64,000 nt of DNA from NCBI RefSeq assembly GCF_003851545.1, contig NZ_BHVX01000014.1, forward strand, positions 62,001 to 126,000. The letters run 5' to 3'. Positions within the stretch are counted from its first letter, which is position 1. Each line of letters begins with the position of its first letter. Both the position numbers and the translations under genes were made by a program. This document shows positions 1 through 64,000 of the stretch, one piece after another. The notes under the pieces are model-generated. The model did no database searches and had not been told where the DNA came from. It worked only from the letters and a program-made list of their open reading frames with translations. Source of the DNA: Ralstonia sp. SET104. Lineage in GTDB: Bacteria > Pseudomonadota > Gammaproteobacteria > Burkholderiales > Burkholderiaceae.

Positions 1-2040
1 CGCCACCTCACCATCCACCACACCGTTGATGATGTGACGCCGTTCCTGGAGGCGTTGCGCGCCATCGGCATGGATGGCGAGGTGCTCGAACAGCGCGATC
101 GGCTGGCCGCCGCAACTGCGGAGCCCGCCCGTATTTCACGCCGTACGTGGTTGCTGGGCGTTGGCGGGTTGACCGCATTCAGCGCCGAGACCGTCGCCTG
201 GTCACTCGGCGATCATGCCTGGCCGGTGCTGGCCCTGGCGCTCGCATCCATTGCGTTGGCCGGCGGCCCGACGCTGCGCAAGGGCTGGATTGCCGTGCGT
301 GCAGTCACATTCAACATCAACTTCCTGATGGCGGTGGCCGTGATCGGCGCGCTGCTGATCGGCAAATGGGCCGAAGCGGCCGTGGTGATCTTCCTGTTTG
401 CCGTGGCGGAAGCCATCGAGGCGCGCGCGCTGGTGCGTGCCCGCGATGCCGTGCGCGCGCTCACCGCAATTGCTCCCGACACCGCCGAGCTGGCTGACGG
501 CGCGGGCGGTTGGCGCGATGTGGCCGTCGACACCGTTGCAGTCGGCGCGCGCCTGCGTGTGCGCACCGGCAGCCGCGTGCCCGTCGACGCCCGTATCGTG
601 AGCGGCCGCGCCGCGCTGGATGAATCGCCCGTCACCGGCGAAAGCCTGCCGGTGGAAAAAGCCATTGGGGACACCATCCTCGCCGGCACCATCGTCACCG
701 ACGGCGTGGTCGAGGCGCAAGCCGTGGCGTTGGCTGCGGACAGCACGCTCGCGCGCATCGCGGGGGCCATCCAGGAAGCGCAATCGCAGCGCGCACCCAC
801 ACAGCGCTTCGTCGACAAGTTTTCGTCCATTTACACGCCCGCAATGATGTTGCTGGCGCTGGCGGTGGCCGTCATCGGCCCGTTGGTCACGGCCGACGGC
901 TGGCTCGCATGGACGTATCGTGCGCTGGTGCTGCTGGTGATTGCCTGCCCGTGCGCGCTGGTGATCTCCACCCCGGTGACGGTGGTGAGTGGCCTGGCCG
1001 CCGCCGCGCGTCGCGGCATTGTGGTCAAGGGCGGCGTTTATCTGGAAAGCGGCCGGCGCCTGCGCGCACTGGCGCTGGACAAGACTGGCACGCTGACCGC
1101 CGGTCGCCCGGTACTTGATACGGTGATGTTGCCCGAAGGCGCGCGCCGCGCCGTGGCGGAATTGAAGGCGACGGCCGACGCCGCTCACCTGAATGCCCTG
1201 GCCGTGGCGGCTGCGCTTGATGCCAACACCACGCACCCGATTGCCGTGGCCATTGTGCAGGCGGCTGCCGCGCATGGCGTGGTGGATGCAGGCTCGGTTG
1301 AAGATCTGTCCGTGCTGCCCGGTCGCGGCGTGGCCGGCACGCTCAGCGGCGTGCGCTGGCACCTGGGCAACGCGGCGCTCGTTGCTGATCGCGGCTTCGA
1401 CACGTCGGTCTGGCGTGCCGCAACTGAATCATTGCAAGCGGAGGGCATGTCTGCCGTCACGCTATGCGATGCGAACGGCGCTGTGGCGCTCTTCGGCGTG
1501 CGCGACCGCGAGCGCCCGGAAAGCGCCGAGGCCATCGCCGCATTGCGCGCGCTGGATGTCACGCCCGTCATGCTCACCGGCGACGACCGCCGGGCTGCAC
1601 AGGCCATCGCCAAGACGGTCGGCATTGACAACGTACACGCCGAGCAGCTTCCCGCCGACAAGCAACGCGTCGTAGGCGAGCTCGCCACGCAGCATGGCTT
1701 TGTCGGCATGGTCGGCGATGGCATCAACGACGCTCCGGCACTGGCGCGCGCCGATATCGGTTTTGCCATGGGGGCGGCAGGCACCGCCACCGCACTGGAA
1801 GCCGCAGACGTGGCCATCATGGACGATGATCCGCGCAAGCTCGCCAGCTTTATCCGCATCAGCCGTTGCACGGTGGCCGTGCTGCGTCAGAACATCGTGC
1901 TGGCGCTGGGCATCAAGGCAGTGTTCCTCGCACTGGCCGTGATGGGCGATGCAACGCTGTGGATGGCGATCTTCGCCGATGTGGGCGCGAGCCTGCTGGT
2001 GGTGTTCAACGGCTTGCGCGTGATGCGCGCGCGCGTCTGA
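1..2040 (+). CDS. cadA: Heavy-metal P1B-type ATPase (Cd/Zn/Pb exporter), 5' end outside window
   Basis: The frame is open to the first base of the window, so the N-terminus (most of the metal-binding HMA domain) is missing; a GTG at 34 is unlikely to be the true start. Counting from the first codon in the window, the actuator motif TGES lies near residue 212, the metal-site CPC motif of the transmembrane pathway at 316-318, the phosphorylated Asp of DKTGTLT at 360, an HP motif in the N-domain (NTTHPIA) and GDGINDAP near 572. The final membrane segments carry an Asp in a D-V-G-A-S context, as in ZntA/CadA proteins. P1B-2 ATPases of this type pump Cd2+, Zn2+ or Pb2+ out of the cytoplasm. The convergent downstream cadR supports this assignment; the exact metal range is inferred. 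Confidence 0.93.
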   Translation, partial: RHLTIHHTVDDVTPFLEALRAIGMDGEVLEQRDRLAAATAEPARISRRTWLLGVGGLTAFSAETVAWSLGDHAWPVLALALASIALAGGPTLRKGWIAVRAVTFNINFLMAVAVIGALLIGKWAEAAVVIFLFAVAEAIEARALVRARDAVRALTAIAPDTAELADGAGGWRDVAVDTVAVGARLRVRTGSRVPVDARIVSGRAALDESPVTGESLPVEKAIGDTILAGTIVTDGVVEAQAVALAADSTLARIAGAIQEAQSQRAPTQRFVDKFSSIYTPAMMLLALAVAVIGPLVTADGWLAWTYRALVLLVIACPCALVISTPVTVVSGLAAAARRGIVVKGGVYLESGRRLRALALDKTGTLTAGRPVLDTVMLPEGARRAVAELKATADAAHLNALAVAAALDANTTHPIAVAIVQAAAAHGVVDAGSVEDLSVLPGRGVAGTLSGVRWHLGNAALVADRGFDTSVWRAATESLQAEGMSAVTLCDANGAVALFGVRDRERPESAEAIAALRALDVTPVMLTGDDRRAAQAIAKTVGIDNVHAEQLPADKQRVVGELATQHGFVGMVGDGINDAPALARADIGFAMGAAGTATALEAADVAIMDDDPRKLASFIRISRCTVAVLRQNIVLALGIKAVFLALAVMGDATLWMAIFADVGASLLVVFNGLRVMRARV

Positions 2041-2139
2041 TTGTTGGTCTGATTGCCGGCGCGCGTGCGGGGCAACGCGATCAACGCAAGCCGGCAATGC
2101 GTGCGTCCCTTGTGACGTGCCGCGCAGATGAAAAGTGGA

Positions 2140-2616
2140 CTAGCGATGCACGCCGCGAACATGCCGATGCGCATGTTCGCCTTCGCCATGGTCATGGCTG
2201 TGGCCGTGATGGCCGGTGGCAACGGGCTCTTCATGCAGCGATTGCAGCACGCCGCATTCAGCCACCGAAGCGGCGGTCGTGCAGCGTTGCCCGATCGCTT
2301 CGATCTGGCCTTTGAGGTCGGTCAGCTCCGCAATGCGCGCTTCAACGTGGCGCAGGTGTTCGTCCAGCAAGTTGTTGATCTCTTCGCACGAAGCCTGCGG
2401 GTTGGCCTGCAGTTCTAGCAACCGGCGGATTTCCGTGTGTGCCATGTCGAGCGACCGGCACTTCGCAATGAAGGCCAGTTGCTCGACATGCTCCGGCGTA
2501 TAGACGCGGTAGTTGTTGGCGGCGCGCGCAGGCGGGGGCAGCAGACCCTGCGCTTCATAGAAGCGGATGGTCTCGATGCTGATGCCCGTGCGCTGGGCGA
2601 GTTCGCCAATTTTCAT
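2140..2616 (-). CDS. cadR: MerR-family Cd(II)/Pb(II)-responsive regulator
   Basis: A 158-residue protein with the MerR N-terminal winged helix (starting MKIGELAQRTGIS), a coiled-coil dimerisation helix at about 80-110, and cysteines at 77, 112 and 121, close to the metal-binding Cys of CadR/PbrR proteins. The last 25 residues are His-rich (repeated HGH/HDH), typical of CadR and proposed to bind extra metal. It would twist the spacer of a metal-exporter promoter to activate transcription when Cd2+ or Pb2+ binds. It converges on the cadA-type ATPase and lies 18 bases after the Cys-rich gene at 2635-3021, so those two are probably co-transcribed. Confidence 0.92.
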   Translation of the reverse strand: MKIGELAQRTGISIETIRFYEAQGLLPPPARAANNYRVYTPEHVEQLAFIAKCRSLDMAHTEIRRLLELQANPQASCEEINNLLDEHLRHVEARIAELTDLKGQIEAIGQRCTTAASVAECGVLQSLHEEPVATGHHGHSHDHGEGEHAHRHVRGVHR

Positions 2617-2634
2617 ACGCGTTGAAAAGAGAAA

Positions 2635-3021
2635 TCAGAAGACAGTGGGCTCAGCGGTGACAGCCTCGACGCCCGCGACTTTCAGGCAGGCGTCCACGCA
2701 GGCGCGGCAGGCGGTTGCGCAGGCACTGCAATGGCCTTGGCCGTGATGTTCGCATTCTTCCGCACACTGGTTGCAGATTTCGGCACAGTCTTCCAGCAAC
2801 AGCTCCACGAATTCGCTGTTGCGTTCCAGGAATTTGCGCGTCAGGCCGCAATATTCCGCGCAATCCGTACACACGCTGATGCAGCGCGCCATGGCTTCTG
2901 CGTGGCCGTTCTTGCCGGATTCCGTCGCGCAATGCGTGCAAGCTGCCTCGCACGCCTGCAGTGCCTGGATCACACTGGCAAAACGCTTGGCGTTCTCTTT
3001 CGCGGTCGGACGAGTGGTCAT
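2635..3021 (-). CDS. Cys-rich four-helix-bundle copper-binding protein (Csp/DUF326 family)
   Basis: A 128-residue protein with 16 cysteines in CxxxC/CxxC spacings (24, 28, 31, 47, 51, 54, 58, 79, 83, 86, 90, 98, 101, 105, 108, 112). This is the pattern of Csp-type four-helix bundles that store many Cu(I) ions in the bundle core. The start was set at the Met preceded by AGGAGA; a longer upstream frame exists but lacks a ribosome site. There is no signal peptide, so it should be cytosolic (Csp3-like). Placement directly upstream of cadR suggests a metal-stress operon. Binding of Cu(I) rather than Cd/Zn is inferred from the family. Confidence 0.85.
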   Translation of the reverse strand: MTTRPTAKENAKRFASVIQALQACEAACTHCATESGKNGHAEAMARCISVCTDCAEYCGLTRKFLERNSEFVELLLEDCAEICNQCAEECEHHGQGHCSACATACRACVDACLKVAGVEAVTAEPTVF

Positions 3022-3149
3022 GTCGGTTCTCCTGTGGCAGTGGATGTGCACGCGGGCGCGCTTTGGAAGGGATGGGCCCGCGCATCGCATGGGCCGCATC
3101 TCCTCCAATTTAGCAACTAGCGCTCCACTGTGTGAGGCTGACTTGCGCG

Positions 3150-4862
3150 TTACACCGCGTGCGCCTCGCTCTTGCCGCTACGCAGCATGCCGTTGCCCGC
3201 ACGTGCGATCAGGCGGTTCACGCCGCCCACCACCGCGCGGATCGACGCCGTCGTCAGGTTGGCGTCCACGCCCACGCCGAACACACTGCCCGCCACGCCT
3301 GGCGCGGCCACCTCTGCAAACGCGATGGCATCGGCGTTGGCGCCCTGGCCCAACGCGCGCTCCTCGTAATGATGGATCGACACGGGCGCCGTCAGCACGT
3401 GCGACAGCGCATGCACCAGTGCATCCAGCGGCCCGTTGCCGGCGCCCTCGCAAATGTGCTCGTGGTCGGCAATGTTGACCACCAGACGGATGTGTTGGCT
3501 GCCGTCGTCACGCTCGGTCAGGCGGTGCGACACATAGCCGATGGGGCCATCGCCGCGCAGATACGTTTGCTGGAACAGTGCCCAGATGTCAGCGCCGGTG
3601 GCTTCTCGGCCGCTTTCATCGGTCAGTTGCTGCACGGTGCTGCTGAACTCCACTTGCAGGCGGCGCGGCATCGCAACGCCGTAGCCCGACTCCAGCAGAT
3701 ACGCGATACCGCCCTTGCCCGACTGGCTGTTCACACGAATGATCGAGTCGTACGTGCGGCCCACGTCGGCAGGGTCAATTGGCAGGTAGGGCATTTCCCA
3801 CAGCGCATCCGGCTTCTGTACCGCAAAGCCCTTCTTGATTGCATCCTGGTGCGAGCCCGAGAACGCCGTGAATACCAGATCGCCCACATACGGATGGCGC
3901 GGGTGCACCGGCAGTTGCGTACAGTCTTCGCACGTACGCGCCACGTCATTGATGTGCGAGAAATCGAGTTCCGGATCAACGCCCTGCGAGTACAGGTTCA
4001 GCGCCAGCGTGACAAGATCCACGTTGCCGGTGCGCTCGCCGTTGCCGAACAGGCAGCCTTCCACACGGTCGGCGCCAGCCATCACGGCAAGCTCGGCTGC
4101 TGCCACGGCAGTACCACGGTCATTGTGCGGGTGCACGGAGAGGATGATTGAATCGCGGCGTGCCAGGTTGCGGTGCATCCACTCGATCTGGTCGGCGTAG
4201 ATGTTGGGCGTGGCCATCTCCACAGTGGCCGGCAGGTTGAAGATGATCTTGTGCTCGGGCGTCGGCTCCCAGACCTCCGTCACCGCGTTACAAACTTCGA
4301 GCGCGAAATCCAGCTCGGTGCCGCTGAAGACTTCGGGGCTGTATTGATACGTCCACTGTGTCTCGGGCATCGTCTGCGCAATCTCGCGGATCAGCTTGGC
4401 GCTTTGCACGGCAATGCGCTTGACGCCTTCGCGGTCGGTGTTGAACACCGTGCGGCGGAATACCGGCGCAGTTGCGTTGTAGACGTGGATGATGGCCTTC
4501 TTGGCACCACGCAGCGATTCCATCGTGCGGCGAATCAGGTCTTCGCGCGCCTGCGTGAGCACTTCGATGGTCACGCCGTCGGGGATGTGGCCACCCTCGA
4601 TCAACTCGCGAACAAAATCAAAATCGGTTTGGGAGGCGGCAGGGAAAGCGGCTTCGATTTCCTTGAAGCCGATCTGCACGAGCATCTTGAACATGCGCAT
4701 CTTGCGTTCGGCGTTCATGGGCTCGAACAGGGCCTGGTTGCCATCGCGCAGGTCCGTGCTCATCCAGATCGGGGCGCGGGTGATGGTCTTGCAGGGCCAG
4801 GTGCGCTCGGCCAGGGCGATGGCGGGGAAGGGGCGGTACTTGGTGGCGGGGTTTTTCAACAT
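3150..4862 (-). CDS. leuA: 2-isopropylmalate synthase
   Basis: A 570-residue enzyme that condenses acetyl-CoA with 2-oxoisovalerate in the first committed step of leucine synthesis. The N-terminus begins [13 protein letters not shown], typical of the shorter LeuA class, followed by the metal-binding DLRDGNQAL motif (37-45) and, further on, the HPHNDRGTA motif of the TIM barrel. The C-terminal part (from about residue 430) is the LeuA dimer/allosteric domain through which leucine inhibits. The start at 4862 matches family length; the frame stays open about 72 codons upstream, but that part has no family similarity. A Leu-rich small frame overlaps its start (see 4856-5041). Confidence 0.95.
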
Positions 4863-5041
4863 GGTGTGTGCGTCCTGTGAGATCGAGATCGGTGTGTTAC
4901 GTCGGGGACAGCCGCATGCGCGGCGTCCGGCGTGGCCGGAATCTGGGTGAGGGTGTGGCGGCCAGACAGCCACGGGCGCGTGGTCTGGACGCCGATCGGT
5001 AGGATCAGTAGTCGTAGCGAAAGCGGGATCGAGGTGGGCAT
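4856..5041 (-). CDS. Possible leuA leader peptide (61 codons, Leu-rich start)
   Basis: A short frame upstream of leuA begins [15 protein letters not shown]. Five of residues 7-14 are Leu and three use CTA, a codon that is rare in this GC-rich DNA where CTG dominates. Its stop lies a few bases inside leuA, so translation could be coupled to leuA. Downstream of the Leu run the transcript can fold into a strong hairpin (GGAC-GCCGC-GCAT-GCGGC-T-GTCC, about 4889-4912) and a smaller one just before it. Classic leu leader peptides also use clustered rare Leu codons. No U-tract follows the hairpin, so a simple attenuation terminator is not visible. The coding status is inferred, not shown. Confidence 0.4.
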
Positions 5042-5402
5042 GCGCGGCTCCAACGATTCGGCGCACGGACTGCGCCACACAAGGTCCATCACCGGTTACG
5101 GCACGGACCGGTCAAACACCGGAACGAGGGGGAAAGAGAGGTCTACGCGTTTACACGCGTAGTAGAGAAGCGGATAGCAGACCGCGCACGCACGAGAGGG
5201 TGCGGGCAGGAGCGGTTTGGAGGGTGGTCTGCTGAGAGTGCGTCGAACAATGTTGCCGCCGGAACGTTGGCTTGTCAAGGCAGTGTCTTGTCAGCGCACG
5301 GTACGGATCGGCCGCATTCTCGCGCCGCGTTCTGCTTGCTGAAATGAGCGACCGGCCCGGCGACAGGCTTGCGGCAGCCGTGCTCCTTTGCAATCCGGAT
5401 TG
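4863..5402. other. Long leuA upstream region
   Basis: This 540-base stretch between leuA and the barrel gene holds the Leu-rich candidate leader, a perfect 8-bp stem with a GTAA loop at 5143-5162, and a TTGACA-like box on the minus strand at 5278-5273 without a convincing -10 partner. The other open frames here lack family resemblance and ribosome sites. A 5' untranslated region several hundred bases long would be unusual for an unregulated gene. Confidence 0.5.
5143..5162 (-). promoter_or_regulatory. Perfect hairpin with GTAA tetraloop in leuA upstream region
   Basis: On the minus strand the sequence reads CTACGCGT-GTAA-ACGCGTAG, a perfect 8-bp stem closed by a GNRA-class loop. It lies about 100 bases before the candidate leader frame. 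It could be an RNA element of the leuA leader or a DNA operator; nothing in the sequence decides between these. Confidence 0.4.
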
Positions 5403-6782
5403 TCAAGAATAGTAGCTGAGCACAAATTGCCACGTTTGCCGTGTCGGATTCGCGCCGTATCGTGTATTTGACGCTCCGGTGATGCGCTGCCATTGCAAGG
5501 CCAGGTCGACCGGTCCCGCGTGGTAGCGGGCTTCCATCCAGTTCAGCGCGCTGTGGTCTATCAGGTCGGACGATCGCATCGCGGTGAGATCCAGGTGGGT
5601 CACAAATGCATCCTGCCAGCGGATGTACACGAGCGCCGCACGCCGCGTCGCCAGATTGCCGCTGTAGGCGTTCTGGCTGAGGTAGGCCCGATAGGCCGGG
5701 CCGGATCGTAGCGCTTTCCATTCGGCCGTATCGGGGGCGGCGCCGTCGTATTGGCCTTCCAGTGTCACGCTCAGTTTGTTGTTGCCGGTCCAGGTCAGGC
5801 CGGTGGCGAAGCGGTTACGCCAGGCGACCGTCCCGGCCGGACTGCCGGGCGCCTGCCATTGCTGCCATGCGTTTTGCTGCCGCCCGCCCGCCCATTCAAG
5901 GTAGGCGATGGTGGAGTCGCTCACCACGCGCGAAACGTTGAACCCCAACTGCGGCGAACGGCCTTGCTCCTGTAACAGCAGCCATTGCGGGTTGAGGTTT
6001 TCTGCAAACCGATAGCTGCCGGCCAAGAGGAACCGCTGCCTGGGGTTGCTTGCTCCCCAGTCCAGACTGCCGCCGCTCTGGCTGGGCCGGTCTGCTAGCT
6101 TGGGCGACCAAATTGCCGTCACGGAGGCGCGGCTCCAGATCTTTTGCGCGCGCACCATGGCGTTGCCAAGCCGGTTCTGACGCAGACTGTCCGGATCGGG
6201 AGAGACAACGGAGCGCACGGTGCCCGCACCGAGGAAATCGGTGGGGTTGTAGCCGAGTGCCACGCCATAGCGGGTGTTGATGCGGCCTGCATCGAGCATC
6301 GTGCGCTGGTCAAACTCATGGCTGACATACGCTTCTTTGAGCAGGTTGACGGCCCGCCCGCTTTGCAGCGCGTGCGACAGGTTCCAATCCACACGGTTGG
6401 CCACGACGGCCCGCCACTCGGGGCTCAGGCGGCCGTCCCAGCGGGCGTCGAGTGACAGCCGTTGCGTACTTCTGCCCTGCGAGCCCGTTGTGGCGACGTC
6501 CACCTGCAGTTTCAGATCGCGTGAGCGCCGTTCTTTGAACTGGGTGTCATCTGCAAGTTGCAGCGCACGCTGCAGCGCTTCGTCGTCATCGGGCCGTGCG
6601 CTTGCGGATGCGTTCGGATCGGTTTCTCGGCCGTGTTGAGGCCCCACCTGTTTCCGCCGCGGCTCTTCCTGCGCGGCTTCATCCGCGGGTTGCGGGGTGC
6701 CGCCGTCCTGGGCCCGAGCAGCAACGGCACTGCCAAGCGGCAGCAAGAGCAAGATGAAGCGGAGATTGGCGAGGAACGGCAT
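5403..6782 (-). CDS. Outer-membrane beta-barrel protein of an ABC export operon
   Basis: A 459-residue protein starting MPFLANLRF with a clear signal peptide (hydrophobic core then AVAARA before QDGG). A low-complexity charged segment follows (about 25-75), then alternating amphipathic strands ending in Y-Y-S, a typical terminal aromatic strand of outer-membrane barrels. The start was chosen at the Met preceding the signal peptide; the longer open frame upstream is not signal-like. It is the last gene of the four-gene minus-strand operon from 9840 and follows the LolA-like gene by 65 bases. I do not recognise a named family; it resembles uncharacterised DUF1302-like porins. A role as the exit port of the operon's ABC system is inferred. 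Confidence 0.72.
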   Translation of the reverse strand: MPFLANLRFILLLLPLGSAVAARAQDGGTPQPADEAAQEEPRRKQVGPQHGRETDPNASASARPDDDEALQRALQLADDTQFKERRSRDLKLQVDVATTGSQGRSTQRLSLDARWDGRLSPEWRAVVANRVDWNLSHALQSGRAVNLLKEAYVSHEFDQRTMLDAGRINTRYGVALGYNPTDFLGAGTVRSVVSPDPDSLRQNRLGNAMVRAQKIWSRASVTAIWSPKLADRPSQSGGSLDWGASNPRQRFLLAGSYRFAENLNPQWLLLQEQGRSPQLGFNVSRVVSDSTIAYLEWAGGRQQNAWQQWQAPGSPAGTVAWRNRFATGLTWTGNNKLSVTLEGQYDGAAPDTAEWKALRSGPAYRAYLSQNAYSGNLATRRAALVYIRWQDAFVTHLDLTAMRSSDLIDHSALNWMEARYHAGPVDLALQWQRITGASNTRYGANPTRQTWQFVLSYYS

Positions 6783-6847
6783 GCGCGGGTTCTGCGTTGG
6801 GTGGATCAAGCACCATGCCCACTTGCGGGCTGGCGCGGTTCGCCACG

Positions 6848-7672
6848 TTATTCGGCGCGGAAACGGGGCAGATAGTCGCGCTGCAGCCAGGCTTCGGGCA
6901 CGTTGCGCCAGGCAAAGTCGCTCCATCGCATTACCGTGACCCATTGCGCGTTCAGCCCGTCGATGATGACCGTCTCGGTGGGGCGATCCCGCCCGAGGGC
7001 TTGCTGGTAGCGACGGTAGTAGGCCGTCTTGAGGAGTTCGCCGCTGGACGCGTAGAACAGCGCCTTGCGGGTGCGGTAGCCCTGGCGGTCAACCCACAGA
7101 TCAATCGCGCTGTAGCTCACGTCGGGCCGGCGGGCGGTGAGGCGGAGCTTGTAGGTCTCGCGCGACTGCCGTTCGCCATCGACGATGGTGTCTTCTGCCA
7201 CCAGTGTTGCGTCGTAGTCGAGTGCCCAGTTCACTGTCATGACATCGCCGTTCGACGCCTGTCCGAGCAAGCGCTGCTGCGGAGAGATCGGGATGCTGGC
7301 CTTGCCGTTGGGGTCATACACCCACAGGTCCTTGCCGCTTTTCAGCGTCAGCTTGCCGGCGTCGCGTTCCGGGCTTACGTAGCGCAGCAGACTGCGGAAT
7401 TGTCCGCGGGTCGGGTCTGCGCGCGAATACAGGATCAGCGTGCTCGATTCATCGGCCTTGCCTTGCTTGTAGCCGACCAGATCCACCTTCAGGCTGAACG
7501 ATTTGCCCGGGTTGCGCACTTCGTCGCTCAACGCCAGGATCTCTTGCGCGTTGGGTACGGCCCATGCGGCCTGCATGCCGCCGCACAGGAACAATACGCA
7601 CGTCAAGCTCAGGCTCGTCAGTGCGCGGCGCGACAGGCTTGCAAAGCGGCTGCGCGAACTTGCGTTGCTCAT
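6848..7672 (-). CDS. LolA-like outer membrane lipoprotein-sorting family protein
   Basis: A 274-residue protein with a signal peptide (ending AAWA before VPNAQEIL) and the features of the 'outer membrane lipoprotein-sorting protein' family, which has a LolA-like open barrel. Visible family features include the SFSLKVDLVGYKQGK opening strands, a K-SGKDLWVYDP turn, and a conserved aspartate-rich DYDATLVAEDTI region. Such proteins shuttle hydrophobic cargo through the periplasm. It sits between the permease (34 bases upstream) and the beta-barrel gene, implying a trans-periplasmic carrier for the ABC system. This is not canonical LolA, which lacks this operon setting. The cargo is unknown. Confidence 0.82.
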   Translation of the reverse strand: MSNASSRSRFASLSRRALTSLSLTCVLFLCGGMQAAWAVPNAQEILALSDEVRNPGKSFSLKVDLVGYKQGKADESSTLILYSRADPTRGQFRSLLRYVSPERDAGKLTLKSGKDLWVYDPNGKASIPISPQQRLLGQASNGDVMTVNWALDYDATLVAEDTIVDGERQSRETYKLRLTARRPDVSYSAIDLWVDRQGYRTRKALFYASSGELLKTAYYRRYQQALGRDRPTETVIIDGLNAQWVTVMRWSDFAWRNVPEAWLQRDYLPRFRAE

Positions 7673-7705
7673 GGTTTCGATGTCTCCATTGACGAACGGG
7701 TGCGT

Positions 7706-9115
7706 TCAGGCGTGCCGCAGGGCGGTCACAATGTTGGCGCGAGCTGCACGCCGGGCCGGAAGCCATGCCGATAGCAGCGCAACTGCCACGAGCCCGAGCG
7801 TCGTCGTCAGTACAAGGCTGGGTTCGCCCCAGATGCGGATGACGATCTGGCTGGGTTCGGTCACACCGGGTGGCATCCAAGTCAGGCCGGCATGGTTGAT
7901 CAGCCAGGATGACGCAAGCGAGATCAACAAGCCGCACACGCAGCCCAGCGCTCCGAGCAGCGCACCTTCGCACAGGAAAAGCCGCTGAATGCCCGCACAC
8001 CTCAGACCGATGGCGCGCAGCGTGCCTATTTCCAGCGTGCGCTCCATGACCGCCATGTTCATGGTGTTGCTGACCGTGAACAGCGCCACGCACGCGATCA
8101 GCACGGTGACGAAGCCGAAGATGAGGCCAAACATGTCGACGATGCGCCCATATAGCGGCTGCAGCGTGGCGAAGTCGTGCACTGCCAGCGGCTGCGTGCT
8201 CAGCCCATTCTGAAAAAGGTGCTCAAGACGGGCTTGCGCTGCGGGAATCATGGCGGTGTCGTGCAATTGCAGAATCACCGCGGTTGCCATGGGCTCGCCA
8301 TTGCCATAGAGCAGGCGCTGGGCCTGTGCCAGATGCAGGCCGACGTAGATGTCGTCGAGTTCACGCGCCCCTTGCCTTTCAAGGCCGACGACTTGCAGGC
8401 GACCGACGTTGGGTGCGCCCGCCGCCGTCGCGGTCAACAATTCGATCCGGACGTCGTCGTGTCCCTTGCCGGCTGCGGCCGCGGTGTCCGCGGTGTCTTC
8501 AACGAGCGCCGCCAGATCGGATGGTAATGGCGCCGCGTCGGTGGACCGCGTTTGCGTCGGCGGCGGCCCGCTGTTTTTGCCGCCGATTTCACCGGCGATA
8601 GGCAAGCCGAGTGTGGTGGCAAGACTGCGTCCGAGAATCGCCGCATTGGGTGCCGTATCGGTCAGGCCGGACGACTGGAACGGTGCCCCCACGCCGTGGG
8701 CGTCCCAGTGCCGCAAGAGGTTCTGCCCTTGCGGCTCGGTTCCCTGGACGAATACGGGGCGCGACGCGCCGGTCGCGTAATGTCCGGCGACGCCGCCCAT
8801 GTTCAAAACAGGCGTGGCTGCCGTCAGCATTGGCCCAAGTATGGGATCGGTCTCGACGGCTTTCTGGATGCGGCGATAGTCGCGCAGGGCGTATTCCGTC
8901 GGATTGCCGCTGCCATATTGCAGGTAATCACGGTGCTGGATCTGCAAATGGCCGAGCCCGCGCACAAACGCGGTTTCCAGGCCGTACTGCACGGCACGAT
9001 TGAAGCCGCCAAACAGCAATATCCCGACCATGCCCACGATCATGGTCAATAACGTCGCCAGTGTGCGGCGGCGATTGCGCAGCAGGTTGCGCCACGCCAG
9101 CATGATCAACTGCAT
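7706..9115 (-). CDS. ABC transporter permease, FtsX/MacB/LolCE type
   Basis: About 469 residues. The N-terminal membrane segment after LAWRNLLRNRRRT is followed by a large periplasmic domain (about 40-330), then three C-terminal helices of the FtsX family with the typical V-M-E-R-T-L-E-I-G-T-L-R-A-I-G loop. This architecture matches type VII (MacB/LolCE) transporters, which extrude substrate from the periplasmic face rather than through the membrane. The start at 9115 has AAGGCGG seven bases upstream and overlaps the end of the ATPase gene, indicating translational coupling. Confidence 0.9.
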   Translation of the reverse strand: MQLIMLAWRNLLRNRRRTLATLLTMIVGMVGILLFGGFNRAVQYGLETAFVRGLGHLQIQHRDYLQYGSGNPTEYALRDYRRIQKAVETDPILGPMLTAATPVLNMGGVAGHYATGASRPVFVQGTEPQGQNLLRHWDAHGVGAPFQSSGLTDTAPNAAILGRSLATTLGLPIAGEIGGKNSGPPPTQTRSTDAAPLPSDLAALVEDTADTAAAAGKGHDDVRIELLTATAAGAPNVGRLQVVGLERQGARELDDIYVGLHLAQAQRLLYGNGEPMATAVILQLHDTAMIPAAQARLEHLFQNGLSTQPLAVHDFATLQPLYGRIVDMFGLIFGFVTVLIACVALFTVSNTMNMAVMERTLEIGTLRAIGLRCAGIQRLFLCEGALLGALGCVCGLLISLASSWLINHAGLTWMPPGVTEPSQIVIRIWGEPSLVLTTTLGLVAVALLSAWLPARRAARANIVTALRHA

Positions 9116-9840
9116 GCCGCTGCCGCCTTGTGTTCGGTTGAGCCCCAACGTGCAGGCGTATCACGTTCCTGGCGTTTCACCTTGCCATCGCTCACGTGGT
9201 GCAGATCGTCGGCGGCGGCGATCACCTGGGGATCATGGGAGGAAAACACCACGGCGACCGCGTGCTCGCGTTGAAGCCGGCGCAGCAGCGCCAGAATGGA
9301 TCGGCCGGTCAGACTGTCAAGGTTCGCGGTCGGCTCATCGGCGAGTACCAGCGCGGGCCGATGCACCAGCGCACGCGCAATGGCGACCCGCTGGCGCTGG
9401 CCGCCGGACAGTTGACCCGGGCGATGCTGCGCCTTGTCGGCCAGGCCGACTTCATCCAGCATCTCCATCGCGCGTGCCTTTCGCTCGGCAGCCGGCACGC
9501 GTTGCAACCACAGTGGATATTCGACGTTTTCATACGCCGACAGAACGGGCAGCAGATTGAAGTTCTGGAAAACGAAACCGATGTGGCGCGCACGGAAGTC
9601 GCTCAGCGCGTCGCCGGACAGCTCGGCCAGGTTGTGGCCCGCCACCTTGACTACGCCCGCCTCGGGCCTGTCGATGCCGCCAAGCAGGTGGAGCAGGGTG
9701 CTTTTCCCGCTGCCGGAAGGTCCCGCCAATACGGTGAATCTTCCATTGGCGATTTCGAGTCCGGCATCGCAGATGGCGGGAACCTTGACTTGGTCGAGCC
9801 AATAATCTTTGACGATTCCTTGCATTTCAGCGGCAAACAT
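9106..9840 (-). CDS. ABC transporter ATP-binding protein, LolD/MacB type
   Basis: A 244-residue ATPase with Walker A GPSGSGKST (about 40-48), a Q-loop, the signature LSGGQRQR and Walker B LVLADEP followed by T-A-N-L-D, as in LolD/MacB-type ATPases. The start at 9840 has GGAGA six bases upstream; a TTG just before it is less likely. It is the first gene of the operon and overlaps the permease gene. An inverted repeat at 9866-9881 sits just upstream and may control the operon. Confidence 0.92.
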   Translation of the reverse strand: MFAAEMQGIVKDYWLDQVKVPAICDAGLEIANGRFTVLAGPSGSGKSTLLHLLGGIDRPEAGVVKVAGHNLAELSGDALSDFRARHIGFVFQNFNLLPVLSAYENVEYPLWLQRVPAAERKARAMEMLDEVGLADKAQHRPGQLSGGQRQRVAIARALVHRPALVLADEPTANLDSLTGRSILALLRRLQREHAVAVVFSSHDPQVIAAADDLHHVSDGKVKRQERDTPARWGSTEHKAAAACS

Positions 9841-10439
9841 CAAGCTCTCCGATTAAAAGCTGCTTGATTCATTTTTGAATCGGGTTGCTGGCGGGTTGCG
9901 CCATCGACGGGCGGTTCCGTCTTTGTGTAGGTGTAACGCAATGTCTTGTCTGGCTTGCGCCATACGGTGCGGGGCATGCCGGCCGTTCCATTGTCGGAGA
10001 CGGTTTTTGTGTTGCGATGCCGGTGCTGCCAATCAAGGCTGGGATTATTGTCTTTTCCAGAAGTTAATGGGCGATATTTAAATGGTGTTTTTTGTGATGC
10101 GAGAAAATATTAAATAAATTGTGTCGCCCTTGCCGCGATGCATTTTGATGGCAATTCCCACCCGAATCGAATCAGGATTACGCTGGTCCGACGATGAAAT
10201 GATGTTCTGAGTATTCAGTCCGCAGGCATTACAAGCTGTCCGGTCGGCGGCTCAAGTGCCGCGACTATCGCCCTGGCTGGTGTTGGCTCGGTGCGTGCCA
10301 GTGCAGGGGCGCCGTCTGCAAGACTGTTGCGAACCTGCTTTAATACACCCCGCTCGCACCGGGAAAGCGCTGTATCTAATGCTACATAACGGTGCGGCTC
10401 CATTACGCCCCATGAGGCCCCACAAGGAGAATCCCCACC
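9841..10439. other. 600-base divergent intergenic region, no gene seen
   Basis: This lies between the leftward ABC operon and the rightward iorAB genes. It includes an AT-rich tract around 10065-10125. The open frames here are short, Cys/Arg-rich and lack ribosome sites. It presumably holds both promoters, but I could not assign -35/-10 pairs with confidence. Confidence 0.5.
9866..9881. promoter_or_regulatory. Inverted repeat upstream of ABC operon
   Basis: GATTCA-TTTT-TGAATC is a perfect 6-bp inverted repeat 26 bases before the ATPase ATG. The position suits an operator or a 5'-UTR hairpin. No regulator gene adjoins it. Confidence 0.35.
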
Positions 10440-10898
10440 ATGGTCACGCTGAATATCAACGGCAAATCCGTGGAAGTTGATGCCGATCCGTCAACGCCGC
10501 TGCTCTGGGCGTTGCGCGACAACCTTGGTCTGACTGGCACGAAATTCGGTTGCGGTGTCGCCTCGTGCGGTGCCTGCACTGTGCACCTGAACGGCCAGCC
10601 CACGCGCAGTTGCGTGCTGCCGATCTCCGCGGTGGCGGGCCAGCAGATCACCACCTCTGAACACATCAATGACGACAAGGTCGGCCGCGCCGTGTTCGAC
10701 GCCTGGGTCAAGCACGACGTGGCGCAATGCGGCTACTGCCAGAGCGGCCAGATGATGAGCGCGGTGGGTCTGCTGCGCACCAAGAAGAAGCCGACCGACG
10801 CTGACATTGATACCGCGATGGCCGGCAACCTGTGCCGTTGTGCGACGTATCAACGTATTCGCGCGGCCATTCATGACGCAGCGAAGTCGCTGGCCTGA
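10440..10898 (+). CDS. iorA: Molybdenum hydroxylase small [2Fe-2S] subunit (isoquinoline 1-oxidoreductase alpha type)
   Basis: A 152-residue protein with the two iron-sulfur clusters of the xanthine dehydrogenase family. The plant-ferredoxin-like cluster uses Cys 38, 43, 46 and 58, and the second uses Cys 97, 100, 132 and 134 in the CGYCQSGQ and LCRC motifs. It passes electrons from the Mo site of the large subunit to an acceptor. AAGGAG precedes the start, and the large subunit follows 20 bases later. No FAD subunit gene is present, as in IorAB-type enzymes that use cytochromes. The true substrate (N-heterocycle or aldehyde) cannot be read from sequence. Confidence 0.9.
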   Translation: MVTLNINGKSVEVDADPSTPLLWALRDNLGLTGTKFGCGVASCGACTVHLNGQPTRSCVLPISAVAGQQITTSEHINDDKVGRAVFDAWVKHDVAQCGYCQSGQMMSAVGLLRTKKKPTDADIDTAMAGNLCRCATYQRIRAAIHDAAKSLA

Positions 10899-10918
10899 GC
10901 CCCACCGGAGAACTCACG

Positions 10919-13162
10919 ATGCGTATTCGAAACCTTGAAGCGCTGGCCGGTGGCGGCGCGCAACATCAACCGGCATCTACTGACGCCGACGCCGCGACGC
11001 TTGATCGCCGCAGCTTTTTGAAACTCACGACGCTGGCGGGCGGCGGTCTTGCACTGGGAATTGCACCGGTGCTGGCTGGCGCGCAGGACGCGAAGGCCAA
11101 GCCGCCTTCAGCACCGCAGGCGTTCATCATCATTGCGCCGGACAACACCGTCACCGTGGCAGTGAACCGGCTGGAGTTCGGGCAGGGCGTTCATACAGCA
11201 CTGCCGATGGCGCTGGCTGAAGAACTCGACGTGGATTGGCGCAACGTGCGAGGTATGCTCGCGCCGGCGGCTGATCCGTACAAGGACCCGGGCTTCGGTA
11301 TCCAGATGACGGGCGGCTCGACGGCACTGAACCACTCGTTCCAGCAATACCGGGAATTGGGCGCGCGTGCGCGTGCGATGTTGATCTCGGCAGCGGCTGA
11401 GCGCTGGAAGGTTGATCCGTCGATGTGCCGCACGGCCAATGGCGTGATCACCTCGGGCAGCAACCGCGCCACGTACGGTGAACTCGCGCAAGCCGCGATG
11501 GCGTTGCCGGTGCCAGCACAGGTCACGCTGAAGAACCCGTCGCAGTTCCGCATTGTCGGCAAGCCGACGCCGCGCCTGGATGCACGCGCGAAGCTCGACA
11601 GTTCGCTCAAATTTGGCCTCGACACACGTCTGCCGAACATGAAGGTGGCCGTGCTGGCCCGCCCGCCGCGCTTTGGCGGCAAGGTGGCCAAGTACGACAC
11701 GGCGGCGGCCAAGGCCGTCAAGGGCGTGGTCGATGTGCTGCAGATCCCGACCGACCGTGGCGGCACGGGCGTGGCCGTCATTGCGGACGGCTACTGGCCT
11801 GCCAAGCAGGGCCGCGACGCGCTGCAGGTCACGTGGGAAGACACCGGCTCGACCGTATCCACCCCCGCGCTGATGGCGGAGTACAAAAAACTCGCGGGCC
11901 AGCCCGGCACGATGGCCAAGGCCGCCGATGTGAGCGCAATCCAATCCGCTGCGAAGCACATTCAGGCTGATTACGAATTTCCGTACCTCGCCCACGCGCC
12001 GATGGAGCCGCTGAACTGCACGATCGATCTGCAGCAGGACGGTGGCAAGACGACCGGCGCCAAGGTGTGGGTCGGCTCGCAGTTCCAGACCATCGACCAG
12101 GGTGCGATCGCCAAGGTGCTCGGCGTGCCGCCCGAGAAGATAGAGCTGAACACGATGATGGCCGGTGGCGGTTTCGGCCGGCGCGCGATCACCACGTCAG
12201 ACTACGTGGTGGAAGCGGCCAACGTGGCCAAGGCCTACGCAGCGGCCGGGCACAACGGCCCCGTCAAGGTGATCTGGAGCCGCGAAGATGACATCCGCGG
12301 CGGCTACTACCGCCCGATGCATCTGCATCGCGTGAACGTGGGCGTGGACAGCAGCGGCAAGGTCGTCGGCTGGGACCATGTGATTGTCGGTCAGTCGATC
12401 CTCAAGGGCACGCCGTTCGAGGCTTTCATGGTCAAGAATGGGGTGGACAGCACCATGACCGAGGGCGTGATCGAAAACGACTACGGCTTCCCGATGCAGG
12501 TGACGGTGCACCACCCGGACGTGAACGTGCCGGTGCTGTGGTGGCGTTCTGTGGGCCATACGCACACGGCCTATGTGATGGAAACCATGGTGGATGAGGT
12601 TGCGCACGCCGCCAAGCAAGACCCTGTGGCCTTCCGCCTGGCGCGCTTTACCGGCAAGGAACACGAACGCCATCGTGCGGCGCTGCAACTTGCCGTGGAC
12701 AAGTCCGGCTACGGCAAGCGCAAGCTGCCCAAGGGCCAGGCCTGGGGCGTGGCGGTGCATGCATCGTTCGAGTCAGTGGTGGCGTATGTGGTTGAGGTGT
12801 CGGTCGACCAGGGCAAGCCACGTGTGCATCGTGTCACGGCTGGCGTGCATGCCAACCGCGTGGTCAACCCGATGGGTGCGCAAGCGCAGATCCAGGGTGC
12901 TTGCGTGTTCGGCCTGGCGATGATTCAGCCGGGCTTTGCCATCGACATCGAAAACGGCGCCACCAAGAACAGCAACTTCACCGATTTCCCGCCCGTGCGC
13001 ATGCCAGACGCGCCGCCGGTGAGCGTGTTCTTTGTGCCGTCGGAAGACAACCCGACCGGCCTGGGTGAGCCCGGCACGCCGCCGATTGCACCGGCGGTCG
13101 CCAACGCGCTGTTTACTCTGACCGGCAAGCGTCAGCGCAAGCTGCCGTTCGACACGGTGTAG
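10919..13162 (+). CDS. iorB: Molybdenum hydroxylase large subunit (isoquinoline 1-oxidoreductase beta type)
   Basis: A 747-residue molybdopterin-binding subunit. An RR motif (R30-R31 in DRRSFLK) followed by a hydrophobic stretch resembles a Tat signal, so the complex is probably exported folded to the periplasm. The Mo-site loop GGGFGRRA and the catalytic Glu in GEPG (E717, in LGEPGTPP) are present. The start has GGAGAA upstream. It forms an operon with iorA, and a hairpin terminator follows at 13188. Enzymes of this class hydroxylate N-heterocycles or oxidise aldehydes and often need the cytosine form of the Mo cofactor; a MocA-like gene lies nearby at 13741. Confidence 0.9.
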   Translation: MRIRNLEALAGGGAQHQPASTDADAATLDRRSFLKLTTLAGGGLALGIAPVLAGAQDAKAKPPSAPQAFIIIAPDNTVTVAVNRLEFGQGVHTALPMALAEELDVDWRNVRGMLAPAADPYKDPGFGIQMTGGSTALNHSFQQYRELGARARAMLISAAAERWKVDPSMCRTANGVITSGSNRATYGELAQAAMALPVPAQVTLKNPSQFRIVGKPTPRLDARAKLDSSLKFGLDTRLPNMKVAVLARPPRFGGKVAKYDTAAAKAVKGVVDVLQIPTDRGGTGVAVIADGYWPAKQGRDALQVTWEDTGSTVSTPALMAEYKKLAGQPGTMAKAADVSAIQSAAKHIQADYEFPYLAHAPMEPLNCTIDLQQDGGKTTGAKVWVGSQFQTIDQGAIAKVLGVPPEKIELNTMMAGGGFGRRAITTSDYVVEAANVAKAYAAAGHNGPVKVIWSREDDIRGGYYRPMHLHRVNVGVDSSGKVVGWDHVIVGQSILKGTPFEAFMVKNGVDSTMTEGVIENDYGFPMQVTVHHPDVNVPVLWWRSVGHTHTAYVMETMVDEVAHAAKQDPVAFRLARFTGKEHERHRAALQLAVDKSGYGKRKLPKGQAWGVAVHASFESVVAYVVEVSVDQGKPRVHRVTAGVHANRVVNPMGAQAQIQGACVFGLAMIQPGFAIDIENGATKNSNFTDFPPVRMPDAPPVSVFFVPSEDNPTGLGEPGTPPIAPAVANALFTLTGKRQRKLPFDTV

Positions 13163-13187
13163 TTGTGACCATGGCTTGATGTGATTG

Positions 13188-13228
13188 AAGCCGGCATGCA
13201 GTCGTGTGTGCCGGCTTTCTTGTTCTTG
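13188..13228 (+). terminator. Rho-independent terminator after iorB
   Basis: AAGCCGGCA (13188-13196) pairs with TGCCGGCTT (13209-13217), followed by the T-rich tail TTCTTGTTCTTG. It ends the iorAB transcript before the ohr gene. Confidence 0.7.
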
Positions 13229-13306
13229 CAGCCCAGTAATCGTCCAGTTTTGCGGACCGATTCTTGCGTCCGCGTTGGCGTTGTTCATCCACCGGAGAAG
13301 CATGTC

Positions 13307-13741
13307 ATGGCATTGAATATCCTGTACACCGCCCACGCCAAGGCCACAGGCGGCCGTAATGGCCATACGCAAACCGAAGACGGACAGGTCTCGCACGACT
13401 TGTCGGTGCCCAAGGCCATGGGCGGCCCTGGCAAACCGAACACCACCACGCCCGAAGACCTGTTTGCCGCCGGCTATGCCGCGTGCTTCGGCTCGGCGTG
13501 CGACTTTGTCGCCAAGAGCATGCTCAAGCTCAATCCGAGCAACATCGAGATCCACTGCGATGTGGGTATTGGTACGCGGGATGAGGGCGGTTTTGGTCTG
13601 AAGGTGGGCCTGACTGCACGGATCAGCGGCCTGTCGCAAGCCGATGCCGAGAAGCTGGTGGCACAGGCGCACCAGGTGTGCCCGTATTCGAACGCCACCC
13701 GCAACAACGTGGAAGTCACGCTCAAGACCGAGGTGGCCTGA
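13307..13741 (+). CDS. ohr: Organic hydroperoxide resistance protein (Ohr/OsmC family)
   Basis: A 144-residue Ohr peroxidase that reduces organic and lipid hydroperoxides using the two redox cysteines C60 (GYAACF) and C125 (CPYSNAT); both are present. The start at 13307 follows CCGGAGAAG; an earlier ATG at 13302 is out of frame. Its stop overlaps the next ATG by one base (TGATG). A second Ohr with its own OhrR lies at 61486. This copy has no adjacent regulator gene. Confidence 0.92.
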   Translation: MALNILYTAHAKATGGRNGHTQTEDGQVSHDLSVPKAMGGPGKPNTTTPEDLFAAGYAACFGSACDFVAKSMLKLNPSNIEIHCDVGIGTRDEGGFGLKVGLTARISGLSQADAEKLVAQAHQVCPYSNATRNNVEVTLKTEVA

Positions 13742-14349
13742 TGCCGCAGCCGCCTGTTGTGGGTGCGGTTGTGGGTGTACTGCTGGCCGCGGGCCGCGGC
13801 AGCCGGTTTGACGCGGCGGGCGGAGTCAACAAGCTGCTCGCGCCGCTGCCCGATGGAACACCCGTGGCGGTGCAGTCCGCGCGCCACCTGAAGCAGGCGC
13901 TGGGCGATGTGGTGGCTGTGGTGCCTGCGGCTGCCACACATGGCGCGCAGATCGACGAGTTGATCGCGCTATTGGCCAAGACAGGCTGCGAGGTATTGCG
14001 ATGTTCAGGCGCCGCACGTGGCATGGGCGCCAGCCTGGCTGCCGGCGTGGCCGCGCGCCCGCAAGCTGGCGGCTGGGTCATCGCTCTGGCCGACATGCCG
14101 TGGATTGCCCCTGACACCATCACGCAAGTTGCCAACGCACTCGACCCACACCATTGCGTTGCGCCCTTCCATGCGGGACAGCGAGGCCACCCCATCGGCT
14201 TCGGTGCTGATTTCTTCATCGGCCTGACATCGCTTGACGGGGATGAGGGCGCGCGGCGGCTGATTGACCCCGCCACGCTGATCCGCATCGAAACCCATGA
14301 CGCCGGCATCCTGCGCGATGTCGATACGCGCGCTGATCTGGCGCGCTGA
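13741..14349 (+). CDS. MocA-like nucleotidyltransferase (molybdopterin cytidylyltransferase family)
   Basis: A 202-residue MobA-like NTP transferase with the nucleotide-binding LAAGRGSRF motif (15-23) and the ADMPW motif near residue 118, as in MocA proteins that attach CMP to molybdopterin. IorAB-type enzymes use this cytosine-dinucleotide cofactor, so the location 600 bases after iorB suggests it serves that enzyme. It starts on the last base of the ohr stop codon and should be translated with it. The XdhC-like chaperone often found with such genes is absent. Confidence 0.82.
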   Translation: MPQPPVVGAVVGVLLAAGRGSRFDAAGGVNKLLAPLPDGTPVAVQSARHLKQALGDVVAVVPAAATHGAQIDELIALLAKTGCEVLRCSGAARGMGASLAAGVAARPQAGGWVIALADMPWIAPDTITQVANALDPHHCVAPFHAGQRGHPIGFGADFFIGLTSLDGDEGARRLIDPATLIRIETHDAGILRDVDTRADLAR

Positions 14350-14364
14350 TCTGCGCCGTTCTGC

Positions 14365-15072
14365 TTACAACGAAGCGCCGCCGCACATCACGATCTGCTG
14401 ACCGGTGATGGCGCCGCCGTATTCGCCCGCCAGAAAGGCGGCCATGGCGGCCACCTCTTCGGGAGCGATGAAGCGGCCGATGGGCGGCATGCGTGGTGGG
14501 GTTTGCGCGCGTGCGGGGTCGCGCAGGAATGGCGTGTCTGTCGCGCCGGGCGCGATCACGTTGACGGTGATGCTGCGCGGCGCCAGTTCCGCTGCCCACG
14601 AGCGCGCCATGCCCACGAGGGCCGCCTTGGTGGCAGCGTATTGGCTGCGTGTGGGCGCACCGTTGGCGGTGCGGCTGCCGATCAGGAGGATACGGCCGCC
14701 GGCCGGCATGCGCGGCACCAACTTATCGGCCAGGAACGCTGCAGCATCCACATGCACGCGCCACATGGCAGCGCCATCGGCGGCAGACAGTTCGCCCAGC
14801 GGGGCGGTCCGCATGAAACCCGCCGCATGCACCAGCGCATCGACTGTGCCGAGGCTGTCGCACACTTTGCCCAGGCGCTCGAAATCGGTCACATCCACGT
14901 GTGCGATCTCCAACCCTTCGATCGGCTCGGCGGGCGCGGTCCTGCACAGGCCTGTTACCCGCCAGCCGTCGGTGAGCAGGCGCGCCGCAATGGCGTGGCC
15001 GATGCCGGACGAGGCACCCGTCACCAGGGCATGGCGGGCTGTAGCAGGGGGGTATGCGGGGTGGGTCGGCAT
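14365..15072 (-). CDS. Short-chain dehydrogenase/reductase (SDR)
   Basis: A 235-residue classical SDR with the NAD(P)-binding TGASSGIG motif (18-25), the catalytic Ser133, Tyr145 and Lys149 (YAATK), and the usual C-terminal GxxTG. It starts two bases after the DeoR stop, so it is the last gene of the minus-strand acid-sugar cluster. It probably oxidises or reduces a sugar-derived hydroxyl group. The substrate is not evident. Confidence 0.88.
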   Translation of the reverse strand: MPTHPAYPPATARHALVTGASSGIGHAIAARLLTDGWRVTGLCRTAPAEPIEGLEIAHVDVTDFERLGKVCDSLGTVDALVHAAGFMRTAPLGELSAADGAAMWRVHVDAAAFLADKLVPRMPAGGRILLIGSRTANGAPTRSQYAATKAALVGMARSWAAELAPRSITVNVIAPGATDTPFLRDPARAQTPPRMPPIGRFIAPEEVAAMAAFLAGEYGGAITGQQIVMCGGASL

Positions 15073-15074
15073 GT

Positions 15075-15839
15075 TTATTCCAGCGGGGCGATTTCCACAT
15101 CAACTTCGTCGCGCTCGTGGAAGGGCTCGAGTTGATCGGGCGACGCACCGTTGTCGGTAATGAGCGTCCAGGGCCGCTCGATGGGGGTCCAGTGCTGCTG
15201 GCTGGCGCGCCCCAGCTTGTCTGCCGTGGCAAGCACGAACACTTGCGCAGCTTGGCGGATCACGCATTCCTTCAGATACGCCTGATCGGCCGAAGCCTCG
15301 CACAAGCCGTTGGTGGCGACCACGCCGTCGGCGCTCAGAAATGCCTTGTCGACGCTCACGCGGCCGAGCGACAACTGCGCGAGCGGCCCGAGCGTGCTCA
15401 TGCTGGATGGGCGCACATCGCCGCCGATGAGCGTGACCGGGATGCCGCCGGCCGCCAGCGATGTCACAACCATGAGGTTGTTGGTGACAACGTGGACTTG
15501 CCTGGCCGAAAGATGACGCGCCAGCGCTGCGGTGGTCGTGCCGCCGTCAAGGAAGATGGTGTCGCCGTCGGCGATGTGCACTTGCGCCAGGCGGGCAATC
15601 GCTTCCTTCTGCTCGCGTGCGCTGCTGCGGCGCTCCTCCAATGGTGCTTCGGGTTCGTGTGAGCCGACTGCGGCCGCGCCGCCGTACGTGCGCAGGATGC
15701 GGCGATCAGAAGCGAGCGCGCGCAGGTCGCGGCGCACGGTGGCTTCCGACATGCCGAAGTGCTCGCACAGCGTGGCGACATCGTTCATGCCGCCCAGCAC
15801 GGCTTTCAGCATGGCCTCGCGGCGCTTCGTGACTTTCAT
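15075..15839 (-). CDS. DeoR-family transcriptional regulator
   Basis: A 254-residue protein with an N-terminal DeoR helix-turn-helix (about 18-45, with SEATVRRDL as recognition helix) and a sugar-phosphate-sensing DeoRC domain carrying the GGTTT motif (near 98) and GGD and SADG motifs. Such regulators repress catabolic operons until a phosphorylated intermediate binds. It lies inside the acid-sugar cluster and is the natural candidate to control it. The inverted repeats at 23170 and 23324 are possible operators. Confidence 0.9.
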   Translation of the reverse strand: MKVTKRREAMLKAVLGGMNDVATLCEHFGMSEATVRRDLRALASDRRILRTYGGAAAVGSHEPEAPLEERRSSAREQKEAIARLAQVHIADGDTIFLDGGTTTAALARHLSARQVHVVTNNLMVVTSLAAGGIPVTLIGGDVRPSSMSTLGPLAQLSLGRVSVDKAFLSADGVVATNGLCEASADQAYLKECVIRQAAQVFVLATADKLGRASQQHWTPIERPWTLITDNGASPDQLEPFHERDEVDVEIAPLE

Positions 15840-15902
15840 GTCTGCAAATATCCCACCGGCCTCAGATGGGGGGCCACTGTAGCAAATCGGCCCCGGCTCG
15901 GG

Positions 15903-17078
15903 TCAGCCACGTACCCACGATTCATCCACCGTCACGTATTTGATGCGCTGGCGGAAATAGGTGAAAGCAATGTGCAGCGCACCGTCGTTCCCTTGCACGA
16001 TGGAGGGGTATGAATACTCGCGGTTGCGCTGGTCGGCGGAGTTGTTGGTCATGCAGTAGCCATCGCCAATTTCAATGTTGCGCCGGCGCCAGGTGTGGCC
16101 GCCGTCTTCCGAAATGGCCAGCGACAGGGGCGCGCGCGGGGCGCCCCAGAACGCGGTGCCGCGCGTGGACGCCTGCTGGTCGCGCAGCTCGCCGTGGTCT
16201 TCGGCGTCTTCAATGTCGTCGTACAGCGAGGTGCGGCGGCCAGTGCTGTGCGAGGCATCGCTCTCGTTGTAGACAAGTGCCAGATGACCGTTGCGCAGTG
16301 CCACGAACTGGATCGACGAATTGTTGTTGGGCAGCGTTGTTGGCTGCGGTGCGCTCCAGGTGCGGCCGTCCTGGGAGCGGCTGGCGTAGATGTGGTCCGC
16401 CCAGCGGCTGCGGTACAGCGCGAGCAGGCTGCCGTCGGCCAGCGTCTGCACGTTCATGTGCACGCAGCCGATGCTGTCGGGCACGTCGTAGCGGTTCCAA
16501 TTGCGGCCCTGATCTTCGGAGATCATGACGGCGCTGACGTCGTCGTTGCCGACCCAGCGCTCGCCGGGCTGCGTGCGGCACAGGAACACGGGGCACGCCC
16601 AGGCGCCATCCGGCAGCACGACGATGGGCTGGCGCACGAAGGTGCCGGCCTGGTCGAACAGCGTTTCGATCGGCCCCCAGCTATGGCCGTTATCGGTTGA
16701 GATACGCCGGCGCACGATGGCCGTGTTCTGGTGGCCGGAGAGCTGCGCCGTGTAGATCAGCCAGAGGTCACCGGTTGGCGTAGTAAACAGCACCGGGTTC
16801 TGCTCTGATCGCGTCGGGTCTTCCGATAGCTTGGTTGCGGGTTGCCATTCCGTGCTGCCCGCTGCCAGCCGCGACAAGTAGATCGACACATCGGGAATGC
16901 CTTCCTGTGTGCCGCCAAACCACACGCACAGCAAGTCGCCGTTGGGCAGGGCGTGCAGGTTGGCTGCGTGGTTCTGCACGCAGGGCGTGGGCAGGAAGGC
17001 TTCGCGGCGCTCGGCGTCGGTATAGGCGGCGCGCACGCTGGAATCGAAGGCGGCGTAGGCCGGAAGGGTTGCACTCAT
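15903..17078 (-). CDS. Sialidase-fold beta-propeller protein (predicted neuraminidase family), cytoplasmic
   Basis: A 391-residue protein with four Asp-box repeats, S-x-D-x-G-x-x-W like: 127-134, 187-194, 235-241 and 323-330. The opening QNHAANLHALPNGDLL and WFGGTQEG-PDV motifs are typical of the BNR_2 'predicted neuraminidase' family. It lacks a signal peptide, so it should work in the cytoplasm. Members of this fold include sialidases and several polysaccharide lyases, and most are uncharacterised. In this cluster it may process an imported oligosaccharide or glycoside before the aldolase, dehydrogenase and kinase steps. There is no nan gene set for sialic acid nearby. Sialidase activity itself is not supported. 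Confidence 0.8.
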   Translation of the reverse strand: MSATLPAYAAFDSSVRAAYTDAERREAFLPTPCVQNHAANLHALPNGDLLCVWFGGTQEGIPDVSIYLSRLAAGSTEWQPATKLSEDPTRSEQNPVLFTTPTGDLWLIYTAQLSGHQNTAIVRRRISTDNGHSWGPIETLFDQAGTFVRQPIVVLPDGAWACPVFLCRTQPGERWVGNDDVSAVMISEDQGRNWNRYDVPDSIGCVHMNVQTLADGSLLALYRSRWADHIYASRSQDGRTWSAPQPTTLPNNNSSIQFVALRNGHLALVYNESDASHSTGRRTSLYDDIEDAEDHGELRDQQASTRGTAFWGAPRAPLSLAISEDGGHTWRRRNIEIGDGYCMTNNSADQRNREYSYPSIVQGNDGALHIAFTYFRQRIKYVTVDESWVRG

Positions 17079-17108
17079 GTTGTGTCTCGATGCTTGGTGT
17101 CTGGGGGA

Positions 17109-18539
17109 TCAGTGCGCCGCGTTACGCGGCTCGATGCTGCTGACCGATGCATTGGCCGTGGTGGGCTCGATCGTGCGAAAGAACAGCTTCTCCACCACCA
17201 GCACCAGGGCCGGTGTGACGAGTGCGATGTACATATTGTCGATGCCGAACGGATTGCCCAGCAGGTACCAGATGGTGGTTGTTACCGCTGCCAGAATCAG
17301 GCCAAAGACCACGCCGCGGCGGCTGTTGAAGAAGGGCAGGTAGATACCGATGAGCGCAACGACGGATACGGAGAGCCGCAGCGCCCGCGTGAAGAACGAC
17401 AACGCCAGAATTTGCGGTACGAACAGCACGAACACCAGCGGCAGCACGCCCACCGCCAGCGAAATCCAGCGCGTGGCGCGCAGCTCCTGCTCGGGCGTGG
17501 GCTGATAGCGGGGTACATAGAAGTCAGCCACGATAAGCGAGGCAATCGCCAGCGCCACGGTGCACACGCTCACGAAGATCGATGCCACCAGCGAAGTTGT
17601 CACCACGCCAGCCAGCAGCGGGTGCATGTGCTGCAGGAACACCGGCAGCGCATACAGGCTCTTGATGCCCGGGAACAGGTACTTGGCGGCTACGCCGATG
17701 AAGCCCAGCGCAATCGAGATCGGCACGCACAGCACCGCCGCCATCAACGACGCCGAGCGTGCAGACTCCGGGCTCTTGGTGGACGAGATGGCCTGCACGA
17801 TGAACTGCGTCGAGAAGATCGCCCCGGCCGAGCCGATGATCCACGCACCGATGGTGCCGCCCGACAGCGCACCCTTCCACGTGAAGTAGTGCTCCGGCAT
17901 GGTTTGCACCATGGGCGTGATGCCGCCCGAGAGCTTCCACGCCACCGCGACGATGATGCCGATGCCCAGCACCTTGACCGCGCTGTGCACGATGGTCAGG
18001 TAGGCCACGCTCTTGAGCCCGCCCCACACGAAATAGATCGTGCTGATGACGGCCGTGATGAGCGCCGCCGTCGGCAAGTTGATGTGCATGACCGTGGAGA
18101 TGGCCGCCGCGCCGCTCACGTAGTTGCCCACGTTCACCAGCAGCAGCGAATAGATCATGATGGCCGACACCACCAGCTTGGCCGTGTTGCCGTACTTCTT
18201 GGCGATGAAGCCCGAGATGGTGAACTGCCCCGATGCGTACAACCGCTTGGCCATGAACAGGCCGAAGAACAGAAAGCCGATCGACGCGGCGATCACCGAC
18301 CACGACGCGGCAATGCCCACGCTGAACGCCTCTTGCGAGGTGCCCACCGTTGACTTCGCGCCGATGTATTCCGACATGAGCAGCACGGCCACCACCACGG
18401 CCGGCATTGAACGCCCGGCCACCATGAACTGCTCGGAATTGCGGCTGCGCAACCGGATGCTGGCCACGCTGGTCACCACGATATAGATCACGACCATGGC
18501 GATGATCATGGTGGTGTCCCAGTTCGAAAACGAGGTCAT
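17109..18539 (-). CDS. Sodium:solute symporter (SSS family)
   Basis: A 476-residue membrane protein with about 13 hydrophobic segments and SSS-family features: the SEQFMVAGR-P loop after the first helix and YIGAKSTVGTSQ in the next segments. The start at 18539 follows CAGGAGACA; a longer frame upstream is not membrane-like. It likely imports the substrate of the surrounding catabolic genes with Na+. It lies 30 bases upstream of the sialidase-fold gene and 115 bases after the kinase-PdxA gene. Confidence 0.9.
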   Translation of the reverse strand: MTSFSNWDTTMIIAMVVIYIVVTSVASIRLRSRNSEQFMVAGRSMPAVVVAVLLMSEYIGAKSTVGTSQEAFSVGIAASWSVIAASIGFLFFGLFMAKRLYASGQFTISGFIAKKYGNTAKLVVSAIMIYSLLLVNVGNYVSGAAAISTVMHINLPTAALITAVISTIYFVWGGLKSVAYLTIVHSAVKVLGIGIIVAVAWKLSGGITPMVQTMPEHYFTWKGALSGGTIGAWIIGSAGAIFSTQFIVQAISSTKSPESARSASLMAAVLCVPISIALGFIGVAAKYLFPGIKSLYALPVFLQHMHPLLAGVVTTSLVASIFVSVCTVALAIASLIVADFYVPRYQPTPEQELRATRWISLAVGVLPLVFVLFVPQILALSFFTRALRLSVSVVALIGIYLPFFNSRRGVVFGLILAAVTTTIWYLLGNPFGIDNMYIALVTPALVLVVEKLFFRTIEPTTANASVSSIEPRNAAH

Positions 18540-18654
18540 CTTTGTCTCCTGATTTTGAGCGGATGGCTCTGGCCAGCCCGGCGTGTATCCGTCGGGTCTG
18601 GCCTTGCGCGGGGGCGCGCGATGTTGCTGCGTACTACATGGTGTTTGGGTTGCC

Positions 18655-20964
18655 TCAGGCCGCGCGCGCTGCTTCGCGGTCGTCGTGCCGGGTGGCGAGT
18701 TCGCAGGCCTGGCGGAAGGCTTCGAGCATGCTGCGTTCATCGGCGATGCCCTTGCCGGCAATGTCAAACGCGGTCCCATGGTCGACCGAGGTGCGGATCA
18801 CCGGCAGGCCCACAGTGACGTTCACCCCAGCCTCCAGGCCCATCACCTTGACCGGTCCGTGGCCCTGGTCGTGATACATCGCGACCACCACGTCAAAATC
18901 GCCCCGGCCGGCGCGGAAGAACAGCGTGTCGGCGGGCAGCGGGCCTTCGACGCGCCAGCCGCGCGCCCGCAGCACCTGCACGGCGGGGATGATCTTTTGC
19001 TCTTCCTCACCATGGCCGAACAGGCCATTTTCTCCTGCATGCGGGTTGATGCCGCATACGCCGATGCGCGGGTTGTCGATGCCGGCGCGTACCAGCGTGG
19101 CATGCGCGCGTTCAATGGTGCGCTGGACCAGGCCCGGCTCGATGCGGCGGATGGCATCGAGCAGGCCGATATGCGTCGTTACGTGGATCACGCGCAGATT
19201 GGGCGCCACCAGCATCATCGAGACTTCATCGATGCCGGTCAGGTGCGCCAGCATTTCGGTGTGGCCGGGGAAGATGTGGCCGCCCGCGTGTAGCGCTTCC
19301 TTGTTCAGCGGCGCGGTGCAGATGGCGTCCAGTTCGCCTGCGGAAGTCAGCTCGACCGTGCGGGCGATGTACCGATATGCCGCATCGCCTGCGATCGGTG
19401 AGAGCTTGCCGTAGGGCAGGTCGGCAGGGATGAGGCCGAGGTCGATGCAGTCCACCACGCCGTAGCGGAAAGCCGCGTCGGCGGGGCGTTCGATCGAGCG
19501 CACGTCCAGCGCCACGCCAGCGCGTTGGGCGGCATCGCGCAGGCGTGCCGTGTCGCCAATCACCAGTGGCCGGCATTGCTCGTACACCGCGCGGTGCGTG
19601 AGTGCCTTCATGATGATTTCAGGGCCGACACCGGCGGCATCGCCCATGGTGATGCCGATGACAGGACGATAGGTCATTGCGTGAGTTCCTTTGGGTGGAG
19701 TGCCGACCGCGGTTTCGATCAACCGTCGCCAGGCGGTATGCAGAGAGCCGGGTGCGCCAAAGCCACCCGCTTTGGTGACGATCGGCAGCACGCGGCCGAC
19801 ACCCGTGAGTCGGGCGTGCAGCAACGGCATCCCGGGTTCAATTTCATCGGTCAGTTGCAGCGCGTCGATGCCGGCCGCCGACAGCACGGCGCGCGCGGTT
19901 TCACCGCCCGTGGCAATCAAGCCGCCGGCATGCGGCAGAGCGGGCGCCAACAACGTAGCGAGGCGGCGGCAGAAGCGCAGCCCGTCGGCGCTGTTGCCGC
20001 GCGTGGTCTGGCTGAGCGTGACCAGCACGTCGCGGCCTTCGCACAGCGCGTCGATCACGGTCTGGGTGATATCGGCCTGCGGTGTGTCGAGTGCCTCAAC
20101 GGGAAGCTCCAGCGCCAACAAGCCGGCACCTGCGCCTGCCTTCAATTCGCGGGCCTGTGTGTGCGACACGCTGGACATGCTGCCCACCACCGTCAGCACC
20201 GGTCCGGTGATAGAACTCACGACATCGCCTTCGGCGGCAGCGTTGGCACCGCCAAGCCCAAGCGCGCGAATGAGCGCGGGCGCCAGCCCGGCCGAGCCGA
20301 CCCAGAAGGCGTGCGCCAGCTGTGCCGAGGCATCGGCGATGTACGCCAGGTCTGCGTCGGTCTCGGCATCGCACACCACGGCGTGTACGCCGTCTGCTTG
20401 CAGTGCGGCGAGGTGACCTGCCAGCGCGGTGGTACCGGCGCGGATATCGCCCAGCGTCAGCACCGAGGTCTGCAGCCCCTGGCGGACAAGCATGTCCAGG
20501 AGATCGCCGCGGCCCGCGATGCCTTCGTTGCGCCACACCTCGGTGTCTTCCACCGCCACGCCATGCAAGCGTTGGCAGCCGCGGAGCGTGGTACGTCCCG
20601 CCGCCGGAAACGCCGGCGCTACGATGGCAACGCCCGCCAGCGGCACCAGTGCCGCCACCTCGGCGGCGACATTGCCGCGCAGAGTCGAATCGATTTTCTT
20701 ATAGAGACGCGTGGCCGGTCGGGCCAGCGAGCGCCACGCAGCGACTTGCGCGGCTGCTGCATCGGCGACGTTGGCGCGGCGCGTATCCGTGTCCAGCGCG
20801 AGTACGTCGGCGCTGATCGGTTGGCCCATATCGGCGCGGAGCATGACCGCACTGCGCAGTCCCGCACGCACGCCGGCCACCGCGCAATCGGCGGCGCCTG
20901 ACAGGTCGTCGGCCAGGATCAGCAGCTTTGGGGCGGCTTGAGGGGCTTGGGCGGTTGTGTTCAC
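18655..20964 (-). CDS. Fused four-carbon acid-sugar kinase (DUF1537) and PdxA2-type dehydrogenase
   Basis: One uninterrupted frame of 769 residues. Residues 1-429 are a DUF1537 kinase: the N-terminal LLILADDLSGAADC and YKKIDSTLRGN motifs and the C-terminal VTKAGGFG nucleotide loop. Residues about 430-769 are a PdxA-type dehydrogenase with GITMGDAAGVGPEI and the metal-binding His in PGHTE, NPHAGE and YHDQGHG. In characterised D-threonate and D-erythronate pathways these two proteins phosphorylate the acid sugar at O4, then oxidise and decarboxylate it to dihydroxyacetone phosphate. The GTG start overlaps the ADH stop as GTGA. An internal ATG at 19677 with AAAGGAA upstream could also yield separate PdxA2. 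A lost stop codon or a sequencing error are alternatives to a true fusion. Confidence 0.87.
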   Translation of the reverse strand: MNTTAQAPQAAPKLLILADDLSGAADCAVAGVRAGLRSAVMLRADMGQPISADVLALDTDTRRANVADAAAAQVAAWRSLARPATRLYKKIDSTLRGNVAAEVAALVPLAGVAIVAPAFPAAGRTTLRGCQRLHGVAVEDTEVWRNEGIAGRGDLLDMLVRQGLQTSVLTLGDIRAGTTALAGHLAALQADGVHAVVCDAETDADLAYIADASAQLAHAFWVGSAGLAPALIRALGLGGANAAAEGDVVSSITGPVLTVVGSMSSVSHTQARELKAGAGAGLLALELPVEALDTPQADITQTVIDALCEGRDVLVTLSQTTRGNSADGLRFCRRLATLLAPALPHAGGLIATGGETARAVLSAAGIDALQLTDEIEPGMPLLHARLTGVGRVLPIVTKAGGFGAPGSLHTAWRRLIETAVGTPPKGTHAMTYRPVIGITMGDAAGVGPEIIMKALTHRAVYEQCRPLVIGDTARLRDAAQRAGVALDVRSIERPADAAFRYGVVDCIDLGLIPADLPYGKLSPIAGDAAYRYIARTVELTSAGELDAICTAPLNKEALHAGGHIFPGHTEMLAHLTGIDEVSMMLVAPNLRVIHVTTHIGLLDAIRRIEPGLVQRTIERAHATLVRAGIDNPRIGVCGINPHAGENGLFGHGEEEQKIIPAVQVLRARGWRVEGPLPADTLFFRAGRGDFDVVVAMYHDQGHGPVKVMGLEAGVNVTVGLPVIRTSVDHGTAFDIAGKGIADERSMLEAFRQACELATRHDDREAARAA

Positions 20965-22130
20965 GGCAGCAGGCGCTGGTAAATGGCCTTGATGTCCGCA
21001 TGGCTCAGCGGCTTCGGGTTGTTGCCCAGCAGACGCTTGACCTTGGAAGCAGCCTCGGCCAGCGCATCCAGGTGCGATTCCGACACGCCAAACTGGCGCA
21101 GGTCCTGCGGGATCTGCACGACGTCGGTCCACTCGGTCAGCCGTTCGATGAGCGCGTCGGCGGCGGTCTCGTCGTCTGCGTCATGGCTGCTGATGTCAAG
21201 CGCGCGTGCCACGTTGGCCAAGCGCACGACGATAGCGTCCTTGTTGAACGCCATCACGTGCGGCAGCAGCATCGCGTTGGCCACACCGTGCGTAATGCCA
21301 AACATGCCACCCAGCGGATACGCCAGCGCATGCACGGCAGCCGTGCCGGCAGCGGTCAACGCCAGGCCGCCGTACATCGAGCCCAGCATCATTGCCTCGC
21401 GCGCCTTGACCGAGCGGCCGTTCTCATACGCCTCGACAATGCTCGCGCCAATGAGCCGCATCGACTCCATCGCAAACATGTCGCTCACCGGGTTCGCCTT
21501 GGTCGAGATATACGACTCCAGCGAATGAACGAACGCATCGATGCCGGTGGCGGCAGTGATCGGCTTGGGCAAGTCGAAGGTCAGCTCCGCATCGAGAATC
21601 ACCAGTTGCGGCAGCAGATGCCGGCTTACGATGCCCACCTTCAGCTCTTCGTCGGGCAACGTGACGATCGCGTTGGGGGTGACTTCAGAACCCGTGCCTG
21701 CCGTGGTCGGCACCAGCACCAGCGGAATGCCTGGGCGCTTGATCAGATCAATGCCGAGCCATTCGCGCAGCGGCTGTTCATTGGTCAGGCGCACTGCAAA
21801 CAGCTTGGCTGCATCCAGCACGCTGCCGCCACCGATCGACAGAATGGCATCCGGTGCAAACGGCGCAATCTGCTCGCGAAACACGGTTTCGACGTTTTCA
21901 ATGGTCGGTTCCGGCTCAACGCCGCGCACGATGCAAGCTTCAATGTCACGCGCGGTCAGCGCTTGCACCACGCGCCCGATCACGCCGTTCTGCTCCATCA
22001 CCGGTTGCGTGATGAGTGCGACGCGTTTGACTGGTACGTCGAGCAGCGCGAGTTTCTCTGGCAGCAACGCCAGGCTGCCGGCGCCGTGGACGATGTGCTT
22101 GACGGTCTGGAAGTGATAGGTCTGGGACAT
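20961..22130 (-). CDS. Iron-containing alcohol dehydrogenase
   Basis: A 389-residue group III alcohol dehydrogenase with the NAD-binding GGGSVLDAAK loop, the TTAGTGSE motif and the metal-ligand region D-A-F-V-H-S-L-E plus H-G-V-A-N-A-M-L-L-P-H. It probably oxidises or reduces a hydroxy-acid or aldehyde in the acid-sugar route. It follows the DapA-like gene by 33 bases and overlaps the kinase start by four bases (GTGA), indicating tight translational coupling. Fe2+ use is inferred from the family. Confidence 0.9.
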   Translation of the reverse strand: MSQTYHFQTVKHIVHGAGSLALLPEKLALLDVPVKRVALITQPVMEQNGVIGRVVQALTARDIEACIVRGVEPEPTIENVETVFREQIAPFAPDAILSIGGGSVLDAAKLFAVRLTNEQPLREWLGIDLIKRPGIPLVLVPTTAGTGSEVTPNAIVTLPDEELKVGIVSRHLLPQLVILDAELTFDLPKPITAATGIDAFVHSLESYISTKANPVSDMFAMESMRLIGASIVEAYENGRSVKAREAMMLGSMYGGLALTAAGTAAVHALAYPLGGMFGITHGVANAMLLPHVMAFNKDAIVVRLANVARALDISSHDADDETAADALIERLTEWTDVVQIPQDLRQFGVSESHLDALAEAASKVKRLLGNNPKPLSHADIKAIYQRLLP

Positions 22131-22163
22131 GGCGTTCGGTGATGTGGGGGCGGGCGGCGAGGC

Positions 22164-23057
22164 TCAGGCGACGTTCAGTGCAGCCCGGTAGATGGCGAGG
22201 GCTTCGGCCAGCCGCTCGCGGCTTTTCGCATCGAGCGGCTTGGCCGGCGAGCGTGCGGGGCCAGCGGGCATGCCGAGCATTTCTGCCGCGGTCTTGAGCA
22301 CCACGGGCATGGTGCCGAGCGCAAACGCATCACGCAGCGCGCGCAGCGATTCCTGCGCGGCGCGTGCGGCCGGAATGTTGCCCGCCTGGAACTGGTTCCA
22401 GATCGACATGACAACGTGCGGCACCGCATTGGTGGTGGCCGCCACGGCGCCATCGCCACCGGCAATCAGCGTCCACAGGATCATTGAATCGGTGCCGGTG
22501 AAGACGGCAAAGTCGTCGCGGCGCAGGTTGATCAACTGCAGCAGGCGGTCGAAATCACCGCCGCTGTCCTTGATCGCGCGGATATTCGGGATGTCCGCCA
22601 AACGGCGCACGGTGTCGATCGTGAGCGTCACGCCGGCCTTGGCCGGAATCGTGTACAGCAGGATCGGCAGCGACGTGGCACGCGCGATCTGCTCGTAATG
22701 CGCAAACAACTCTGGCTGCGTGGCGCCATTGAAGTACGGCGTGATGACGGACACGCCATCCACCCCTACGTCCTGCATTTTGTGGTTCAGCGCGATCACA
22801 TCACGCGTGGCATAGGCGCCGGTGCCGGCAAAGACGGGCACGCGGCCGCGCGCCTGTTCCACGGCAATGCGCGTAATGCGCAGCTTCTCTTCTTCGCTCA
22901 GCGCGATGAATTCGCCATTGGTGCCGAGCACGAACAGCCCGTGGACGCCCGCATCGATCAGCCGATCGACCAGCACGCGCAGGCCGTTTTCGTCCACGTC
23001 TTCGGTTGGGGTCATCGGGGTGATCAGGGCCGGGACGATCCCTTTGAACGTGGTCAT
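22164..23057 (-). CDS. DapA/NanA-family aldolase or lyase
   Basis: A 297-residue TIM-barrel enzyme of the dihydrodipicolinate synthase/N-acetylneuraminate lyase superfamily. The Schiff-base Lys163 (AIKDSGGDF), catalytic Tyr135 (LLYTIPAK) and the GTNGE substrate loop (45-49) are present. The start at 23057 matches family length; upstream codons are not conserved. It is the first gene of the minus-strand catabolic cluster, so it is more likely a 2-keto-3-deoxy-sugar-acid aldolase or dehydratase than biosynthetic DapA. The exact reaction is unknown. Confidence 0.88.
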   Translation of the reverse strand: MTTFKGIVPALITPMTPTEDVDENGLRVLVDRLIDAGVHGLFVLGTNGEFIALSEEEKLRITRIAVEQARGRVPVFAGTGAYATRDVIALNHKMQDVGVDGVSVITPYFNGATQPELFAHYEQIARATSLPILLYTIPAKAGVTLTIDTVRRLADIPNIRAIKDSGGDFDRLLQLINLRRDDFAVFTGTDSMILWTLIAGGDGAVAATTNAVPHVVMSIWNQFQAGNIPAARAAQESLRALRDAFALGTMPVVLKTAAEMLGMPAGPARSPAKPLDAKSRERLAEALAIYRAALNVA

Positions 23058-23169
23058 GTGGCGATCCTTTCGTGGTGGGCGAGCGGCCCGTGAGTCAGCT
23101 TGAGCAGGAGCGATGCATGGTCCGTATGCCAAGCGCATCGATCGGTTTGGTCATTGTAATTCAATAAAT

Positions 23170-23184
23170 GATCGAATCGATCAA
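23170..23184. promoter_or_regulatory. Perfect 7-1-7 inverted repeat, possible operator of acid-sugar operon
   Basis: TGATCGA-A-TCGATCA lies about 110 bases upstream of the first catabolic gene. It is near-identical in half-site to a repeat at 23324-23336 and similar to one upstream of the porin (29016-29031). It could be the DeoR- or GntR-type binding site; which protein binds is unknown. Confidence 0.5.
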
Positions 23185-23323
23185 TGTTTACCCTGATCTT
23201 AGCCAACCGCCGGAGGATTGCGCACATCCCCAAGCTTGGCGCAATCTTGTTCTGTTTGTTGGGTGGCAAGGGAATGCGGGTGGCGGAGCGTATCGGTCAT
23301 TCTGAAAAATACAGCACCTTATT

Positions 23324-23336
23324 TTGATCGATTCAA
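23324..23336. promoter_or_regulatory. Second operator-like repeat, TTGATCGATTCAA
   Basis: It shares TTGATCGATTC with the reverse complement of the 23170-23184 repeat, about 150 bases away. Two similar sites at such a distance are common for DeoR regulators that loop DNA. This is an inference from sequence similarity only. Confidence 0.4.
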
Positions 23337-23386
23337 TCTAAATTGGGGTAAAAGTACGCCAAGAGCCACTTTTGCGTCGCCGCAAC

Positions 23387-23601
23387 TTGTCCACAGCAAT
23401 GCGCGCGCCGCTTGCAGAACCCACCGCAAACAGTTGACGCAGAAGGGTTTGTTGCACGATGTAACAGCCCTGCTCGATGTGGATAACTTCCACTGCACGC
23501 ACACGTTTTACGTGATCTGCACGTTTGCATAAACCCGTCAAGTCCTTTTGTGGCTTGGGTTCCGGCCGCTGAAGCGGGTTATGCACAGAACATGTGGATA
23601 A
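23387..23601. other. Cluster of DnaA-box-like 9-mers
   Basis: TTGTCCACA (23387-23395, one mismatch), TGTGGATAA (23478-23486, reverse), TTATGCACA (23579-23587) and TGTGGATAA (23593-23601, reverse) match or nearly match the consensus TTATNCACA. A further near match, TTTGCATAA (reverse), is at 23524-23532. The last two consensus boxes face each other with five bases between. No dnaA, rep or par gene is adjacent, so an origin is uncertain; a DnaA-binding modulatory locus is also possible. Confidence 0.55.
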
Positions 23602-23802
23602 GTCTGTGGGAAACACTATCCGACCCGCGTGGCGGCGCGTTCGGATGGGCGTTGCTCGCGAATGTGGCAAGACTTGTCAGGGGCGGGGCGCATGCAGATT
23701 GCAACGATTGATTACAACTTGAAACAGCAAGCCGGGCGCCCATTGATCAGACTCCCAATACGCGATGGCTTGATCGCGACCGACGCATTCAAGGAGAAGA
23801 AC

Positions 23803-24006
23803 ATGGTTCGGGTACTGACGATTCTGCTGGCCGGTGCCACGCTACTGACGGCAACCGGCTGTGCCGACATGACGGCACGTCAACGTAATACCGCCATTGG
23901 CGCGGGTGTGGGCGGATTGGCCGGCGCTGCTCTGTTTGGCGGCCCGGGTGCCACGCTCGGCGGCGCCGCGTTGGGCGGTCTGGTGGGCAACGTCTCGACG
24001 CGTTGA
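23803..24006 (+). CDS. Small glycine-zipper lipoprotein (OsmB-like)
   Basis: A 67-residue protein with a short signal sequence ending in a lipobox-like ATGC, so it should be lipid-anchored at the new N-terminal Cys. The remainder is a glycine-zipper helix pair (GAGVGGLAGAALFGG and GGAALGGLVG), as in OsmB and related stress lipoproteins. AAGGAGAAG lies seven bases before the ATG. A strong bidirectional terminator follows. Confidence 0.85.
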   Translation: MVRVLTILLAGATLLTATGCADMTARQRNTAIGAGVGGLAGAALFGGPGATLGGAALGGLVGNVSTR

Positions 24007-24040
24007 TTGGATATCGACCTGAGGGTCGGCTCCACAAAAA

Positions 24041-24077
24041 ACGGACCCGGGGTCAATCCTTTGGGTCCGTTTTTTTA
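24041..24077. terminator. Bidirectional Rho-independent terminator
   Basis: ACGGACCC (24041-24048) pairs with GGGTCCGT (24063-24070); runs of A precede it and seven T follow. It can end both the rightward lipoprotein gene and the leftward GGDEF/EAL gene, whose stop codon lies in the T run. Confidence 0.9.
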
Positions 24078-26756
24078 TGCCTGCGCGCGGCTGCGAGTGC
24101 GCAGCAATGCTTCCAGTGCCGACACTTCCAGCGGCCGGCCAAACAGGAAGCCCTGCACTTCGTCGCACGCATGCTCGCTCAGGAAGGCTGTCTGCTCGGG
24201 GGTTTCCACGCCTTCGGCCGTGACGGTCATATTCAGCGCGCGGGCCATTGCGATGATGGTCTTGGTGAGCGCCACACAGTCGGCCACTCCAGGCACGCCG
24301 CTGATGAACGATCGATCGATCTTGATGTTGTGGATCGGCAAGCTGCGCAGATATGACAACGATGAGAACCCGATGCCGAAATCGTCGAGCGAGATGCGCA
24401 CACCCCGTGCGGCAAGACTCATCAGCAGACGCTGCGTCGACTGCCGATCGGCCAGCAGGACGCTCTCCGTCAATTCCAGTTCCAACTGGCCCGGGGCCAT
24501 GCCCGAGGCTTTAAGCGCTTCATCCACGTCGCGCTCAATCACGCCGGCATCGCATTGCCGTGCAGATACGTTCACCGCCACGCGCCCCTTGAAGCCGAAC
24601 GTGCGCGCCCATGCCTGGCCCTGCGCGCAGGCTTGCATGAGCGCCCAGCGGCCGAGTTCGAGGATGTACCCGGACTCTTCCGCCACGTCGATGAATTCAT
24701 TGGGCGACACCGCACCCAGTTCGGGGTCGGACCACCGCATCAGCGCTTCAACTGCCACAAGTTCGCGCGACTTCAACGCGTACTTGGGTTGATACACCAG
24801 CCGCACTTGACCGCGCCCAAGCGCGCGGCGCATGCGTTCGTTAAGCGTAAAGCGGCGCAGCATCTGCGTTTCCAGCGTGCGCGAATAGCGGGTGACGCGG
24901 TTGCGGCCGTTCTCCTTGGCTCGGTACATGGCCGCTTCAGCGTGGCTGACCAGCGTGGCCGCGTCACTGCCGTCTTCCGGGTAGGCTGCCACGCCAATGC
25001 TGGCCGACAGATGCACTTCGCGCTCGCCGCCGGTAAAGGGGTGGCTTAGCGTGTCGAGCACCTGTTGCGCGAGCGTATCGGCGGCGCTCGGGTCATCAAT
25101 GGCCACGCAGAACTGGTCGCCACCCAGGCGGGCCAGCAGCGCGCGTTGGCCCGCCTGGGTGCGGATGCGCTGCGCTGCCATGTTCAGCACGTGGTTGCCC
25201 ACGTGGTGGCCCATCGCCTCGTTCACGGTTTTGAAGTGGTCCAGCCCGATATACAGCAGCGCGGATTCCCCCGTGGATGGCAGCGCCAGCCGCGCATCGA
25301 GCCGCTCGATAAACGCCGCGCGATTGGGCAGGCCGGTGAGCGAATCCTTGGTCTCCAGCAGGCGCAACTGCTCGTAGGTGGAGCGCTCAGCCGTGATGTC
25401 GGTAAAGATGACCAGCACCGCGTGCGGTGATGCGCTGTCCGGCGAGAACATGGGCAGCACCGATTCCCGCAGCCACACGATCTGCCCATTGCCGGCCGGC
25501 ATGCCCACGACCACATTGCTGATCGCGCGTCCGGTGCGGGCCGCCAGCGTGGAAGGCCATGCCGCGCGCGGCAGAATGGCACCGTCTTCGCCCAGCATCA
25601 TGTCGCCCAAGGCAACACGCGGAGTGCCTCTCCATGACGTGCCCGACATACGCAGGATCTCGGCCGCGCTGCGGTTATACGACAGCACGCGGCCATCGGC
25701 GGACAGCGTCAGCACGCCTTCGCTCAGATGATTGACGACCAGCCGGTATTGATTGCGCAGCTCGCGGGTTTGGCGATATTCGTTTTCCAGGCGCAGCAGC
25801 TTGACCAGCGCGGCGATGTAGCGGCCGCATTCGGCCCGCAGCGTTGCGTCGTCGGCGTGCGCGTTGGCAGGGTAGAAGAGGCAGAGCAGATCATCGGCGA
25901 CAGCCATGCCGCCATGCTGGGCTGGAATGCGGCACAGCCATGCCGGTTGCGCGGTGTCCAGCACACGTACAAGCGCTTCGCGCAAAGCGATGGGCGCATT
26001 GGATTCACGAATCAGTTCGATGGGTGCCAGCTCGTTGACCAGCGGCGCGATGCGGGCAAGCTCGATATCGAACTCGCCCTGCGCAGCGGCAGCCAAGTGG
26101 GCTGCATGGTTGTCGTGCAATGCCAGCCGTGCTCGTGCACGCTGCGTGCCATAGAGCCGCGCCCGCCCCGAAACGACACGCACTGCCACGCACAGTGCAG
26201 ACGGCAAGGCCGCTTCCAGCGCCCGCAGCGCAGCATGCAGCCGCTCTCCGAGCGAGGCGGCGGAAGGCAATGTGGACAGCAGATGATCGAGATGCTCGTG
26301 CGGCAGCGCTGCGCTCATCGCTTGCGCGCTCAGCACCCGTTCACTGGCCTTGCCGGGCAATTGCGCATCGAGCGGCAGCGGCAGTCCGTGCACGACCACC
26401 TGCTGCGCGGGCAGCCCGCCAAAGCGCGTGGGCGTGACCGTCAGGCGGACGCTGACCACCTCATTGGAGTCGCTGGCGGAAAGGGCCGAAACGAGCTGTG
26501 CCGCCGGGATGGCCGGCGCGTCGGACGTCGTCGCATCGGCGCCCTCCGCAGCGCGAGCCTCCAGCCACGTAGGCACGTCCTGGAAGAAGCGGGAGAAGGG
26601 CTCGCCGAGCAGTTGGTCGGCCGACAGCGCCCGCACCATGCAAACGCCAGCCGCATTGGCAAAGACGATGCGGCCTTCGAGCACCACATAGAGCGGAACC
26701 GGAAGGCTTTGCGCCGACAACGGGTAGGAAATTCCGTCTTGCATTCCACGCTCCAA
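24075..26756 (-). CDS. PAS-GGDEF-EAL protein with degenerate GGDEF (c-di-GMP phosphodiesterase candidate)
   Basis: An 893-residue signalling protein. The N-terminus resembles a PAS fold (about 15-60), followed by a GAF-like region (about 165-330) and a second PAS domain (about 345-460, N-H-L-S-E-G-V-L-T-L). The cyclase domain has GGDQF (about residue 545) in place of GGDEF, so cyclase activity is doubtful; it may bind GTP as an allosteric input. The EAL domain is intact, with A-V-E-A-L-M-R-W (about 670) and LDDFGIGFSSLSYL, so hydrolysis of c-di-GMP is likely. It has no transmembrane segments. A role in the motility/biofilm switch is inferred. Confidence 0.88.
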   Translation of the reverse strand: MERGMQDGISYPLSAQSLPVPLYVVLEGRIVFANAAGVCMVRALSADQLLGEPFSRFFQDVPTWLEARAAEGADATTSDAPAIPAAQLVSALSASDSNEVVSVRLTVTPTRFGGLPAQQVVVHGLPLPLDAQLPGKASERVLSAQAMSAALPHEHLDHLLSTLPSAASLGERLHAALRALEAALPSALCVAVRVVSGRARLYGTQRARARLALHDNHAAHLAAAAQGEFDIELARIAPLVNELAPIELIRESNAPIALREALVRVLDTAQPAWLCRIPAQHGGMAVADDLLCLFYPANAHADDATLRAECGRYIAALVKLLRLENEYRQTRELRNQYRLVVNHLSEGVLTLSADGRVLSYNRSAAEILRMSGTSWRGTPRVALGDMMLGEDGAILPRAAWPSTLAARTGRAISNVVVGMPAGNGQIVWLRESVLPMFSPDSASPHAVLVIFTDITAERSTYEQLRLLETKDSLTGLPNRAAFIERLDARLALPSTGESALLYIGLDHFKTVNEAMGHHVGNHVLNMAAQRIRTQAGQRALLARLGGDQFCVAIDDPSAADTLAQQVLDTLSHPFTGGEREVHLSASIGVAAYPEDGSDAATLVSHAEAAMYRAKENGRNRVTRYSRTLETQMLRRFTLNERMRRALGRGQVRLVYQPKYALKSRELVAVEALMRWSDPELGAVSPNEFIDVAEESGYILELGRWALMQACAQGQAWARTFGFKGRVAVNVSARQCDAGVIERDVDEALKASGMAPGQLELELTESVLLADRQSTQRLLMSLAARGVRISLDDFGIGFSSLSYLRSLPIHNIKIDRSFISGVPGVADCVALTKTIIAMARALNMTVTAEGVETPEQTAFLSEHACDEVQGFLFGRPLEVSALEALLRTRSRAQA

Positions 26757-26832
26757 ACTGAGGTATCACCCGCGACATCTCACCGAAGGCAGTGCTCTTC
26801 ATGATGCGCAAAAGTCTTGCGCGGCGCAAAGT

Positions 26833-27192
26833 CTAGTTTGTGGTCGATGCAACACATTGCGAATTTGCTTTGCCGGCCGCGGCGTTGTCTGTTTGCGGGG
26901 CCGGTTTCAAAACAGTCTGCTCCGACTGGGCTGCGGGCGGTGTTTGCGTTTCGACATCCGGCGCATTGCCGGTTTCCCGCGCGGCAAAATGCTGATCGAT
27001 CCAGCGATGCGTCAGTGCTAACCCGATTGCACACATCAAGACGCATGTCCCCATTGTCAGAATGAAATAGGCGCTGATCCGCTCGACTGAGCGCTCTGGA
27101 AAGAAAAACGTCGCGGCGGCAAACAGGATGCACACCAGTACGCCAAAGAGCGAAAGCAGATAGTAAAAACGACGCGGCAAGGGCGAATTCAT
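26833..27192 (-). CDS. Small membrane protein of unknown function
   Basis: A 119-residue protein with two hydrophobic helices (about 8-30 and 40-62) and a hydrophilic C-terminal tail rich in A, Q, T and P. The start at 27192 was chosen because the helices follow it at once; the longer upstream frame has no protein-like pattern. No family is recognised. It lies 76 bases upstream of the GGDEF/EAL gene, on the same strand, so co-transcription is possible. Confidence 0.6.
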   Translation of the reverse strand: MNSPLPRRFYYLLSLFGVLVCILFAAATFFFPERSVERISAYFILTMGTCVLMCAIGLALTHRWIDQHFAARETGNAPDVETQTPPAAQSEQTVLKPAPQTDNAAAGKANSQCVASTTN

Positions 27193-27674
27193 CGTTGTCT
27201 CATCCAACTGCAACCAAGAGGGTGTTGCTTTGAATCGTTTTGCCGGCCGCCCAAATGGGCCTGCCATGGCAGGTGCAATTTCGGTGCAATCGCGGTGCAA
27301 TGCATGTTCGGCGAGGCGGTGGCCTGCGTATGAATTGATATTGCGTTTGCAGTACCGCTGCGATACCTCAGATTGCCGTTTGCGGAAAAAGCTCGAATTG
27401 CGGGACCCAGCAGCGCTTGCTATGGTGATGGCACTGAAATGCAACGCGATACCGGTTTGCGGCCTTGCATGATCGCGTACGCTAATCCGATGCGTCAATC
27501 GAACTTTCCGGTTGAAGCCTGAGCATCCGGTGTGCCACGAGTTGATTCTTGGCTTAGTGGCGCGGTTTGAAGGGCTACGATCAAAAACGTTGAAATTTTA
27601 TTTCAGTTATGAATACAATTGATCTAATATCTGATCCACACCAGACTTCATACCAGACTTTATTAGGAGCGCAT
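27193..27674. other. Intergenic region upstream of the H-NS family gene
   Basis: No gene is evident. The last 130 bases are AT-rich, with an inverted repeat TGAAA-TTTTA-TTTCA at 27591-27605 and a tandem 12-base repeat containing ACCAGACTT (27640-27660) just before the ribosome site. The AT-rich tract may be a target for H-NS autorepression. Confidence 0.5.
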
Positions 27675-27965
27675 ATGGCGACATACAAGGAATTGGTTGC
27701 ACAAAAGGCCAAACTGGAAGAGCAGATCGAAACTGCGCGCGCCAAGGAACTGGAAGCGGTTGTCCAGCAAGTGCGGCAGACGGTTGCCGAATATGGCCTG
27801 ACGGCTGAAGACCTGGGCCTGGCTCAGCGTCGCGGCCGCCGTGCAGGGGCCAAAGCGCCGGTGCCGGCCAAATATCGCGATCCGAAGACGGGCGCAACGT
27901 GGTCCGGTCGTGGCCGAGCCCCGGCCTGGATCGGCAAGAACCGCGACAAATTCCTGATCGCCTGA
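27675..27965 (+). CDS. H-NS histone-like nucleoid protein
   Basis: A 96-residue protein with an N-terminal coiled coil (about 4-35) and the C-terminal H-NS DNA-binding motif TWSGRGRAPAWI (76-87) preceded by KYRDPKTG, the form common in Burkholderiaceae. It binds AT-rich DNA in the minor groove and silences transcription. TAGGAGC precedes the ATG. It is single-gene, with hairpins downstream. Confidence 0.9.
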   Translation: MATYKELVAQKAKLEEQIETARAKELEAVVQQVRQTVAEYGLTAEDLGLAQRRGRRAGAKAPVPAKYRDPKTGATWSGRGRAPAWIGKNRDKFLIA

Positions 27966-27968
27966 TTT

Positions 27969-28037
27969 GTCAGGCGCTGCCTGACGCGCGTGTAAGCGCG
28001 CACCGCAAATGGCCCACCCGCACAGTGGGCCATTTGC
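27969..28037 (+). terminator. Two consecutive stem-loops after the H-NS gene
   Basis: GTCAGGC-GCT-GCCTGAC (27969-27985) and the perfect 13-bp stem GCAAATGGCCCAC/GTGGGCCATTTGC (28005-28037). No T-run follows, so they may act as transcript-stabilising or Rho-assisted terminator structures. The second one lies 38 bases before the next gene. Confidence 0.6.
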
Positions 28038-28075
28038 ATTGGCGTGTGCGATGGTCGTTCCTGTATAACAACGGC

Positions 28076-28804
28076 ATGACGCTCCGCCTGCCCAAATACC
28101 TCGAACTGGCCGACCGCATTCGGCTCGACATCCTGCACGGAACCCTGTCGGCCGGCAGCATCGCGCCCAGCGAAAACGAAGTTGCCCAGCGCTACGGCGT
28201 ATCCCGTTTGACGGCGCGCCGCACGCTGAACGAGCTGGCAGCGCGCGGGTTGCTCAAGCGCTCGCGCGGGCAGCGCAGCGTGGTGCTCGATCGCGTGGGG
28301 CCGCATCGGCCGGTTCTTTATGCGCCGGGCCAGTCCGACGCGGCGCTGGAATACGTGCCAGGCGCCGTCTATACGGTCAGTGCATTTCGACTTGAGCCGG
28401 CCGACGAAATCGTAGCCGCCGCGCTTGACGTGGCGGTTGGTGCGCAGGTGGCGTTTGTCGAGCGCCGCGCCCAGGTGGAAGGGCAACCCATCATGCTGCT
28501 GCGTACGTGGCTGACATCAAGGCTGGCAGCGATGCTTGAGGCGCGCGACTTTGAAGATCGTCTGTTCGTACAGGTCTTTCAGCGCGCCAACCTGACCATC
28601 GCGTGCTCGCGCGAGGCGCCGCTGGCCTGCGTGGCCGACGCCCACCAGGCCGCCCAGCTTGGCCTGGAAGCGGGCGTGCCGCTGGCGCGTGTGCGCCGCA
28701 TCGGCTATAGCGTGGCCGACGTGCCGATCTCCCTCACCTACTGCGATTTTTCCCCTGAACGCTATACGCGCGAAGTCGACATCCGCGTGCTGCAAAACGA
28801 CTAG
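28076..28804 (+). CDS. GntR-family regulator (HutC/UTRA type)
   Basis: A 242-residue regulator with a GntR winged helix (about 5-70, SENEVAQRYGVSRLTARRTLNEL) and a C-terminal UTRA ligand-binding domain that senses small metabolites. The ATG at 28076 lacks a clear ribosome site; a TATAAC hexamer sits 7-12 bases upstream, so the mRNA may be leaderless. It faces the porin gene downstream, which it may control. The effector is unknown. Confidence 0.87.
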   Translation: MTLRLPKYLELADRIRLDILHGTLSAGSIAPSENEVAQRYGVSRLTARRTLNELAARGLLKRSRGQRSVVLDRVGPHRPVLYAPGQSDAALEYVPGAVYTVSAFRLEPADEIVAAALDVAVGAQVAFVERRAQVEGQPIMLLRTWLTSRLAAMLEARDFEDRLFVQVFQRANLTIACSREAPLACVADAHQAAQLGLEAGVPLARVRRIGYSVADVPISLTYCDFSPERYTREVDIRVLQND

Positions 28805-29015
28805 AAGCACACTGCGCCAGTCCGGTGCAGAAACGGCGCCACACACCCCGCAATGGGGACTTGTCCGTCCAGTGTATTCAAGCTAGTCTGCGCCCCTTCC
28901 CAAGAAAACGTATTCATTTGTGAAGCGACGCTTTGCCGACAGTGTATTGGCACGGCTGTTGCGTTCAGCGCGCCATCTCAGCGGGGCGGGTTGAGCCACC
29001 CGTCGCCATCAAGCT

Positions 29016-29031
29016 GATTCAATCGATTCAA
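29016..29031. promoter_or_regulatory. Operator-like repeat upstream of the porin
   Basis: GATTCAATCGATTCAA, containing the palindrome AATCGATT, lies 33 bases before the porin ATG. It resembles the repeats at 23170-23184 and 23324-23336 in front of the acid-sugar operon, suggesting a shared regulator. Confidence 0.4.
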
Positions 29032-29063
29032 CACATCGGAACGACAAGAGGGAGAAATCAATA

Positions 29064-30125
29064 ATGCAATTCAAGCGACGTTTTACGCTGGCAGTGCTGG
29101 CCGCTGCCGCTGGTCTGAGCGCAGGTGCGGCGCAGGCCCAGTCGTCCGTGACGCTGTACGGCCAGGTGGATGCCTGGGCGGGCGCCACCAAGAACCTGGG
29201 CCAGGACCGCGCCTGGGGCGTCAACTCGGGCGGCATGTCGACGTCGTACTGGGGCCTGAAAGGCAATGAAGATCTGGGCAACGGCCTGAAGGCGATCTTT
29301 ACGCTGGAAGCGTTCTTCCGCCCTGATACGGGCAAATCGGGCCGCTTTGATGGCGACCATTTCTTCGCGCGTAATTCGTTTGTCGGCCTGCAGTCGAACA
29401 CCTGGGGCTCGATCAAGCTTGGCCGCAACACGCCGCCGTACTTCGTTTCGACGATCCTGTTTAATCCGTTCATCGACTCGTACACCTTCTCGCCGATGGT
29501 GTTCCACACCTACCTTGGCAACGGCCGTACGGGCGCTGCGGGCATTTCGGGCCTGGTGGGCGATTCGGGCTGGGACAACTCGATCATGTATTCCACGCCG
29601 GACATGGGCGGCCTGACGGCCAACCTGATCTACGGCGCTGGCGAGCAGGCTGGCCACAACGGTCAGAACAAGTGGGGCGGCAGCCTGCTGTATTTCCGCG
29701 GCAACTTTGCAGCCACAGCGGCGTTTCAGCAGGTGCGCTACGACGGCGCGCCGGGTGACCTGAACAGCCTGGTGGCGGGCTTCTCGCGCCAGACGGCGGG
29801 GCAACTGGGCGCCACGTACGACTTTGGCGTGGTCAAGCTGTACGGCCAATACCAGTACATCAAGAACACGATCAGCACGGGCGATGCGAAGAGCAATGGC
29901 GGCCAGTTGGGTGTGTCGATTCCGGTGGGCCCGGGTGCAGTGCTGGCGTCGTATGCCTACACCAAGACCTCGGGCGCGGCGGATGTGAAGCGCAACACGT
30001 GGGCGGTGGGCTACGACTATTCGCTTTCCAAGCGCACCGATGTGTATGCGGCGTACTTCCGCGACAAGGTGTCGGACCTGTCGACCGCCGATACCTTCGG
30101 CGTTGGCATTCGCGCAAAGTTCTAA
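29064..30125 (+). CDS. Gram-negative porin (OmpC/Omp32-like)
   Basis: A 353-residue outer-membrane trimeric porin. It has a signal peptide ending AAQA before QSSVTLYGQVDAW, the betaproteobacterial porin signature near the mature start, and ends in an aromatic Phe (RAKF), typical of barrels. About 16 alternating strands can be followed. A constriction-loop motif F-F-R-P-D lies around residue 86. The operator-like repeat at 29016 may tie it to the acid-sugar operon. A terminator follows. Confidence 0.92.
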   Translation: MQFKRRFTLAVLAAAAGLSAGAAQAQSSVTLYGQVDAWAGATKNLGQDRAWGVNSGGMSTSYWGLKGNEDLGNGLKAIFTLEAFFRPDTGKSGRFDGDHFFARNSFVGLQSNTWGSIKLGRNTPPYFVSTILFNPFIDSYTFSPMVFHTYLGNGRTGAAGISGLVGDSGWDNSIMYSTPDMGGLTANLIYGAGEQAGHNGQNKWGGSLLYFRGNFAATAAFQQVRYDGAPGDLNSLVAGFSRQTAGQLGATYDFGVVKLYGQYQYIKNTISTGDAKSNGGQLGVSIPVGPGAVLASYAYTKTSGAADVKRNTWAVGYDYSLSKRTDVYAAYFRDKVSDLSTADTFGVGIRAKF

Positions 30126-30191
30126 GTCTTTCGCGATCTGCTTTTCCTTGTCATCGCCCACGTCTCGACAGCGTGGGCGGGTATTTACAGC

Positions 30192-30219
30192 GGCGTCCGG
30201 ATTCCGGGCGCCGTTTTTT
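30192..30219 (+). terminator. Rho-independent terminator after the porin gene
   Basis: GGCGTCCGG (30192-30200) pairs with CCGGGCGCC (30204-30212, one G-U pair), followed by GTTTTTT. A second stem, CGCCCACG/CGTGGGCG, lies before it at about 30157-30180. Confidence 0.85.
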
Positions 30220-30253
30220 GTTGTGCGAAGAAGAAGCGGGAAAGCGCGGGGCG

Positions 30254-30970
30254 TCAGCCGGTGCGCGCCAGGCGCAGCGGCGGCGAGAGCGACGATGGGA
30301 GCTCTGCGCCAATGTGCGGCTGATTCAGCAGCATGGCCCCGCGCTGCGTGGCAACGAACACGGCCTCGGTGCGGCTGCGTACTTCCAGCCGGCGATATAG
30401 CGCGTTGATATGCGCCTTGGTTGTCGCCTCTGAAATGCTGAGCATGCGGCTGATGGTTTTGACCGGATGCCCGCGCGATAACAAGACCAGAATCTCATAT
30501 TGACGCTGCGTCAGGCCGAGCAATGCACAATCGTTACTACCATTGGCTGAACCTGCCGCAATGGCTTCAGGCCGGGTCAGCACGATGGACGCCGGCACAT
30601 AACGGCCGCCGGCGAGCACCAATTCCAATGCGGCTGCAATTAACTTGCCGGAATAGCTTTTCAGCAGATACGCCGAGACATTCAATTGCATGAGTGCGCG
30701 CACATGCGCAGCAGAATCGGTTTCGCCCAGTACGGCGACGTGTCGGGGATGCGGCTGTTGCAACAGCCGGGAGAGGGCCGGCAGATCGTCGATGCCGGGT
30801 AACGGCAGGCCGATCAGGGCCAGTTCGGCGTCCGCATGCGCCGCGAGGTTCTCAAAAAAGGCTTCGTCCGGCTCAATGCTGACTACTTCAGTAATGGCCG
30901 GCAAGGATTGCAACACATGGGTCGCGCCGGCACGCACCAAAGGGTGTGCCTCTACTACGATTGATTTCAC
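30254..30970 (-). CDS. LuxR-type response regulator with degenerate receiver
   Basis: A 238-residue protein (GTG start) with an N-terminal receiver and a C-terminal LuxR helix-turn-helix (about 165-225, L-T-Q-R-Q-Y-E-I-L). At the phospho-acceptor position Gly54 stands in place of Asp (A-L-I-G-L-P-L-P-G), and the acidic pocket is E7-A8 instead of D-D; Lys104 is kept. It is therefore unlikely to be phosphorylated in the usual way and may be a constitutive or ligand-driven regulator. It sits between the porin and flgN, so it might control either. The start was set where the receiver begins. Confidence 0.85.
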   Translation of the reverse strand: MKSIVVEAHPLVRAGATHVLQSLPAITEVVSIEPDEAFFENLAAHADAELALIGLPLPGIDDLPALSRLLQQPHPRHVAVLGETDSAAHVRALMQLNVSAYLLKSYSGKLIAAALELVLAGGRYVPASIVLTRPEAIAAGSANGSNDCALLGLTQRQYEILVLLSRGHPVKTISRMLSISEATTKAHINALYRRLEVRSRTEAVFVATQRGAMLLNQPHIGAELPSSLSPPLRLARTG

Positions 30971-31431
30971 TGCGCCGCCTGTCTGGTTATGGTTTGTTTG
31001 CCCATTTCCCGGAATCAGCTTGTCGCCGCGCCTCTTTGGACCAGTAGGGCCCAAAATCAATGCAGCCGTGCTTGTAGAAATGCTTCTGGCGTGCGGTTTC
31101 GGTATATTTCCCCGTTCAACCGGCAGTCACCGCAGTGCGGTGCCACCGGGCCGAAACCTTGGCACGCCAATCAGGCGCAACTTCCTTCCGGTTTTTCTTG
31201 TTTATGTCGCCAGGCGCGGAGGACTAATCCCGCCAAAAATCGCAGAATAAATCCCCAGCATGCTTGTTGCACCCATCAATGGGATGTAAACCTTTTTGTT
31301 TACCCCGATCGGTGGAGCGCTAGACCCCTCTATACATAGCAGGATCAGGCAGCAGCAGCTAGCCCCACTTCACGCCCATTGACGTGAGCGTAAAGCGGCG
31401 CATTTGTCGCAAGAAAACGCGTTGTGGTGGC
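30971..31431. other. Intergenic region between the LuxR gene and flgN
   Basis: No gene is seen in this 460-base stretch, which lies upstream of the LuxR gene and downstream of flgN. It contains inverted repeats CCCAT-CA-ATGGG (31273-31284) and GTAAAC-CTTTTT-GTTTAC (31286-31303), the latter the most conspicuous. These could be operators for the LuxR gene. Confidence 0.5.
31286..31303. promoter_or_regulatory. Inverted repeat GTAAAC-N6-GTTTAC
   Basis: Perfect 6-bp arms around a T-rich six-base centre, in the region upstream of the degenerate-receiver LuxR gene. A possible operator; binding protein unknown. Confidence 0.35.
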
Positions 31432-31893
31432 TTATTGCGCGACGACCGAGAAGCGCGGCATCGACAGCGGTTGTTTGCCGTCACGGCCGTAAGGTGTGCC
31501 GCCGCCGTTGTTGGCGGCGTGCAGGACGGACAGCGCGTTTTGCGTGGCGCGCAGGCGCAGATCGATCAGGGTGCCGTTGTCGATGTTGCGCTGACGCAGC
31601 AGGCGGGCCAGGGCCAGGTTCTCGTCGAACAGGCGACTGGCGGTTTCATCGGTGCGCAGGTATTTGACCAGCCCGTACGGATCGGCGCCGCCGTGCTGTG
31701 CCCACCACAGGCGGCGTTCACGGTCGGCTTCGGCCAGCGCGGTGAGCTGTTTCTGCTTGGTCTGGGTGATGCGCTCGAGCTCAGCCATGTCGCCATCGCG
31801 CAACGCCTGCGCTTCGGCATCCAGGGTGAGCGTGGCCGCGCGCAGCAGTTCCTGCTCGTCGGCAAGGGTGCGGATCAGCAGTGTGTTGTCCAT
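31432..31893 (-). CDS. flgN: FlgN flagellar export chaperone
   Basis: A 153-residue, mainly helical protein of the FlgN family, the chaperone for the hook-filament junction proteins FlgK and FlgL. Family features include L-A-D-E-Q-E-L-L-R, a conserved L-T-A-L-A-E repeat and the L-R-A-T-Q-N-A-L-S-V-L-H segment near residue 115. The acidic helical start and charged coiled middle fit. It is the third gene of the minus-strand flgA-flgM-flgN set. Confidence 0.85.
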   Translation of the reverse strand: MDNTLLIRTLADEQELLRAATLTLDAEAQALRDGDMAELERITQTKQKQLTALAEADRERRLWWAQHGGADPYGLVKYLRTDETASRLFDENLALARLLRQRNIDNGTLIDLRLRATQNALSVLHAANNGGGTPYGRDGKQPLSMPRFSVVAQ

Positions 31894-32032
31894 GGTGATG
31901 GTGGCTACCTATAAGCGTGGAGCTTGGGCAGCCGCCGGCTGGCACACCGCCCTGCCGCGATCAGTCGAAGGCTGGAAACCCTCCGACCGGCGGCGTCAGA
32001 AAATACAGGGCACGGACGACGGGAAACCCCCG

Positions 32033-32362
32033 TCAGACCTTCTTGGACTGTGTGGAGAGCAGCGACCGTGCGTCGGAAAGCGCTGCATCGGCGATCTTGC
32101 CCGCATCCATCTTGAGCGTGCCGTTCTGAATGGCGCTGCGAATCTGCTCCACGCGCGCGGCGTTGAAGTCGCCGCTGCCCACTTGGCGCGAGACTTGTTG
32201 GACCGACAGCGACGGCGAATCGTCGTGGCTGCGCGCGGCGCCCGAGGCCGTAGTGGCCGGGGACGAGCCGGTCGCGCGCGCAGACCCGGACAATGCGCCG
32301 GACGCAGCATCCTTGGTCGGCGCAACGGCCGGTGTGTTGTTCACGATATGGTTGATTTTCAC
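32033..32362 (-). CDS. flgM: FlgM anti-sigma-28 factor
   Basis: A 109-residue protein with a low-complexity N-terminus and a C-terminal helical region (about 55-105) with V-E-Q-I-R-S-A-I-Q-N-G, which in family members binds FliA. FlgM holds sigma-28 until the hook is finished and is then exported. The GTG start has GGAGA upstream. A sigma-28 promoter lies at 32398-32425, so FlgM would be feedback-expressed with late genes. Confidence 0.9.
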   Translation of the reverse strand: MKINHIVNNTPAVAPTKDAASGALSGSARATGSSPATTASGAARSHDDSPSLSVQQVSRQVGSGDFNAARVEQIRSAIQNGTLKMDAGKIADAALSDARSLLSTQSKKV

Positions 32363-32397
32363 GGGTGTCTCCGAAGAGCGCGTTCATCCTATCACCC

Positions 32398-32425
32398 ATA
32401 TCGGCCAACCCCGGCGCAAACTTTA
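32398..32425 (-). promoter_or_regulatory. Sigma-28 (FliA) promoter of flgM
   Basis: On the minus strand: TAAAGTTT, 12 bases, then GCCGATAT, close to the FliA consensus TAAAGTTT-N11-GCCGATAA, with one extra base in the spacer. The -10 lies about 36 bases before the flgM GTG. Confidence 0.8.
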
Positions 32426-32484
32426 GCGGCAGGTATCGATAACACATCACAGTGTGAAAGTGATCAATCGTTATCAATCTCGTC

Positions 32485-33342
32485 TTAAAACTGGATCGCC
32501 ACGACGCCCACAGACTGTGCAATGCCAGAGACGACGTTGCCATTGGCAGTGCGCACCTGCGCGACTTGGCCCACGGCAGCCTGGTTCAGCGCCCGGCCAT
32601 CGCTGCTGACCTGAAAGCCGCCGCCCTCGGCGATGAGCTTAACGGTCTGGCCTGCCTGCACGGCAATGGGTAGGCGCAGGCTTTCGGCGCGCAGCGGCTG
32701 GCTGGCGGCCACGCTGGTGAGCAGCACACGCCCCACCACATCGGCCGGTTGCTGCACGACCGAGGCCGGCAGCATCGACAGATCGCCCGTACGGGCTTCC
32801 AGATCACCCATATCCAGCGTCTTGCCCGGCGGCAACTGGTGCGAGGCAACGTAATACGTCCCCGTGATTTGAATCGTGGCCGGCACCCACGCCGCCCAGG
32901 CGTGTGGCGAGCGGCAGCGCACGCCCACTTGTATACGGCCGCGCAGGCGGTTGGCCGCTGGCAGCATCAGGTCGATCTGGTCGCAGGGCTGGTTGGCCAC
33001 GCGGGCATCGACGGGGCCGACTTCGACCGATGCACGTGGCGTACCCGTCTCATTCGTGCCGCCCAGAATGTCCAACTGTGATTGCAGTTGTTGCTGGATC
33101 TGCATCTGGATGGCGCTCGGCCCCTGGATGGTCGTGGGCTGCATCGGCTGCTGCGCGGCTTGGGCCGGCGGGTAGCCAACGCGCATCATGCCCTGGGCGT
33201 GCGCCAGGATCGGGTGCGCCAGGCTTGCCAGCAGACCCAGCGCCAGGATCAACAGCAGCTTGCGCTGGCGCCCAGCCAGCGGCGTGGCCGTGGCGGCAGG
33301 TCGGATCGGGTGGTGGGCGCTGCGCGCAAACCGCGTGGACAT
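32485..33342 (-). CDS. flgA: FlgA flagellar P-ring assembly chaperone
   Basis: A 285-residue protein with a long N-terminal segment, a signal peptide (LILALGLLASLAHPILAHA) and the C-terminal SAF-type domain with V-Q-A-G-Q-T-V-K-L near residue 235. It assists P-ring FlgI assembly in the periplasm. The start at 33342 has AAGGGG six bases upstream. It diverges from flgB and shares the intergenic region with it. Confidence 0.9.
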   Translation of the reverse strand: MSTRFARSAHHPIRPAATATPLAGRQRKLLLILALGLLASLAHPILAHAQGMMRVGYPPAQAAQQPMQPTTIQGPSAIQMQIQQQLQSQLDILGGTNETGTPRASVEVGPVDARVANQPCDQIDLMLPAANRLRGRIQVGVRCRSPHAWAAWVPATIQITGTYYVASHQLPPGKTLDMGDLEARTGDLSMLPASVVQQPADVVGRVLLTSVAASQPLRAESLRLPIAVQAGQTVKLIAEGGGFQVSSDGRALNQAAVGQVAQVRTANGNVVSGIAQSVGVVAIQF

Positions 33343-33784
33343 GGAAAGCCCCTTCATCAAATGTCCGGTGAAGTGTAGCCACGCGTGCGCGAGCGCCAAA
33401 TGCGGAAATGTCGGCCAATCCCCCCCTTATTCGGACGAATGGTCTTGCACACCGGCCCCTAGACTTTGCAACGTGGTGAAGTCCCTGGCGTTGTGCGGCT
33501 GTTGTGCAGTTTCAGGCCGTGCAGCCTGCCCCGGTAGACGGCGAGGTTGCCCATTCTTCAGCCGGTTGCCGGATTCGCAGACAGGTCTTTTCCACTGAGG
33601 TTGCATGACGGCAACTCAGCATGACAGCGGTTCAGCGGTTTTGGAGACGGCATCAGCGGTTTTGAAGGGGCCGCTGGTGCCGGGTTCTCCGGCCCAAGAG
33701 AACACGCAATACAAACGCAGTACAGAACGCAACCCCGGCGGATGGCAACCCTAACCAGGGCGCCACGCGCAAGGAATGACAGAC
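33343..33784. other. Divergent flgA/flgB intergenic region, no gene
   Basis: Holds the promoters of the flgA and flgB transcripts, the latter likely class II (FlhDC-dependent in relatives). No sigma-28 or sigma-54 motif was recognised in it. A run of C at 33420-33426 is conspicuous. Confidence 0.5.
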
Positions 33785-34240
33785 ATGGTCGACAAGCTGG
33801 ATCAGTTGTTCGGTTTTCAGGAGCAGGCGCTGCACTTGCGCTCGCAGCGGCACCAGATCCTGGCCTCGAACATCGCCAACGCCGATACGCCGAACTACAA
33901 GGCGCGCGACTTCGATTTTCAGTCGGCGCTGCAGAAGGCGGTCGGCCAGCAAAGCGGTAACAGCCTGCCGATGACGGCAACGGCTGCAGGCCACCTGACG
34001 GTGGACGGCGCACCAGCCGGCGATGTGTCGCTGATGCAGGCATCGCTGTCCCAGCAGACCAAGGCGCTGCAGGGCGAGGTGCAGTACCGCACCTCGCAGC
34101 AGCCGTCCATTGATGGCAACACGGTGGATATGGATGGCGAGCGCATGCGCTTTGCCGATAACACCGTGCGCTACGAGGCCGATCTGAGCATCGTGACGCA
34201 GAAGATCAAGTCGATGCTGGCGGCCATTCAGAACAGCTAG
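33785..34240 (+). CDS. flgB: Flagellar basal-body rod protein FlgB
   Basis: A 151-residue proximal rod protein. The family signature S-N-I-A-N-A-D-T-P-N-Y-K-A-R lies near residue 29. The start at 33785 (MVDKLDQLF) matches family length and has AAGGA nine bases upstream; the ATG at 33776 is too close to it. First gene of flgBCDEFGHIJ. Confidence 0.93.
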   Translation: MVDKLDQLFGFQEQALHLRSQRHQILASNIANADTPNYKARDFDFQSALQKAVGQQSGNSLPMTATAAGHLTVDGAPAGDVSLMQASLSQQTKALQGEVQYRTSQQPSIDGNTVDMDGERMRFADNTVRYEADLSIVTQKIKSMLAAIQNS

Positions 34241-34438
34241 CGCGACGTCGCAAGAACAACGAGAGCAGCAGACAGGCATTAAGACGACCGCGCAGCAATC
34301 ACGCGCGGCGAAAGAGGGGCGGGAACTGTGTGGCGCTCCGGGCCGGGAAACATTGGTCCGGAGCAAGCCGCCATGCAGAACAACCGGATCGGTCCGGCAG
34401 CAGTGCCGGCAACAGTGTTTGAAGACATCGGAATCAAC

Positions 34439-34846
34439 ATGTCGCTATTCAAGGTGATGGATGTAGCGGGCAGCGCGCTCACCGCGCAATCCAAGCGCAT
34501 GAACGTGGTCGCCTCCAACCTGGCCAACGCCGAAAGCGTGACCGGCCCGGACGGCAAGGCGTACCGCGCCAAGCAGGTGGTGTTCTCACCCGTGCAGGAG
34601 TCTGACGACTACGCCACCGGCGTGTCGGTCGACCGCGTGGTGGAAGACACCGTCACCCCCATGAAGCGCATGCACCAGCCGGGCAACCCGCTGGCCGATG
34701 CTGACGGCTACGTGACGATGCCGAACGTCGACGTGGTGGACGAAATGGTCAACATGATTTCTGCGTCGCGCTCGTATCAGGCCAATGTGGAAGTCGCCAA
34801 CACCACAAAGACGATGGCCTCCAAGGCTCTGACCCTGGGCCAGTAA
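34439..34846 (+). CDS. flgC: Flagellar basal-body rod protein FlgC
   Basis: A 135-residue rod protein starting [18 protein letters not shown] with the A-S-N-L-A-N motif near residue 25 and the C-terminal [17 protein letters not shown] segment that inserts into the rod helix. It starts 199 bases after flgB; the upstream frame has no rod features. It continues the flg operon. Confidence 0.93.
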
Positions 34847-34874
34847 GCGGCATCATTCCCAGCGAGACACGAAC

Positions 34875-35531
34875 ATGACCGTCAGCTCAACCACCAGCAG
34901 CACTGGCGCCGCGAGCACCACTTCCGGCAACCAGCTTGCCATCACCAGCGGCACCGATCTGCAGAACACGTTCATGCAACTGCTGGTCGCGCAGTTGAAG
35001 AACCAGGATCCGCTCAACCCGATGGACAACTCGCAGATGACCTCGCAGCTTGCGCAGATCAACACTGTGAATGGTATCCAGCAACTGAACACCACGATGG
35101 CGAGCATGGCGACGCAGAGCGCGGCTACGCAGGCGTCGTCGCTGATCGGGCGCACTGTGCAGGTGCCGTCGTCCAACCTGACGCTGGCTTCTGGCACCGC
35201 CAACTTCGGCATCTCGGTGCCCAGCGGCGCCGACGATGTGGTTGTGACCATTAAGGACGCCAACGGCAACACCGTGCGCTCGGTCGATCTGGGCCAGATG
35301 TCCGCCGGCAGCGGCAACTACACCTGGAACGGCAAGAACAACAGCGGTGCCACGGTGGCAGACGGCAAGTACACCATCTCGGTCTCCGCCACGCTTGGCG
35401 GCAAGGCCGCCACGGCCAACGCCACCGGCGCCGACAAGGTGACGGGCGTGAGCATCACCAACGGAACGACGCAACTGCAACTGGCCTCGGGCAATACGGC
35501 CAAGCTGTCGGACGTCACCACCATTCAATAA
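34875..35531 (+). CDS. flgD: Flagellar hook cap/assembly protein FlgD
   Basis: A 218-residue protein with the FlgD N-terminal F-M-Q-L-L-V-A-Q-L-K-N-Q-D-P-L motif (about 33-47) and the Ig-like and tudor-type folds of the C-terminal half. FlgD caps the growing hook and lets FlgE polymerise. It is 28 bases after flgC. Confidence 0.93.
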   Translation: MTVSSTTSSTGAASTTSGNQLAITSGTDLQNTFMQLLVAQLKNQDPLNPMDNSQMTSQLAQINTVNGIQQLNTTMASMATQSAATQASSLIGRTVQVPSSNLTLASGTANFGISVPSGADDVVVTIKDANGNTVRSVDLGQMSAGSGNYTWNGKNNSGATVADGKYTISVSATLGGKAATANATGADKVTGVSITNGTTQLQLASGNTAKLSDVTTIQ

Positions 35532-35582
35532 CGGGTCCATCACGGGTCAACCCCGCGCTTTCTTTATTTACGGGAGAACATT

Positions 35583-36788
35583 ATGGGATTCCAGCAAGGC
35601 CTGAGCGGTCTCGACGCCGCCTCCAAGAACCTCGACGTGATCGGCAGCAACGTGGCCAACGCCAACACGGTCGGCTACAAGAAGTCGACCGCCGAGTTTG
35701 GCGACGTGTATGCGCGCTCGCTGGTGGGTGCCTCCGACAACCAGATTGGCCAGGGCGTGAGCGTGACCAAGGTGTCGCAGTCGTTCACGCAGGGCAACGT
35801 GACCATCACCGGCAACCCGCTGGATATCGCCATCAACGGCACGGGCTTTTACCGCATGGTCGATACGAGCAGCGGCCAGGTGTCGTACACGCGTAACGGC
35901 CAGTTCCAGACCGACAAGAACGGCTACATCATCTCGGCCACCGGCCAGAACCTGACCGGCTACGGCGTGGATTCCACCGGCAAGGTCAACACGGCCGTGC
36001 TGACCAACCTGCGGATTCCGGTCAACGACCTGGCCCCGCTGGCGACGACCAACACCGCGTTCGCCATCAACCTGGACGCGGCGGCCACGGTGCCGGCCAC
36101 CACGCCGTTCTCGGCCACCAACTCGGCCACGTTCAATCACTCGGTGTCGGAGCAGGTGTATGACGGCACCGGTACGGCGCACATGCTGACCAACTACTAC
36201 GTGCGTACCGGCACCGGCTGGAATGTCTACTCGCAGGTGGACGGCAACAACCCCACCGGTGGTAACCCGGTCACGACGCTCACCTTCAACAGCAGCGGCC
36301 AGTTGACCTCGACGCCCAGCAAGGTGCCCGTGGCTTTTGCCGGCATGACCATCAGCAATATCGACTTCACGGGCACCACGCAGTACGGCGGCGGCTTCAA
36401 CGACACGACCGTCACGCAAGATGGCTATGCCACCGGGCGACTGGCCAGCTACTCGGTGGGCACCGACGGCACCATCACCGGCCGCTATTCGAATGGCCGC
36501 ACCTCGGTGCTGGGCCAGATCGCGATGGCCAACTTCAAGGCGCCCGAAGGCCTGCAGAATATCGGCGGCAACCAGTGGGTAGAAACCTCCAACTCGGGCG
36601 CACCGGGTCTGGGCACGCCGGGCATGGGCTCGTTCGGGCTGCTGCAGTCGTCGGCGGTCGAACAGTCGAACGTGGATCTTTCTGCCGAGCTGGTCAACAT
36701 GATCGTCGCCCAGCGCTCGTACCAGGCCAACGCACAAACCATCAAGACGGAGGACACCATCCTCCAGACCTTGGTGAGCATGCGCTGA
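35583..36788 (+). CDS. flgE: Flagellar hook protein FlgE
   Basis: A 401-residue hook subunit. The N-terminus has MGFQQGLSGLDAASKNLD and S-N-V-A-N-A-N-T-V-G-Y-K; the C-terminus ends with the conserved Q-R-S-Y-Q-A-N-A-Q-T-I-K-T-E-D segment. AGGGAGAAC-type spacing precedes the ATG. It lies between flgD and flgF in the usual order. Confidence 0.94.
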   Translation: MGFQQGLSGLDAASKNLDVIGSNVANANTVGYKKSTAEFGDVYARSLVGASDNQIGQGVSVTKVSQSFTQGNVTITGNPLDIAINGTGFYRMVDTSSGQVSYTRNGQFQTDKNGYIISATGQNLTGYGVDSTGKVNTAVLTNLRIPVNDLAPLATTNTAFAINLDAAATVPATTPFSATNSATFNHSVSEQVYDGTGTAHMLTNYYVRTGTGWNVYSQVDGNNPTGGNPVTTLTFNSSGQLTSTPSKVPVAFAGMTISNIDFTGTTQYGGGFNDTTVTQDGYATGRLASYSVGTDGTITGRYSNGRTSVLGQIAMANFKAPEGLQNIGGNQWVETSNSGAPGLGTPGMGSFGLLQSSAVEQSNVDLSAELVNMIVAQRSYQANAQTIKTEDTILQTLVSMR

Positions 36789-36801
36789 TTAGGAGCCCCG
36801 C

Positions 36802-37539
36802 ATGGACCGCTCGATCTACGTGTCGATGACTGGCGTAAAGCACCTGTTCGACCAACAGGCTGCCAGCGCCAACAACCTCGCCAACGCCAGCACCACCGGC
36901 TTCAAGGCGCAGATCGACGCGTTCCATACGGTCGGTGTGCAAGGCGACGGCTCGCCCACGCGCAGCTACGTGATGGCCTCGGCCATCGGGACGGACCTCG
37001 CGCCCGGCCCGATCGAGACCACCGGCCGCAATCTGGACGTGGCCATCGAGGGCCAGGGCTTCTTTGCCGTGCAGACGCCGGACGGCAGCGAGGCTTATAC
37101 CCGCGCCGGTACGTTCCAACTGAGCGCCGACGGCACGATCCAGACGCTCTCTGGCCAGCCCGTGCTGGGTGACGGCGGCCCGATCACGCTGCCGCCCAAC
37201 ACCACGGTGCAGTTCGCCAAGGACGGCACGGTCAACGCGATCAGCGCTGACAGCCGCACGCCGCCCGTGTCGCTGGGCCGCCTGAAGCTGGTGAGCATTG
37301 ATCCGTCGAACATCGATCGCGGCGCCGACGGCCTGTTCCGCCAGCGCGACGGGCAAGACGCCAGCGTGGATGAAAAAGTGCGTGTGACTGGCGGGGCGCT
37401 GGAAGGCAGCAACGTCAACCTGACGGACTCGCTGGTCAACATGATCGAAATCTCGCGTCAGCTCGAAATGCAGATGAAATCGCTGCACACGAGCGACACG
37501 AACGCCCAGTCGGCCAATGAACTGCTGCGCCACGCCTGA
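36802..37539 (+). CDS. flgF: Flagellar basal-body rod protein FlgF
   Basis: A 245-residue distal rod protein with MDRSIYVSMTG start, A-N-N-L-A-N-A-S-T-T-G-F-K (about 25-37) and a C-terminal rod helix. It follows flgE by 13 bases. In relatives FlgF forms the rod with FlgG. Confidence 0.94.
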   Translation: MDRSIYVSMTGVKHLFDQQAASANNLANASTTGFKAQIDAFHTVGVQGDGSPTRSYVMASAIGTDLAPGPIETTGRNLDVAIEGQGFFAVQTPDGSEAYTRAGTFQLSADGTIQTLSGQPVLGDGGPITLPPNTTVQFAKDGTVNAISADSRTPPVSLGRLKLVSIDPSNIDRGADGLFRQRDGQDASVDEKVRVTGGALEGSNVNLTDSLVNMIEISRQLEMQMKSLHTSDTNAQSANELLRHA

Positions 37540-37591
37540 TGTGCCACATCTGGCGCTGGCGCAATGAATTGAATCAACCAAGGACTCGAAC

Positions 37592-38374
37592 ATGATTCGC
37601 TCCCTGTGGATTTCCAAAACCGGGATGGACGCCCAGCAATCGCAGCTGGATGTCATCTCGAACAACCTGGCGAACGTCAACACGACGGGCTTCAAGCGCT
37701 CGCGCGCCGTGTTCGAAGACTTGCTGTACCAGAACGTGCGCGAGCCGGGTGCCCAGTCGTCGCAACAGACCACGCTGCCTTCGGGCATGCAGATCGGTAC
37801 CGGTACGCGCGTTGTCGCCACCGAGCGTCTGCACACGCAGGGCAACCTGCAGCAGACCGGCAATTCGACCGACGTGGCCATCAACGGCAACGGCTTCTTC
37901 CAGGTGCAGATGCCTGACGGCACGCTGGCCTACACGCGTGACGGCAGCTTCCAGATCAACGCGCAGGGGCAGCTCGTGACCTCCAGCGGTTACCCGGTTC
38001 AGCCGGCCGTGACGGTGCCGCAAAACGCCACCAGCCTGACCATCGGCAAGGACGGCGTTGTGACGGTTACCACGCCGGGCACGGTCAACAACACGCAGGT
38101 GGGCACGTTCCAGTTGGCCAGCTTCATCAACCCGGCTGGCCTGCGCAGCATGGGTGAAAACCTGTACGCCGAAACCGAAGCCTCGGGCACCGCCAATCTG
38201 GCCAACCCGGGCTCGAACGGCGTGGGCGCGCTCAATCAGAACTACGTTGAGACGTCCAACGTGAACGTGGTGGAAGAAATGGTCAACATGATCCAGACGC
38301 AGCGTGCGTACGAGATCAACAGCAAGTCGGTGCAGACCTCCGACCAGATGCTGGAGAAGCTGTCGCAGCTTTGA
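37592..38374 (+). CDS. flgG: Flagellar basal-body rod protein FlgG
   Basis: A 260-residue distal rod protein with [29 protein letters not shown] and the C-terminal [19 protein letters not shown] motif. Length and motifs match the family closely. It follows flgF by 52 bases. Confidence 0.95.
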
Positions 38375-38406
38375 GCTGACGGCGCAGTTTTTGAGGATGT
38401 AGTGCG

Positions 38407-39168
38407 ATGCATACCCCCCCGGTTTACTCGCCCCAGGATGGCAAGCACAGCGGCCGCGCTGTGCCCGCTGTTCGCGTTGTTCGCATTGTTCGATTGGCCG
38501 TGCTTGGCACGGCCGCCTTGCTCGCTACGGCGTGCGGCATGCTGCCGCCGCCGGCCCCGATCGTGCAAGGTCCGACCACCGCGCGCCCACCAATGCCGGT
38601 GATGGCGCCGCGCCAGAACGGGGCGATTTACCAGGAAGTGGCATCGGGCAGCGGTGGTTTTCGCGGCATGTTTGAAGACCGCCGCGCACACATGGTGGGC
38701 GACACGATCACCATCGTGATCACCGAGAACACCGCCGCCAGCAAGCAGACTTCGGGCAGCGTGAACCGCACCGGCAGCATGAGCGCTTCGGTGCCGACCT
38801 TCGCGGGCATGAACCCCGGCGTGCTGTCGCTGCTGGGCGTGTCGGCCAGCGACGCCAACAAGTTCGATAGCAAGGGCGCCAACGGCGCGCAGAACAACTT
38901 CACCGCCACCATTACCGTGACGGTGGTGGAGGTGTTGGGCAACGGCAACCTGGTGGTGAGCGGCGAGAAGCAGATGGCCGTGGGCCAGGGCACCGAGTCG
39001 ATCAAGTTCTCGGGCGTGGTCAACCCCACCACCGTCAACAATCAGAACACCGTGCTGTCCACCCAGGTGGCAGACGCGCGCATGGAATATCGCGGCACAG
39101 GCTATGTGGCTGAAGCCCAGCAGATGGGCTGGCTGTCGCGGTTCTTCCTGACTGTGTCGCCGTTCTAA
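38407..39168 (+). CDS. flgH: Flagellar L-ring lipoprotein FlgH
   Basis: A 253-residue L-ring protein with a long N-terminal extension, a hydrophobic stretch and lipobox ATAC with Cys43. Family motifs follow: [16 protein letters not shown] and [11 protein letters not shown]. The lipid-anchored ring sits in the outer membrane. The start is taken at 38407; about 20 extra residues precede the membrane segment compared with common FlgH, so a later start is possible. Confidence 0.92.
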
Positions 39169-39178
39169 GGGATCTGCC

Positions 39179-40297
39179 ATGACTTTGCATCGAATCATTG
39201 GCGCGGCCCTGGTGGCACTGAGCGCAATCGCTGCGGTTGTTCCGACAACGGCACACGCCGACCGCATCAAGGATCTGACCACCGTTGCCGGCGTGCGCGA
39301 CAACGCGCTGATCGGCTACGGCCTTGTGGTGGGGCTGGACGGCAGCGGCGACCAGACCACGCAAACCCCGTTCACGGTCCAGAGCTTCAACAACATGCTC
39401 ACGCAGTTCGGCATCAACGTGCCGGCCGGTGCGAGCATCCAGCTCAAGAACACCGCCGCCGTGGTGGTGACGGCCACGCTGCCTGCCTTTGTGCGGCCAG
39501 GCCAGACCATCGACGTGACGGTGTCGTCCATTGGTAACGCCAAGAGCCTGCGCGGCGGCACGCTGCTGCTCACGCCGCTCAAGGGTGTGGACGGCCAACT
39601 GTACGCATTGGCACAAGGCAACGTGGTGATTGGCGGCGCGGGCGCGTCGGCCAACGGCAGCAAGGTGCAGATCAACCAGCTTGGCGCCGGCCGCATCGCC
39701 AACGGGGCAACGGTGGAGCGTGCCGTGCAGGCCACGGTGGGCGAGGCCGGCAGCATCCAGCTCGATACCGGCACGACGGATTTCGGCACCGTGCAGAACA
39801 TCGTCACTGCCATCAACAAGCAATTCGGCTCGGAAACGGCGCAGGCCGCAGACGGCCGCACGATCAACGTGCGCGCACCGGCTCTGGCGTCGGACCGCGT
39901 CGGCTTTCTTGCCAAGCTGCAGAACATTGACGTGACGCCAGCCCTGGCCGCTGCACGCGTGGTGATCAACGCCCGCACGGGCTCGGTGGTGATGAATCAG
40001 CTCGTCAAGCTTGAGCCCTGCGCGGTGGCGCACGGCAGCCTGTCGGTCACCATCAGCACGGAGCCGGTCGTGAGCCAGCCGGCACCGTTCTCGCAAGGGC
40101 AGACGGTGGCTGGAGCGCGCTCGAACATCGAGGTCAAGCAGCAGGGCGGCAGCCTCATCAACGTGAAGGGCGGCACCAACCTGGCCGATGTGGTCAAGGC
40201 CATCAACGCGATTGGCGCCAACCCGCAAGACCTGATCTCGATCCTGCAGGCGATGAAAGCGGCCAACGCGCTGCGCGCCGATCTGGAAATCATCTGA
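39179..40297 (+). CDS. flgI: Flagellar P-ring protein FlgI
   Basis: A 372-residue periplasmic ring protein with a signal peptide (ending TAHA before [15 protein letters not shown]) and the signature [17 protein letters not shown]. The C-terminus ends in L-R-A-D-L-E-I-I. It follows flgH by ten bases. Confidence 0.95.
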
Positions 40298-40313
40298 CGC
40301 TGGAGAGGCCACG

Positions 40314-41396
40314 ATGAATCAAACCGACCTCACCAGCCGCCTGGCGCTCGATTCCAAGGGTTTCGAGTCGCTCAAGCAAACGGCGCGCACCGACCCAACC
40401 GGCGCTACCAAGACCGTCGCCAAGCAGTTCGACGCGATCTTCGTGAACATGATGCTCAAGCAGATGCGCGATGCATCGCCGCAGAACGGGCCGCTCGATT
40501 CATCGTCGAGCAAGATGTACACGTCGATGCTGGACCAGCAGCTTTCGCAGACCATGGCCTCGCGCGGCGTGGGCGTGGCCGACCAGCTTCTGAAACAAAT
40601 GCTGCGCCAGGCCAATCGCGTAAACCCGGATGCGGGTGGCAAGGTGAACACCGCGCTGTCGAACACCACGGCCACGAACACCGCGCTCGGTGCCGCTGGC
40701 GCCACGAGTGACGCCGCCCGCGCCATCGCCCGTTCGTCGCTCAACAGCATGGCCACAGCAGTGGCGCCTGGCACGGAAGACGACGGCTCGGGCATCAGCA
40801 CCGTGCCGCGCCCAGGCCTGGAAGAACGCGTGCAGCGTGCGCTGGCGGCCCTGCGCAAACAGGCGGAAGCCGATAAGACCTCGACCAGCGCGCCGGCCGA
40901 TGTGGACTTGTCCACGGTGGCGTCCGAGCCGCGCGGCGAGCGCATGACCAGCTTCTATAACAAGCTGATCGGCCACGCATCGCAGGCGGCGCAGGAAACC
41001 GGCATTCCGGCCAACTTCATGATTGGTCATGCCGCGCTGGAGTCTGGCTGGGGCCGCCGTGAAATCAAGGCCCATGACGGCAGCAACACGCACAACCTGT
41101 TCGGCATCAAGGCCGGTGGCTCGTGGACGGGCAAGACGGCCGAGGTGACGACCACTGAATACGTGGGCGGCGTTGCCCACAAGGTCAAGGAGAAGTTCCG
41201 CGCCTACAGCTCGTACGCCGAGGCGTTCAAGGACTACGCCAACCTGCTGGCCAACAACCCGCGCTACAGCAACGTCGTGGCAGCCGGCAACGGCAACGAT
41301 GCGGCATCGTTTGCCAAGGGCTTGCAGCGCGCCGGCTATGCGACTGACCCGAACTACGCCCACAAGATCATGGCGGTGCTCAAACAGATTGTTTGA
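40314..41396 (+). CDS. flgJ: Flagellum-specific muramidase FlgJ
   Basis: A 360-residue protein with an N-terminal rod-cap domain (about 1-100, F-D-A-I-F-V-N-M-M-L-K-Q-M-R) and a C-terminal glucosaminidase domain (about 210-360, A-A-L-E-S-G-W-G-R-R). The latter cuts peptidoglycan so the rod can pass. The linker is Ala/Thr-rich. It follows flgI by 16 bases and is the last gene before flgK's own promoter. Confidence 0.93.
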   Translation: MNQTDLTSRLALDSKGFESLKQTARTDPTGATKTVAKQFDAIFVNMMLKQMRDASPQNGPLDSSSSKMYTSMLDQQLSQTMASRGVGVADQLLKQMLRQANRVNPDAGGKVNTALSNTTATNTALGAAGATSDAARAIARSSLNSMATAVAPGTEDDGSGISTVPRPGLEERVQRALAALRKQAEADKTSTSAPADVDLSTVASEPRGERMTSFYNKLIGHASQAAQETGIPANFMIGHAALESGWGRREIKAHDGSNTHNLFGIKAGGSWTGKTAEVTTTEYVGGVAHKVKEKFRAYSSYAEAFKDYANLLANNPRYSNVVAAGNGNDAASFAKGLQRAGYATDPNYAHKIMAVLKQIV

Positions 41397-41706
41397 GATT
41401 GCACCTGATCGATCGCGTTCGAGCAGCGCCCGCTCATATCGGCGCGAACTGCCATTCCAGGGCAACTGAATTGCGCTTGCGAAGCGTGAACGCCGGATAG
41501 GCATCGTTAAACACCTGACCCACAGCGCCACATGCGGGGCGGGTGGCAACGTCTCCTTCCCGGGCGGACATGCGCGGCGCGGGTGAGCCGCCGCGCTGAA
41601 GGAGGCAGCATTTTCGGCGCCGGCCGGCTCAAGTTTGGCCTTGTCCGGCCGATGTTATGTCCAGAGCTTATTTAGGCGGCTTCGGGCTGCCCGCACCGAG
41701 ACCATT
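41397..41706. other. flgJ-flgK intergenic region
   Basis: 310 bases with no gene. The last part holds a sigma-28 promoter at 41629-41655, so flgK starts a separate late transcript. GC-rich hairpins occur around 41572-41600. Confidence 0.6.
41629..41655 (+). promoter_or_regulatory. Sigma-28 (FliA) promoter of flgK
   Basis: TCAA (41629-41632), 15 bases beginning GTTT, then GCCGATGT (41648-41655): a good match to TAAA-N15-GCCGATAA, one mismatch in each of the -35 and -10 cores plus one at the end. It lies 52 bases before the flgK ATG. Confidence 0.75.
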
Positions 41707-43644
41707 ATGAGCAGCTCCCTACTGAACATTGGCGCGACCGGCCTGCGGGTTGCAGATATCAACCTGCAAGTGACCGGCAACAACATTGCCAACGCCAGCA
41801 CCCCCGGCTATTCGCGCCAGGAAGCCGTGCAAACGGAGAACATTCCGCAGTACGCCGGCGTGGGCTATCTTGGCCAGGGCGTCAATGTCACGACCGTCAA
41901 GCGCATCTACGACCAGTTTCTGACCGCACAGGTGCAGAGCGGCCAAGCCTCGACCAGCGCCGCCGACCAGCTCAACAGCCTGGTATCGGGCCTGAGCCAG
42001 TACATGTCGGACAGCAACAGCGGCCTGAGCTCGTCGCTCACCAGCTTTTTCAACGCCGCCGATGGTCTGGCCTCCAAGCCGTCGGACACCACCGCGCGCC
42101 AGGTCTTCCTGAACGCCGCGGCCGGCCTGCAGAGCCGCTTCAATTCGATTGCCGGCCAGATCAGCTCACTCAACAACCAGGTCAACACGCAGGTGCAGAC
42201 GCAGATCAGCTCGGTCAACAGCACCGCGCAGCAGATCGCTTCGTTGAACGACCAGATTTCCAAGGCGGAAGCGTCGACCGGCCAGCCGGCCAACGATTTG
42301 CGTGACCAGCGCGATCATCTCGTGCAGACGCTCAACCAATCGATCAAGGCCAGCGTGGTGCAGACCGGCGATGGCCAGTTCAACGTCTACGTGGGCAATG
42401 GCCAGGCGCTGGTGCAGGGCAAGCAGAGCTACCAACTGACGGCGGTGCCGTCGCAGTACGACCCGACGCAGCTTTCGGTGGGCTACAAGAGCCCTGGCGG
42501 CACGGTCAGCATTGACGACAGCCAACTGGGCGGCGGCGCCCTGGGCGGTCTGATGGATTTTCGCCGGAACACGCTCATTCCCGCGCAGAACAGCCTGGGC
42601 AAACTGGCTGCCGCCGTGTCTGCGGACGTGAACGCACAGAACAAGCTGGGCATGGACGCCAACGGCAAGATGGGCACGGACCTCTTCTCCGTGGCCAGCC
42701 CGAGCGTCGCGCCCAGCACCAACAACACCGGCAGCGGCACGCTCACGGCCAGCATCACCAACGCCAACGCAGGGCAGGGGTACGACTACCAGGTCAAGTA
42801 CCAGGGCGGCGCCTACACCGTGTCGCACTATCCGGACGGCTCCGCCCCCGTGACGGTGGCGAGCTGGCCGACCACCATTGACGGCGTCACGCTCAACCTG
42901 TCGGGCACGATGAACAGCGGCGACTCCTTCCTGGTGCGCCCGACCGCCAACGCGGCCGCCACCATGCAGACGCTCACCACCGACTACCACAACGTGGCCG
43001 CGGCCTCGCCCGTGGTGCTCAACCAGGGCAGCAACAACACCGGCAGCGCCACGGTGTCGTCTCTGGGCGTGGACAGCACGTATGCCAGCGCGCCGCTGAC
43101 CTCGCCGATCAACCTGACGTACAGCTCGGCCGTTGGCGGCTCACTGTCGGGGTTCCCGGGTAGCGTCACGGTCACGGTGGGCGGCACATCCACCACGTAC
43201 ACGGGCGGCACGGCACCGTACACGCAGGGCGCAACGTACGCGTTCAACGGCGTGCAGATGACGCTGTCGGGCTCGCCTGGCAACGGCGACACATTCGCCA
43301 TTTCTGCCAACACCGCCAACAGCACCGACAACGGCAATGCCAGCGCGCTGGCCAAGCTGCGCAACGCGACGCTGCTCGACGGCGGCACCACTTCGATCGG
43401 CTCGTCGTGGAACAACCTCGCCACCCAGGTGGGCGTGCAGGCCAACCGGGCCAGCATCAACCTGACCTCGCAAAAGGCGCTGCTGGCCAGCTCCACACAA
43501 CAGCAGCAGTCGGTGTCGGGGGTGAGCCTGGATGACGAGGCGATGAACCTGATGAAGTATCAGCAGGCCTACCAGGCCTCCGCCAAGGTCATGCAGACGG
43601 CCAATACGCTGTTCGACAGCTTGCTGTCGATTGCCGGCAGATGA
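41707..43644 (+). CDS. flgK: Flagellar hook-associated protein FlgK
   Basis: A 645-residue hook-filament junction protein. It opens MSSSLLNIGATGLRVAD with the N-I-A-N-A-S-T-P-G-Y-S-R motif, and ends with the conserved D-D-E-A-M-N-L-M-K-Y-Q-Q-A-Y-Q-A-S-A-K. The middle (about 340-560) is Ser/Thr/Gly-rich variable domain with repeated beta-type segments. The start at 41707 is the ATG just after the sigma-28 promoter. Confidence 0.94.
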   Translation: MSSSLLNIGATGLRVADINLQVTGNNIANASTPGYSRQEAVQTENIPQYAGVGYLGQGVNVTTVKRIYDQFLTAQVQSGQASTSAADQLNSLVSGLSQYMSDSNSGLSSSLTSFFNAADGLASKPSDTTARQVFLNAAAGLQSRFNSIAGQISSLNNQVNTQVQTQISSVNSTAQQIASLNDQISKAEASTGQPANDLRDQRDHLVQTLNQSIKASVVQTGDGQFNVYVGNGQALVQGKQSYQLTAVPSQYDPTQLSVGYKSPGGTVSIDDSQLGGGALGGLMDFRRNTLIPAQNSLGKLAAAVSADVNAQNKLGMDANGKMGTDLFSVASPSVAPSTNNTGSGTLTASITNANAGQGYDYQVKYQGGAYTVSHYPDGSAPVTVASWPTTIDGVTLNLSGTMNSGDSFLVRPTANAAATMQTLTTDYHNVAAASPVVLNQGSNNTGSATVSSLGVDSTYASAPLTSPINLTYSSAVGGSLSGFPGSVTVTVGGTSTTYTGGTAPYTQGATYAFNGVQMTLSGSPGNGDTFAISANTANSTDNGNASALAKLRNATLLDGGTTSIGSSWNNLATQVGVQANRASINLTSQKALLASSTQQQQSVSGVSLDDEAMNLMKYQQAYQASAKVMQTANTLFDSLLSIAGR

Positions 43645-43709
43645 TCGGGCGGCTGAAGAAACCGCCCAATCTGCCGATAACGTCCTAAAGCCCTTCGTCC
43701 GGACCGATC

Positions 43710-44669
43710 ATGCGAGTCAGTACCGCCCAGTTCTTTGCCGTCTCTGCCGCCTCGATGCAGAACACGCAGTCGAACCTGCTCACCTTGCAGCAGCAGATTT
43801 CGACCGGCATCGCGCTCAACAGCGCGGGCGACAACCCGAACGCCTATGGCCAGATGGTGCAACTGCAACAAACGCAGGACGCCAACGACCAGTACCAGTC
43901 CAACCGCGACACCACCGATGCGCGCCTGAACACCGTGGCATCCGCGCTGACGAACCTGGCGAACACGCTGCAGCAGGGCAAGCAATCGCTGGTGGGGGCC
44001 AACACCTCGCTGATGACGGATTCGCAGCGCATTGGCGTGCTGGCGCAGGTCAAGCAGCAGTATCAGCAGTTGCTGTCTACGGCCAACCAGCGCGATGCCG
44101 CTGGCGTTGCCCTGTTTGGCGGTGCCAACGGCACGACTGATCCGTTCGTCAGTTCCGGCGGCTCCGTAGCGTACGTCGGCAGCGGCCAGCCGCCCACGGT
44201 GCAGGTTTCGCAGAACATCTCGATGCCGAATTCGGTGGCGGGCGATTCGCTGTTCGTGCGCATTGCCAACACCGACCCAGCCAACCCGAATACCAATCAG
44301 AGCATTTTCAAGACGTACGAAAACCTGATCTCGGCACTGTCGACCCCGATCAACGCGGCCACCCAGGCCACCGACGTTGCCAACTTGCAGAAGGCCGTGC
44401 AGACGGCGCAGGGCAACCTGGACAACGCCTATCAGGTCGCGCTGCAAGCGCAGGTGACGGTGGGTACGCAGCAAGCGCAGATCACCACGCTCAACAGCAG
44501 CGGCTCGAACTACGGCGAGCAATTGAAAGAGCAGATCTCGAAGCTGCAATCGGTGGACTACACCTCCGCCATCTCGCAGTTCTCTCAGCAGCAGGTGTCG
44601 CTGCAGGCCGCGCAGAAGACGTTCGCGGCCATGCAGGGCATGTCGCTGTTCCAGTACATCAACGGCTGA
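43710..44669 (+). CDS. flgL: Flagellar hook-associated protein FlgL
   Basis: A 319-residue junction protein with MRVSTAQFFAVSAASMQN and Q-Q-Q-I-S-T-G near the N-terminus, and a coiled C-terminal D0 region. It follows flgK by 65 bases and shares its sigma-28 promoter. Its C-terminus lacks a strong terminator; the transcript may continue into the YoaK-family gene. Confidence 0.93.
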   Translation: MRVSTAQFFAVSAASMQNTQSNLLTLQQQISTGIALNSAGDNPNAYGQMVQLQQTQDANDQYQSNRDTTDARLNTVASALTNLANTLQQGKQSLVGANTSLMTDSQRIGVLAQVKQQYQQLLSTANQRDAAGVALFGGANGTTDPFVSSGGSVAYVGSGQPPTVQVSQNISMPNSVAGDSLFVRIANTDPANPNTNQSIFKTYENLISALSTPINAATQATDVANLQKAVQTAQGNLDNAYQVALQAQVTVGTQQAQITTLNSSGSNYGEQLKEQISKLQSVDYTSAISQFSQQQVSLQAAQKTFAAMQGMSLFQYING

Positions 44670-44731
44670 CCGGCGCGGGCGCGCAGGGTGCGCGGGGCAT
44701 AATGGCCGCCTGACTACCGTCCGGACCGGTC

Positions 44732-45475
44732 ATGCCCATCGAATACCTCCGCCGTCTGACCAGCCCCGCGCGCACGGACGACGCCAACCGCCGCCTCGGG
44801 CAATCGCTCGCCTTCGTGGCGGGCGCGGCCAACGCGGGCGGGTTTCTTGCCGTCAAGCAATACACCTCGCACATGTCGGGCATCGTCTCTGCCATGGCGG
44901 ATGACCTTGTGCTGGGCGATCTCGTGCTCGTGCTCGGAGGCTTTGCCTCGCTGCTGGCGTTCCTGTGCGGGGCGGCGTGCACGGCCGTGCTGGTCAACTG
45001 GGGGCGCCGGCGTAGCACGCAGAGCGAATTCGCGTTGCCGCTCATGCTGGAGGCGGCGCTGCTGCTGCTCTTCGGCCTGATGGGCACGTCGCTCGGGCAG
45101 TACCGCGTGGTGTTCGTGCCTGCCACCGTGGCGCTGCTGTGCTTTCTGATGGGGCTGCAGAACGCCATCATCACCAAGATCTCAAAGGCGGAGATCCGCA
45201 CCACCCACGTAACCGGCCTGGCCACCGATATCGGCATCGAGATCGGCAAGGCGCTGTACTGGAACCACGGCCACCGCAACCTGCCGGCCGTGGTGGCCAA
45301 CCGGCCCAAGGTCCGGCTGCTGGGCTCACTGCTGGGGATGTTCTTTGTGGGCGGCGTGATGGGCGCGCTGGGGTTCAAGCACCTGGGCTATGCGGCCACG
45401 ATTCCGCTGGCGTCCATCCTGATGTTGCTGGCCGTCGTGCCGGTGGTGGACGATCTGGTGGCGCGCCGCAGATAA
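44732..45475 (+). CDS. YoaK-family membrane protein (DUF1275)
   Basis: A 247-residue membrane protein with about six hydrophobic helices and the DUF1275 hallmarks: A-G-A-A-N-A-G-G-F-L, T-S-H-M-S-G and Q-N-A-I-I-T-K. Function is unknown. It lies 63 bases after flgL on the same strand, so it may be read from the flgKL promoter. It is not a recognised flagellar protein. Confidence 0.87.
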   Translation: MPIEYLRRLTSPARTDDANRRLGQSLAFVAGAANAGGFLAVKQYTSHMSGIVSAMADDLVLGDLVLVLGGFASLLAFLCGAACTAVLVNWGRRRSTQSEFALPLMLEAALLLLFGLMGTSLGQYRVVFVPATVALLCFLMGLQNAIITKISKAEIRTTHVTGLATDIGIEIGKALYWNHGHRNLPAVVANRPKVRLLGSLLGMFFVGGVMGALGFKHLGYAATIPLASILMLLAVVPVVDDLVARRR

Positions 45476-45527
45476 GCCGCGCTGCACAGCGCCCGGCCGA
45501 CCACGACCGACCACGACGCCGAGCCGC

Positions 45528-46790
45528 TCAGGCCGCGCCGTTTGTTTCCATCCGGCAGATCTCATGCAGCGTATTGAGGCGCCGCACCGGATCGGTCACA
45601 AACGGGTTGCTCTCATCCCACGCGTAACCGGCCAGGATGGCGCTGATCATGCGGCGGATGCCGGGCGAATGGCGCGGGTGGAAGATGATGTCCTGCAACT
45701 CACCCGTATACCAGCGTTCAACAAAGGCGCGGAACGCGTCCACGCCTTTGCGCAGCGGCCGGTCGTAATCGGCCAGCCAATCCACGGTGTCGCCATCAAG
45801 CTGCCGCAGTAGCGCGCGTGTGGCCAGCTCTGCCGAGCGCAGCGCAATCGTCACGCCCGACGAGAACACCGGGTCCAGGAACTCGCCCGCGTTGCCGAGC
45901 AGCGCATAGCCGGGCCCAAACAAGCGCTCCACGTTGGCCGCATAGCCGCCAATCTGCCGCACCGGCATCAGGAACGGCGCGTTGCCGATCAGCGCTGCGA
46001 TGTTCGGCTCGGCCTGAATGAGGCGGCGCAGCGTGGCTTCGCGCTCGGCTTCCGGCACATCAAGGAAGCTGGTTTCGGCCACGCAGCCCACCGACGAGCG
46101 GCCACCGGCCAGCGGGATCATCCAGTACCAGACGTCGCGCCGCTCCGGGTGCACGGCCACGCAGATCTTGTTGCGGTCTGTGCTGCCGGCGGGCAGGGCA
46201 TCGTGCACGTGGGTGAACAGCGCGGCGCGCGTTGGCATGCGGGTGGGCGCTTCCAGGTTCAGCAGGCGCGGCAGCACGCGGCCGAAGCCGCTGGCGTCGA
46301 GCACGAAGCGGGCGTGCACCGTATAGGCGTGCCCGGCTTCGTCTTCCACTTCCAGCACGGGCATGCTTGTTCCGTGCATGCCCGGCTGCATGGCACGCAC
46401 GGTGTGGCCGAAGCGGACTTCAGCGCCTTGTTGCGCGGCGCATTGGATCAGGATCTCGTCAAACACCGCGCGCTCAACCTGGTAGGTCGTGCCCCAGCCG
46501 GTGGAATGCTTGTCTCGAAAGTCAAACGCGGCGTGCTTGTCCCGGTGCACGAAGTACGCGCCGTTCTTGTATTGAAAGCCCGCTTCCACCACGGCCTGCA
46601 GCATGCCAGCCTGTTCGAGATAGGCCATGCTTTGCGGCAGCAGGCTTTCGCCAATGGAAAAACGCGGAAAGTGCTGGCGTTCGAGCACCAGCACGCTGCG
46701 CCCGGCCTTGCGCAGCAACGCAGCCGCCACAGCACCAGAGGGGCCGGCGCCGATGATGGCGACGTCTACGTGTTGTGTTGCATCGTTCAT
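45528..46790 (-). CDS. FAD-dependent oxidoreductase (tryptophan-halogenase-like family)
   Basis: A 420-residue flavoprotein with the N-terminal FAD motif GAGPSGAVAAALL (14-26), the E-R-x-x-F-P-R-F-x-I-G-E-S-L-L-P motif typical of geranylgeranyl reductase/halogenase-like enzymes, and the G-N-A-G-E-F-x-D-P region near 295. The halogenase WxWxIP motif is not evident. Such enzymes often sit in aryl-polyene-type pigment clusters next to FabG. Its start abuts the stop of the FabG-like gene, so the pair is an operon. Substrate unknown. Confidence 0.85.
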   Translation of the reverse strand: MNDATQHVDVAIIGAGPSGAVAAALLRKAGRSVLVLERQHFPRFSIGESLLPQSMAYLEQAGMLQAVVEAGFQYKNGAYFVHRDKHAAFDFRDKHSTGWGTTYQVERAVFDEILIQCAAQQGAEVRFGHTVRAMQPGMHGTSMPVLEVEDEAGHAYTVHARFVLDASGFGRVLPRLLNLEAPTRMPTRAALFTHVHDALPAGSTDRNKICVAVHPERRDVWYWMIPLAGGRSSVGCVAETSFLDVPEAEREATLRRLIQAEPNIAALIGNAPFLMPVRQIGGYAANVERLFGPGYALLGNAGEFLDPVFSSGVTIALRSAELATRALLRQLDGDTVDWLADYDRPLRKGVDAFRAFVERWYTGELQDIIFHPRHSPGIRRMISAILAGYAWDESNPFVTDPVRRLNTLHEICRMETNGAA

Positions 46791-47533
46791 CAGATCATTC
46801 CACCGTTGACGCCAATCACTTGCCGCGTGACGTACGACGCGGCATCCGACATCAGAAAACCCACCACCGCGGCCACCTCTGCAGGCTGGCCGACGCGCTG
46901 CATCGGCACGGCTTGCAGCGCCTGATCCAGATGCTGAACGTGCGAGAGCATGTCGGTGTCGATCAGCCCCGGCGCCACGCAGTTGACGGTGATGTGGCGC
47001 GAAGCCAGCTCCACCGCCAGCGCCTTGGTAGCGCCAATCAGCCCGGCCTTGGCCGCGCTGTAGTTGACCTGCCCGCGGTTGCCCATCACGCCCGAGACGG
47101 AGGCAATCGTGACGATGCGCCCACCCTTGCGCGCGCGCACCATCGGCATGGTCAGCGGGTGCACCACGTTATAGAAACCGTCGAGCCCGGTTTCCAGAAC
47201 CACGTCCCAGTCTTCGTCTGTCAATGCAGGGAAGGCGGCGTCGCGTGTGACGCCTGCGCACAGCACGATGCCGTAATACGCGCCGTGAGCTTGCACATCG
47301 GCTTCGAGTTGCGTGCGGCAGGCGGCGCGCTCGCGCACGTCGAACTGCAGCACGCGGGCGCTGCCGTGTTTTGCATGGATGTCGGCAACGATGGCCTCGG
47401 CCTCGGCACGCGCGCTGCGGCAATGCACGGATACATCGAACCCGTCAGACGCCAACTGTTGGGCGATGGCGCGGCCAATGCCGCGGCTTGCGCCCGTTAC
47501 AAGAACACGGCGGCTCATGTCGTGAGACTCCAT
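46790..47533 (-). CDS. FabG-like 3-oxoacyl-ACP reductase (SDR)
   Basis: A 247-residue SDR. The glycine motif TGASRGIG (about 13-20), N-terminal strand after MSRRVLV, catalytic S-V-S/Y-S-A-A-K and terminal G-V-N-G-G-M-I match FabG. An alternative start at the second Met (MSRRVLV) is possible. It is the first gene of a two-gene operon with the FAD oxidoreductase; no ketosynthase or carrier protein gene is near. Such pairs are commonly part of aryl-polyene biosynthesis. Confidence 0.87.
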   Translation of the reverse strand: MESHDMSRRVLVTGASRGIGRAIAQQLASDGFDVSVHCRSARAEAEAIVADIHAKHGSARVLQFDVRERAACRTQLEADVQAHGAYYGIVLCAGVTRDAAFPALTDEDWDVVLETGLDGFYNVVHPLTMPMVRARKGGRIVTIASVSGVMGNRGQVNYSAAKAGLIGATKALAVELASRHITVNCVAPGLIDTDMLSHVQHLDQALQAVPMQRVGQPAEVAAVVGFLMSDAASYVTRQVIGVNGGMI

Positions 47534-47955
47534 TCAATCAAGGCTTGAAAACGGGCGGGCAAGACGGCGCCCGCCGGCGCGGGTTGCTGCAAGGCTCAAA
47601 CGCTCAAGTGCGCAAGCCTAACAGCATGCGCCGCGTGATCAGCAAATTCTGATTTATAGTTTCGCCCTTGCTTTGAAGAAGCCAGGGTCATTAAACTTTC
47701 GCGCATCGCTTTCGGTGCCATAGAGAAAGTGGTCGAGGCTTGGAACCCTCGTAGCTAGCGGGCAAGTGCTGAGCATAAGCGCTTGTCCTCAATCTGCTAT
47801 GGCTTGGCGTCGTCTTCAAAGGGCGAGCCAGGCTTGGACGGCTTCGGCCGTGCCGATTGCTAGCTATCGGTGTTCCAACCTTGTCTGTGCTCGCCCACCC
47901 CTTCCCCCAGGGCGTGGCGCGGTTCCATTCATTTTGCTGAAGAGGACACCCCCTG
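47534..47955. other. 422-base stretch with structured sequence, no gene recognised
   Basis: Less GC-rich than its surroundings in parts. Notable folds are GGCAAGTGCT/AGCGCTTGTCC around 47761-47788 (about 10 bp with wobble) and CCGAT-TGCTAGCT-ATCGG around 47855-47872. The frames here are short, and the longest antisense frame (47691-48089) has no ribosome site or family similarity. It may contain a promoter or small RNA; this is not established. Confidence 0.4.
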
Positions 47956-48192
47956 ATGACCCGCCCGATCCCCGAATCCATCGATCCCAAACGCCTTGAA
48001 GCGCATGCGGAGCTGTTCGACAAGCTATCGAAGCTGCGCACGTTGCTTGGGATGCTGCATTCCAATGGCTTTGAACACTTCAAGAGCATGGAAGAAATGC
48101 GCCAAGCGGACTACCTGTGGACGTGTATCGGGTACGCGGACGGTGCATATAACGCGATGCTTGCTTCGGACGGGTTGACGAACCCGTCTTGA
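47956..48192 (+). CDS. Small protein of unknown function
   Basis: A 78-residue acidic, helical protein (MTRPIPESIDPKRL...), preceded by GAGGACACC. It contains a Phe-rich segment (GFEHFKSMEEM, about 38-48) and a W-T-C-I-G-Y-A-D-G-A-Y-N motif near 55-66, indicating a real folded helical protein. It resembles short DUF3077-like proteins only weakly. No function is assigned. It converges on fliR. Confidence 0.55.
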   Translation: MTRPIPESIDPKRLEAHAELFDKLSKLRTLLGMLHSNGFEHFKSMEEMRQADYLWTCIGYADGAYNAMLASDGLTNPS

Positions 48193-48292
48193 GTGATCGC
48201 GCGCAAGGTTCAACGCGTCGCGCCCGTGGCTCGGCGCTTGGCAGCCATGGCGGTGCTCCAGGGGCGAGGCATGCCGATCTGGCACTGCCGCA

Positions 48293-49096
48293 TCAGCGCG
48301 GCAACGCCCCGAACTGCCCAAACTGCCCAAGCGCCCGCCCGCCGAGCTCCAGCGCATCCATCACAGACCGCTCCACCACCGGCGCCAGCGAGGTCATCAT
48401 CACCATTACCAGCATCAGCCCCACCACCAGCGTGGCGGCAATGCCCACGGCAAACGGGTTGAGCGCCTGCGCCGTGCGCGAGAGCACGGCAAAGCCAAGG
48501 TTGACGATCATCATGATCGCGATGATGGGCAGGGCAATGCGCACGGCCAACGCAAAGACGATCGTGCCGCCGCCAGCCAGCGTCTGCCAGCCCGGATTGG
48601 CCAGCGGCGCTGCTGAGACGGGCAGGGCGGTAAAGCTGTCGAACAGGGCGTGCAGCAACACGAGGTGGCCGTCACCCGCAATGAACGCGGTGATGGCCGT
48701 GAGGCCGAGGAAGCGGCCAAGCAGCATGCTGCTCTCGGTTTGCGTTGGGTCCAGCAGCGAGGCGAAGCCCAGGCCCATCTGCACCGACATCACCTCGCCG
48801 GCGCCGCTGATGGCAGAGAACACGAGCTGCACGCAAAAACCCAGCGCCAGCCCGATCACCACCTGCACCAGCGTGATCCACAGCCCTTCGTATGAGCCCA
48901 CCGATACGCCCGCGGGCACCGGCAGCATGGGCGCCAGCGCCACCGTAATGACCACGCCAAACGCCACCTTGATCGACGTCGGGATCTCGGTGTTGGCAAA
49001 CGGCGGCGCAATGGCAATGAACGCCAGCACGCGCACCAGCGGCCACCAGTACATGGCGATCCAGCCGTTGAGCTGGGCGGCGGTGAATTGGATCAT
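48293..49096 (-). CDS. fliR: Flagellar export gate protein FliR
   Basis: A 267-residue inner-membrane protein of the FliPQR export gate. It has six to eight hydrophobic helices, the P-P-F-A-N-T motif of the FliR family, and Q-M-G-L-G-F-A-S-L-x-D-P. It is last in the fliLMNOPQR operon (minus strand). Confidence 0.93.
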   Translation of the reverse strand: MIQFTAAQLNGWIAMYWWPLVRVLAFIAIAPPFANTEIPTSIKVAFGVVITVALAPMLPVPAGVSVGSYEGLWITLVQVVIGLALGFCVQLVFSAISGAGEVMSVQMGLGFASLLDPTQTESSMLLGRFLGLTAITAFIAGDGHLVLLHALFDSFTALPVSAAPLANPGWQTLAGGGTIVFALAVRIALPIIAIMMIVNLGFAVLSRTAQALNPFAVGIAATLVVGLMLVMVMMTSLAPVVERSVMDALELGGRALGQFGQFGALPR

Positions 49097-49132
49097 GGTT
49101 GATTTGGCCGCTACCTACGTCAGCCGGATACG

Positions 49133-49402
49133 TCAGTTCACGTAGTTCGGGATGTTGGTCAGCACGCCGCGCGTGTAGTCGACGATCACGGCGACGATCC
49201 ACGGGCCGGCCAGCACCATCGTGGCAGCCACGGCCAGCAGCTTTGGAATGAACGACAGCGTCTGCTCGTTGAGCTGCGTGGCGGCCTGGAACACCGCCAC
49301 CAGCAGGCCGACGATGAGCGACACCAGCAACATCGGCGCGCCCACCATCATGGCAACCTGCATGGCCTGACGGGCCATATCCAGAACGTACTCGGGTGTC
49401 AT
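49133..49402 (-). CDS. fliQ: Flagellar export gate protein FliQ
   Basis: An 89-residue protein with two transmembrane helices (MLLVSLIVGLLVAVFQA and AATMVLAGPWIVAVIVDY) and the T-Q-L-N-E-Q-T-L motif of FliQ. It forms the gate with FliP and FliR. Length and motif match the family. Confidence 0.95.
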   Translation of the reverse strand: MTPEYVLDMARQAMQVAMMVGAPMLLVSLIVGLLVAVFQAATQLNEQTLSFIPKLLAVAATMVLAGPWIVAVIVDYTRGVLTNIPNYVN

Positions 49403-49421
49403 CTCGGTTTCCTATCGGCGC

Positions 49422-50183
49422 TTATTGCACAAAGCTCTGCGCCAACGAGCCCAGCAGCAGGTGCCAGCCATCCACCAGCACGAACAGCATGATCTTGAAC
49501 GGCAGCGAGAAGATCGACGGCGTGACCATCATCATCCCCATCGACATCAGCACCGCCGCCACCACGATGTCGATCACCAGGAACGGGATGAAGATCGCAA
49601 ACCCGATCTGGAACGCGCTCTTCAGCTCGCTGGTGACAAAGGCCGGGATGAGCGCGCGCATGGGCGTTTGCTCCGGGCTGGTGATGGCCGGCATGTTGCC
49701 CATCTTGACGAACAGGGCGAGGTCCGGCTCGCGCGTCTGCTTGAGCATGAACTGGCGCAGCGGCGTGGCTGCCGTGTCCATGGCCTGTTCAACGGTGATC
49801 TTGTTGTCACGCAGCGGCACGTAGGCGTCGGCGTACACCTTGTCGAGCACCGGCGACATGACGAAGAACGTGAGGAACAGCGCCAGCCCGATCAGCACCT
49901 GGTTGGGCGGCGTGGTTTGCGTGCCCAGCGCGTGGCGCAGCAAAGACAGCACGATGATGATGCGCGTGAAGCTGCTCATCATCAGGATGATGGCCGGCAG
50001 AAACCCGAGCGATGTCAGGAAGACCAGCGTCTGGACCGGCAGCGAATAGCTCTGGCCGCCCGCGGTGCCCGTGAGCAGCGGCAGACCGGGTTGCGCCTGC
50101 GCGAACACGGCGGGCGCAGCGCCCAGCAGTGCCAGCCCGATGACGACAACGCGCAGGTAACGGAAGACAGTGCGCACGTTCAT
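49422..50183 (-). CDS. fliP: Flagellar export gate protein FliP
   Basis: A 253-residue protein with a cleavable signal (ending APAVFA) and the motifs [15 protein letters not shown] and V-D-G-W-H-L-L. It starts four bases into the fliO stop (ATGA), implying coupling. It is the core of the export gate. Confidence 0.95.
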
Positions 50184-50560
50184 TCCGATTTTCCCGTCAG
50201 ATGGCGCTTGAGCTGGATGGACAGCGCGTCGGCAAAGCGGGGCGGCTTGCCATCGCCCGAGGTGTTATCCGGTGAGGGGGTGTCGGCTTCCGCCGGGCGC
50301 GGCAGGGTGTGCAGCGTCTGCACGTGCTGCTGCGTGACGCCCAGCACGAGCCACGTGCCCTCCACATCGACGACGACGACCTTCTCGCGGGCGCCCAGCA
50401 TCTGCTGCGCGACCACCGTGATCACCTGGCCGCGGCGGGCGCCGGGGCCCATGCCCGCACGCTGCTGCAGACGGCGCAGCAGCCAGCCGGCCGCCACGAT
50501 CATCGCTAACACTACAAACAGCCCGCCAAGGGTGCGGGCCCAATCCACTGCATGATTCAT
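50180..50560 (-). CDS. fliO: Flagellar biosynthesis protein FliO
   Basis: A 126-residue protein with one N-terminal transmembrane helix (about 11-30, [21 protein letters not shown]) and a cytoplasmic domain with [11 protein letters not shown], as in FliO. It stabilises FliP. It lies 78 bases after the fliN stop. Confidence 0.9.
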
Positions 50561-50638
50561 TTCAACACCTTGCCCGGGGGGAGCATTGGTTGCTGTCAGG
50601 GTGCCGGACAGCCAAACTGCGCGGCGGAATCGTTCGGC

Positions 50639-51103
50639 TTAACGGTTCAACTTACGGATGCGTTCCGACGGCGTGATGATGTCGGTCAGGCGGATACCGA
50701 ACTTCTCGTTGACCACCACCACTTCACCTTGGGCGATCAGGTAGCCGTTAACAAGTACGTCCATCGGCTCGCCGGCCAGCGCGTCGAGTTCAACCACCGA
50801 ACCTTGCGCAAGCTGCAGCAGGTTCTTGATGGGCACCTTGGTGCGACCCAGCTCCACCGTCAACTGCACGGGGATGTCCAGGATCATGTCGATGTCGTTG
50901 CGCGGGGCGCCCCCCGGGCCGTCGGCCGTCAGCGGCTTGAACACCGGGCTGGACTCGGCAGCGGGTGCGGCGGCCGGCGCGTGGGCGACCGGGTTGGTTT
51001 GGGCACGGTGGGCCGCTTCCAGGGCCATGGCCTCTTCCATCGTCATTTCGACATCGATGTCGTCGGCGTTGGCTTCGGGGTTCATGGTCGGTTCAGTTGT
51101 CAT
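50639..51103 (-). CDS. fliN: Flagellar motor switch protein FliN
   Basis: A 154-residue C-ring protein with an acidic N-terminus and a C-terminal SpoA domain (about 70-150): I-P-V-Q-L-T-V-E-L-G-R-T and V-D-V-L-V-N-G-Y-L-I-A-Q-G-E-V-V-V-V-N-E-K-F-G-I-R. It overlaps the fliM end by 11 bases. Confidence 0.95.
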   Translation of the reverse strand: MTTEPTMNPEANADDIDVEMTMEEAMALEAAHRAQTNPVAHAPAAAPAAESSPVFKPLTADGPGGAPRNDIDMILDIPVQLTVELGRTKVPIKNLLQLAQGSVVELDALAGEPMDVLVNGYLIAQGEVVVVNEKFGIRLTDIITPSERIRKLNR

Positions 51104-52103
51104 CGTCAGACTCCGTGGCAGTCTCGCTGCCGCTCATATTCAGCATGCGGTTGACCCGCAGCGCGTATTGGCCGTTGAAGGTGCCGTAGCTGCATTCCAT
51201 GACGGGCACGCCGTCTACCTTGGCGGTCACGCTCTCATCCAGCTCCAGCGGAATGACGTCGCCCGCCTTCATGTTCAGGATGTCGGACACCTGCACCTTG
51301 GCCGTGGCGAGGTCGGCAATCAGCTCCACCTCGGCGGTCTGCACCTGTTGCGACAGCAGCCGCAGCCAGCGCTTGTCCACTTCCAGCGCCTCGCCCTGGA
51401 TGGCAGACGTGAGCCGATCGCGGATCGGCTCGATCATGGTGTAGGGCATGCAGATGTGCACGTCGCCGCCGTTGTTGCCCAGCTCAATGCTGAAGCTCGT
51501 GGTGATCACCACTTCATTGGGCGTGGCCACGTTGGCGAACTCGGTGTGCATTTCCATGCGCAGGAATTCGAAATCGATCGGATACACCGGCTGCCACGCG
51601 CGGGCGTAATGCTCGAACACGAGCTGCAGCATGCGCTGGATGATGCGCTGCTCCACGTCCGTAAAGTCACGGCCTTCCACACGCATGTGGAAGCGCCCGT
51701 CGCCGCCGAACAGGTTATCGACCACCAGGAAGATCAGGTTGGGGTCGAACACGAACAGCGCCGTGCCGCGCAGCGGCTTGACGTGCACGAGGTTGAGCGA
51801 GGTCGGCACCACCAGATTGCGGATGAACTCGCTGTACTTCTGCACCTTCACCGGCCCGACGGAGATCTCCGCATTGCGCCGCATGAAGTTGAACAGCCCG
51901 ATGCGCCAGTTGCGCGCGAACCGCTCGTTAATGATTTCCAGCGTGGGCATGCGCCCACGGACGATGCGCTCCTGCGAGCCGAGGTTGTACGCGCGTACGC
52001 CAGACGGGTCAGCGGCTTCGACGGGGTCGTCGTCGGCGTCATCGGACACGCCCTTGAGGAGCGCGTCGATCTCCTCCTGGGAGAGAAACTCTTCCTTGAG
52101 CAT
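51093..52103 (-). CDS. fliM: Flagellar motor switch protein FliM
   Basis: A 336-residue C-ring protein with the CheY-P-binding N-terminal LSQEEIDALLKG (about 7-18), the middle FliM domain with G-G-D-G-R-F, and a C-terminal SpoA domain. It turns motor rotation in response to chemotaxis. It starts one base after the fliL stop. Confidence 0.96.
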   Translation of the reverse strand: MLKEEFLSQEEIDALLKGVSDDADDDPVEAADPSGVRAYNLGSQERIVRGRMPTLEIINERFARNWRIGLFNFMRRNAEISVGPVKVQKYSEFIRNLVVPTSLNLVHVKPLRGTALFVFDPNLIFLVVDNLFGGDGRFHMRVEGRDFTDVEQRIIQRMLQLVFEHYARAWQPVYPIDFEFLRMEMHTEFANVATPNEVVITTSFSIELGNNGGDVHICMPYTMIEPIRDRLTSAIQGEALEVDKRWLRLLSQQVQTAEVELIADLATAKVQVSDILNMKAGDVIPLELDESVTAKVDGVPVMECSYGTFNGQYALRVNRMLNMSGSETATESDDDN

Positions 52104-52104
52104 G

Positions 52105-52602
52105 TCACTGGATCACAAAGTTGGTGAACAGAACGTCTGCCACCGGCGACTCCTTGCCGACAGCCTTGAAGACGTGTTCGCACAGTTCGACGATTTCCTT
52201 GGCCAGCTTGGTCTTGCCTTCCGACGGATACAGCTCGGTGGGCGTCTTGCTGGCCAGCAGCATCAGGATCTTGCTGCGCAGCTCAGGAATATAGGTCTTG
52301 ATCTCGTCTTCGGCATGCTTGTTGAAGCTTTTGAACGTGACGCCAATCTGCAGATAACGGTCATTGCCCTCTTCGGGCTGCAGATTGACGGTCAGCGTTT
52401 CCATTGGCACGAACACCGGCTCTTTGGGCTTGGGCGGTGCAGCAGTGGCGGATGCGGCGTGATTGCCGCCACCGAGGAAGAACCAGGCAGCGGCGCCGCC
52501 AATGCCGACGAGCACGAGCACGATCAGGATGATCAGCAGCAGCTTGGTGGAGCCGCCCTTTGCAGGGGCGGGGGCAGTAGTGGCGGCAGCGGCTTCGGCC
52601 AT
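52105..52602 (-). CDS. fliL: Flagellar basal-body-associated protein FliL
   Basis: A 165-residue single-pass protein: an Ala-rich N-terminus, a transmembrane helix (about 20-43, LLLIILIVLVLVGIGGAAAWFFLG) and a periplasmic domain with L-T-V-N-L-Q. It modulates stator engagement. The start at 52602 is the Met before the helix; it lacks a clear ribosome site, so the 5' end is less certain. It is the first gene of fliLMNOPQR. Confidence 0.92.
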   Translation of the reverse strand: MAEAAAATTAPAPAKGGSTKLLLIILIVLVLVGIGGAAAWFFLGGGNHAASATAAPPKPKEPVFVPMETLTVNLQPEEGNDRYLQIGVTFKSFNKHAEDEIKTYIPELRSKILMLLASKTPTELYPSEGKTKLAKEIVELCEHVFKAVGKESPVADVLFTNFVIQ

Positions 52603-52829
52603 GGGGATCACTCGGGGACTAGGGGGGGTGGGTTTTCCCGGCTCGGGCCATGCGAAACAACGGTAAAACGGCGCAAGACACAGAGTCGGGTTCTCGGATG
52701 GCATTCTTCCCCACCTCTGTCCAGCTCATTCCAGCAAAAAACGCGGTCAATCCCGCTTATCTCGGGGGTTTGGTGCTGCATAAGGCGGGGCGGCAAACGC
52801 GGTTTAAGTGATTCTTTATTCACGCGTAT

Positions 52830-54854
52830 GTGCGGTTCAACTTGCATCCAGCGCCTTTCCGGTCGCTTGGCTGGCCGGCTTGCCACAAAAGTGACGTTGG
52901 CCCGAAAGATTTGCCTGCGCTTGCCGTTGTAAGAAAAGAAGGCGCCGGCACGTTCCGCGCCTGCTATACCTGCGTTGCCTTGTCGGAAGCCGCCTTGAAT
53001 TCCTTGCCCTTTCCCACCCGTTTTGACCTTGCGCTTGTCGATGCCGGCGGTTTGCCGGCCGACTGCCCTGCGCGCGGCGAGCCGCCGGGCTTTTGCCCAA
53101 AGCTGGACTTGCTGTCGATGGTCAATGCGTTGACCGAGGGCATCCTGGTGTGCAGCACAGATCGGCGCGTGACCTACGCCAACCCGAGCGCCGCGCGGCT
53201 GCTGGGTTTGCCGGTCGATGCGCTGGTGGGCCGGCTGCTGCCCACGGTAGTGACCTCCGCCGTGGATGAATTCGACGCGTCCATTCACGAGACCGACTGG
53301 CCCGATCAGGACGTGATTGCCGAAGGCCAGCCGCAGTTGAACCAGATTTTCGGGATGCGATGCGTGGATGGCCGCATGGTGTGGGTTTCCAGCAACTGGA
53401 CGCCGCTTTATGCCGATGGCGGCCAGTCGATGACTGCCTCGCCTCGGGCGGCAGACGCTGGCGCGACACCGTATTCGGTGCTCGTGTCGCTGGTCGACAT
53501 CACACAGATCCGCGAAGCGCAGCAGCGTATCCGCCATCTGGCCACGCACGACACGCTCACGGGCTTGCTGAACCGCTCCGCGCTGGAAGACCGCCTGGAG
53601 CACGCGCTGGCCATTGCACGCCGCAACCGCTCGCGCGTTTCGGTCATGTTTCTTGACCTGGATCGTTTCAAGAACGTCAACGACACGCTGGGTCACCAGT
53701 TTGGCGACATGCTGCTGCGCGAGGTGGCGAGCCGCCTGCAGGCCTGCGCGCGCGAAGCCGACACCGTGGCCCGCCTGGGCGGTGACGAGTTTGTTGTCAT
53801 GCTCGAAGCGCTGGATAGCCGGGGCACGCGGCGCGTGGCCGAGCGCATTCTGTCGGCCATCAGCGCGCCTTTCCATGTCGAAGGGCAGGAGCTGTATCTG
53901 GGTGTGTCGATCGGCATTGCCGTGGCACCGCACGACGGCGACGACCCCAACACACTGCTGCGCAAGGCCGACGCCGCCATGTACCTGGCCAAAGAGCGCG
54001 GCCGCAACAACTTCCAGACTTTCACGAGCGACCTGGACGACCGCGTCTCGCGCCGCTTCCGCATTGAATCGGGCCTGCGCCGCGCAAGCGATCGCAACGA
54101 GTTCTATGCCGACTACCAGCCGCGCGTGGACGTCAAAAGTGGCCGCATTGTCAGCGTGGAAGCGCTCATCCGCTGGAACTCGGCCGATTTCGGCCACATG
54201 ATGCCCGGCCAGTTCATTCAGGACGCTGAAGAAACCGGCCTGATCGTCGAGATCGACCGCTGGATTCTGCGCGCGGCCTGCGACCAGCTTGCACGCTGGC
54301 GCCGCATTGGGCTGCCGCATTTGCGCATGTCGATCAACCTCTCGGGCCAGGCATTCAGCTCGGGGCAGTTGAGCGCGATGGTGCGCGGGGCGCTATCAAC
54401 CAGTGGCCTGCCCGGCAATGCGGTGGAACTGGAGATGACCGAAGGCATTTTGATTCGCGACGATCCGTCCTTGCATGCGCTGCTGACCGAGCTGCGGGCG
54501 ATGGGCGTATCGCTGGCGCTGGACGATTTTGGCACCGGATATTCATCGCTGTCGTACCTGCACCGCTTCCCGATCGACACGCTCAAGATCGACCGTTCGT
54601 TTGTGCAGGATTTGCCGCACGTGGCCGATCGTGCCGCCATCACGCGGGCCATCATCATGATGGCGCAGGCCATGGGCATGAAGACCGTGGCTGAAGGCGT
54701 GGAGACGACCGGCCAGCTCGAATTCCTGCGCGAAGTCGGCTGCGACGAGTTCCAGGGCTACCTGCTCACGCGGCCGCTCGAACCCGCCGCGGTGCAGGAT
54801 CTCGTGCGCGAGAACGCGCGCCGCTACGGCGAGCGCATTCCGCGGTTTCTTTGA
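52830..54854 (+). CDS. PAS-GGDEF-EAL c-di-GMP enzyme
   Basis: A protein of up to 674 residues. A PAS domain (about 95-220, ending V-D-I-T-Q-I-R-E-A-Q), an intact GGDEF site (about residue 319) and an intact EAL domain (V-E-A-L-I-R-W near 453, A-L-D-D-F-G-T-G-Y-S-S-L-S-Y-L) are present. It could make or break c-di-GMP. It diverges from fliL and lies beside the fliC region, suggesting motility control. The start is uncertain: the GTG at 52830 has no good ribosome site, and a later start such as the ATG at 53118 is possible; no transmembrane helix is visible. Confidence 0.87.
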   Translation: MRFNLHPAPFRSLGWPACHKSDVGPKDLPALAVVRKEGAGTFRACYTCVALSEAALNSLPFPTRFDLALVDAGGLPADCPARGEPPGFCPKLDLLSMVNALTEGILVCSTDRRVTYANPSAARLLGLPVDALVGRLLPTVVTSAVDEFDASIHETDWPDQDVIAEGQPQLNQIFGMRCVDGRMVWVSSNWTPLYADGGQSMTASPRAADAGATPYSVLVSLVDITQIREAQQRIRHLATHDTLTGLLNRSALEDRLEHALAIARRNRSRVSVMFLDLDRFKNVNDTLGHQFGDMLLREVASRLQACAREADTVARLGGDEFVVMLEALDSRGTRRVAERILSAISAPFHVEGQELYLGVSIGIAVAPHDGDDPNTLLRKADAAMYLAKERGRNNFQTFTSDLDDRVSRRFRIESGLRRASDRNEFYADYQPRVDVKSGRIVSVEALIRWNSADFGHMMPGQFIQDAEETGLIVEIDRWILRAACDQLARWRRIGLPHLRMSINLSGQAFSSGQLSAMVRGALSTSGLPGNAVELEMTEGILIRDDPSLHALLTELRAMGVSLALDDFGTGYSSLSYLHRFPIDTLKIDRSFVQDLPHVADRAAITRAIIMMAQAMGMKTVAEGVETTGQLEFLREVGCDEFQGYLLTRPLEPAAVQDLVRENARRYGERIPRFL

Positions 54855-54894
54855 GTCTTTGAGTCTTTGAGCTTTTGATCTTTTCCAGGGCGCC

Positions 54895-55530
54895 CTAGAG
54901 TTGCAGGCCGTTGCTGACGACGTACATCGTCAGCTCGGCGTTGTTGCGCAGCTTCATCTTTGAGAGCACGCGCCCCCGATACACGCTGACCGTCTTGACG
55001 CTGATCTGTAGCGCCTCGGCAATCTCGCCCAGCATGCGGCCGGAGCCGAGCATGCGCAGCGTCTGGAATTCGCGGTCGGAGAGGATGTCGTGGCGGGGCT
55101 TGTCCCAGTCGACGTTCAGGTTGTCGGCCAGCACTTCCACGAGGTCGGAAGGCAGGTATTTCTTGCCCTTGGAGATGGCGTTGACCGCCGCGAGCAATTG
55201 CGGCTGGCTGGCGTCCATCGGTAGGTAGCCGGCGGCGCCAGCCTTGAGCGCCCGCACGGCAAGCAGCGCTTCAGGGTGACGGCCCAATGCCAGCACGGCC
55301 ACGCGCGCATGCTGCTGGCGCACGGTCTTGATGGTCTGGAATTCGTCACCGGTGGCCGATTCCACCGAGAAGAGCATGACGTCCCACTCGCGCTGGGTGA
55401 GCAGGTCGCTGTTGGCATCGCGCAGGTCCGGCACGGCCTCGATCTGGCGGGCCAGGCGCGAATCCTTGAGGATCTGGCGCAGGCCGATACGGGCAATATC
55501 GTGCGGTTCGACGATCAGGACATTGAGCAT
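54895..55530 (-). CDS. LuxR-type regulator with non-canonical receiver
   Basis: A 211-residue protein with a receiver-like N-terminal domain and a C-terminal LuxR helix-turn-helix (about 145-205). The phospho-acceptor Asp is replaced by Ser55 (V-M-L-F-S-V), the acidic pocket is E8-P9, and the conserved Lys is replaced by Pro104 (G-Y-L-P-M). It is thus a pseudo-receiver. It sits between the GGDEF-EAL gene and fliC, on the opposite strand to fliC, and may regulate flagellar genes. It shares this degeneracy with the regulator at 30254. Confidence 0.85.
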   Translation of the reverse strand: MLNVLIVEPHDIARIGLRQILKDSRLARQIEAVPDLRDANSDLLTQREWDVMLFSVESATGDEFQTIKTVRQQHARVAVLALGRHPEALLAVRALKAGAAGYLPMDASQPQLLAAVNAISKGKKYLPSDLVEVLADNLNVDWDKPRHDILSDREFQTLRMLGSGRMLGEIAEALQISVKTVSVYRGRVLSKMKLRNNAELTMYVVSNGLQL

Positions 55531-55647
55531 GGTGGGTGTTGCTGGTCAAACAGGCTCAAGCGGGTTTGCCTCGAGCTCTTCTTTCCGCCGGCAGGCTTGG
55601 AGCCGTGCTGGCGGGCTTGCAACTCCCCATCTGTGCAATGTGTGGCG

Positions 55648-55661
55648 CTCTATATATAGAG
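55648..55661. promoter_or_regulatory. Perfect palindrome CTCTATATATAGAG
   Basis: A 14-base perfect palindrome with a TATATATA centre in the divergent space between the pseudo-receiver gene and fliC. It may be an operator and may include a -10 element. Binding protein unknown. Confidence 0.4.
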
Positions 55662-55811
55662 GGACGCTGGCGCCTATGTACCGGTCGGACGAGTATAGCC
55701 GAGGGCCTGCCGGCCAAGAAGCAGGCGCATGGCCTCTTTTGGAGGAGTGCCGGATAACAGGCGACTGCAAGCCCAAACCGCCGCCGACGCACAAATTTGT
55801 CAAGGCGGCCC

Positions 55812-55838
55812 TAAACTTTTCTCAGCGGCCACCGATAA
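55812..55838 (+). promoter_or_regulatory. Sigma-28 (FliA) promoter of fliC
   Basis: TAAA (55812-55815), exactly 15 bases beginning CTTT, then ACCGATAA (55831-55838): one mismatch to the FliA -10 consensus. It lies 110 bases before the fliC ATG, giving a long untranslated leader. Confidence 0.85.
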
Positions 55839-55947
55839 CCTGAGTACAACGCAGACCTGATCCCCTTCAAGTTGCAGGTCACGTTGCTCGGCCTAGCCGG
55901 AATTAGCAAACACGGGCAACAAACCATCGGGAAACTTAGGAGCCGTC

Positions 55948-56769
55948 ATGTCCCTCAGCCTTAATACCAACATCTCGTCGCTGCAAACGCAGCAGGCACT
56001 GACGCAGTCGCACTCTGCGCTGCAAACGTCGCTGCAACGCCTGTCCACCGGTCTGCGCGTGAACAGCGCCCAGGACGATGCCGCCGCCTACGCTGTGGCC
56101 AGCAGCCTGACCACCAAGCTGAACTCGCAAACGCAAGGTATCCAGAACTCCAACCAGGCGCTGTCGTACCTGCAAACGGCCGACTCGTATCTGAATCAGG
56201 TTGAAAACAACCTGCAGCGCATGCGCCAACTGGCCGTGGAAGCCAACAACGGCGGTTTGTCGACCACCGACCAGGCCAACCTGGACAAGGAATACCAACA
56301 ACTGGCCACGGCCAACAAGAACGTTGAAGCCAACGCCAACTACAACGGCGCCAAGCTGTTCGATGGCTCGGTAACGTCCACGACGTTCCAGTATGGCCAG
56401 AGCTCGGCGACTGACGTGGCCTCCGTTACCAACGCCAACCTGGCAAGCTTCGGCACGCTCACCGGCACGAGCGTGACGTCCACCGCCAATGCAACCGCAG
56501 CCCAGGCGGCCATCGACACCGACCTGACCAACCTGAAGTCGGCCCGTGCCAGCCTGGGTGCCCAGCAAAGCGGTCTGAACTCGACCATCAACACGCTGAC
56601 CTCGTCGAACACCGCTCTGGCAGCAGCCAAGTCGGCCATGATCGACACGGACTACGCAGCGGAAACGGCGAACATGACGCGCCAGAACATTCTGCAGCAA
56701 GCCGGTACGGCGATGCTGGCGCAGGCCAACTCGGCACCGAACAGCATCCTGAGCCTGCTGAAGGGTTAA
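55948..56769 (+). CDS. fliC: Flagellin FliC
   Basis: A 273-residue flagellin with the conserved D0/D1 ends (MSLSLNTNISSLQTQQ and the C-terminal region with A-S-L/A-N-M-T-R-Q-N-I-L-Q-Q-A) and a short central domain. The flg22 epitope region (30-51) reads with substitutions at several positions (e.g. G-L-R-V, A-Q-D-D, A-Y-A-V) like those of Ralstonia solanacearum flagellin. AGGAG lies upstream. It is monocistronic, ended by a strong terminator at 56816. Confidence 0.95.
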   Translation: MSLSLNTNISSLQTQQALTQSHSALQTSLQRLSTGLRVNSAQDDAAAYAVASSLTTKLNSQTQGIQNSNQALSYLQTADSYLNQVENNLQRMRQLAVEANNGGLSTTDQANLDKEYQQLATANKNVEANANYNGAKLFDGSVTSTTFQYGQSSATDVASVTNANLASFGTLTGTSVTSTANATAAQAAIDTDLTNLKSARASLGAQQSGLNSTINTLTSSNTALAAAKSAMIDTDYAAETANMTRQNILQQAGTAMLAQANSAPNSILSLLKG

Positions 56770-56815
56770 TCAGTAGGTTGATGCAGCCCCAGCCGCCTGG
56801 CGGCCGGGGCGAAGG

Positions 56816-56848
56816 CCGGCGCTCCATCGGGGCGCCGGTCTTTTTTTT
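56816..56848 (+). terminator. Rho-independent terminator after fliC
   Basis: CCGGCGCTCC (56816-56825) pairs with GGGGCGCCGG (56829-56838, one G-U), followed by TC and eight T. A strong intrinsic terminator. Confidence 0.95.
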
Positions 56849-56885
56849 GTGGCCTTCGCATGGTGATGTGCCGGCTGACACGCCC

Positions 56886-56912
56886 TAAAGAAATGGCGGA
56901 CGCTGCCGTTGT
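56886..56912 (+). promoter_or_regulatory. Sigma-28 (FliA) promoter of fliD
   Basis: TAAA (56886-56889), 15 bases, then GCCGTTGT (56905-56912): correct spacing and the GCCG core, weaker at the last half of the -10. It lies 43 bases before the fliD ATG and after the fliC terminator. Confidence 0.65.
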
Positions 56913-56955
56913 GTAGAAAGACTCCCGCCGGCGCAGACGCTCACCAGATCCGATC

Positions 56956-58998
56956 ATGGCGACTACCACCTCCACGACCACCAACTACGTTCCGCCGATC
57001 TCGATCCCCGGTATCGGAACGAGCATTGATGTCAATACGCTGGTTTCCAGCCTCATGAAGGTGGAAAGCCAGCCGCTGACACTGCTGCAAAATCGACAGA
57101 GCTCCTACCAGGCGCAGCTCTCGGCCGTGGGCTCGCTCAAGAGCGCGCTGTCGACGTTCCAGACCGCGCTGTCGAATCTGACCAGCCCGTCGAATTACAG
57201 CGCCATGAAGGCGAGCGGCTATGACGCAACGGTGCTGAGCGCGACGGCCAGCGGCACGGCCAAGGCGGGTTCGTATGCCGTGAATGTGACGCAGCTCGCG
57301 CAATCTCAGGTGCTGGCTGCGCAGGGGCAGACGTCCAGCACGGCCGCCATTGGCGGCGGCGCATCGACCACGATTTCGTTCTCGTTCGGCACGGTGTCGG
57401 GCGGCACGTTCGCCAACGGTAAATACACCGGCGCCACGTTCACGCAGAACGGCAACCTGCCGGGTGGCTCGGTCACCATCAATTCATCCAACAACACGCT
57501 GTCGGGCATCCGGGACGCGATCAACGCGGCCAACGTGGGCGTGTCGGCCAGCATCGTCAACGATGGGAGTGGCACGCCGTACCGGCTGGTGCTGACTTCC
57601 ACCGCGGGCGGGGCTAATTCGGAGATGAAGGTCACGGTCTCGGGTGACGCGACGCTGCAATCGCTGCTTGCGAACGATCCGGCCGGCACGCAAAACATGA
57701 CCGAGACGACCACGGGCCAGAACGCCCTGGCCACCGTCAACGGCATTGCCGTGCAGAGCGCGACCAACACGCTGTCAAATGTGGTGGACGGCATGACGTT
57801 TACGCTGGCCAAAACGGGCAGCACCACCGTGACGGTGGCCAACGACCCGACCGCCACGACCACCGCCATCAATAACTTCGTTAGCGGCTACAACGCGCTG
57901 CGCACGCAACTGAATGCGCTGACCAAAATCGACACCGGTAACAGCGCCAACAATGGCCCGTTTGCTGGCGATGTCAGCACCAAGGCACTGATCAGTCAGG
58001 TCTCCAGCGTGCTGACGCAGGCCATCGGTACGGGCACCTACACGTCGCTGGCCAGCATTGGCGTGAACCTGCAGCCGACCGACGGAACGCTCGCGGTGAA
58101 CAGCACCCAGCTTGCGGCAGCCATTGCCGCGAACCCCACGCAAGTGACCGGCTTGCTTGCCGCAACCGGTACGGCAACGGATTCCCTGGTCAGCGTGCCG
58201 TCCTTCTCGAACACCACGCAAGCCGGCACGTACGCCGTCAACGTGACACAACTGGCGACGCAGGCCACGCTCACGGGTTCGGCGGCGGCCAACACGACCA
58301 TCACGGCGGGGACGAACGACACGCTGGCCTTCAATATCAGCGGCATTGCCGTCAACATCACCTTGGCGGCCGGTACCTACAGCGCTTCGAGCCTGGCCGC
58401 GCAAGTCCAGAGCCGACTCAACGCTTCCACCGCCTTGCAGAACGCGAAGATCACCGCGTCGGTCGCGGCCAATGGCGGCGGTGTGATGACCATCACCGAC
58501 AACCAGTTCGGTTCGGTGTCGGCGCTGTCGGTGTCGGGCAACGGGGCGTCGTCGCTCATGGGCGCGGCCCCCACCGCAGTGGCGGGCAAGGATGTGCAGG
58601 GCACCATCAACGGCGTTGCCGCCACCAGTTCGGGCCAGAACCTGTACGGCGCCACCGGCACGGCGGTCGATGGCCTGACCGTGCAGGTGAACGGCGGCGC
58701 GCTGGGCGCTCGCGGTACGGTCACGGTGCAGCGCGGCTATGCCGCTCAGCTCAATACCGTGATGACCAACCTGCTGTCGACCAGCGGCATGGTCCAGAAC
58801 GAGACCGACGCGATCAACAGCTCGCTCAGTTCGCTCGCAAACCAGATCAGCGCCATGCAGACGCGCCTGAACAACAAGCAGGCGCTGTACTACACGCAGT
58901 TCAATGCACTGTCGGCGCTGGTGGCCAGCATGACGAACACCAGCAACTACCTGACCACGCAGCTCGCGGCGCTCCAGAACCAGTCCAAGAGCAGCTAA
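56956..58998 (+). CDS. fliD: Flagellar filament cap FliD
   Basis: A 680-residue capping protein, longer than the roughly 470 residues of enteric FliD. It has the N-terminal I-P-G-I-G-T-S-I-D-V-N-T-L-V-S-S-L and the C-terminal coiled D0 region (Q-I-S-A-M-Q-T-R-L). The extra length comes from duplicated hook-IN type segments: Y-A-V-N-V-T-Q-L-A occurs near 106 and again near 424. It helps flagellin polymerise at the filament tip and may mediate adhesion. Start ATG 56956. Confidence 0.94.
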   Translation: MATTTSTTTNYVPPISIPGIGTSIDVNTLVSSLMKVESQPLTLLQNRQSSYQAQLSAVGSLKSALSTFQTALSNLTSPSNYSAMKASGYDATVLSATASGTAKAGSYAVNVTQLAQSQVLAAQGQTSSTAAIGGGASTTISFSFGTVSGGTFANGKYTGATFTQNGNLPGGSVTINSSNNTLSGIRDAINAANVGVSASIVNDGSGTPYRLVLTSTAGGANSEMKVTVSGDATLQSLLANDPAGTQNMTETTTGQNALATVNGIAVQSATNTLSNVVDGMTFTLAKTGSTTVTVANDPTATTTAINNFVSGYNALRTQLNALTKIDTGNSANNGPFAGDVSTKALISQVSSVLTQAIGTGTYTSLASIGVNLQPTDGTLAVNSTQLAAAIAANPTQVTGLLAATGTATDSLVSVPSFSNTTQAGTYAVNVTQLATQATLTGSAAANTTITAGTNDTLAFNISGIAVNITLAAGTYSASSLAAQVQSRLNASTALQNAKITASVAANGGGVMTITDNQFGSVSALSVSGNGASSLMGAAPTAVAGKDVQGTINGVAATSSGQNLYGATGTAVDGLTVQVNGGALGARGTVTVQRGYAAQLNTVMTNLLSTSGMVQNETDAINSSLSSLANQISAMQTRLNNKQALYYTQFNALSALVASMTNTSNYLTTQLAALQNQSKSS

Positions 58999-59050
58999 GC
59001 CAGGATCGAAGCACCACCGATAACAAGATCACACAGCGAGGACTTTTCCC

Positions 59051-59479
59051 ATGTACGCAGCACGCCGCGCCATTGGTGCCTACGCACAAGTCGGCATCGA
59101 GACGTCTGTGGTAGATGCCAACCCGCACCGGCTGATCGCCATGCTGTTCGATGGTGCACGCGCCGCCATCAAGCTGGCCGCTGCCTCCATCCAGCGTGGG
59201 GACGTGTTCGCCAAGCTGCGCGCAATCGAGAAGGCCATGTCGATCATTGGCCAGGGGCTGCAGGCCAGCCTCGATCACGAGCGCGGCGGCGACATCGCTG
59301 TGCAATTGAACAATCTGTATGACTACATGCTGCGCCGCCTGCTGGTGGCCAACAGCAACAACGATCTGACGATCCTCGCAGAGGTGGACGGTTTGCTCGC
59401 GCCGCTGCAGGATGCGTGGCTCGCCATTGGCCAGACGGGCGCCGCCGTGGCGAACCACCACCTGAGCGTTGTGGGCTGA
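59051..59479 (+). CDS. fliS: Flagellin chaperone FliS
   Basis: A 142-residue four-helix protein with A-Y-A-Q-V-G-I-E-T-S-V-V-D-A-N-P-H-R-L-I-A-M-L-F-D-G, the FliS signature. It binds flagellin C-terminus in the cytoplasm. It follows fliD by 52 bases. Confidence 0.94.
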   Translation: MYAARRAIGAYAQVGIETSVVDANPHRLIAMLFDGARAAIKLAAASIQRGDVFAKLRAIEKAMSIIGQGLQASLDHERGGDIAVQLNNLYDYMLRRLLVANSNNDLTILAEVDGLLAPLQDAWLAIGQTGAAVANHHLSVVG

Positions 59480-59546
59480 TTGCCTGGCTGTTTGTAGTGA
59501 AGCAATGAAGCAACCTTTGACTGAATTCGGCCCAACTGGAGCCAAT

Positions 59547-59903
59547 ATGCACCGCAACATCCCGATCAAGGACGGCGAAAGTCTGTTCACCTGCTACGAA
59601 GCCATCGCACGTCTGACCGCTGAAATGGTCGCTGCGGCGGAAGTGGGTAACTGGGAAGTGGTCAGTACGCTCGAACGCGAAAGCGCCGCTTATGTAGACG
59701 CGCTGCGCCGTTCCGAGCCGCATCCGCAACTCTCGCGCGAAGATGTGGAGCGCAAGCGCACGCTGCTCGTGCGCATTCTGGAAGACGACGCCCGCGTGCG
59801 CGCCATGGTGTATCCGCGCCTGAACCGCTTGCAAAAGCGTATCGACACGGCACGCCGCGCCACCGCCGCAAGCAACGCTTACGGCAGCATGGCGCGCTAT
59901 TGA
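59547..59903 (+). CDS. fliT: Flagellar protein FliT
   Basis: A 118-residue helical protein in the usual fliD-fliS-fliT order. It has an N-terminal helix with Y-E-A-I-A-R-L-T and a Leu-rich C-terminal segment. The ATG at 59547 follows GGAG; an earlier Met at 59505 lacks a ribosome site. FliT is a FliD chaperone, and in enterics an anti-FlhDC factor. The position makes the assignment likely, although similarity is weak. Confidence 0.85.
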   Translation: MHRNIPIKDGESLFTCYEAIARLTAEMVAAAEVGNWEVVSTLERESAAYVDALRRSEPHPQLSREDVERKRTLLVRILEDDARVRAMVYPRLNRLQKRIDTARRATAASNAYGSMARY

Positions 59904-60982
59904 GACGAGGCGTCCTGCAATTGTTTTGACAGCGTCAGATAGTGCTCGGACTTGCGTGCGAGCGCATGGCTTTGCATCTGGTACACGATCGCCAGTTGCT
60001 GAGCCGCGAGAAAGCTGCCCCGGCCGATGACGCTGCCGTCCATCTCGGGCTGATCGCCGATCTGCAGACAACGGTTGAACACCTGCTCCGCCAGCGGTAG
60101 CCAGCGTGCGCCCGCCTCGTCGGGGTGCTTGGCCGCCGCATCCAGCAAGACCAATCCCAGCGCAAAGCACAGATCCGGAAAGTCGGGCCAGGTGTTGATG
60201 GCGGTATCCGCCTGCGTCAGGGCTTCGTCCATCCGGCCTGCCTTGCCGAGGCTGTACACATACCGTAGCGCGAGGTTGCGGCGATACGGCGCATCCTGCG
60301 GGGCCAGGCTGAAGGCACGGGCGTAGTAGTTCGTGGCCTTTGCGTAGTCTTCGTGATGCAGTTCGGTTTCTTTGCCGAGCTGGTACAGCACATACGGATC
60401 GTCCGGCCGATGTGCGAGTTCGCCGAGCAGCAATTGCGTATTGCGCTCGCCTTTCTTTTGCATCCTGGCTTCGGTGTAGCCGTCATGGCGCACCACGATC
60501 GGCACGCGTGCCGCCGGCAATGACGAGACCGGCTGCTCATGAATGCGCCCCGTGTAATGCACGCCACGCGGCAGCACACGCGGAATCCACGCAATCAGCC
60601 GGCTGGCGGATTCGGTCGCGCTGTCGGTATCGTTCTTGACGCAAACCACGCCGACTGCCGGGTTTGCACCGATCAGCGTGCGCAGATGTTCGCCGCCGCT
60701 TTCCAGCCATTCGTCTGCGTCGAGGATGAGGTTCCAGTCGGCATTGGCCGCCTGCAGTGCGGTGTTGCGCGCGGCAGAGAAATCGTTCGTCCACACCATG
60801 TGGCTGACGAGCGCGCCGCACGACTCGGCAATGGCCGCGGTGTCGTCAGTGGACCCTGTATCGAGCACCACCATGCGATCGACAAACGGCTTGGCGCTGA
60901 GCAGGCAGCGCGCAATGCTGGCGGATTCATTGCGGGCGATGACAACCAACGCCAGATCGGCACAAGCAGATGGCGTGTTCAT
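59897..60982 (-). CDS. Family 2 glycosyltransferase with TPR-like C-terminus
   Basis: A 361-residue GT-A enzyme. The N-terminal part has V-V-I-A-R-N-E-S-A-S-I (13-23), D-T-G-S-T-D-D-T (41-48) and the metal-binding DAD motif (88-90) with N-D-F-S-A-A-R-N-T-A. The C-terminal third is helical with TPR-like repeats (about 200-340). Such GT-TPR proteins transfer sugars to proteins or cell-surface glycans. It converges on fliT with 7-base overlap, next to the flagellin export genes, so flagellin glycosylation is a reasonable guess but not proven. Confidence 0.83.
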   Translation of the reverse strand: MNTPSACADLALVVIARNESASIARCLLSAKPFVDRMVVLDTGSTDDTAAIAESCGALVSHMVWTNDFSAARNTALQAANADWNLILDADEWLESGGEHLRTLIGANPAVGVVCVKNDTDSATESASRLIAWIPRVLPRGVHYTGRIHEQPVSSLPAARVPIVVRHDGYTEARMQKKGERNTQLLLGELAHRPDDPYVLYQLGKETELHHEDYAKATNYYARAFSLAPQDAPYRRNLALRYVYSLGKAGRMDEALTQADTAINTWPDFPDLCFALGLVLLDAAAKHPDEAGARWLPLAEQVFNRCLQIGDQPEMDGSVIGRGSFLAAQQLAIVYQMQSHALARKSEHYLTLSKQLQDASSQ

Positions 60983-61422
60983 TCGCGGTCGTCCGCCGTG
61001 GCGAGTGCGTCAAGCAGCTTGCGCAGCACATTGCGCGTGGCGCCAATCTCATCGAGTTCCAGTGGAATCTTGCAGGCAAGCGCTTCGGGCACCTTGGCGG
61101 CACGCTCGCGCAGTGCGCGGCCGGCATCAGACAATTCGATGACGACGCGGCGCTGGTCATCGGGGTCGCGCGTGCGGGTGACGAGGCCTTGTTCTTCCAG
61201 GCGTTTAAGCAGTGGCGTGAGCGTGCCGGTATCGAGATACAGCGTGCGGCCGAGATCACCCACGGCACACGGCGCCTGTTGCCAGCACGCCAGCATCACC
61301 AGGTATTGCGGATAAGTCAGGCCCAGTTCATCCAGCAGTGGGCGGTAGAGGCGCGTCAGCAGGTGGCCGGCGGCATACAGAGGAAAGCAAAGCTGCTGAT
61401 CGAGCGCCAGCACGTCGTTCAC
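60979..61422 (-). CDS. ohrR: OhrR, MarR-family organic-peroxide sensor
   Basis: A 147-residue winged-helix regulator with the peroxide-sensing Cys in D-Q-Q-L-C-F-P-L-Y near the N-terminus (position 12 from the chosen start) and the MarR D-D-Q-R-R wing. When oxidised by organic hydroperoxide it leaves DNA and derepresses ohr. The GTG start at 61422 follows GGGAG; an ATG-type start 16 codons earlier is possible. It lies 63 bases downstream of ohr on the same strand. A matching operator is at 61989-62008. Confidence 0.88.
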   Translation of the reverse strand: MNDVLALDQQLCFPLYAAGHLLTRLYRPLLDELGLTYPQYLVMLACWQQAPCAVGDLGRTLYLDTGTLTPLLKRLEEQGLVTRTRDPDDQRRVVIELSDAGRALRERAAKVPEALACKIPLELDEIGATRNVLRKLLDALATADDRE

Positions 61423-61485
61423 GGAAAACTCCCGGGGAACGGTCTGGCGCTCGTGCGGCGAATGCCGCAACGGCCCAAAAAAGGC

Positions 61486-61908
61486 TCAGCGCGTGACCGT
61501 GTTCAATTGGACGTCAATATTGCCACGGACGGCATGCGAATAGGGGCATACGCCATGCGCGGCAGCCACAAGCGCTTCCGCCGTTGCCTGGTCGACGCCC
61601 CCCAAGGTGGCGGCCAGCGACACCGTGAGCGCAAATCCGCCGTCATCGCGCGGGCCAATGCCGACCGTGGCCACGACTGACGTCGACGCCAGCTTGATCT
61701 GCTTGCCGCGTGCAACATGCAGCACAGCGTTTTCAAAACAGGCGGCATAACCGGCGGCAAACAGTTGTTCCGGGTTGGTGGCCGCACCGCCCGCGCCGCC
61801 GAGTTCGCGCGGCAGCGAGAGGGGCAGATCGAGCGTGCCATCGGCGCTGCGAATATGGCCGGCACGGCCGCCTTCTGCGGTGACTTGGGTCTGGTAGAGC
61901 GTCTTCAT
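61486..61908 (-). CDS. ohr: Organic hydroperoxide resistance protein Ohr
   Basis: A 140-residue Ohr with the redox pair Cys57 (GYAACF) and Cys121 (CPYSHAV) and the typical N-terminal K-T-L-Y-Q-T. It reduces organic hydroperoxides with dihydrolipoamide. Its promoter region carries a clear OhrR-type inverted repeat. It is one of two Ohr genes in the window; the other is at 13307-13741. Start chosen at 61908; four codons upstream a GTG is possible. Confidence 0.94.
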   Translation of the reverse strand: MKTLYQTQVTAEGGRAGHIRSADGTLDLPLSLPRELGGAGGAATNPEQLFAAGYAACFENAVLHVARGKQIKLASTSVVATVGIGPRDDGGFALTVSLAATLGGVDQATAEALVAAAHGVCPYSHAVRGNIDVQLNTVTR

Positions 61909-61988
61909 GGTCGGGTTCACTTATTTGGGAAGGGAAACCCGGTCGGCGACATGTCGGCCGGGGGATCGATCTTAAATCGATGACGCAA

Positions 61989-62008
61989 TTATATTGTGTG
62001 CAATATAA
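61989..62008. promoter_or_regulatory. OhrR-type operator upstream of ohr
   Basis: TTATATTG-TGTG-CAATATAA, a perfect 8-4-8 inverted repeat about 80 bases upstream of ohr. It fits the AT-rich inverted-repeat type known for OhrR. Confidence 0.75.
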
Positions 62009-62069
62009 ATAGCAAGGGTCGCCGGAAGCTCTTTTCCGCAACGAGGGAAAAGGGCGGAAGAGCGTGATG

Positions 62070-62399
62070 TCAGATCGACATGCTCATGATGCTTTGGTAT
62101 GCCGAGACCAACTTGTTGCGCACCTGCACGGCGGTCTGCATGTCGATATTGGCCTTTTGCAGCGAAAGCATCACGTCGTGCAGGTCGACGTCGTTGTTGC
62201 CCATTTCAAAGCTGCGCGAGATGGTTTCGGCCTTTTGCTGCGAGGCGTCAACACGATCCAGCGATGACTTAAGCACGAAGCCGAAGTCAACACTGGGTTT
62301 GCCGGCATTGCCGCTGGCGGTGCTGCCACCAACGGCGGAGGACGGTGCCAGCACGCTGTTCATCAGCGAGACCACGGAGTTGGCGTTGGAGAGATCCAT
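62070..62399 (-). CDS. fliE: Flagellar hook-basal body adaptor FliE
   Basis: A 109-residue protein with the FliE C-terminal signature D-V-M-L-S-L-Q-K-A-N-I-D-M-Q-T-A-V-Q-V-R-N-K-L-V-S-A-Y-Q, linking the MS ring to the rod. It starts 13 bases after the stop of the glycosyltransferase gene. It is not next to fliF in this window. Confidence 0.94.
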   Translation of the reverse strand: MDLSNANSVVSLMNSVLAPSSAVGGSTASGNAGKPSVDFGFVLKSSLDRVDASQQKAETISRSFEMGNNDVDLHDVMLSLQKANIDMQTAVQVRNKLVSAYQSIMSMSI

Positions 62400-62411
62400 G
62401 TGGGATGTGAC

Positions 62412-63686
62412 TCAGGGAAATTTGGCGAGCGTTTCGAGTTCCGAGACGAAGCGCACTTCACGGCCGGCCGGCACCGGGATATCCAGCGGAATTGGTGTCA
62501 CGACGATGGTGTGCTGCGGAATGGGCGCGTCGTCGTCAAGCACCAGGAACGCCGTCTGGGCAAAGCCTTGCGCATGGTGAAAGACTTGCAGCGGCGCGCG
62601 GCGCAGGGTTGCGTACCGGGGCGGCTCGGGCTTGAACGGGTCAAGCTTGGTCAGGTATTCAAACGCGGCGTTGACGCGGTACAAGTCATACGGCGCGGGC
62701 AGGTCGGCCACTTCACCCAGCGCGCGGACGCGGTTGGCGATGTAGTAGTTGTCGATCCAGTTGCCGCCTTCATGTGTGCGCAGGCGCAGCGCTACCTTCA
62801 TGCGCGCGAGCACGAACTGGTTGATGGCATTCAGCCACTCCGGGCGCTCGGCTGCAGGCAGCGTGTGTGAGAACTTGCCGAACAGGTACTCCAGGCCGCC
62901 GCGGTAGCGGTCCCATGCGTACTTCACTTCTTCGTTACCGGCCTGGGCGCGGGTCTCGTCGGCAAAGTAGCGCGTGACCGAGCGGTAGAACGGCGTTTTG
63001 CTGAAATACACGGCGCTGCTGCCGAGCATTTCCGCTGCATGCACGAAAGCGTAGAACGCGTGCTCGGGCGCGCTGAAGTAGATGCGGTTCATGACCTCGC
63101 GGCGCGCCAGGTAGATCTCCGGAAACAGATGGTGCGAAAGGACCAGCGCCAGCAGCTTGGGGTAATCGTGCTGCTCGATCAGATAGTTGTCATCCTGACG
63201 GTAGAAGGCGGTCACGTCCTGCCGCGTCGGCAGGTCATGGATGAGCCACGGCGCGAAGATGACATCCACGCCCGGGTTGCGCTCGAAGATGTCGATGTTG
63301 TTGTTGATCTCGGCCAGGATCGGCAGGTCGTCATCGGCGTGATAGAGCACGTACGAGCCGCGCGCGCTGCGATAGAGCTGGTTCAGGTTTTCAGCCGAGC
63401 CCAGGTTGGACGGGCGGCGGAAATACCGGATGTTCAGCTTGTCCTGATAGCGCGCAACGACCTCTTCCGTGTTGTCGGCCGAGCAGTTGTCACCGATCAG
63501 CAGTTCGTAGCTGAATTTCAGTTCGCCAATCTGCGAGACGAGTTCTGCTAGCAGGTTGTCGAGGTAACGCGCGCGGTTGTAGGTCGGGATGCAGACGCTC
63601 AGCGCGACTTGCTGCACGACCTCATCCTGCTTGTTCGATGCCACGTTTTCGTGGGCTGCGGGTTGGACTGCTGCAATCTCACTCAT
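62412..63686 (-). CDS. Family 2 glycosyltransferase upstream of fliE
   Basis: A 424-residue GT-A glycosyltransferase starting MSEIAAVQP, with V-C-I-P-T-Y-N-R-A-R (31-40), G-D-N-C-S-A-D-N-T (66-74) and the acidic metal site ADDD (117-120). The N-terminal 25 residues are Ala/Gln-rich and the C-terminus is helical. The start overlaps the upstream gene's stop (ATGAGTGA), so the two are translationally linked, and fliE follows within 13 bases. The acceptor is unknown; flagellar or LPS glycan is possible. Confidence 0.85.
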   Translation of the reverse strand: MSEIAAVQPAAHENVASNKQDEVVQQVALSVCIPTYNRARYLDNLLAELVSQIGELKFSYELLIGDNCSADNTEEVVARYQDKLNIRYFRRPSNLGSAENLNQLYRSARGSYVLYHADDDLPILAEINNNIDIFERNPGVDVIFAPWLIHDLPTRQDVTAFYRQDDNYLIEQHDYPKLLALVLSHHLFPEIYLARREVMNRIYFSAPEHAFYAFVHAAEMLGSSAVYFSKTPFYRSVTRYFADETRAQAGNEEVKYAWDRYRGGLEYLFGKFSHTLPAAERPEWLNAINQFVLARMKVALRLRTHEGGNWIDNYYIANRVRALGEVADLPAPYDLYRVNAAFEYLTKLDPFKPEPPRYATLRRAPLQVFHHAQGFAQTAFLVLDDDAPIPQHTIVVTPIPLDIPVPAGREVRFVSELETLAKFP

Positions 63687-64000
63687 GGATGAACTCGCGC
63701 CAGTTAAGCGTCTGCGGACGCATGTACTGCTTGCTCGCCGGGCCATGATTTGCGATCAGGTCCAGGCTGCTGACAAAGGGAGTGAACTCGCCGTGCAATT
63801 GCGTATAGGGCAGCAGGGCGTAGTTCATGTATTCAACGGTGATGCCGTGTTGTTCAAACTCGGCGTGGGCCAGGTAGTGCTTGGCGCCGTGTCCGGTGAT
63901 GTATTTGGTGCCATGCAGTTTCTGCACGATGGCGAGCACACGGCCGGTGTTGCTGCCGGGCACGGCCAGTTCGGGCGCGTCGATGAACTTGCTGTCCATC
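63679..64000 (-). CDS. WbqC-like family protein, 5' end outside window
   Basis: The C-terminal 107 residues of a protein that continues past the window edge. Features such as Y-M-N-Y, P-Y-T-Q-L-H-G-E-F-T-P-F-V-S-S-L-D-L-I-A-N-H-G are typical of WbqC-like proteins found with O-antigen and flagellar-glycan genes. The Met near 63999 is probably internal. It overlaps the following glycosyltransferase gene by eight bases. Confidence 0.75.
   Translation of the reverse strand, partial: MDSKFIDAPELAVPGSNTGRVLAIVQKLHGTKYITGHGAKHYLAHAEFEQHGITVEYMNYALLPYTQLHGEFTPFVSSLDLIANHGPASKQYMRPQTLNWREFIHE

Follow-up and report, generated by a model that had tools for sequence, protein, structure and literature searches.

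The pectin RG-II of land plants contains two sugars that are 3-deoxy-ulosonic/ulosaric acids, Kdo and Dha, the latter being the C7 sugar acid 3-deoxy-D-lyxo-2-heptulosaric acid. BT1020 of Bacteroides has reportedly been described as a GH33-type Dha-hydrolase. L-Threonate and D-erythronate are degraded through pathways comprising OtnK, OtnI, OtnC, and LtnD/DenD, and the catabolism of D-threonate by DtnK (DUF1537) and PdxA2 is said to have been described by Zhang et al. in PNAS in 2016. DtnK is mentioned in PMC10971088, and the occurrence of Dha in RG-II in PMC6353982. No description of Dha catabolism was found in searches of an open-licence literature library.

The DNA analysed here, a stretch of 64,000 nucleotides from Ralstonia sp. 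SET104 (hereafter the window), carries a cluster of seven genes (Table 1). As in the DtnK/PdxA2 pathway, a DUF1537 kinase occurs alongside a PdxA-type dehydrogenase, and those of the Pectobacterium cluster L064 pass the corresponding equivalogs. In the window, however, the two enzymes are fused and score under the equivalog cut-offs; they would act as the lower part of an extended route in which an aldolase, a reductase, a symporter, and a sialidase-fold protein also take part. A DUF1537 kinase on C4 acids is also shared with the L-threonate/D-erythronate pathways, but no OtnI-, OtnC-, or LtnD-type gene is present among the seven operon genes, and PdxA would decarboxylate oxidatively. The nan operon of E. 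coli likewise combines a carrier with a DapA-superfamily lyase, and its nanQ has a counterpart in the YhcH/NanQ-type protein of some clusters; the lyase of the window, however, is not NanA, and a C4-acid kinase and PdxA are found instead. Members of the NanE and NanK families did not appear among the proteins scanned (general family scans, not searches by name). With GH33 sialidases, including BT1020, the sialidase-fold protein shares the superfamily and a weak profile similarity, but it lacks a hydrophobic N-terminus and gave no match in a pairwise PDB search at E 0.01, and neither this search nor the profile comparison yielded an alignment of sufficient quality to place the catalytic Tyr/Glu/Asp and the Arg triad of GH33.

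Organization of the gene cluster

Pfam/NCBIfam scans and inspection of the junctions confirmed all seven genes on the minus strand between positions 14365 and 23057, where the first-pass annotation of this DNA had placed them. The overlap it had reported between the Fe-ADH and kinase genes was borne out by the junction sequence: the stop codon TGA of the former and the start codon GTG of the latter share the motif GTGA within ...GCCGTGAACACA..., and the remaining operon genes are spaced 2 to 115 bp apart. For the symporter gene, a start at 18539 is better than the mechanical ORF start at 18779. The seven-gene cluster is likely an operon.

Table 1. Genes of the cluster and candidate operator, with positions in the window.
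Feature	Position	Strand	Properties and proposed role
DapA-type (class I) aldolase	22164-23057	-	297 aa; PF00701 E 7.1e-79; proposed Dha (3-deoxy-2-heptulosarate) aldolase
Iron-containing alcohol dehydrogenase (Fe-ADH)	20961-22130	-	389 aa; Pfam Fe-ADH domains; proposed C4 aldehyde-acid reductase
DUF1537 (SBD_N/NBD_C) kinase-PdxA-type dehydrogenase fusion	18655-20964	-	769 aa; PF07005, PF17042, PF04166
Sodium:solute symporter (SSS)	17109-18539	-	476 aa; PF00474; proposed importer
Sialidase-fold protein	15903-17078	-	391 aa; sialidase-type repeat domain PF13088 (BNR_2), E 9e-69; proposed cytosolic ketoside hydrolase
DeoR/GlpR-family regulator	15075-15839	-	254 aa; PF00455, PF08220
Short-chain dehydrogenase (SDR)	14365-15072	-	235 aa; PF13561
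15-bp palindrome TGATCGAATCGATCA	23169-23183	.	Candidate operator; upstream of the lyase gene

Proposed pathway

On a roughly even balance of belief and doubt, the cluster would be an inducible operon that allows a C7 3-deoxy-2-ulosaric acid to be catabolized completely, Dha itself or a small ketoside of Dha being the most likely input. The SSS symporter would import Dha or its ketoside, from which the sialidase-fold protein would free Dha in the cytosol. Retro-aldol cleavage of open-chain Dha by the DapA-type lyase would yield pyruvate and the C4 aldehyde-acid threuronate, which the Fe-ADH would reduce to D-threonate. The DUF1537 domain would phosphorylate D-threonate to 4-phospho-D-threonate, and the fused PdxA domain would oxidize and decarboxylate the latter to DHAP and CO2. 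Repression of the operon would be exerted by DeoR via the upstream palindrome, and the SDR holds no step in the proposed route. Every substrate named here, the direction of the Fe-ADH, and the operator function are predictions, whereas gene identities and order, the fusion, conservation, active-site residues, and the replacement by other enzymes in relatives can be read from the sequences. By stereochemical comparison, only the D-lyxo and D-xylo 3-deoxy-heptulosarates yield D-threonate, which narrows the source to D-lyxo (Dha) or D-xylo. A C6 keto-deoxy acid was rejected as input because its cleavage partner would be a C3 and not a C4 compound. The kinase-PdxA fusion, the YhcH/NanQ-type genes of some clusters, and the carboxylate transporter found in L042 speak for the proposed pathway. 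The missed D-threonate cut-offs of the window enzymes, the relatives without the enzyme set, the three lyases without the active-site signature, the weak PDB similarity of the sialidase-fold protein, the lack of a sigma-70-like promoter in the scan, and the limited occurrence of the palindrome speak against it.

An undescribed acid-sugar route that ends in DHAP and starts from a longer keto-deoxy or a glycosidic compound had been suggested in the first-pass annotation. This outline gained comparative support, as the same functions are found together in different gene orders and phyla, and the input could be narrowed to a C7 3-deoxy-2-ulosarate giving D-threonate; "undescribed" applies to the open-licence literature searched. 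More tentatively, and with doubt somewhat outweighing belief, the cluster may represent the first complete bacterial route for Dha. In it, the DapA-type Dha aldolases (N45/F107/K or R138) would form a new subfamily, two unrelated enzyme families would supply the threuronate reductase, and the ketosidase acting on Dha would be a cytosolic protein of the sialidase fold. If so, the operon would explain the bacterial use of Dha, give D-threonate a biological origin and physiological source, and provide enzymes for RG-II analysis, and automatic dapA and pdxA labels (e.g., in a Caballeronia record) would be wrong in function.

Conservation of the cluster across bacteria

The cluster was compared with the best 80 of 331 candidate relatives (the other 251 were left out), which include many close kin, e.g., nine Pectobacterium-type loci, and do not represent 80 independent events. 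A DapA-type lyase, an Fe-ADH or HIBADH-type reductase, the kinase, and PdxA were present on the same fetched stretch in 62 of these best 80 of 331 relatives. Because the four partner enzymes are retained on the stretch to this extent, the cluster is, by sequence comparison, more than a chance assembly. Gene orders differ between the Burkholderiales, Pectobacterium/Dickeya/Serratia, Bacillus pumilus group, Lucifera, and Halomonas types, and in L042 a TctABC tripartite carboxylate transporter takes the symporter's place. Among the carriers of the operon is a laboratory strain associated with plants, Paraburkholderia fungorum LMG 16225 (L012). An SDR match was found on the stretch in 64 of the best 80 of 331 relatives, in five of them only at 72–75 bits.

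Eight of the 18 incomplete loci lie on short or incomplete stretches (L011, L039, L058, L062, L065, L070, L080, and L086), and in L049 the sialidase-fold gene is broken. L043 and L048 have the enzyme set elsewhere in the genome, the two exceptions among the 80 in which it forms a separate cluster being Bacillus swezeyi and Halomonas dongshanensis. L055, L083, and five Bradyrhizobium loci (L074, L081, L082, L084, and L088) carry the sialidase-fold gene and no enzyme set on the stretch despite full flanks; a check of one Bradyrhizobium genome gave a single kinase match, which was weak and lay in another type of locus. Within the genus, five of the 16 genomes compared have the sialidase-fold gene, counting that of the window itself, and it was matched in two of 300 genomes sampled from the order, the window's own and one 28% identical. 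In the plasmid collection, DNA matches were obtained in 18 records, none covering 80% of the operon, and annotation was absent in three of the five matching plasmid regions opened.

Sialidase-fold protein

The sialidase-fold family is strongly conserved, with 62–96% identity from Ralstonia to Bacillus. The window protein shares 62–94% identity with the 44 relatives in its alignment, and 11 Arg residues are invariant across the 45 sequences. The earlier description of the window protein as cytosolic is reasonable because no hydrophobic N-terminus was detected, as judged with a simple hydropathy window that is not a signal-peptide predictor. When the family profile was compared with the PDB, weak matches to GH33-type sialidases were obtained, together with chance ones. 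It is possible, although on the unlikely side, that the pathway runs as proposed with this protein acting as a lyase, as an opener of anhydro-sugars or lactones, or as a ring-opening or anomerizing protein. Such a role would fit the non-hydrophobic N-terminus and the weak PDB relatives, as well as the existence of beta-propeller lyases and the small monomeric solutes that symporters usually carry. The BNR_2/sialidase-superfamily assignment argues against it, as do the invariant Arg residues, which fit a carboxylated ligand, and the separate YhcH/NanQ-type gene (DUF386) present on the stretch in 18 of the best 80 of 331 loci.

Kinase-PdxA fusion

The assignment of the kinase and PdxA-type dehydrogenase, fused in a single 769-aa protein in the window, bears on the identity of the C4 acid. 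The best equivalog for the window kinase is D-threonate kinase, but its 176.9 bits fall short of the 450 required, and the PdxA part reaches 329.1 of the 583 bits set for D-threonate-4-phosphate dehydrogenase. These cut-offs were also missed by the kinase (322.8 bits) and PdxA (342.6 bits) of Bacillus safensis (L071), and the kinase cut-off by that of Lucifera (L076; 309.9 bits). The Pectobacterium cluster L064 passes both NCBIfam equivalogs, with 617.3 bits for the kinase and 684.7 bits for PdxA, and its kinase matches PDB entries 4xfm/4xgj over the whole length at 869 bits. Among the versions scanned, only the Pectobacterium one can, by sequence, be firmly assigned to D-threonate.

The missed cut-offs of the window enzymes would suit the same enzymology with another input, either a C7 3-deoxy-2-ulosarate other than Dha, such as the D-xylo isomer, which likewise gives D-threonate, or, in the Burkholderiales version, one from which erythronate or L-threonate would arise; a D-erythronate kinase of the DUF1537 family is reported in PMC10971088. 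We consider this unlikely, as L064, whose sialidase-fold protein is 65% identical to that of the window, carries the D-threonate enzymes. Moreover, we know of no natural C7 3-deoxy-2-ulosarate other than Dha.

Lyase and reductase

In E. coli DapA numbering, the active site of the window lyase consists of T44, N45, F107, Y133, K138, and K161. Relative to the DapA catalytic triad T44-Y107-Y133, Y107 is replaced by F107, and the DapA-type T45 by N45, in the window lyase. The same holds for 65 of the 68 lyases taken from related clusters, of which the 80 loci supplied 64, plasmid loci L004 and L005 one each, and L110 and L111 one each; the window's own is additional to these. The full N45/F107/basic-138 signature was found in the same proportion of cluster lyases, 65 of 68, vs. 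none of 18 controls, and is missing in three alphaproteobacterial lyases (L059, L070, and L087). Residue 138 is Leu in E. coli NanA and YagE and Lys or Arg in the signature-bearing cluster lyases; since many members of the family have Arg at this position (17 of the 18 controls, 13 of which resemble ordinary DapA), the basic residue is better evidence against a NanA-like enzyme than proof of Dha. The window lyase also failed the NanA equivalogs TIGR00683 and NF003164, scoring 154.6 bits (cut-off 382) and 169.1 bits (cut-off 281), respectively. A sialic-acid or Kdo pathway as the main reading was rejected on these scores, the basic residue 138, and the chemistry, by which no C4 acid would be produced.

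A division of the locus into two branches appears quite improbable. In this reading, D-threonate or a related tetronate would be imported and broken down by the fusion, while another sugar acid (a sialic acid, Kdo, or ketodeoxygluconate) would be the substrate of the lyase, ADH, and sialidase-fold protein. Each enzyme family has such members, L112 and L113 contain DUF1537 kinases but not this lyase, and plasmid loci L006 and L007 combine a similar DeoR gene (62–72%) with a kinase (41–43%) and have neither lyase nor sialidase-fold gene. However, the lyase, reductase, kinase, and PdxA genes stay together in L110 and L111 although the sialidase-fold gene is unlinked there, the Leu 138 of NanA and YagE is not shared by the signature-bearing lyases, and Kdo cleavage would release arabinose, which is no substrate for a C4 kinase.

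The window Fe-ADH reaches no NCBIfam equivalog cut-off. In six Halomonas-type loci it is swapped for a HIBADH-type reductase closest to tartronate-semialdehyde reductase, although the substitute in L042 stays below the cut-offs of that family (PRK11559/TIGR01505; 182 bits vs. 397 and 340.75). Tartronate semialdehyde (2-hydroxy-3-oxopropionate) is one carbon shorter than threuronate, and the replacement speaks for the proposed reductive step.

That ordinary lysine and vitamin B6 paralogues were assembled by chance is highly implausible and was rejected: the general dapA (TIGR00674, 236.6 vs. 206.15 bits) and pdxA (367.4 vs. 290.35 bits) cut-offs are passed in the window, but the genome has four DapA-family and two PdxA genes in all (the other PdxA at G000:C9:34723-35589, so that the window PdxA is not the sole one), the DapA Tyr107 is lost, and clusters of this kind are found in different phyla. 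With 194.5 bits, the Pectobacterium lyase of L064 falls under the TIGR00674 cut-off.

Regulation

A scan for sigma-70-like promoters found none, with 1.6 expected in shuffles. Apart from the palindrome listed in Table 1, the window contains no site of this class. Of 38 loci compared, only 14 have such a site ahead of their lyase gene, the upstream region of L052, in which the gene start was not recognised, having been left out of the set. In all, 15 sites were counted in 17.9 kb of upstream sequence vs. nine in 750 kb elsewhere.

Predicted route and its substrate

The first-pass annotation had proposed an acid-sugar pathway to DHAP with a longer or glycosidic input, and this general direction was judged good. 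The evidence supports a route from a C7 3-deoxy-2-ulosarate via D-threonate to DHAP, which we consider probable. This route is more firmly supported than 3-deoxy-D-lyxo-2-heptulosaric acid (Dha) as its substrate, for which we put the chances at about even. The ORF list and the Pfam and NCBIfam searches recovered the complete set of genes claimed for the operon. The claimed GTGA overlap of the Fe-ADH gene with the kinase gene is also present.

Coordinates of features in the window and, where an L-number is given, in the compared loci of relatives
Feature	Position	Strand	Observation
Operon	14365–23057	minus	
Symporter start (most likely)	18539	minus	
15-bp palindrome TGATCGAATCGATCA	23169–23183		Upstream of first operon gene; no second site of this class in the window
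Gene row adjoining operon	10440–14349	plus	2Fe-2S protein, 747-aa protein, OsmC/Ohr-type, MobA-like nucleotidyltransferase
513-aa ORF	5403–6944	minus	No Pfam match at E 0.001; may be no gene
L049 (uncultured Paraburkholderia, Vmac symbiont)	9950–11055		Sialidase-fold match broken across two ORFs
L112 (Halomonas dongshanensis)	7258–12265		DUF1537 kinase locus without DapA-type lyase; TctA transporter adjoins kinase
L113 (Bradyrhizobium)	6517–9594		Other DUF1537 kinase locus without DapA-type lyase; HIBADH-type gene present

Alignment of the cluster lyases with E. coli DapA, NanA and YagE showed that they retain the Schiff-base Lys161 and Tyr133 (DapA numbering). Of 68 cluster lyases, 65 combine Asn45 with Phe107 and a basic residue 138, a signature absent from all 18 control family members (three host-genome proteins and 15 drawn from 13 further genomes of the class; 13 of these 18 resemble ordinary DapA). 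It is to be read with caution, since Arg138 itself is widespread in the family, being present in 17 of 18 controls. Position 138 is Leu in NanA and YagE; in DapA it binds the carboxylate group of the C4 aldehyde-acid aspartate semialdehyde. DapA condenses aspartate semialdehyde with pyruvate into a C7 2-keto-dicarboxylate, and Dha cleavage would be the mirror image, a C7 2-keto-3-deoxy-dicarboxylate yielding pyruvate and a C4 aldehyde-acid. By Fischer bookkeeping over the eight 3-deoxy-hept-2-ulosarates, retro-aldol cleavage followed by reduction leads to D-threonate from the D-lyxo and D-xylo forms only. The D-lyxo isomer is Dha, a component of RG-II according to PMC6353982; PMC6852159 also suggests that Dha/Kdo may serve as substrates for GH33 in plants. 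Searches of an open-licence library turned up no description of Dha catabolism in the text examined. Three alphaproteobacterial cluster lyases (L059, L070, L087) carry T45, Y107 and Phe or Met at 138, the same sialidase-fold protein here pairing with a different DapA subfamily, perhaps through independent recruitment or for a different substrate.

In six loci (L042, L044–L047, L052) a beta-hydroxyacid dehydrogenase takes the place of the absent Fe-ADH; the nearest equivalog of that in L042, below cut-off, is 2-hydroxy-3-oxopropionate reductase, which reduces an aldehyde adjacent to a hydroxy-acid. The shared role of both enzymes would therefore, most simply, be reduction of a C4 aldehyde-acid to a tetronate.

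The kinase of the Pectobacterium locus L064 matched PDB entries 4xfm/4xgj over its full length (869 bits); these are labelled uncharacterized in the PDB listing, and we take them to represent the D-threonate kinase from Pectobacterium reported by Zhang et al. 2016. Independently of this match, the L064 kinase scored above the NCBIfam equivalog cut-off for D-threonate kinase, and the adjacent PdxA above that for D-threonate-4-phosphate dehydrogenase. DtnK is described as a DUF1537 D-threonate kinase in PMC10971088. Among kinase models, the window domain and the Bacillus safensis and Lucifera kinases also scored best against D-threonate kinase, yet far below cut-off, and the PdxA part of the window protein and the Bacillus PdxA scored highest with general PdxA models.

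Distribution and neighbourhood of the sialidase-fold gene

Querying the species-genome collection with the sialidase-fold protein gave 331 candidates, of which the best 80 were kept. These best 80 of 331 were 96% down to 62% identical to the window protein, the closest named matches being Ralstonia, and included Ralstonia, Paraburkholderia, Cupriavidus, Herbaspirillum, Halomonas/Vreelandella, Pectobacterium, Dickeya, Serratia, Bradyrhizobium, Bacillus, Lucifera and others. At E 1e-20, matches occurred in two of 300 sampled genomes of the order (the host genome and one 28% match), and the relatives search located the gene in 5 of 16 genomes from the same genus, the host included. Given these counts and the 62–96% identity, the gene is accessory yet strongly conserved.

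Partner genes (>70 bits) were counted over the best 80 of 331 loci, which contain groups of close kin, so that counts are not independent: DapA-type lyase 64, Fe-ADH 56, HIBADH-type reductase 7 (one weak), DUF1537 kinase 65, PdxA 66, symporter 67, TctA carboxylate transporter 8, SDR 64 (five only at 72–75 bits), DeoR 56 and DUF386 (YhcH/NanQ-type) 18. Lyase, reductase, kinase and PdxA were all present in 62 of the 80. Gene order is colinear with the window in most Burkholderiales. In Pectobacterium, kinase-PdxA diverges from ADH-lyase-symporter-sialidase-DUF386-SDR; the order is lyase-ADH-symporter-sialidase-regulator-kinase-PdxA in Bacillus safensis, kinase-PdxA-lyase come first in Lucifera, and Vreelandella has TctABC-sialidase, with lyase-kinase-PdxA-HIBADH-DeoR-SDR on the opposite strand. 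Bacillus swezeyi and Halomonas dongshanensis carry the enzyme set elsewhere in the same genome, apart from the sialidase-fold gene. The functions therefore stay together through rearrangement. The L049 stretch lacks the enzyme set and looks decayed.

The sialidase-fold step is the weakest of the route after the SDR. A single-sequence PDB search with the protein returned no match at E 0.01, and the family profile matched sialidases at E 1.6e-7 and weaker. The 45 sequences aligned with few gaps and many invariant positions, 11 being Arg, and the protein lacks a hydrophobic N-terminus. Because of its superfamily, the adjacent ulosonate-type lyase and the NanQ-type gene in some clusters, a ketoside hydrolase would be the natural guess.

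Regulation and genomic context

In relatives, the palindrome class is over-represented ahead of the operon: across 38 loci, 15 sites fell in 17.9 kb around the lyase gene start (14 loci) vs. 9 in 750 kb elsewhere, an enrichment somewhat inflated because the class was chosen after the sites had been seen. A scan for sigma-70-like promoters found none.

The kinase-PdxA protein is a single reading frame of 769 aa. The host genome (4.8 Mb, 58 contigs) holds four DapA-family and two PdxA genes, and the operon copies are therefore extra; the DUF1537 kinase occurs once. In the gene row adjoining the operon, the 747-aa protein resembles, as judged by eye, a molybdenum hydroxylase large subunit.
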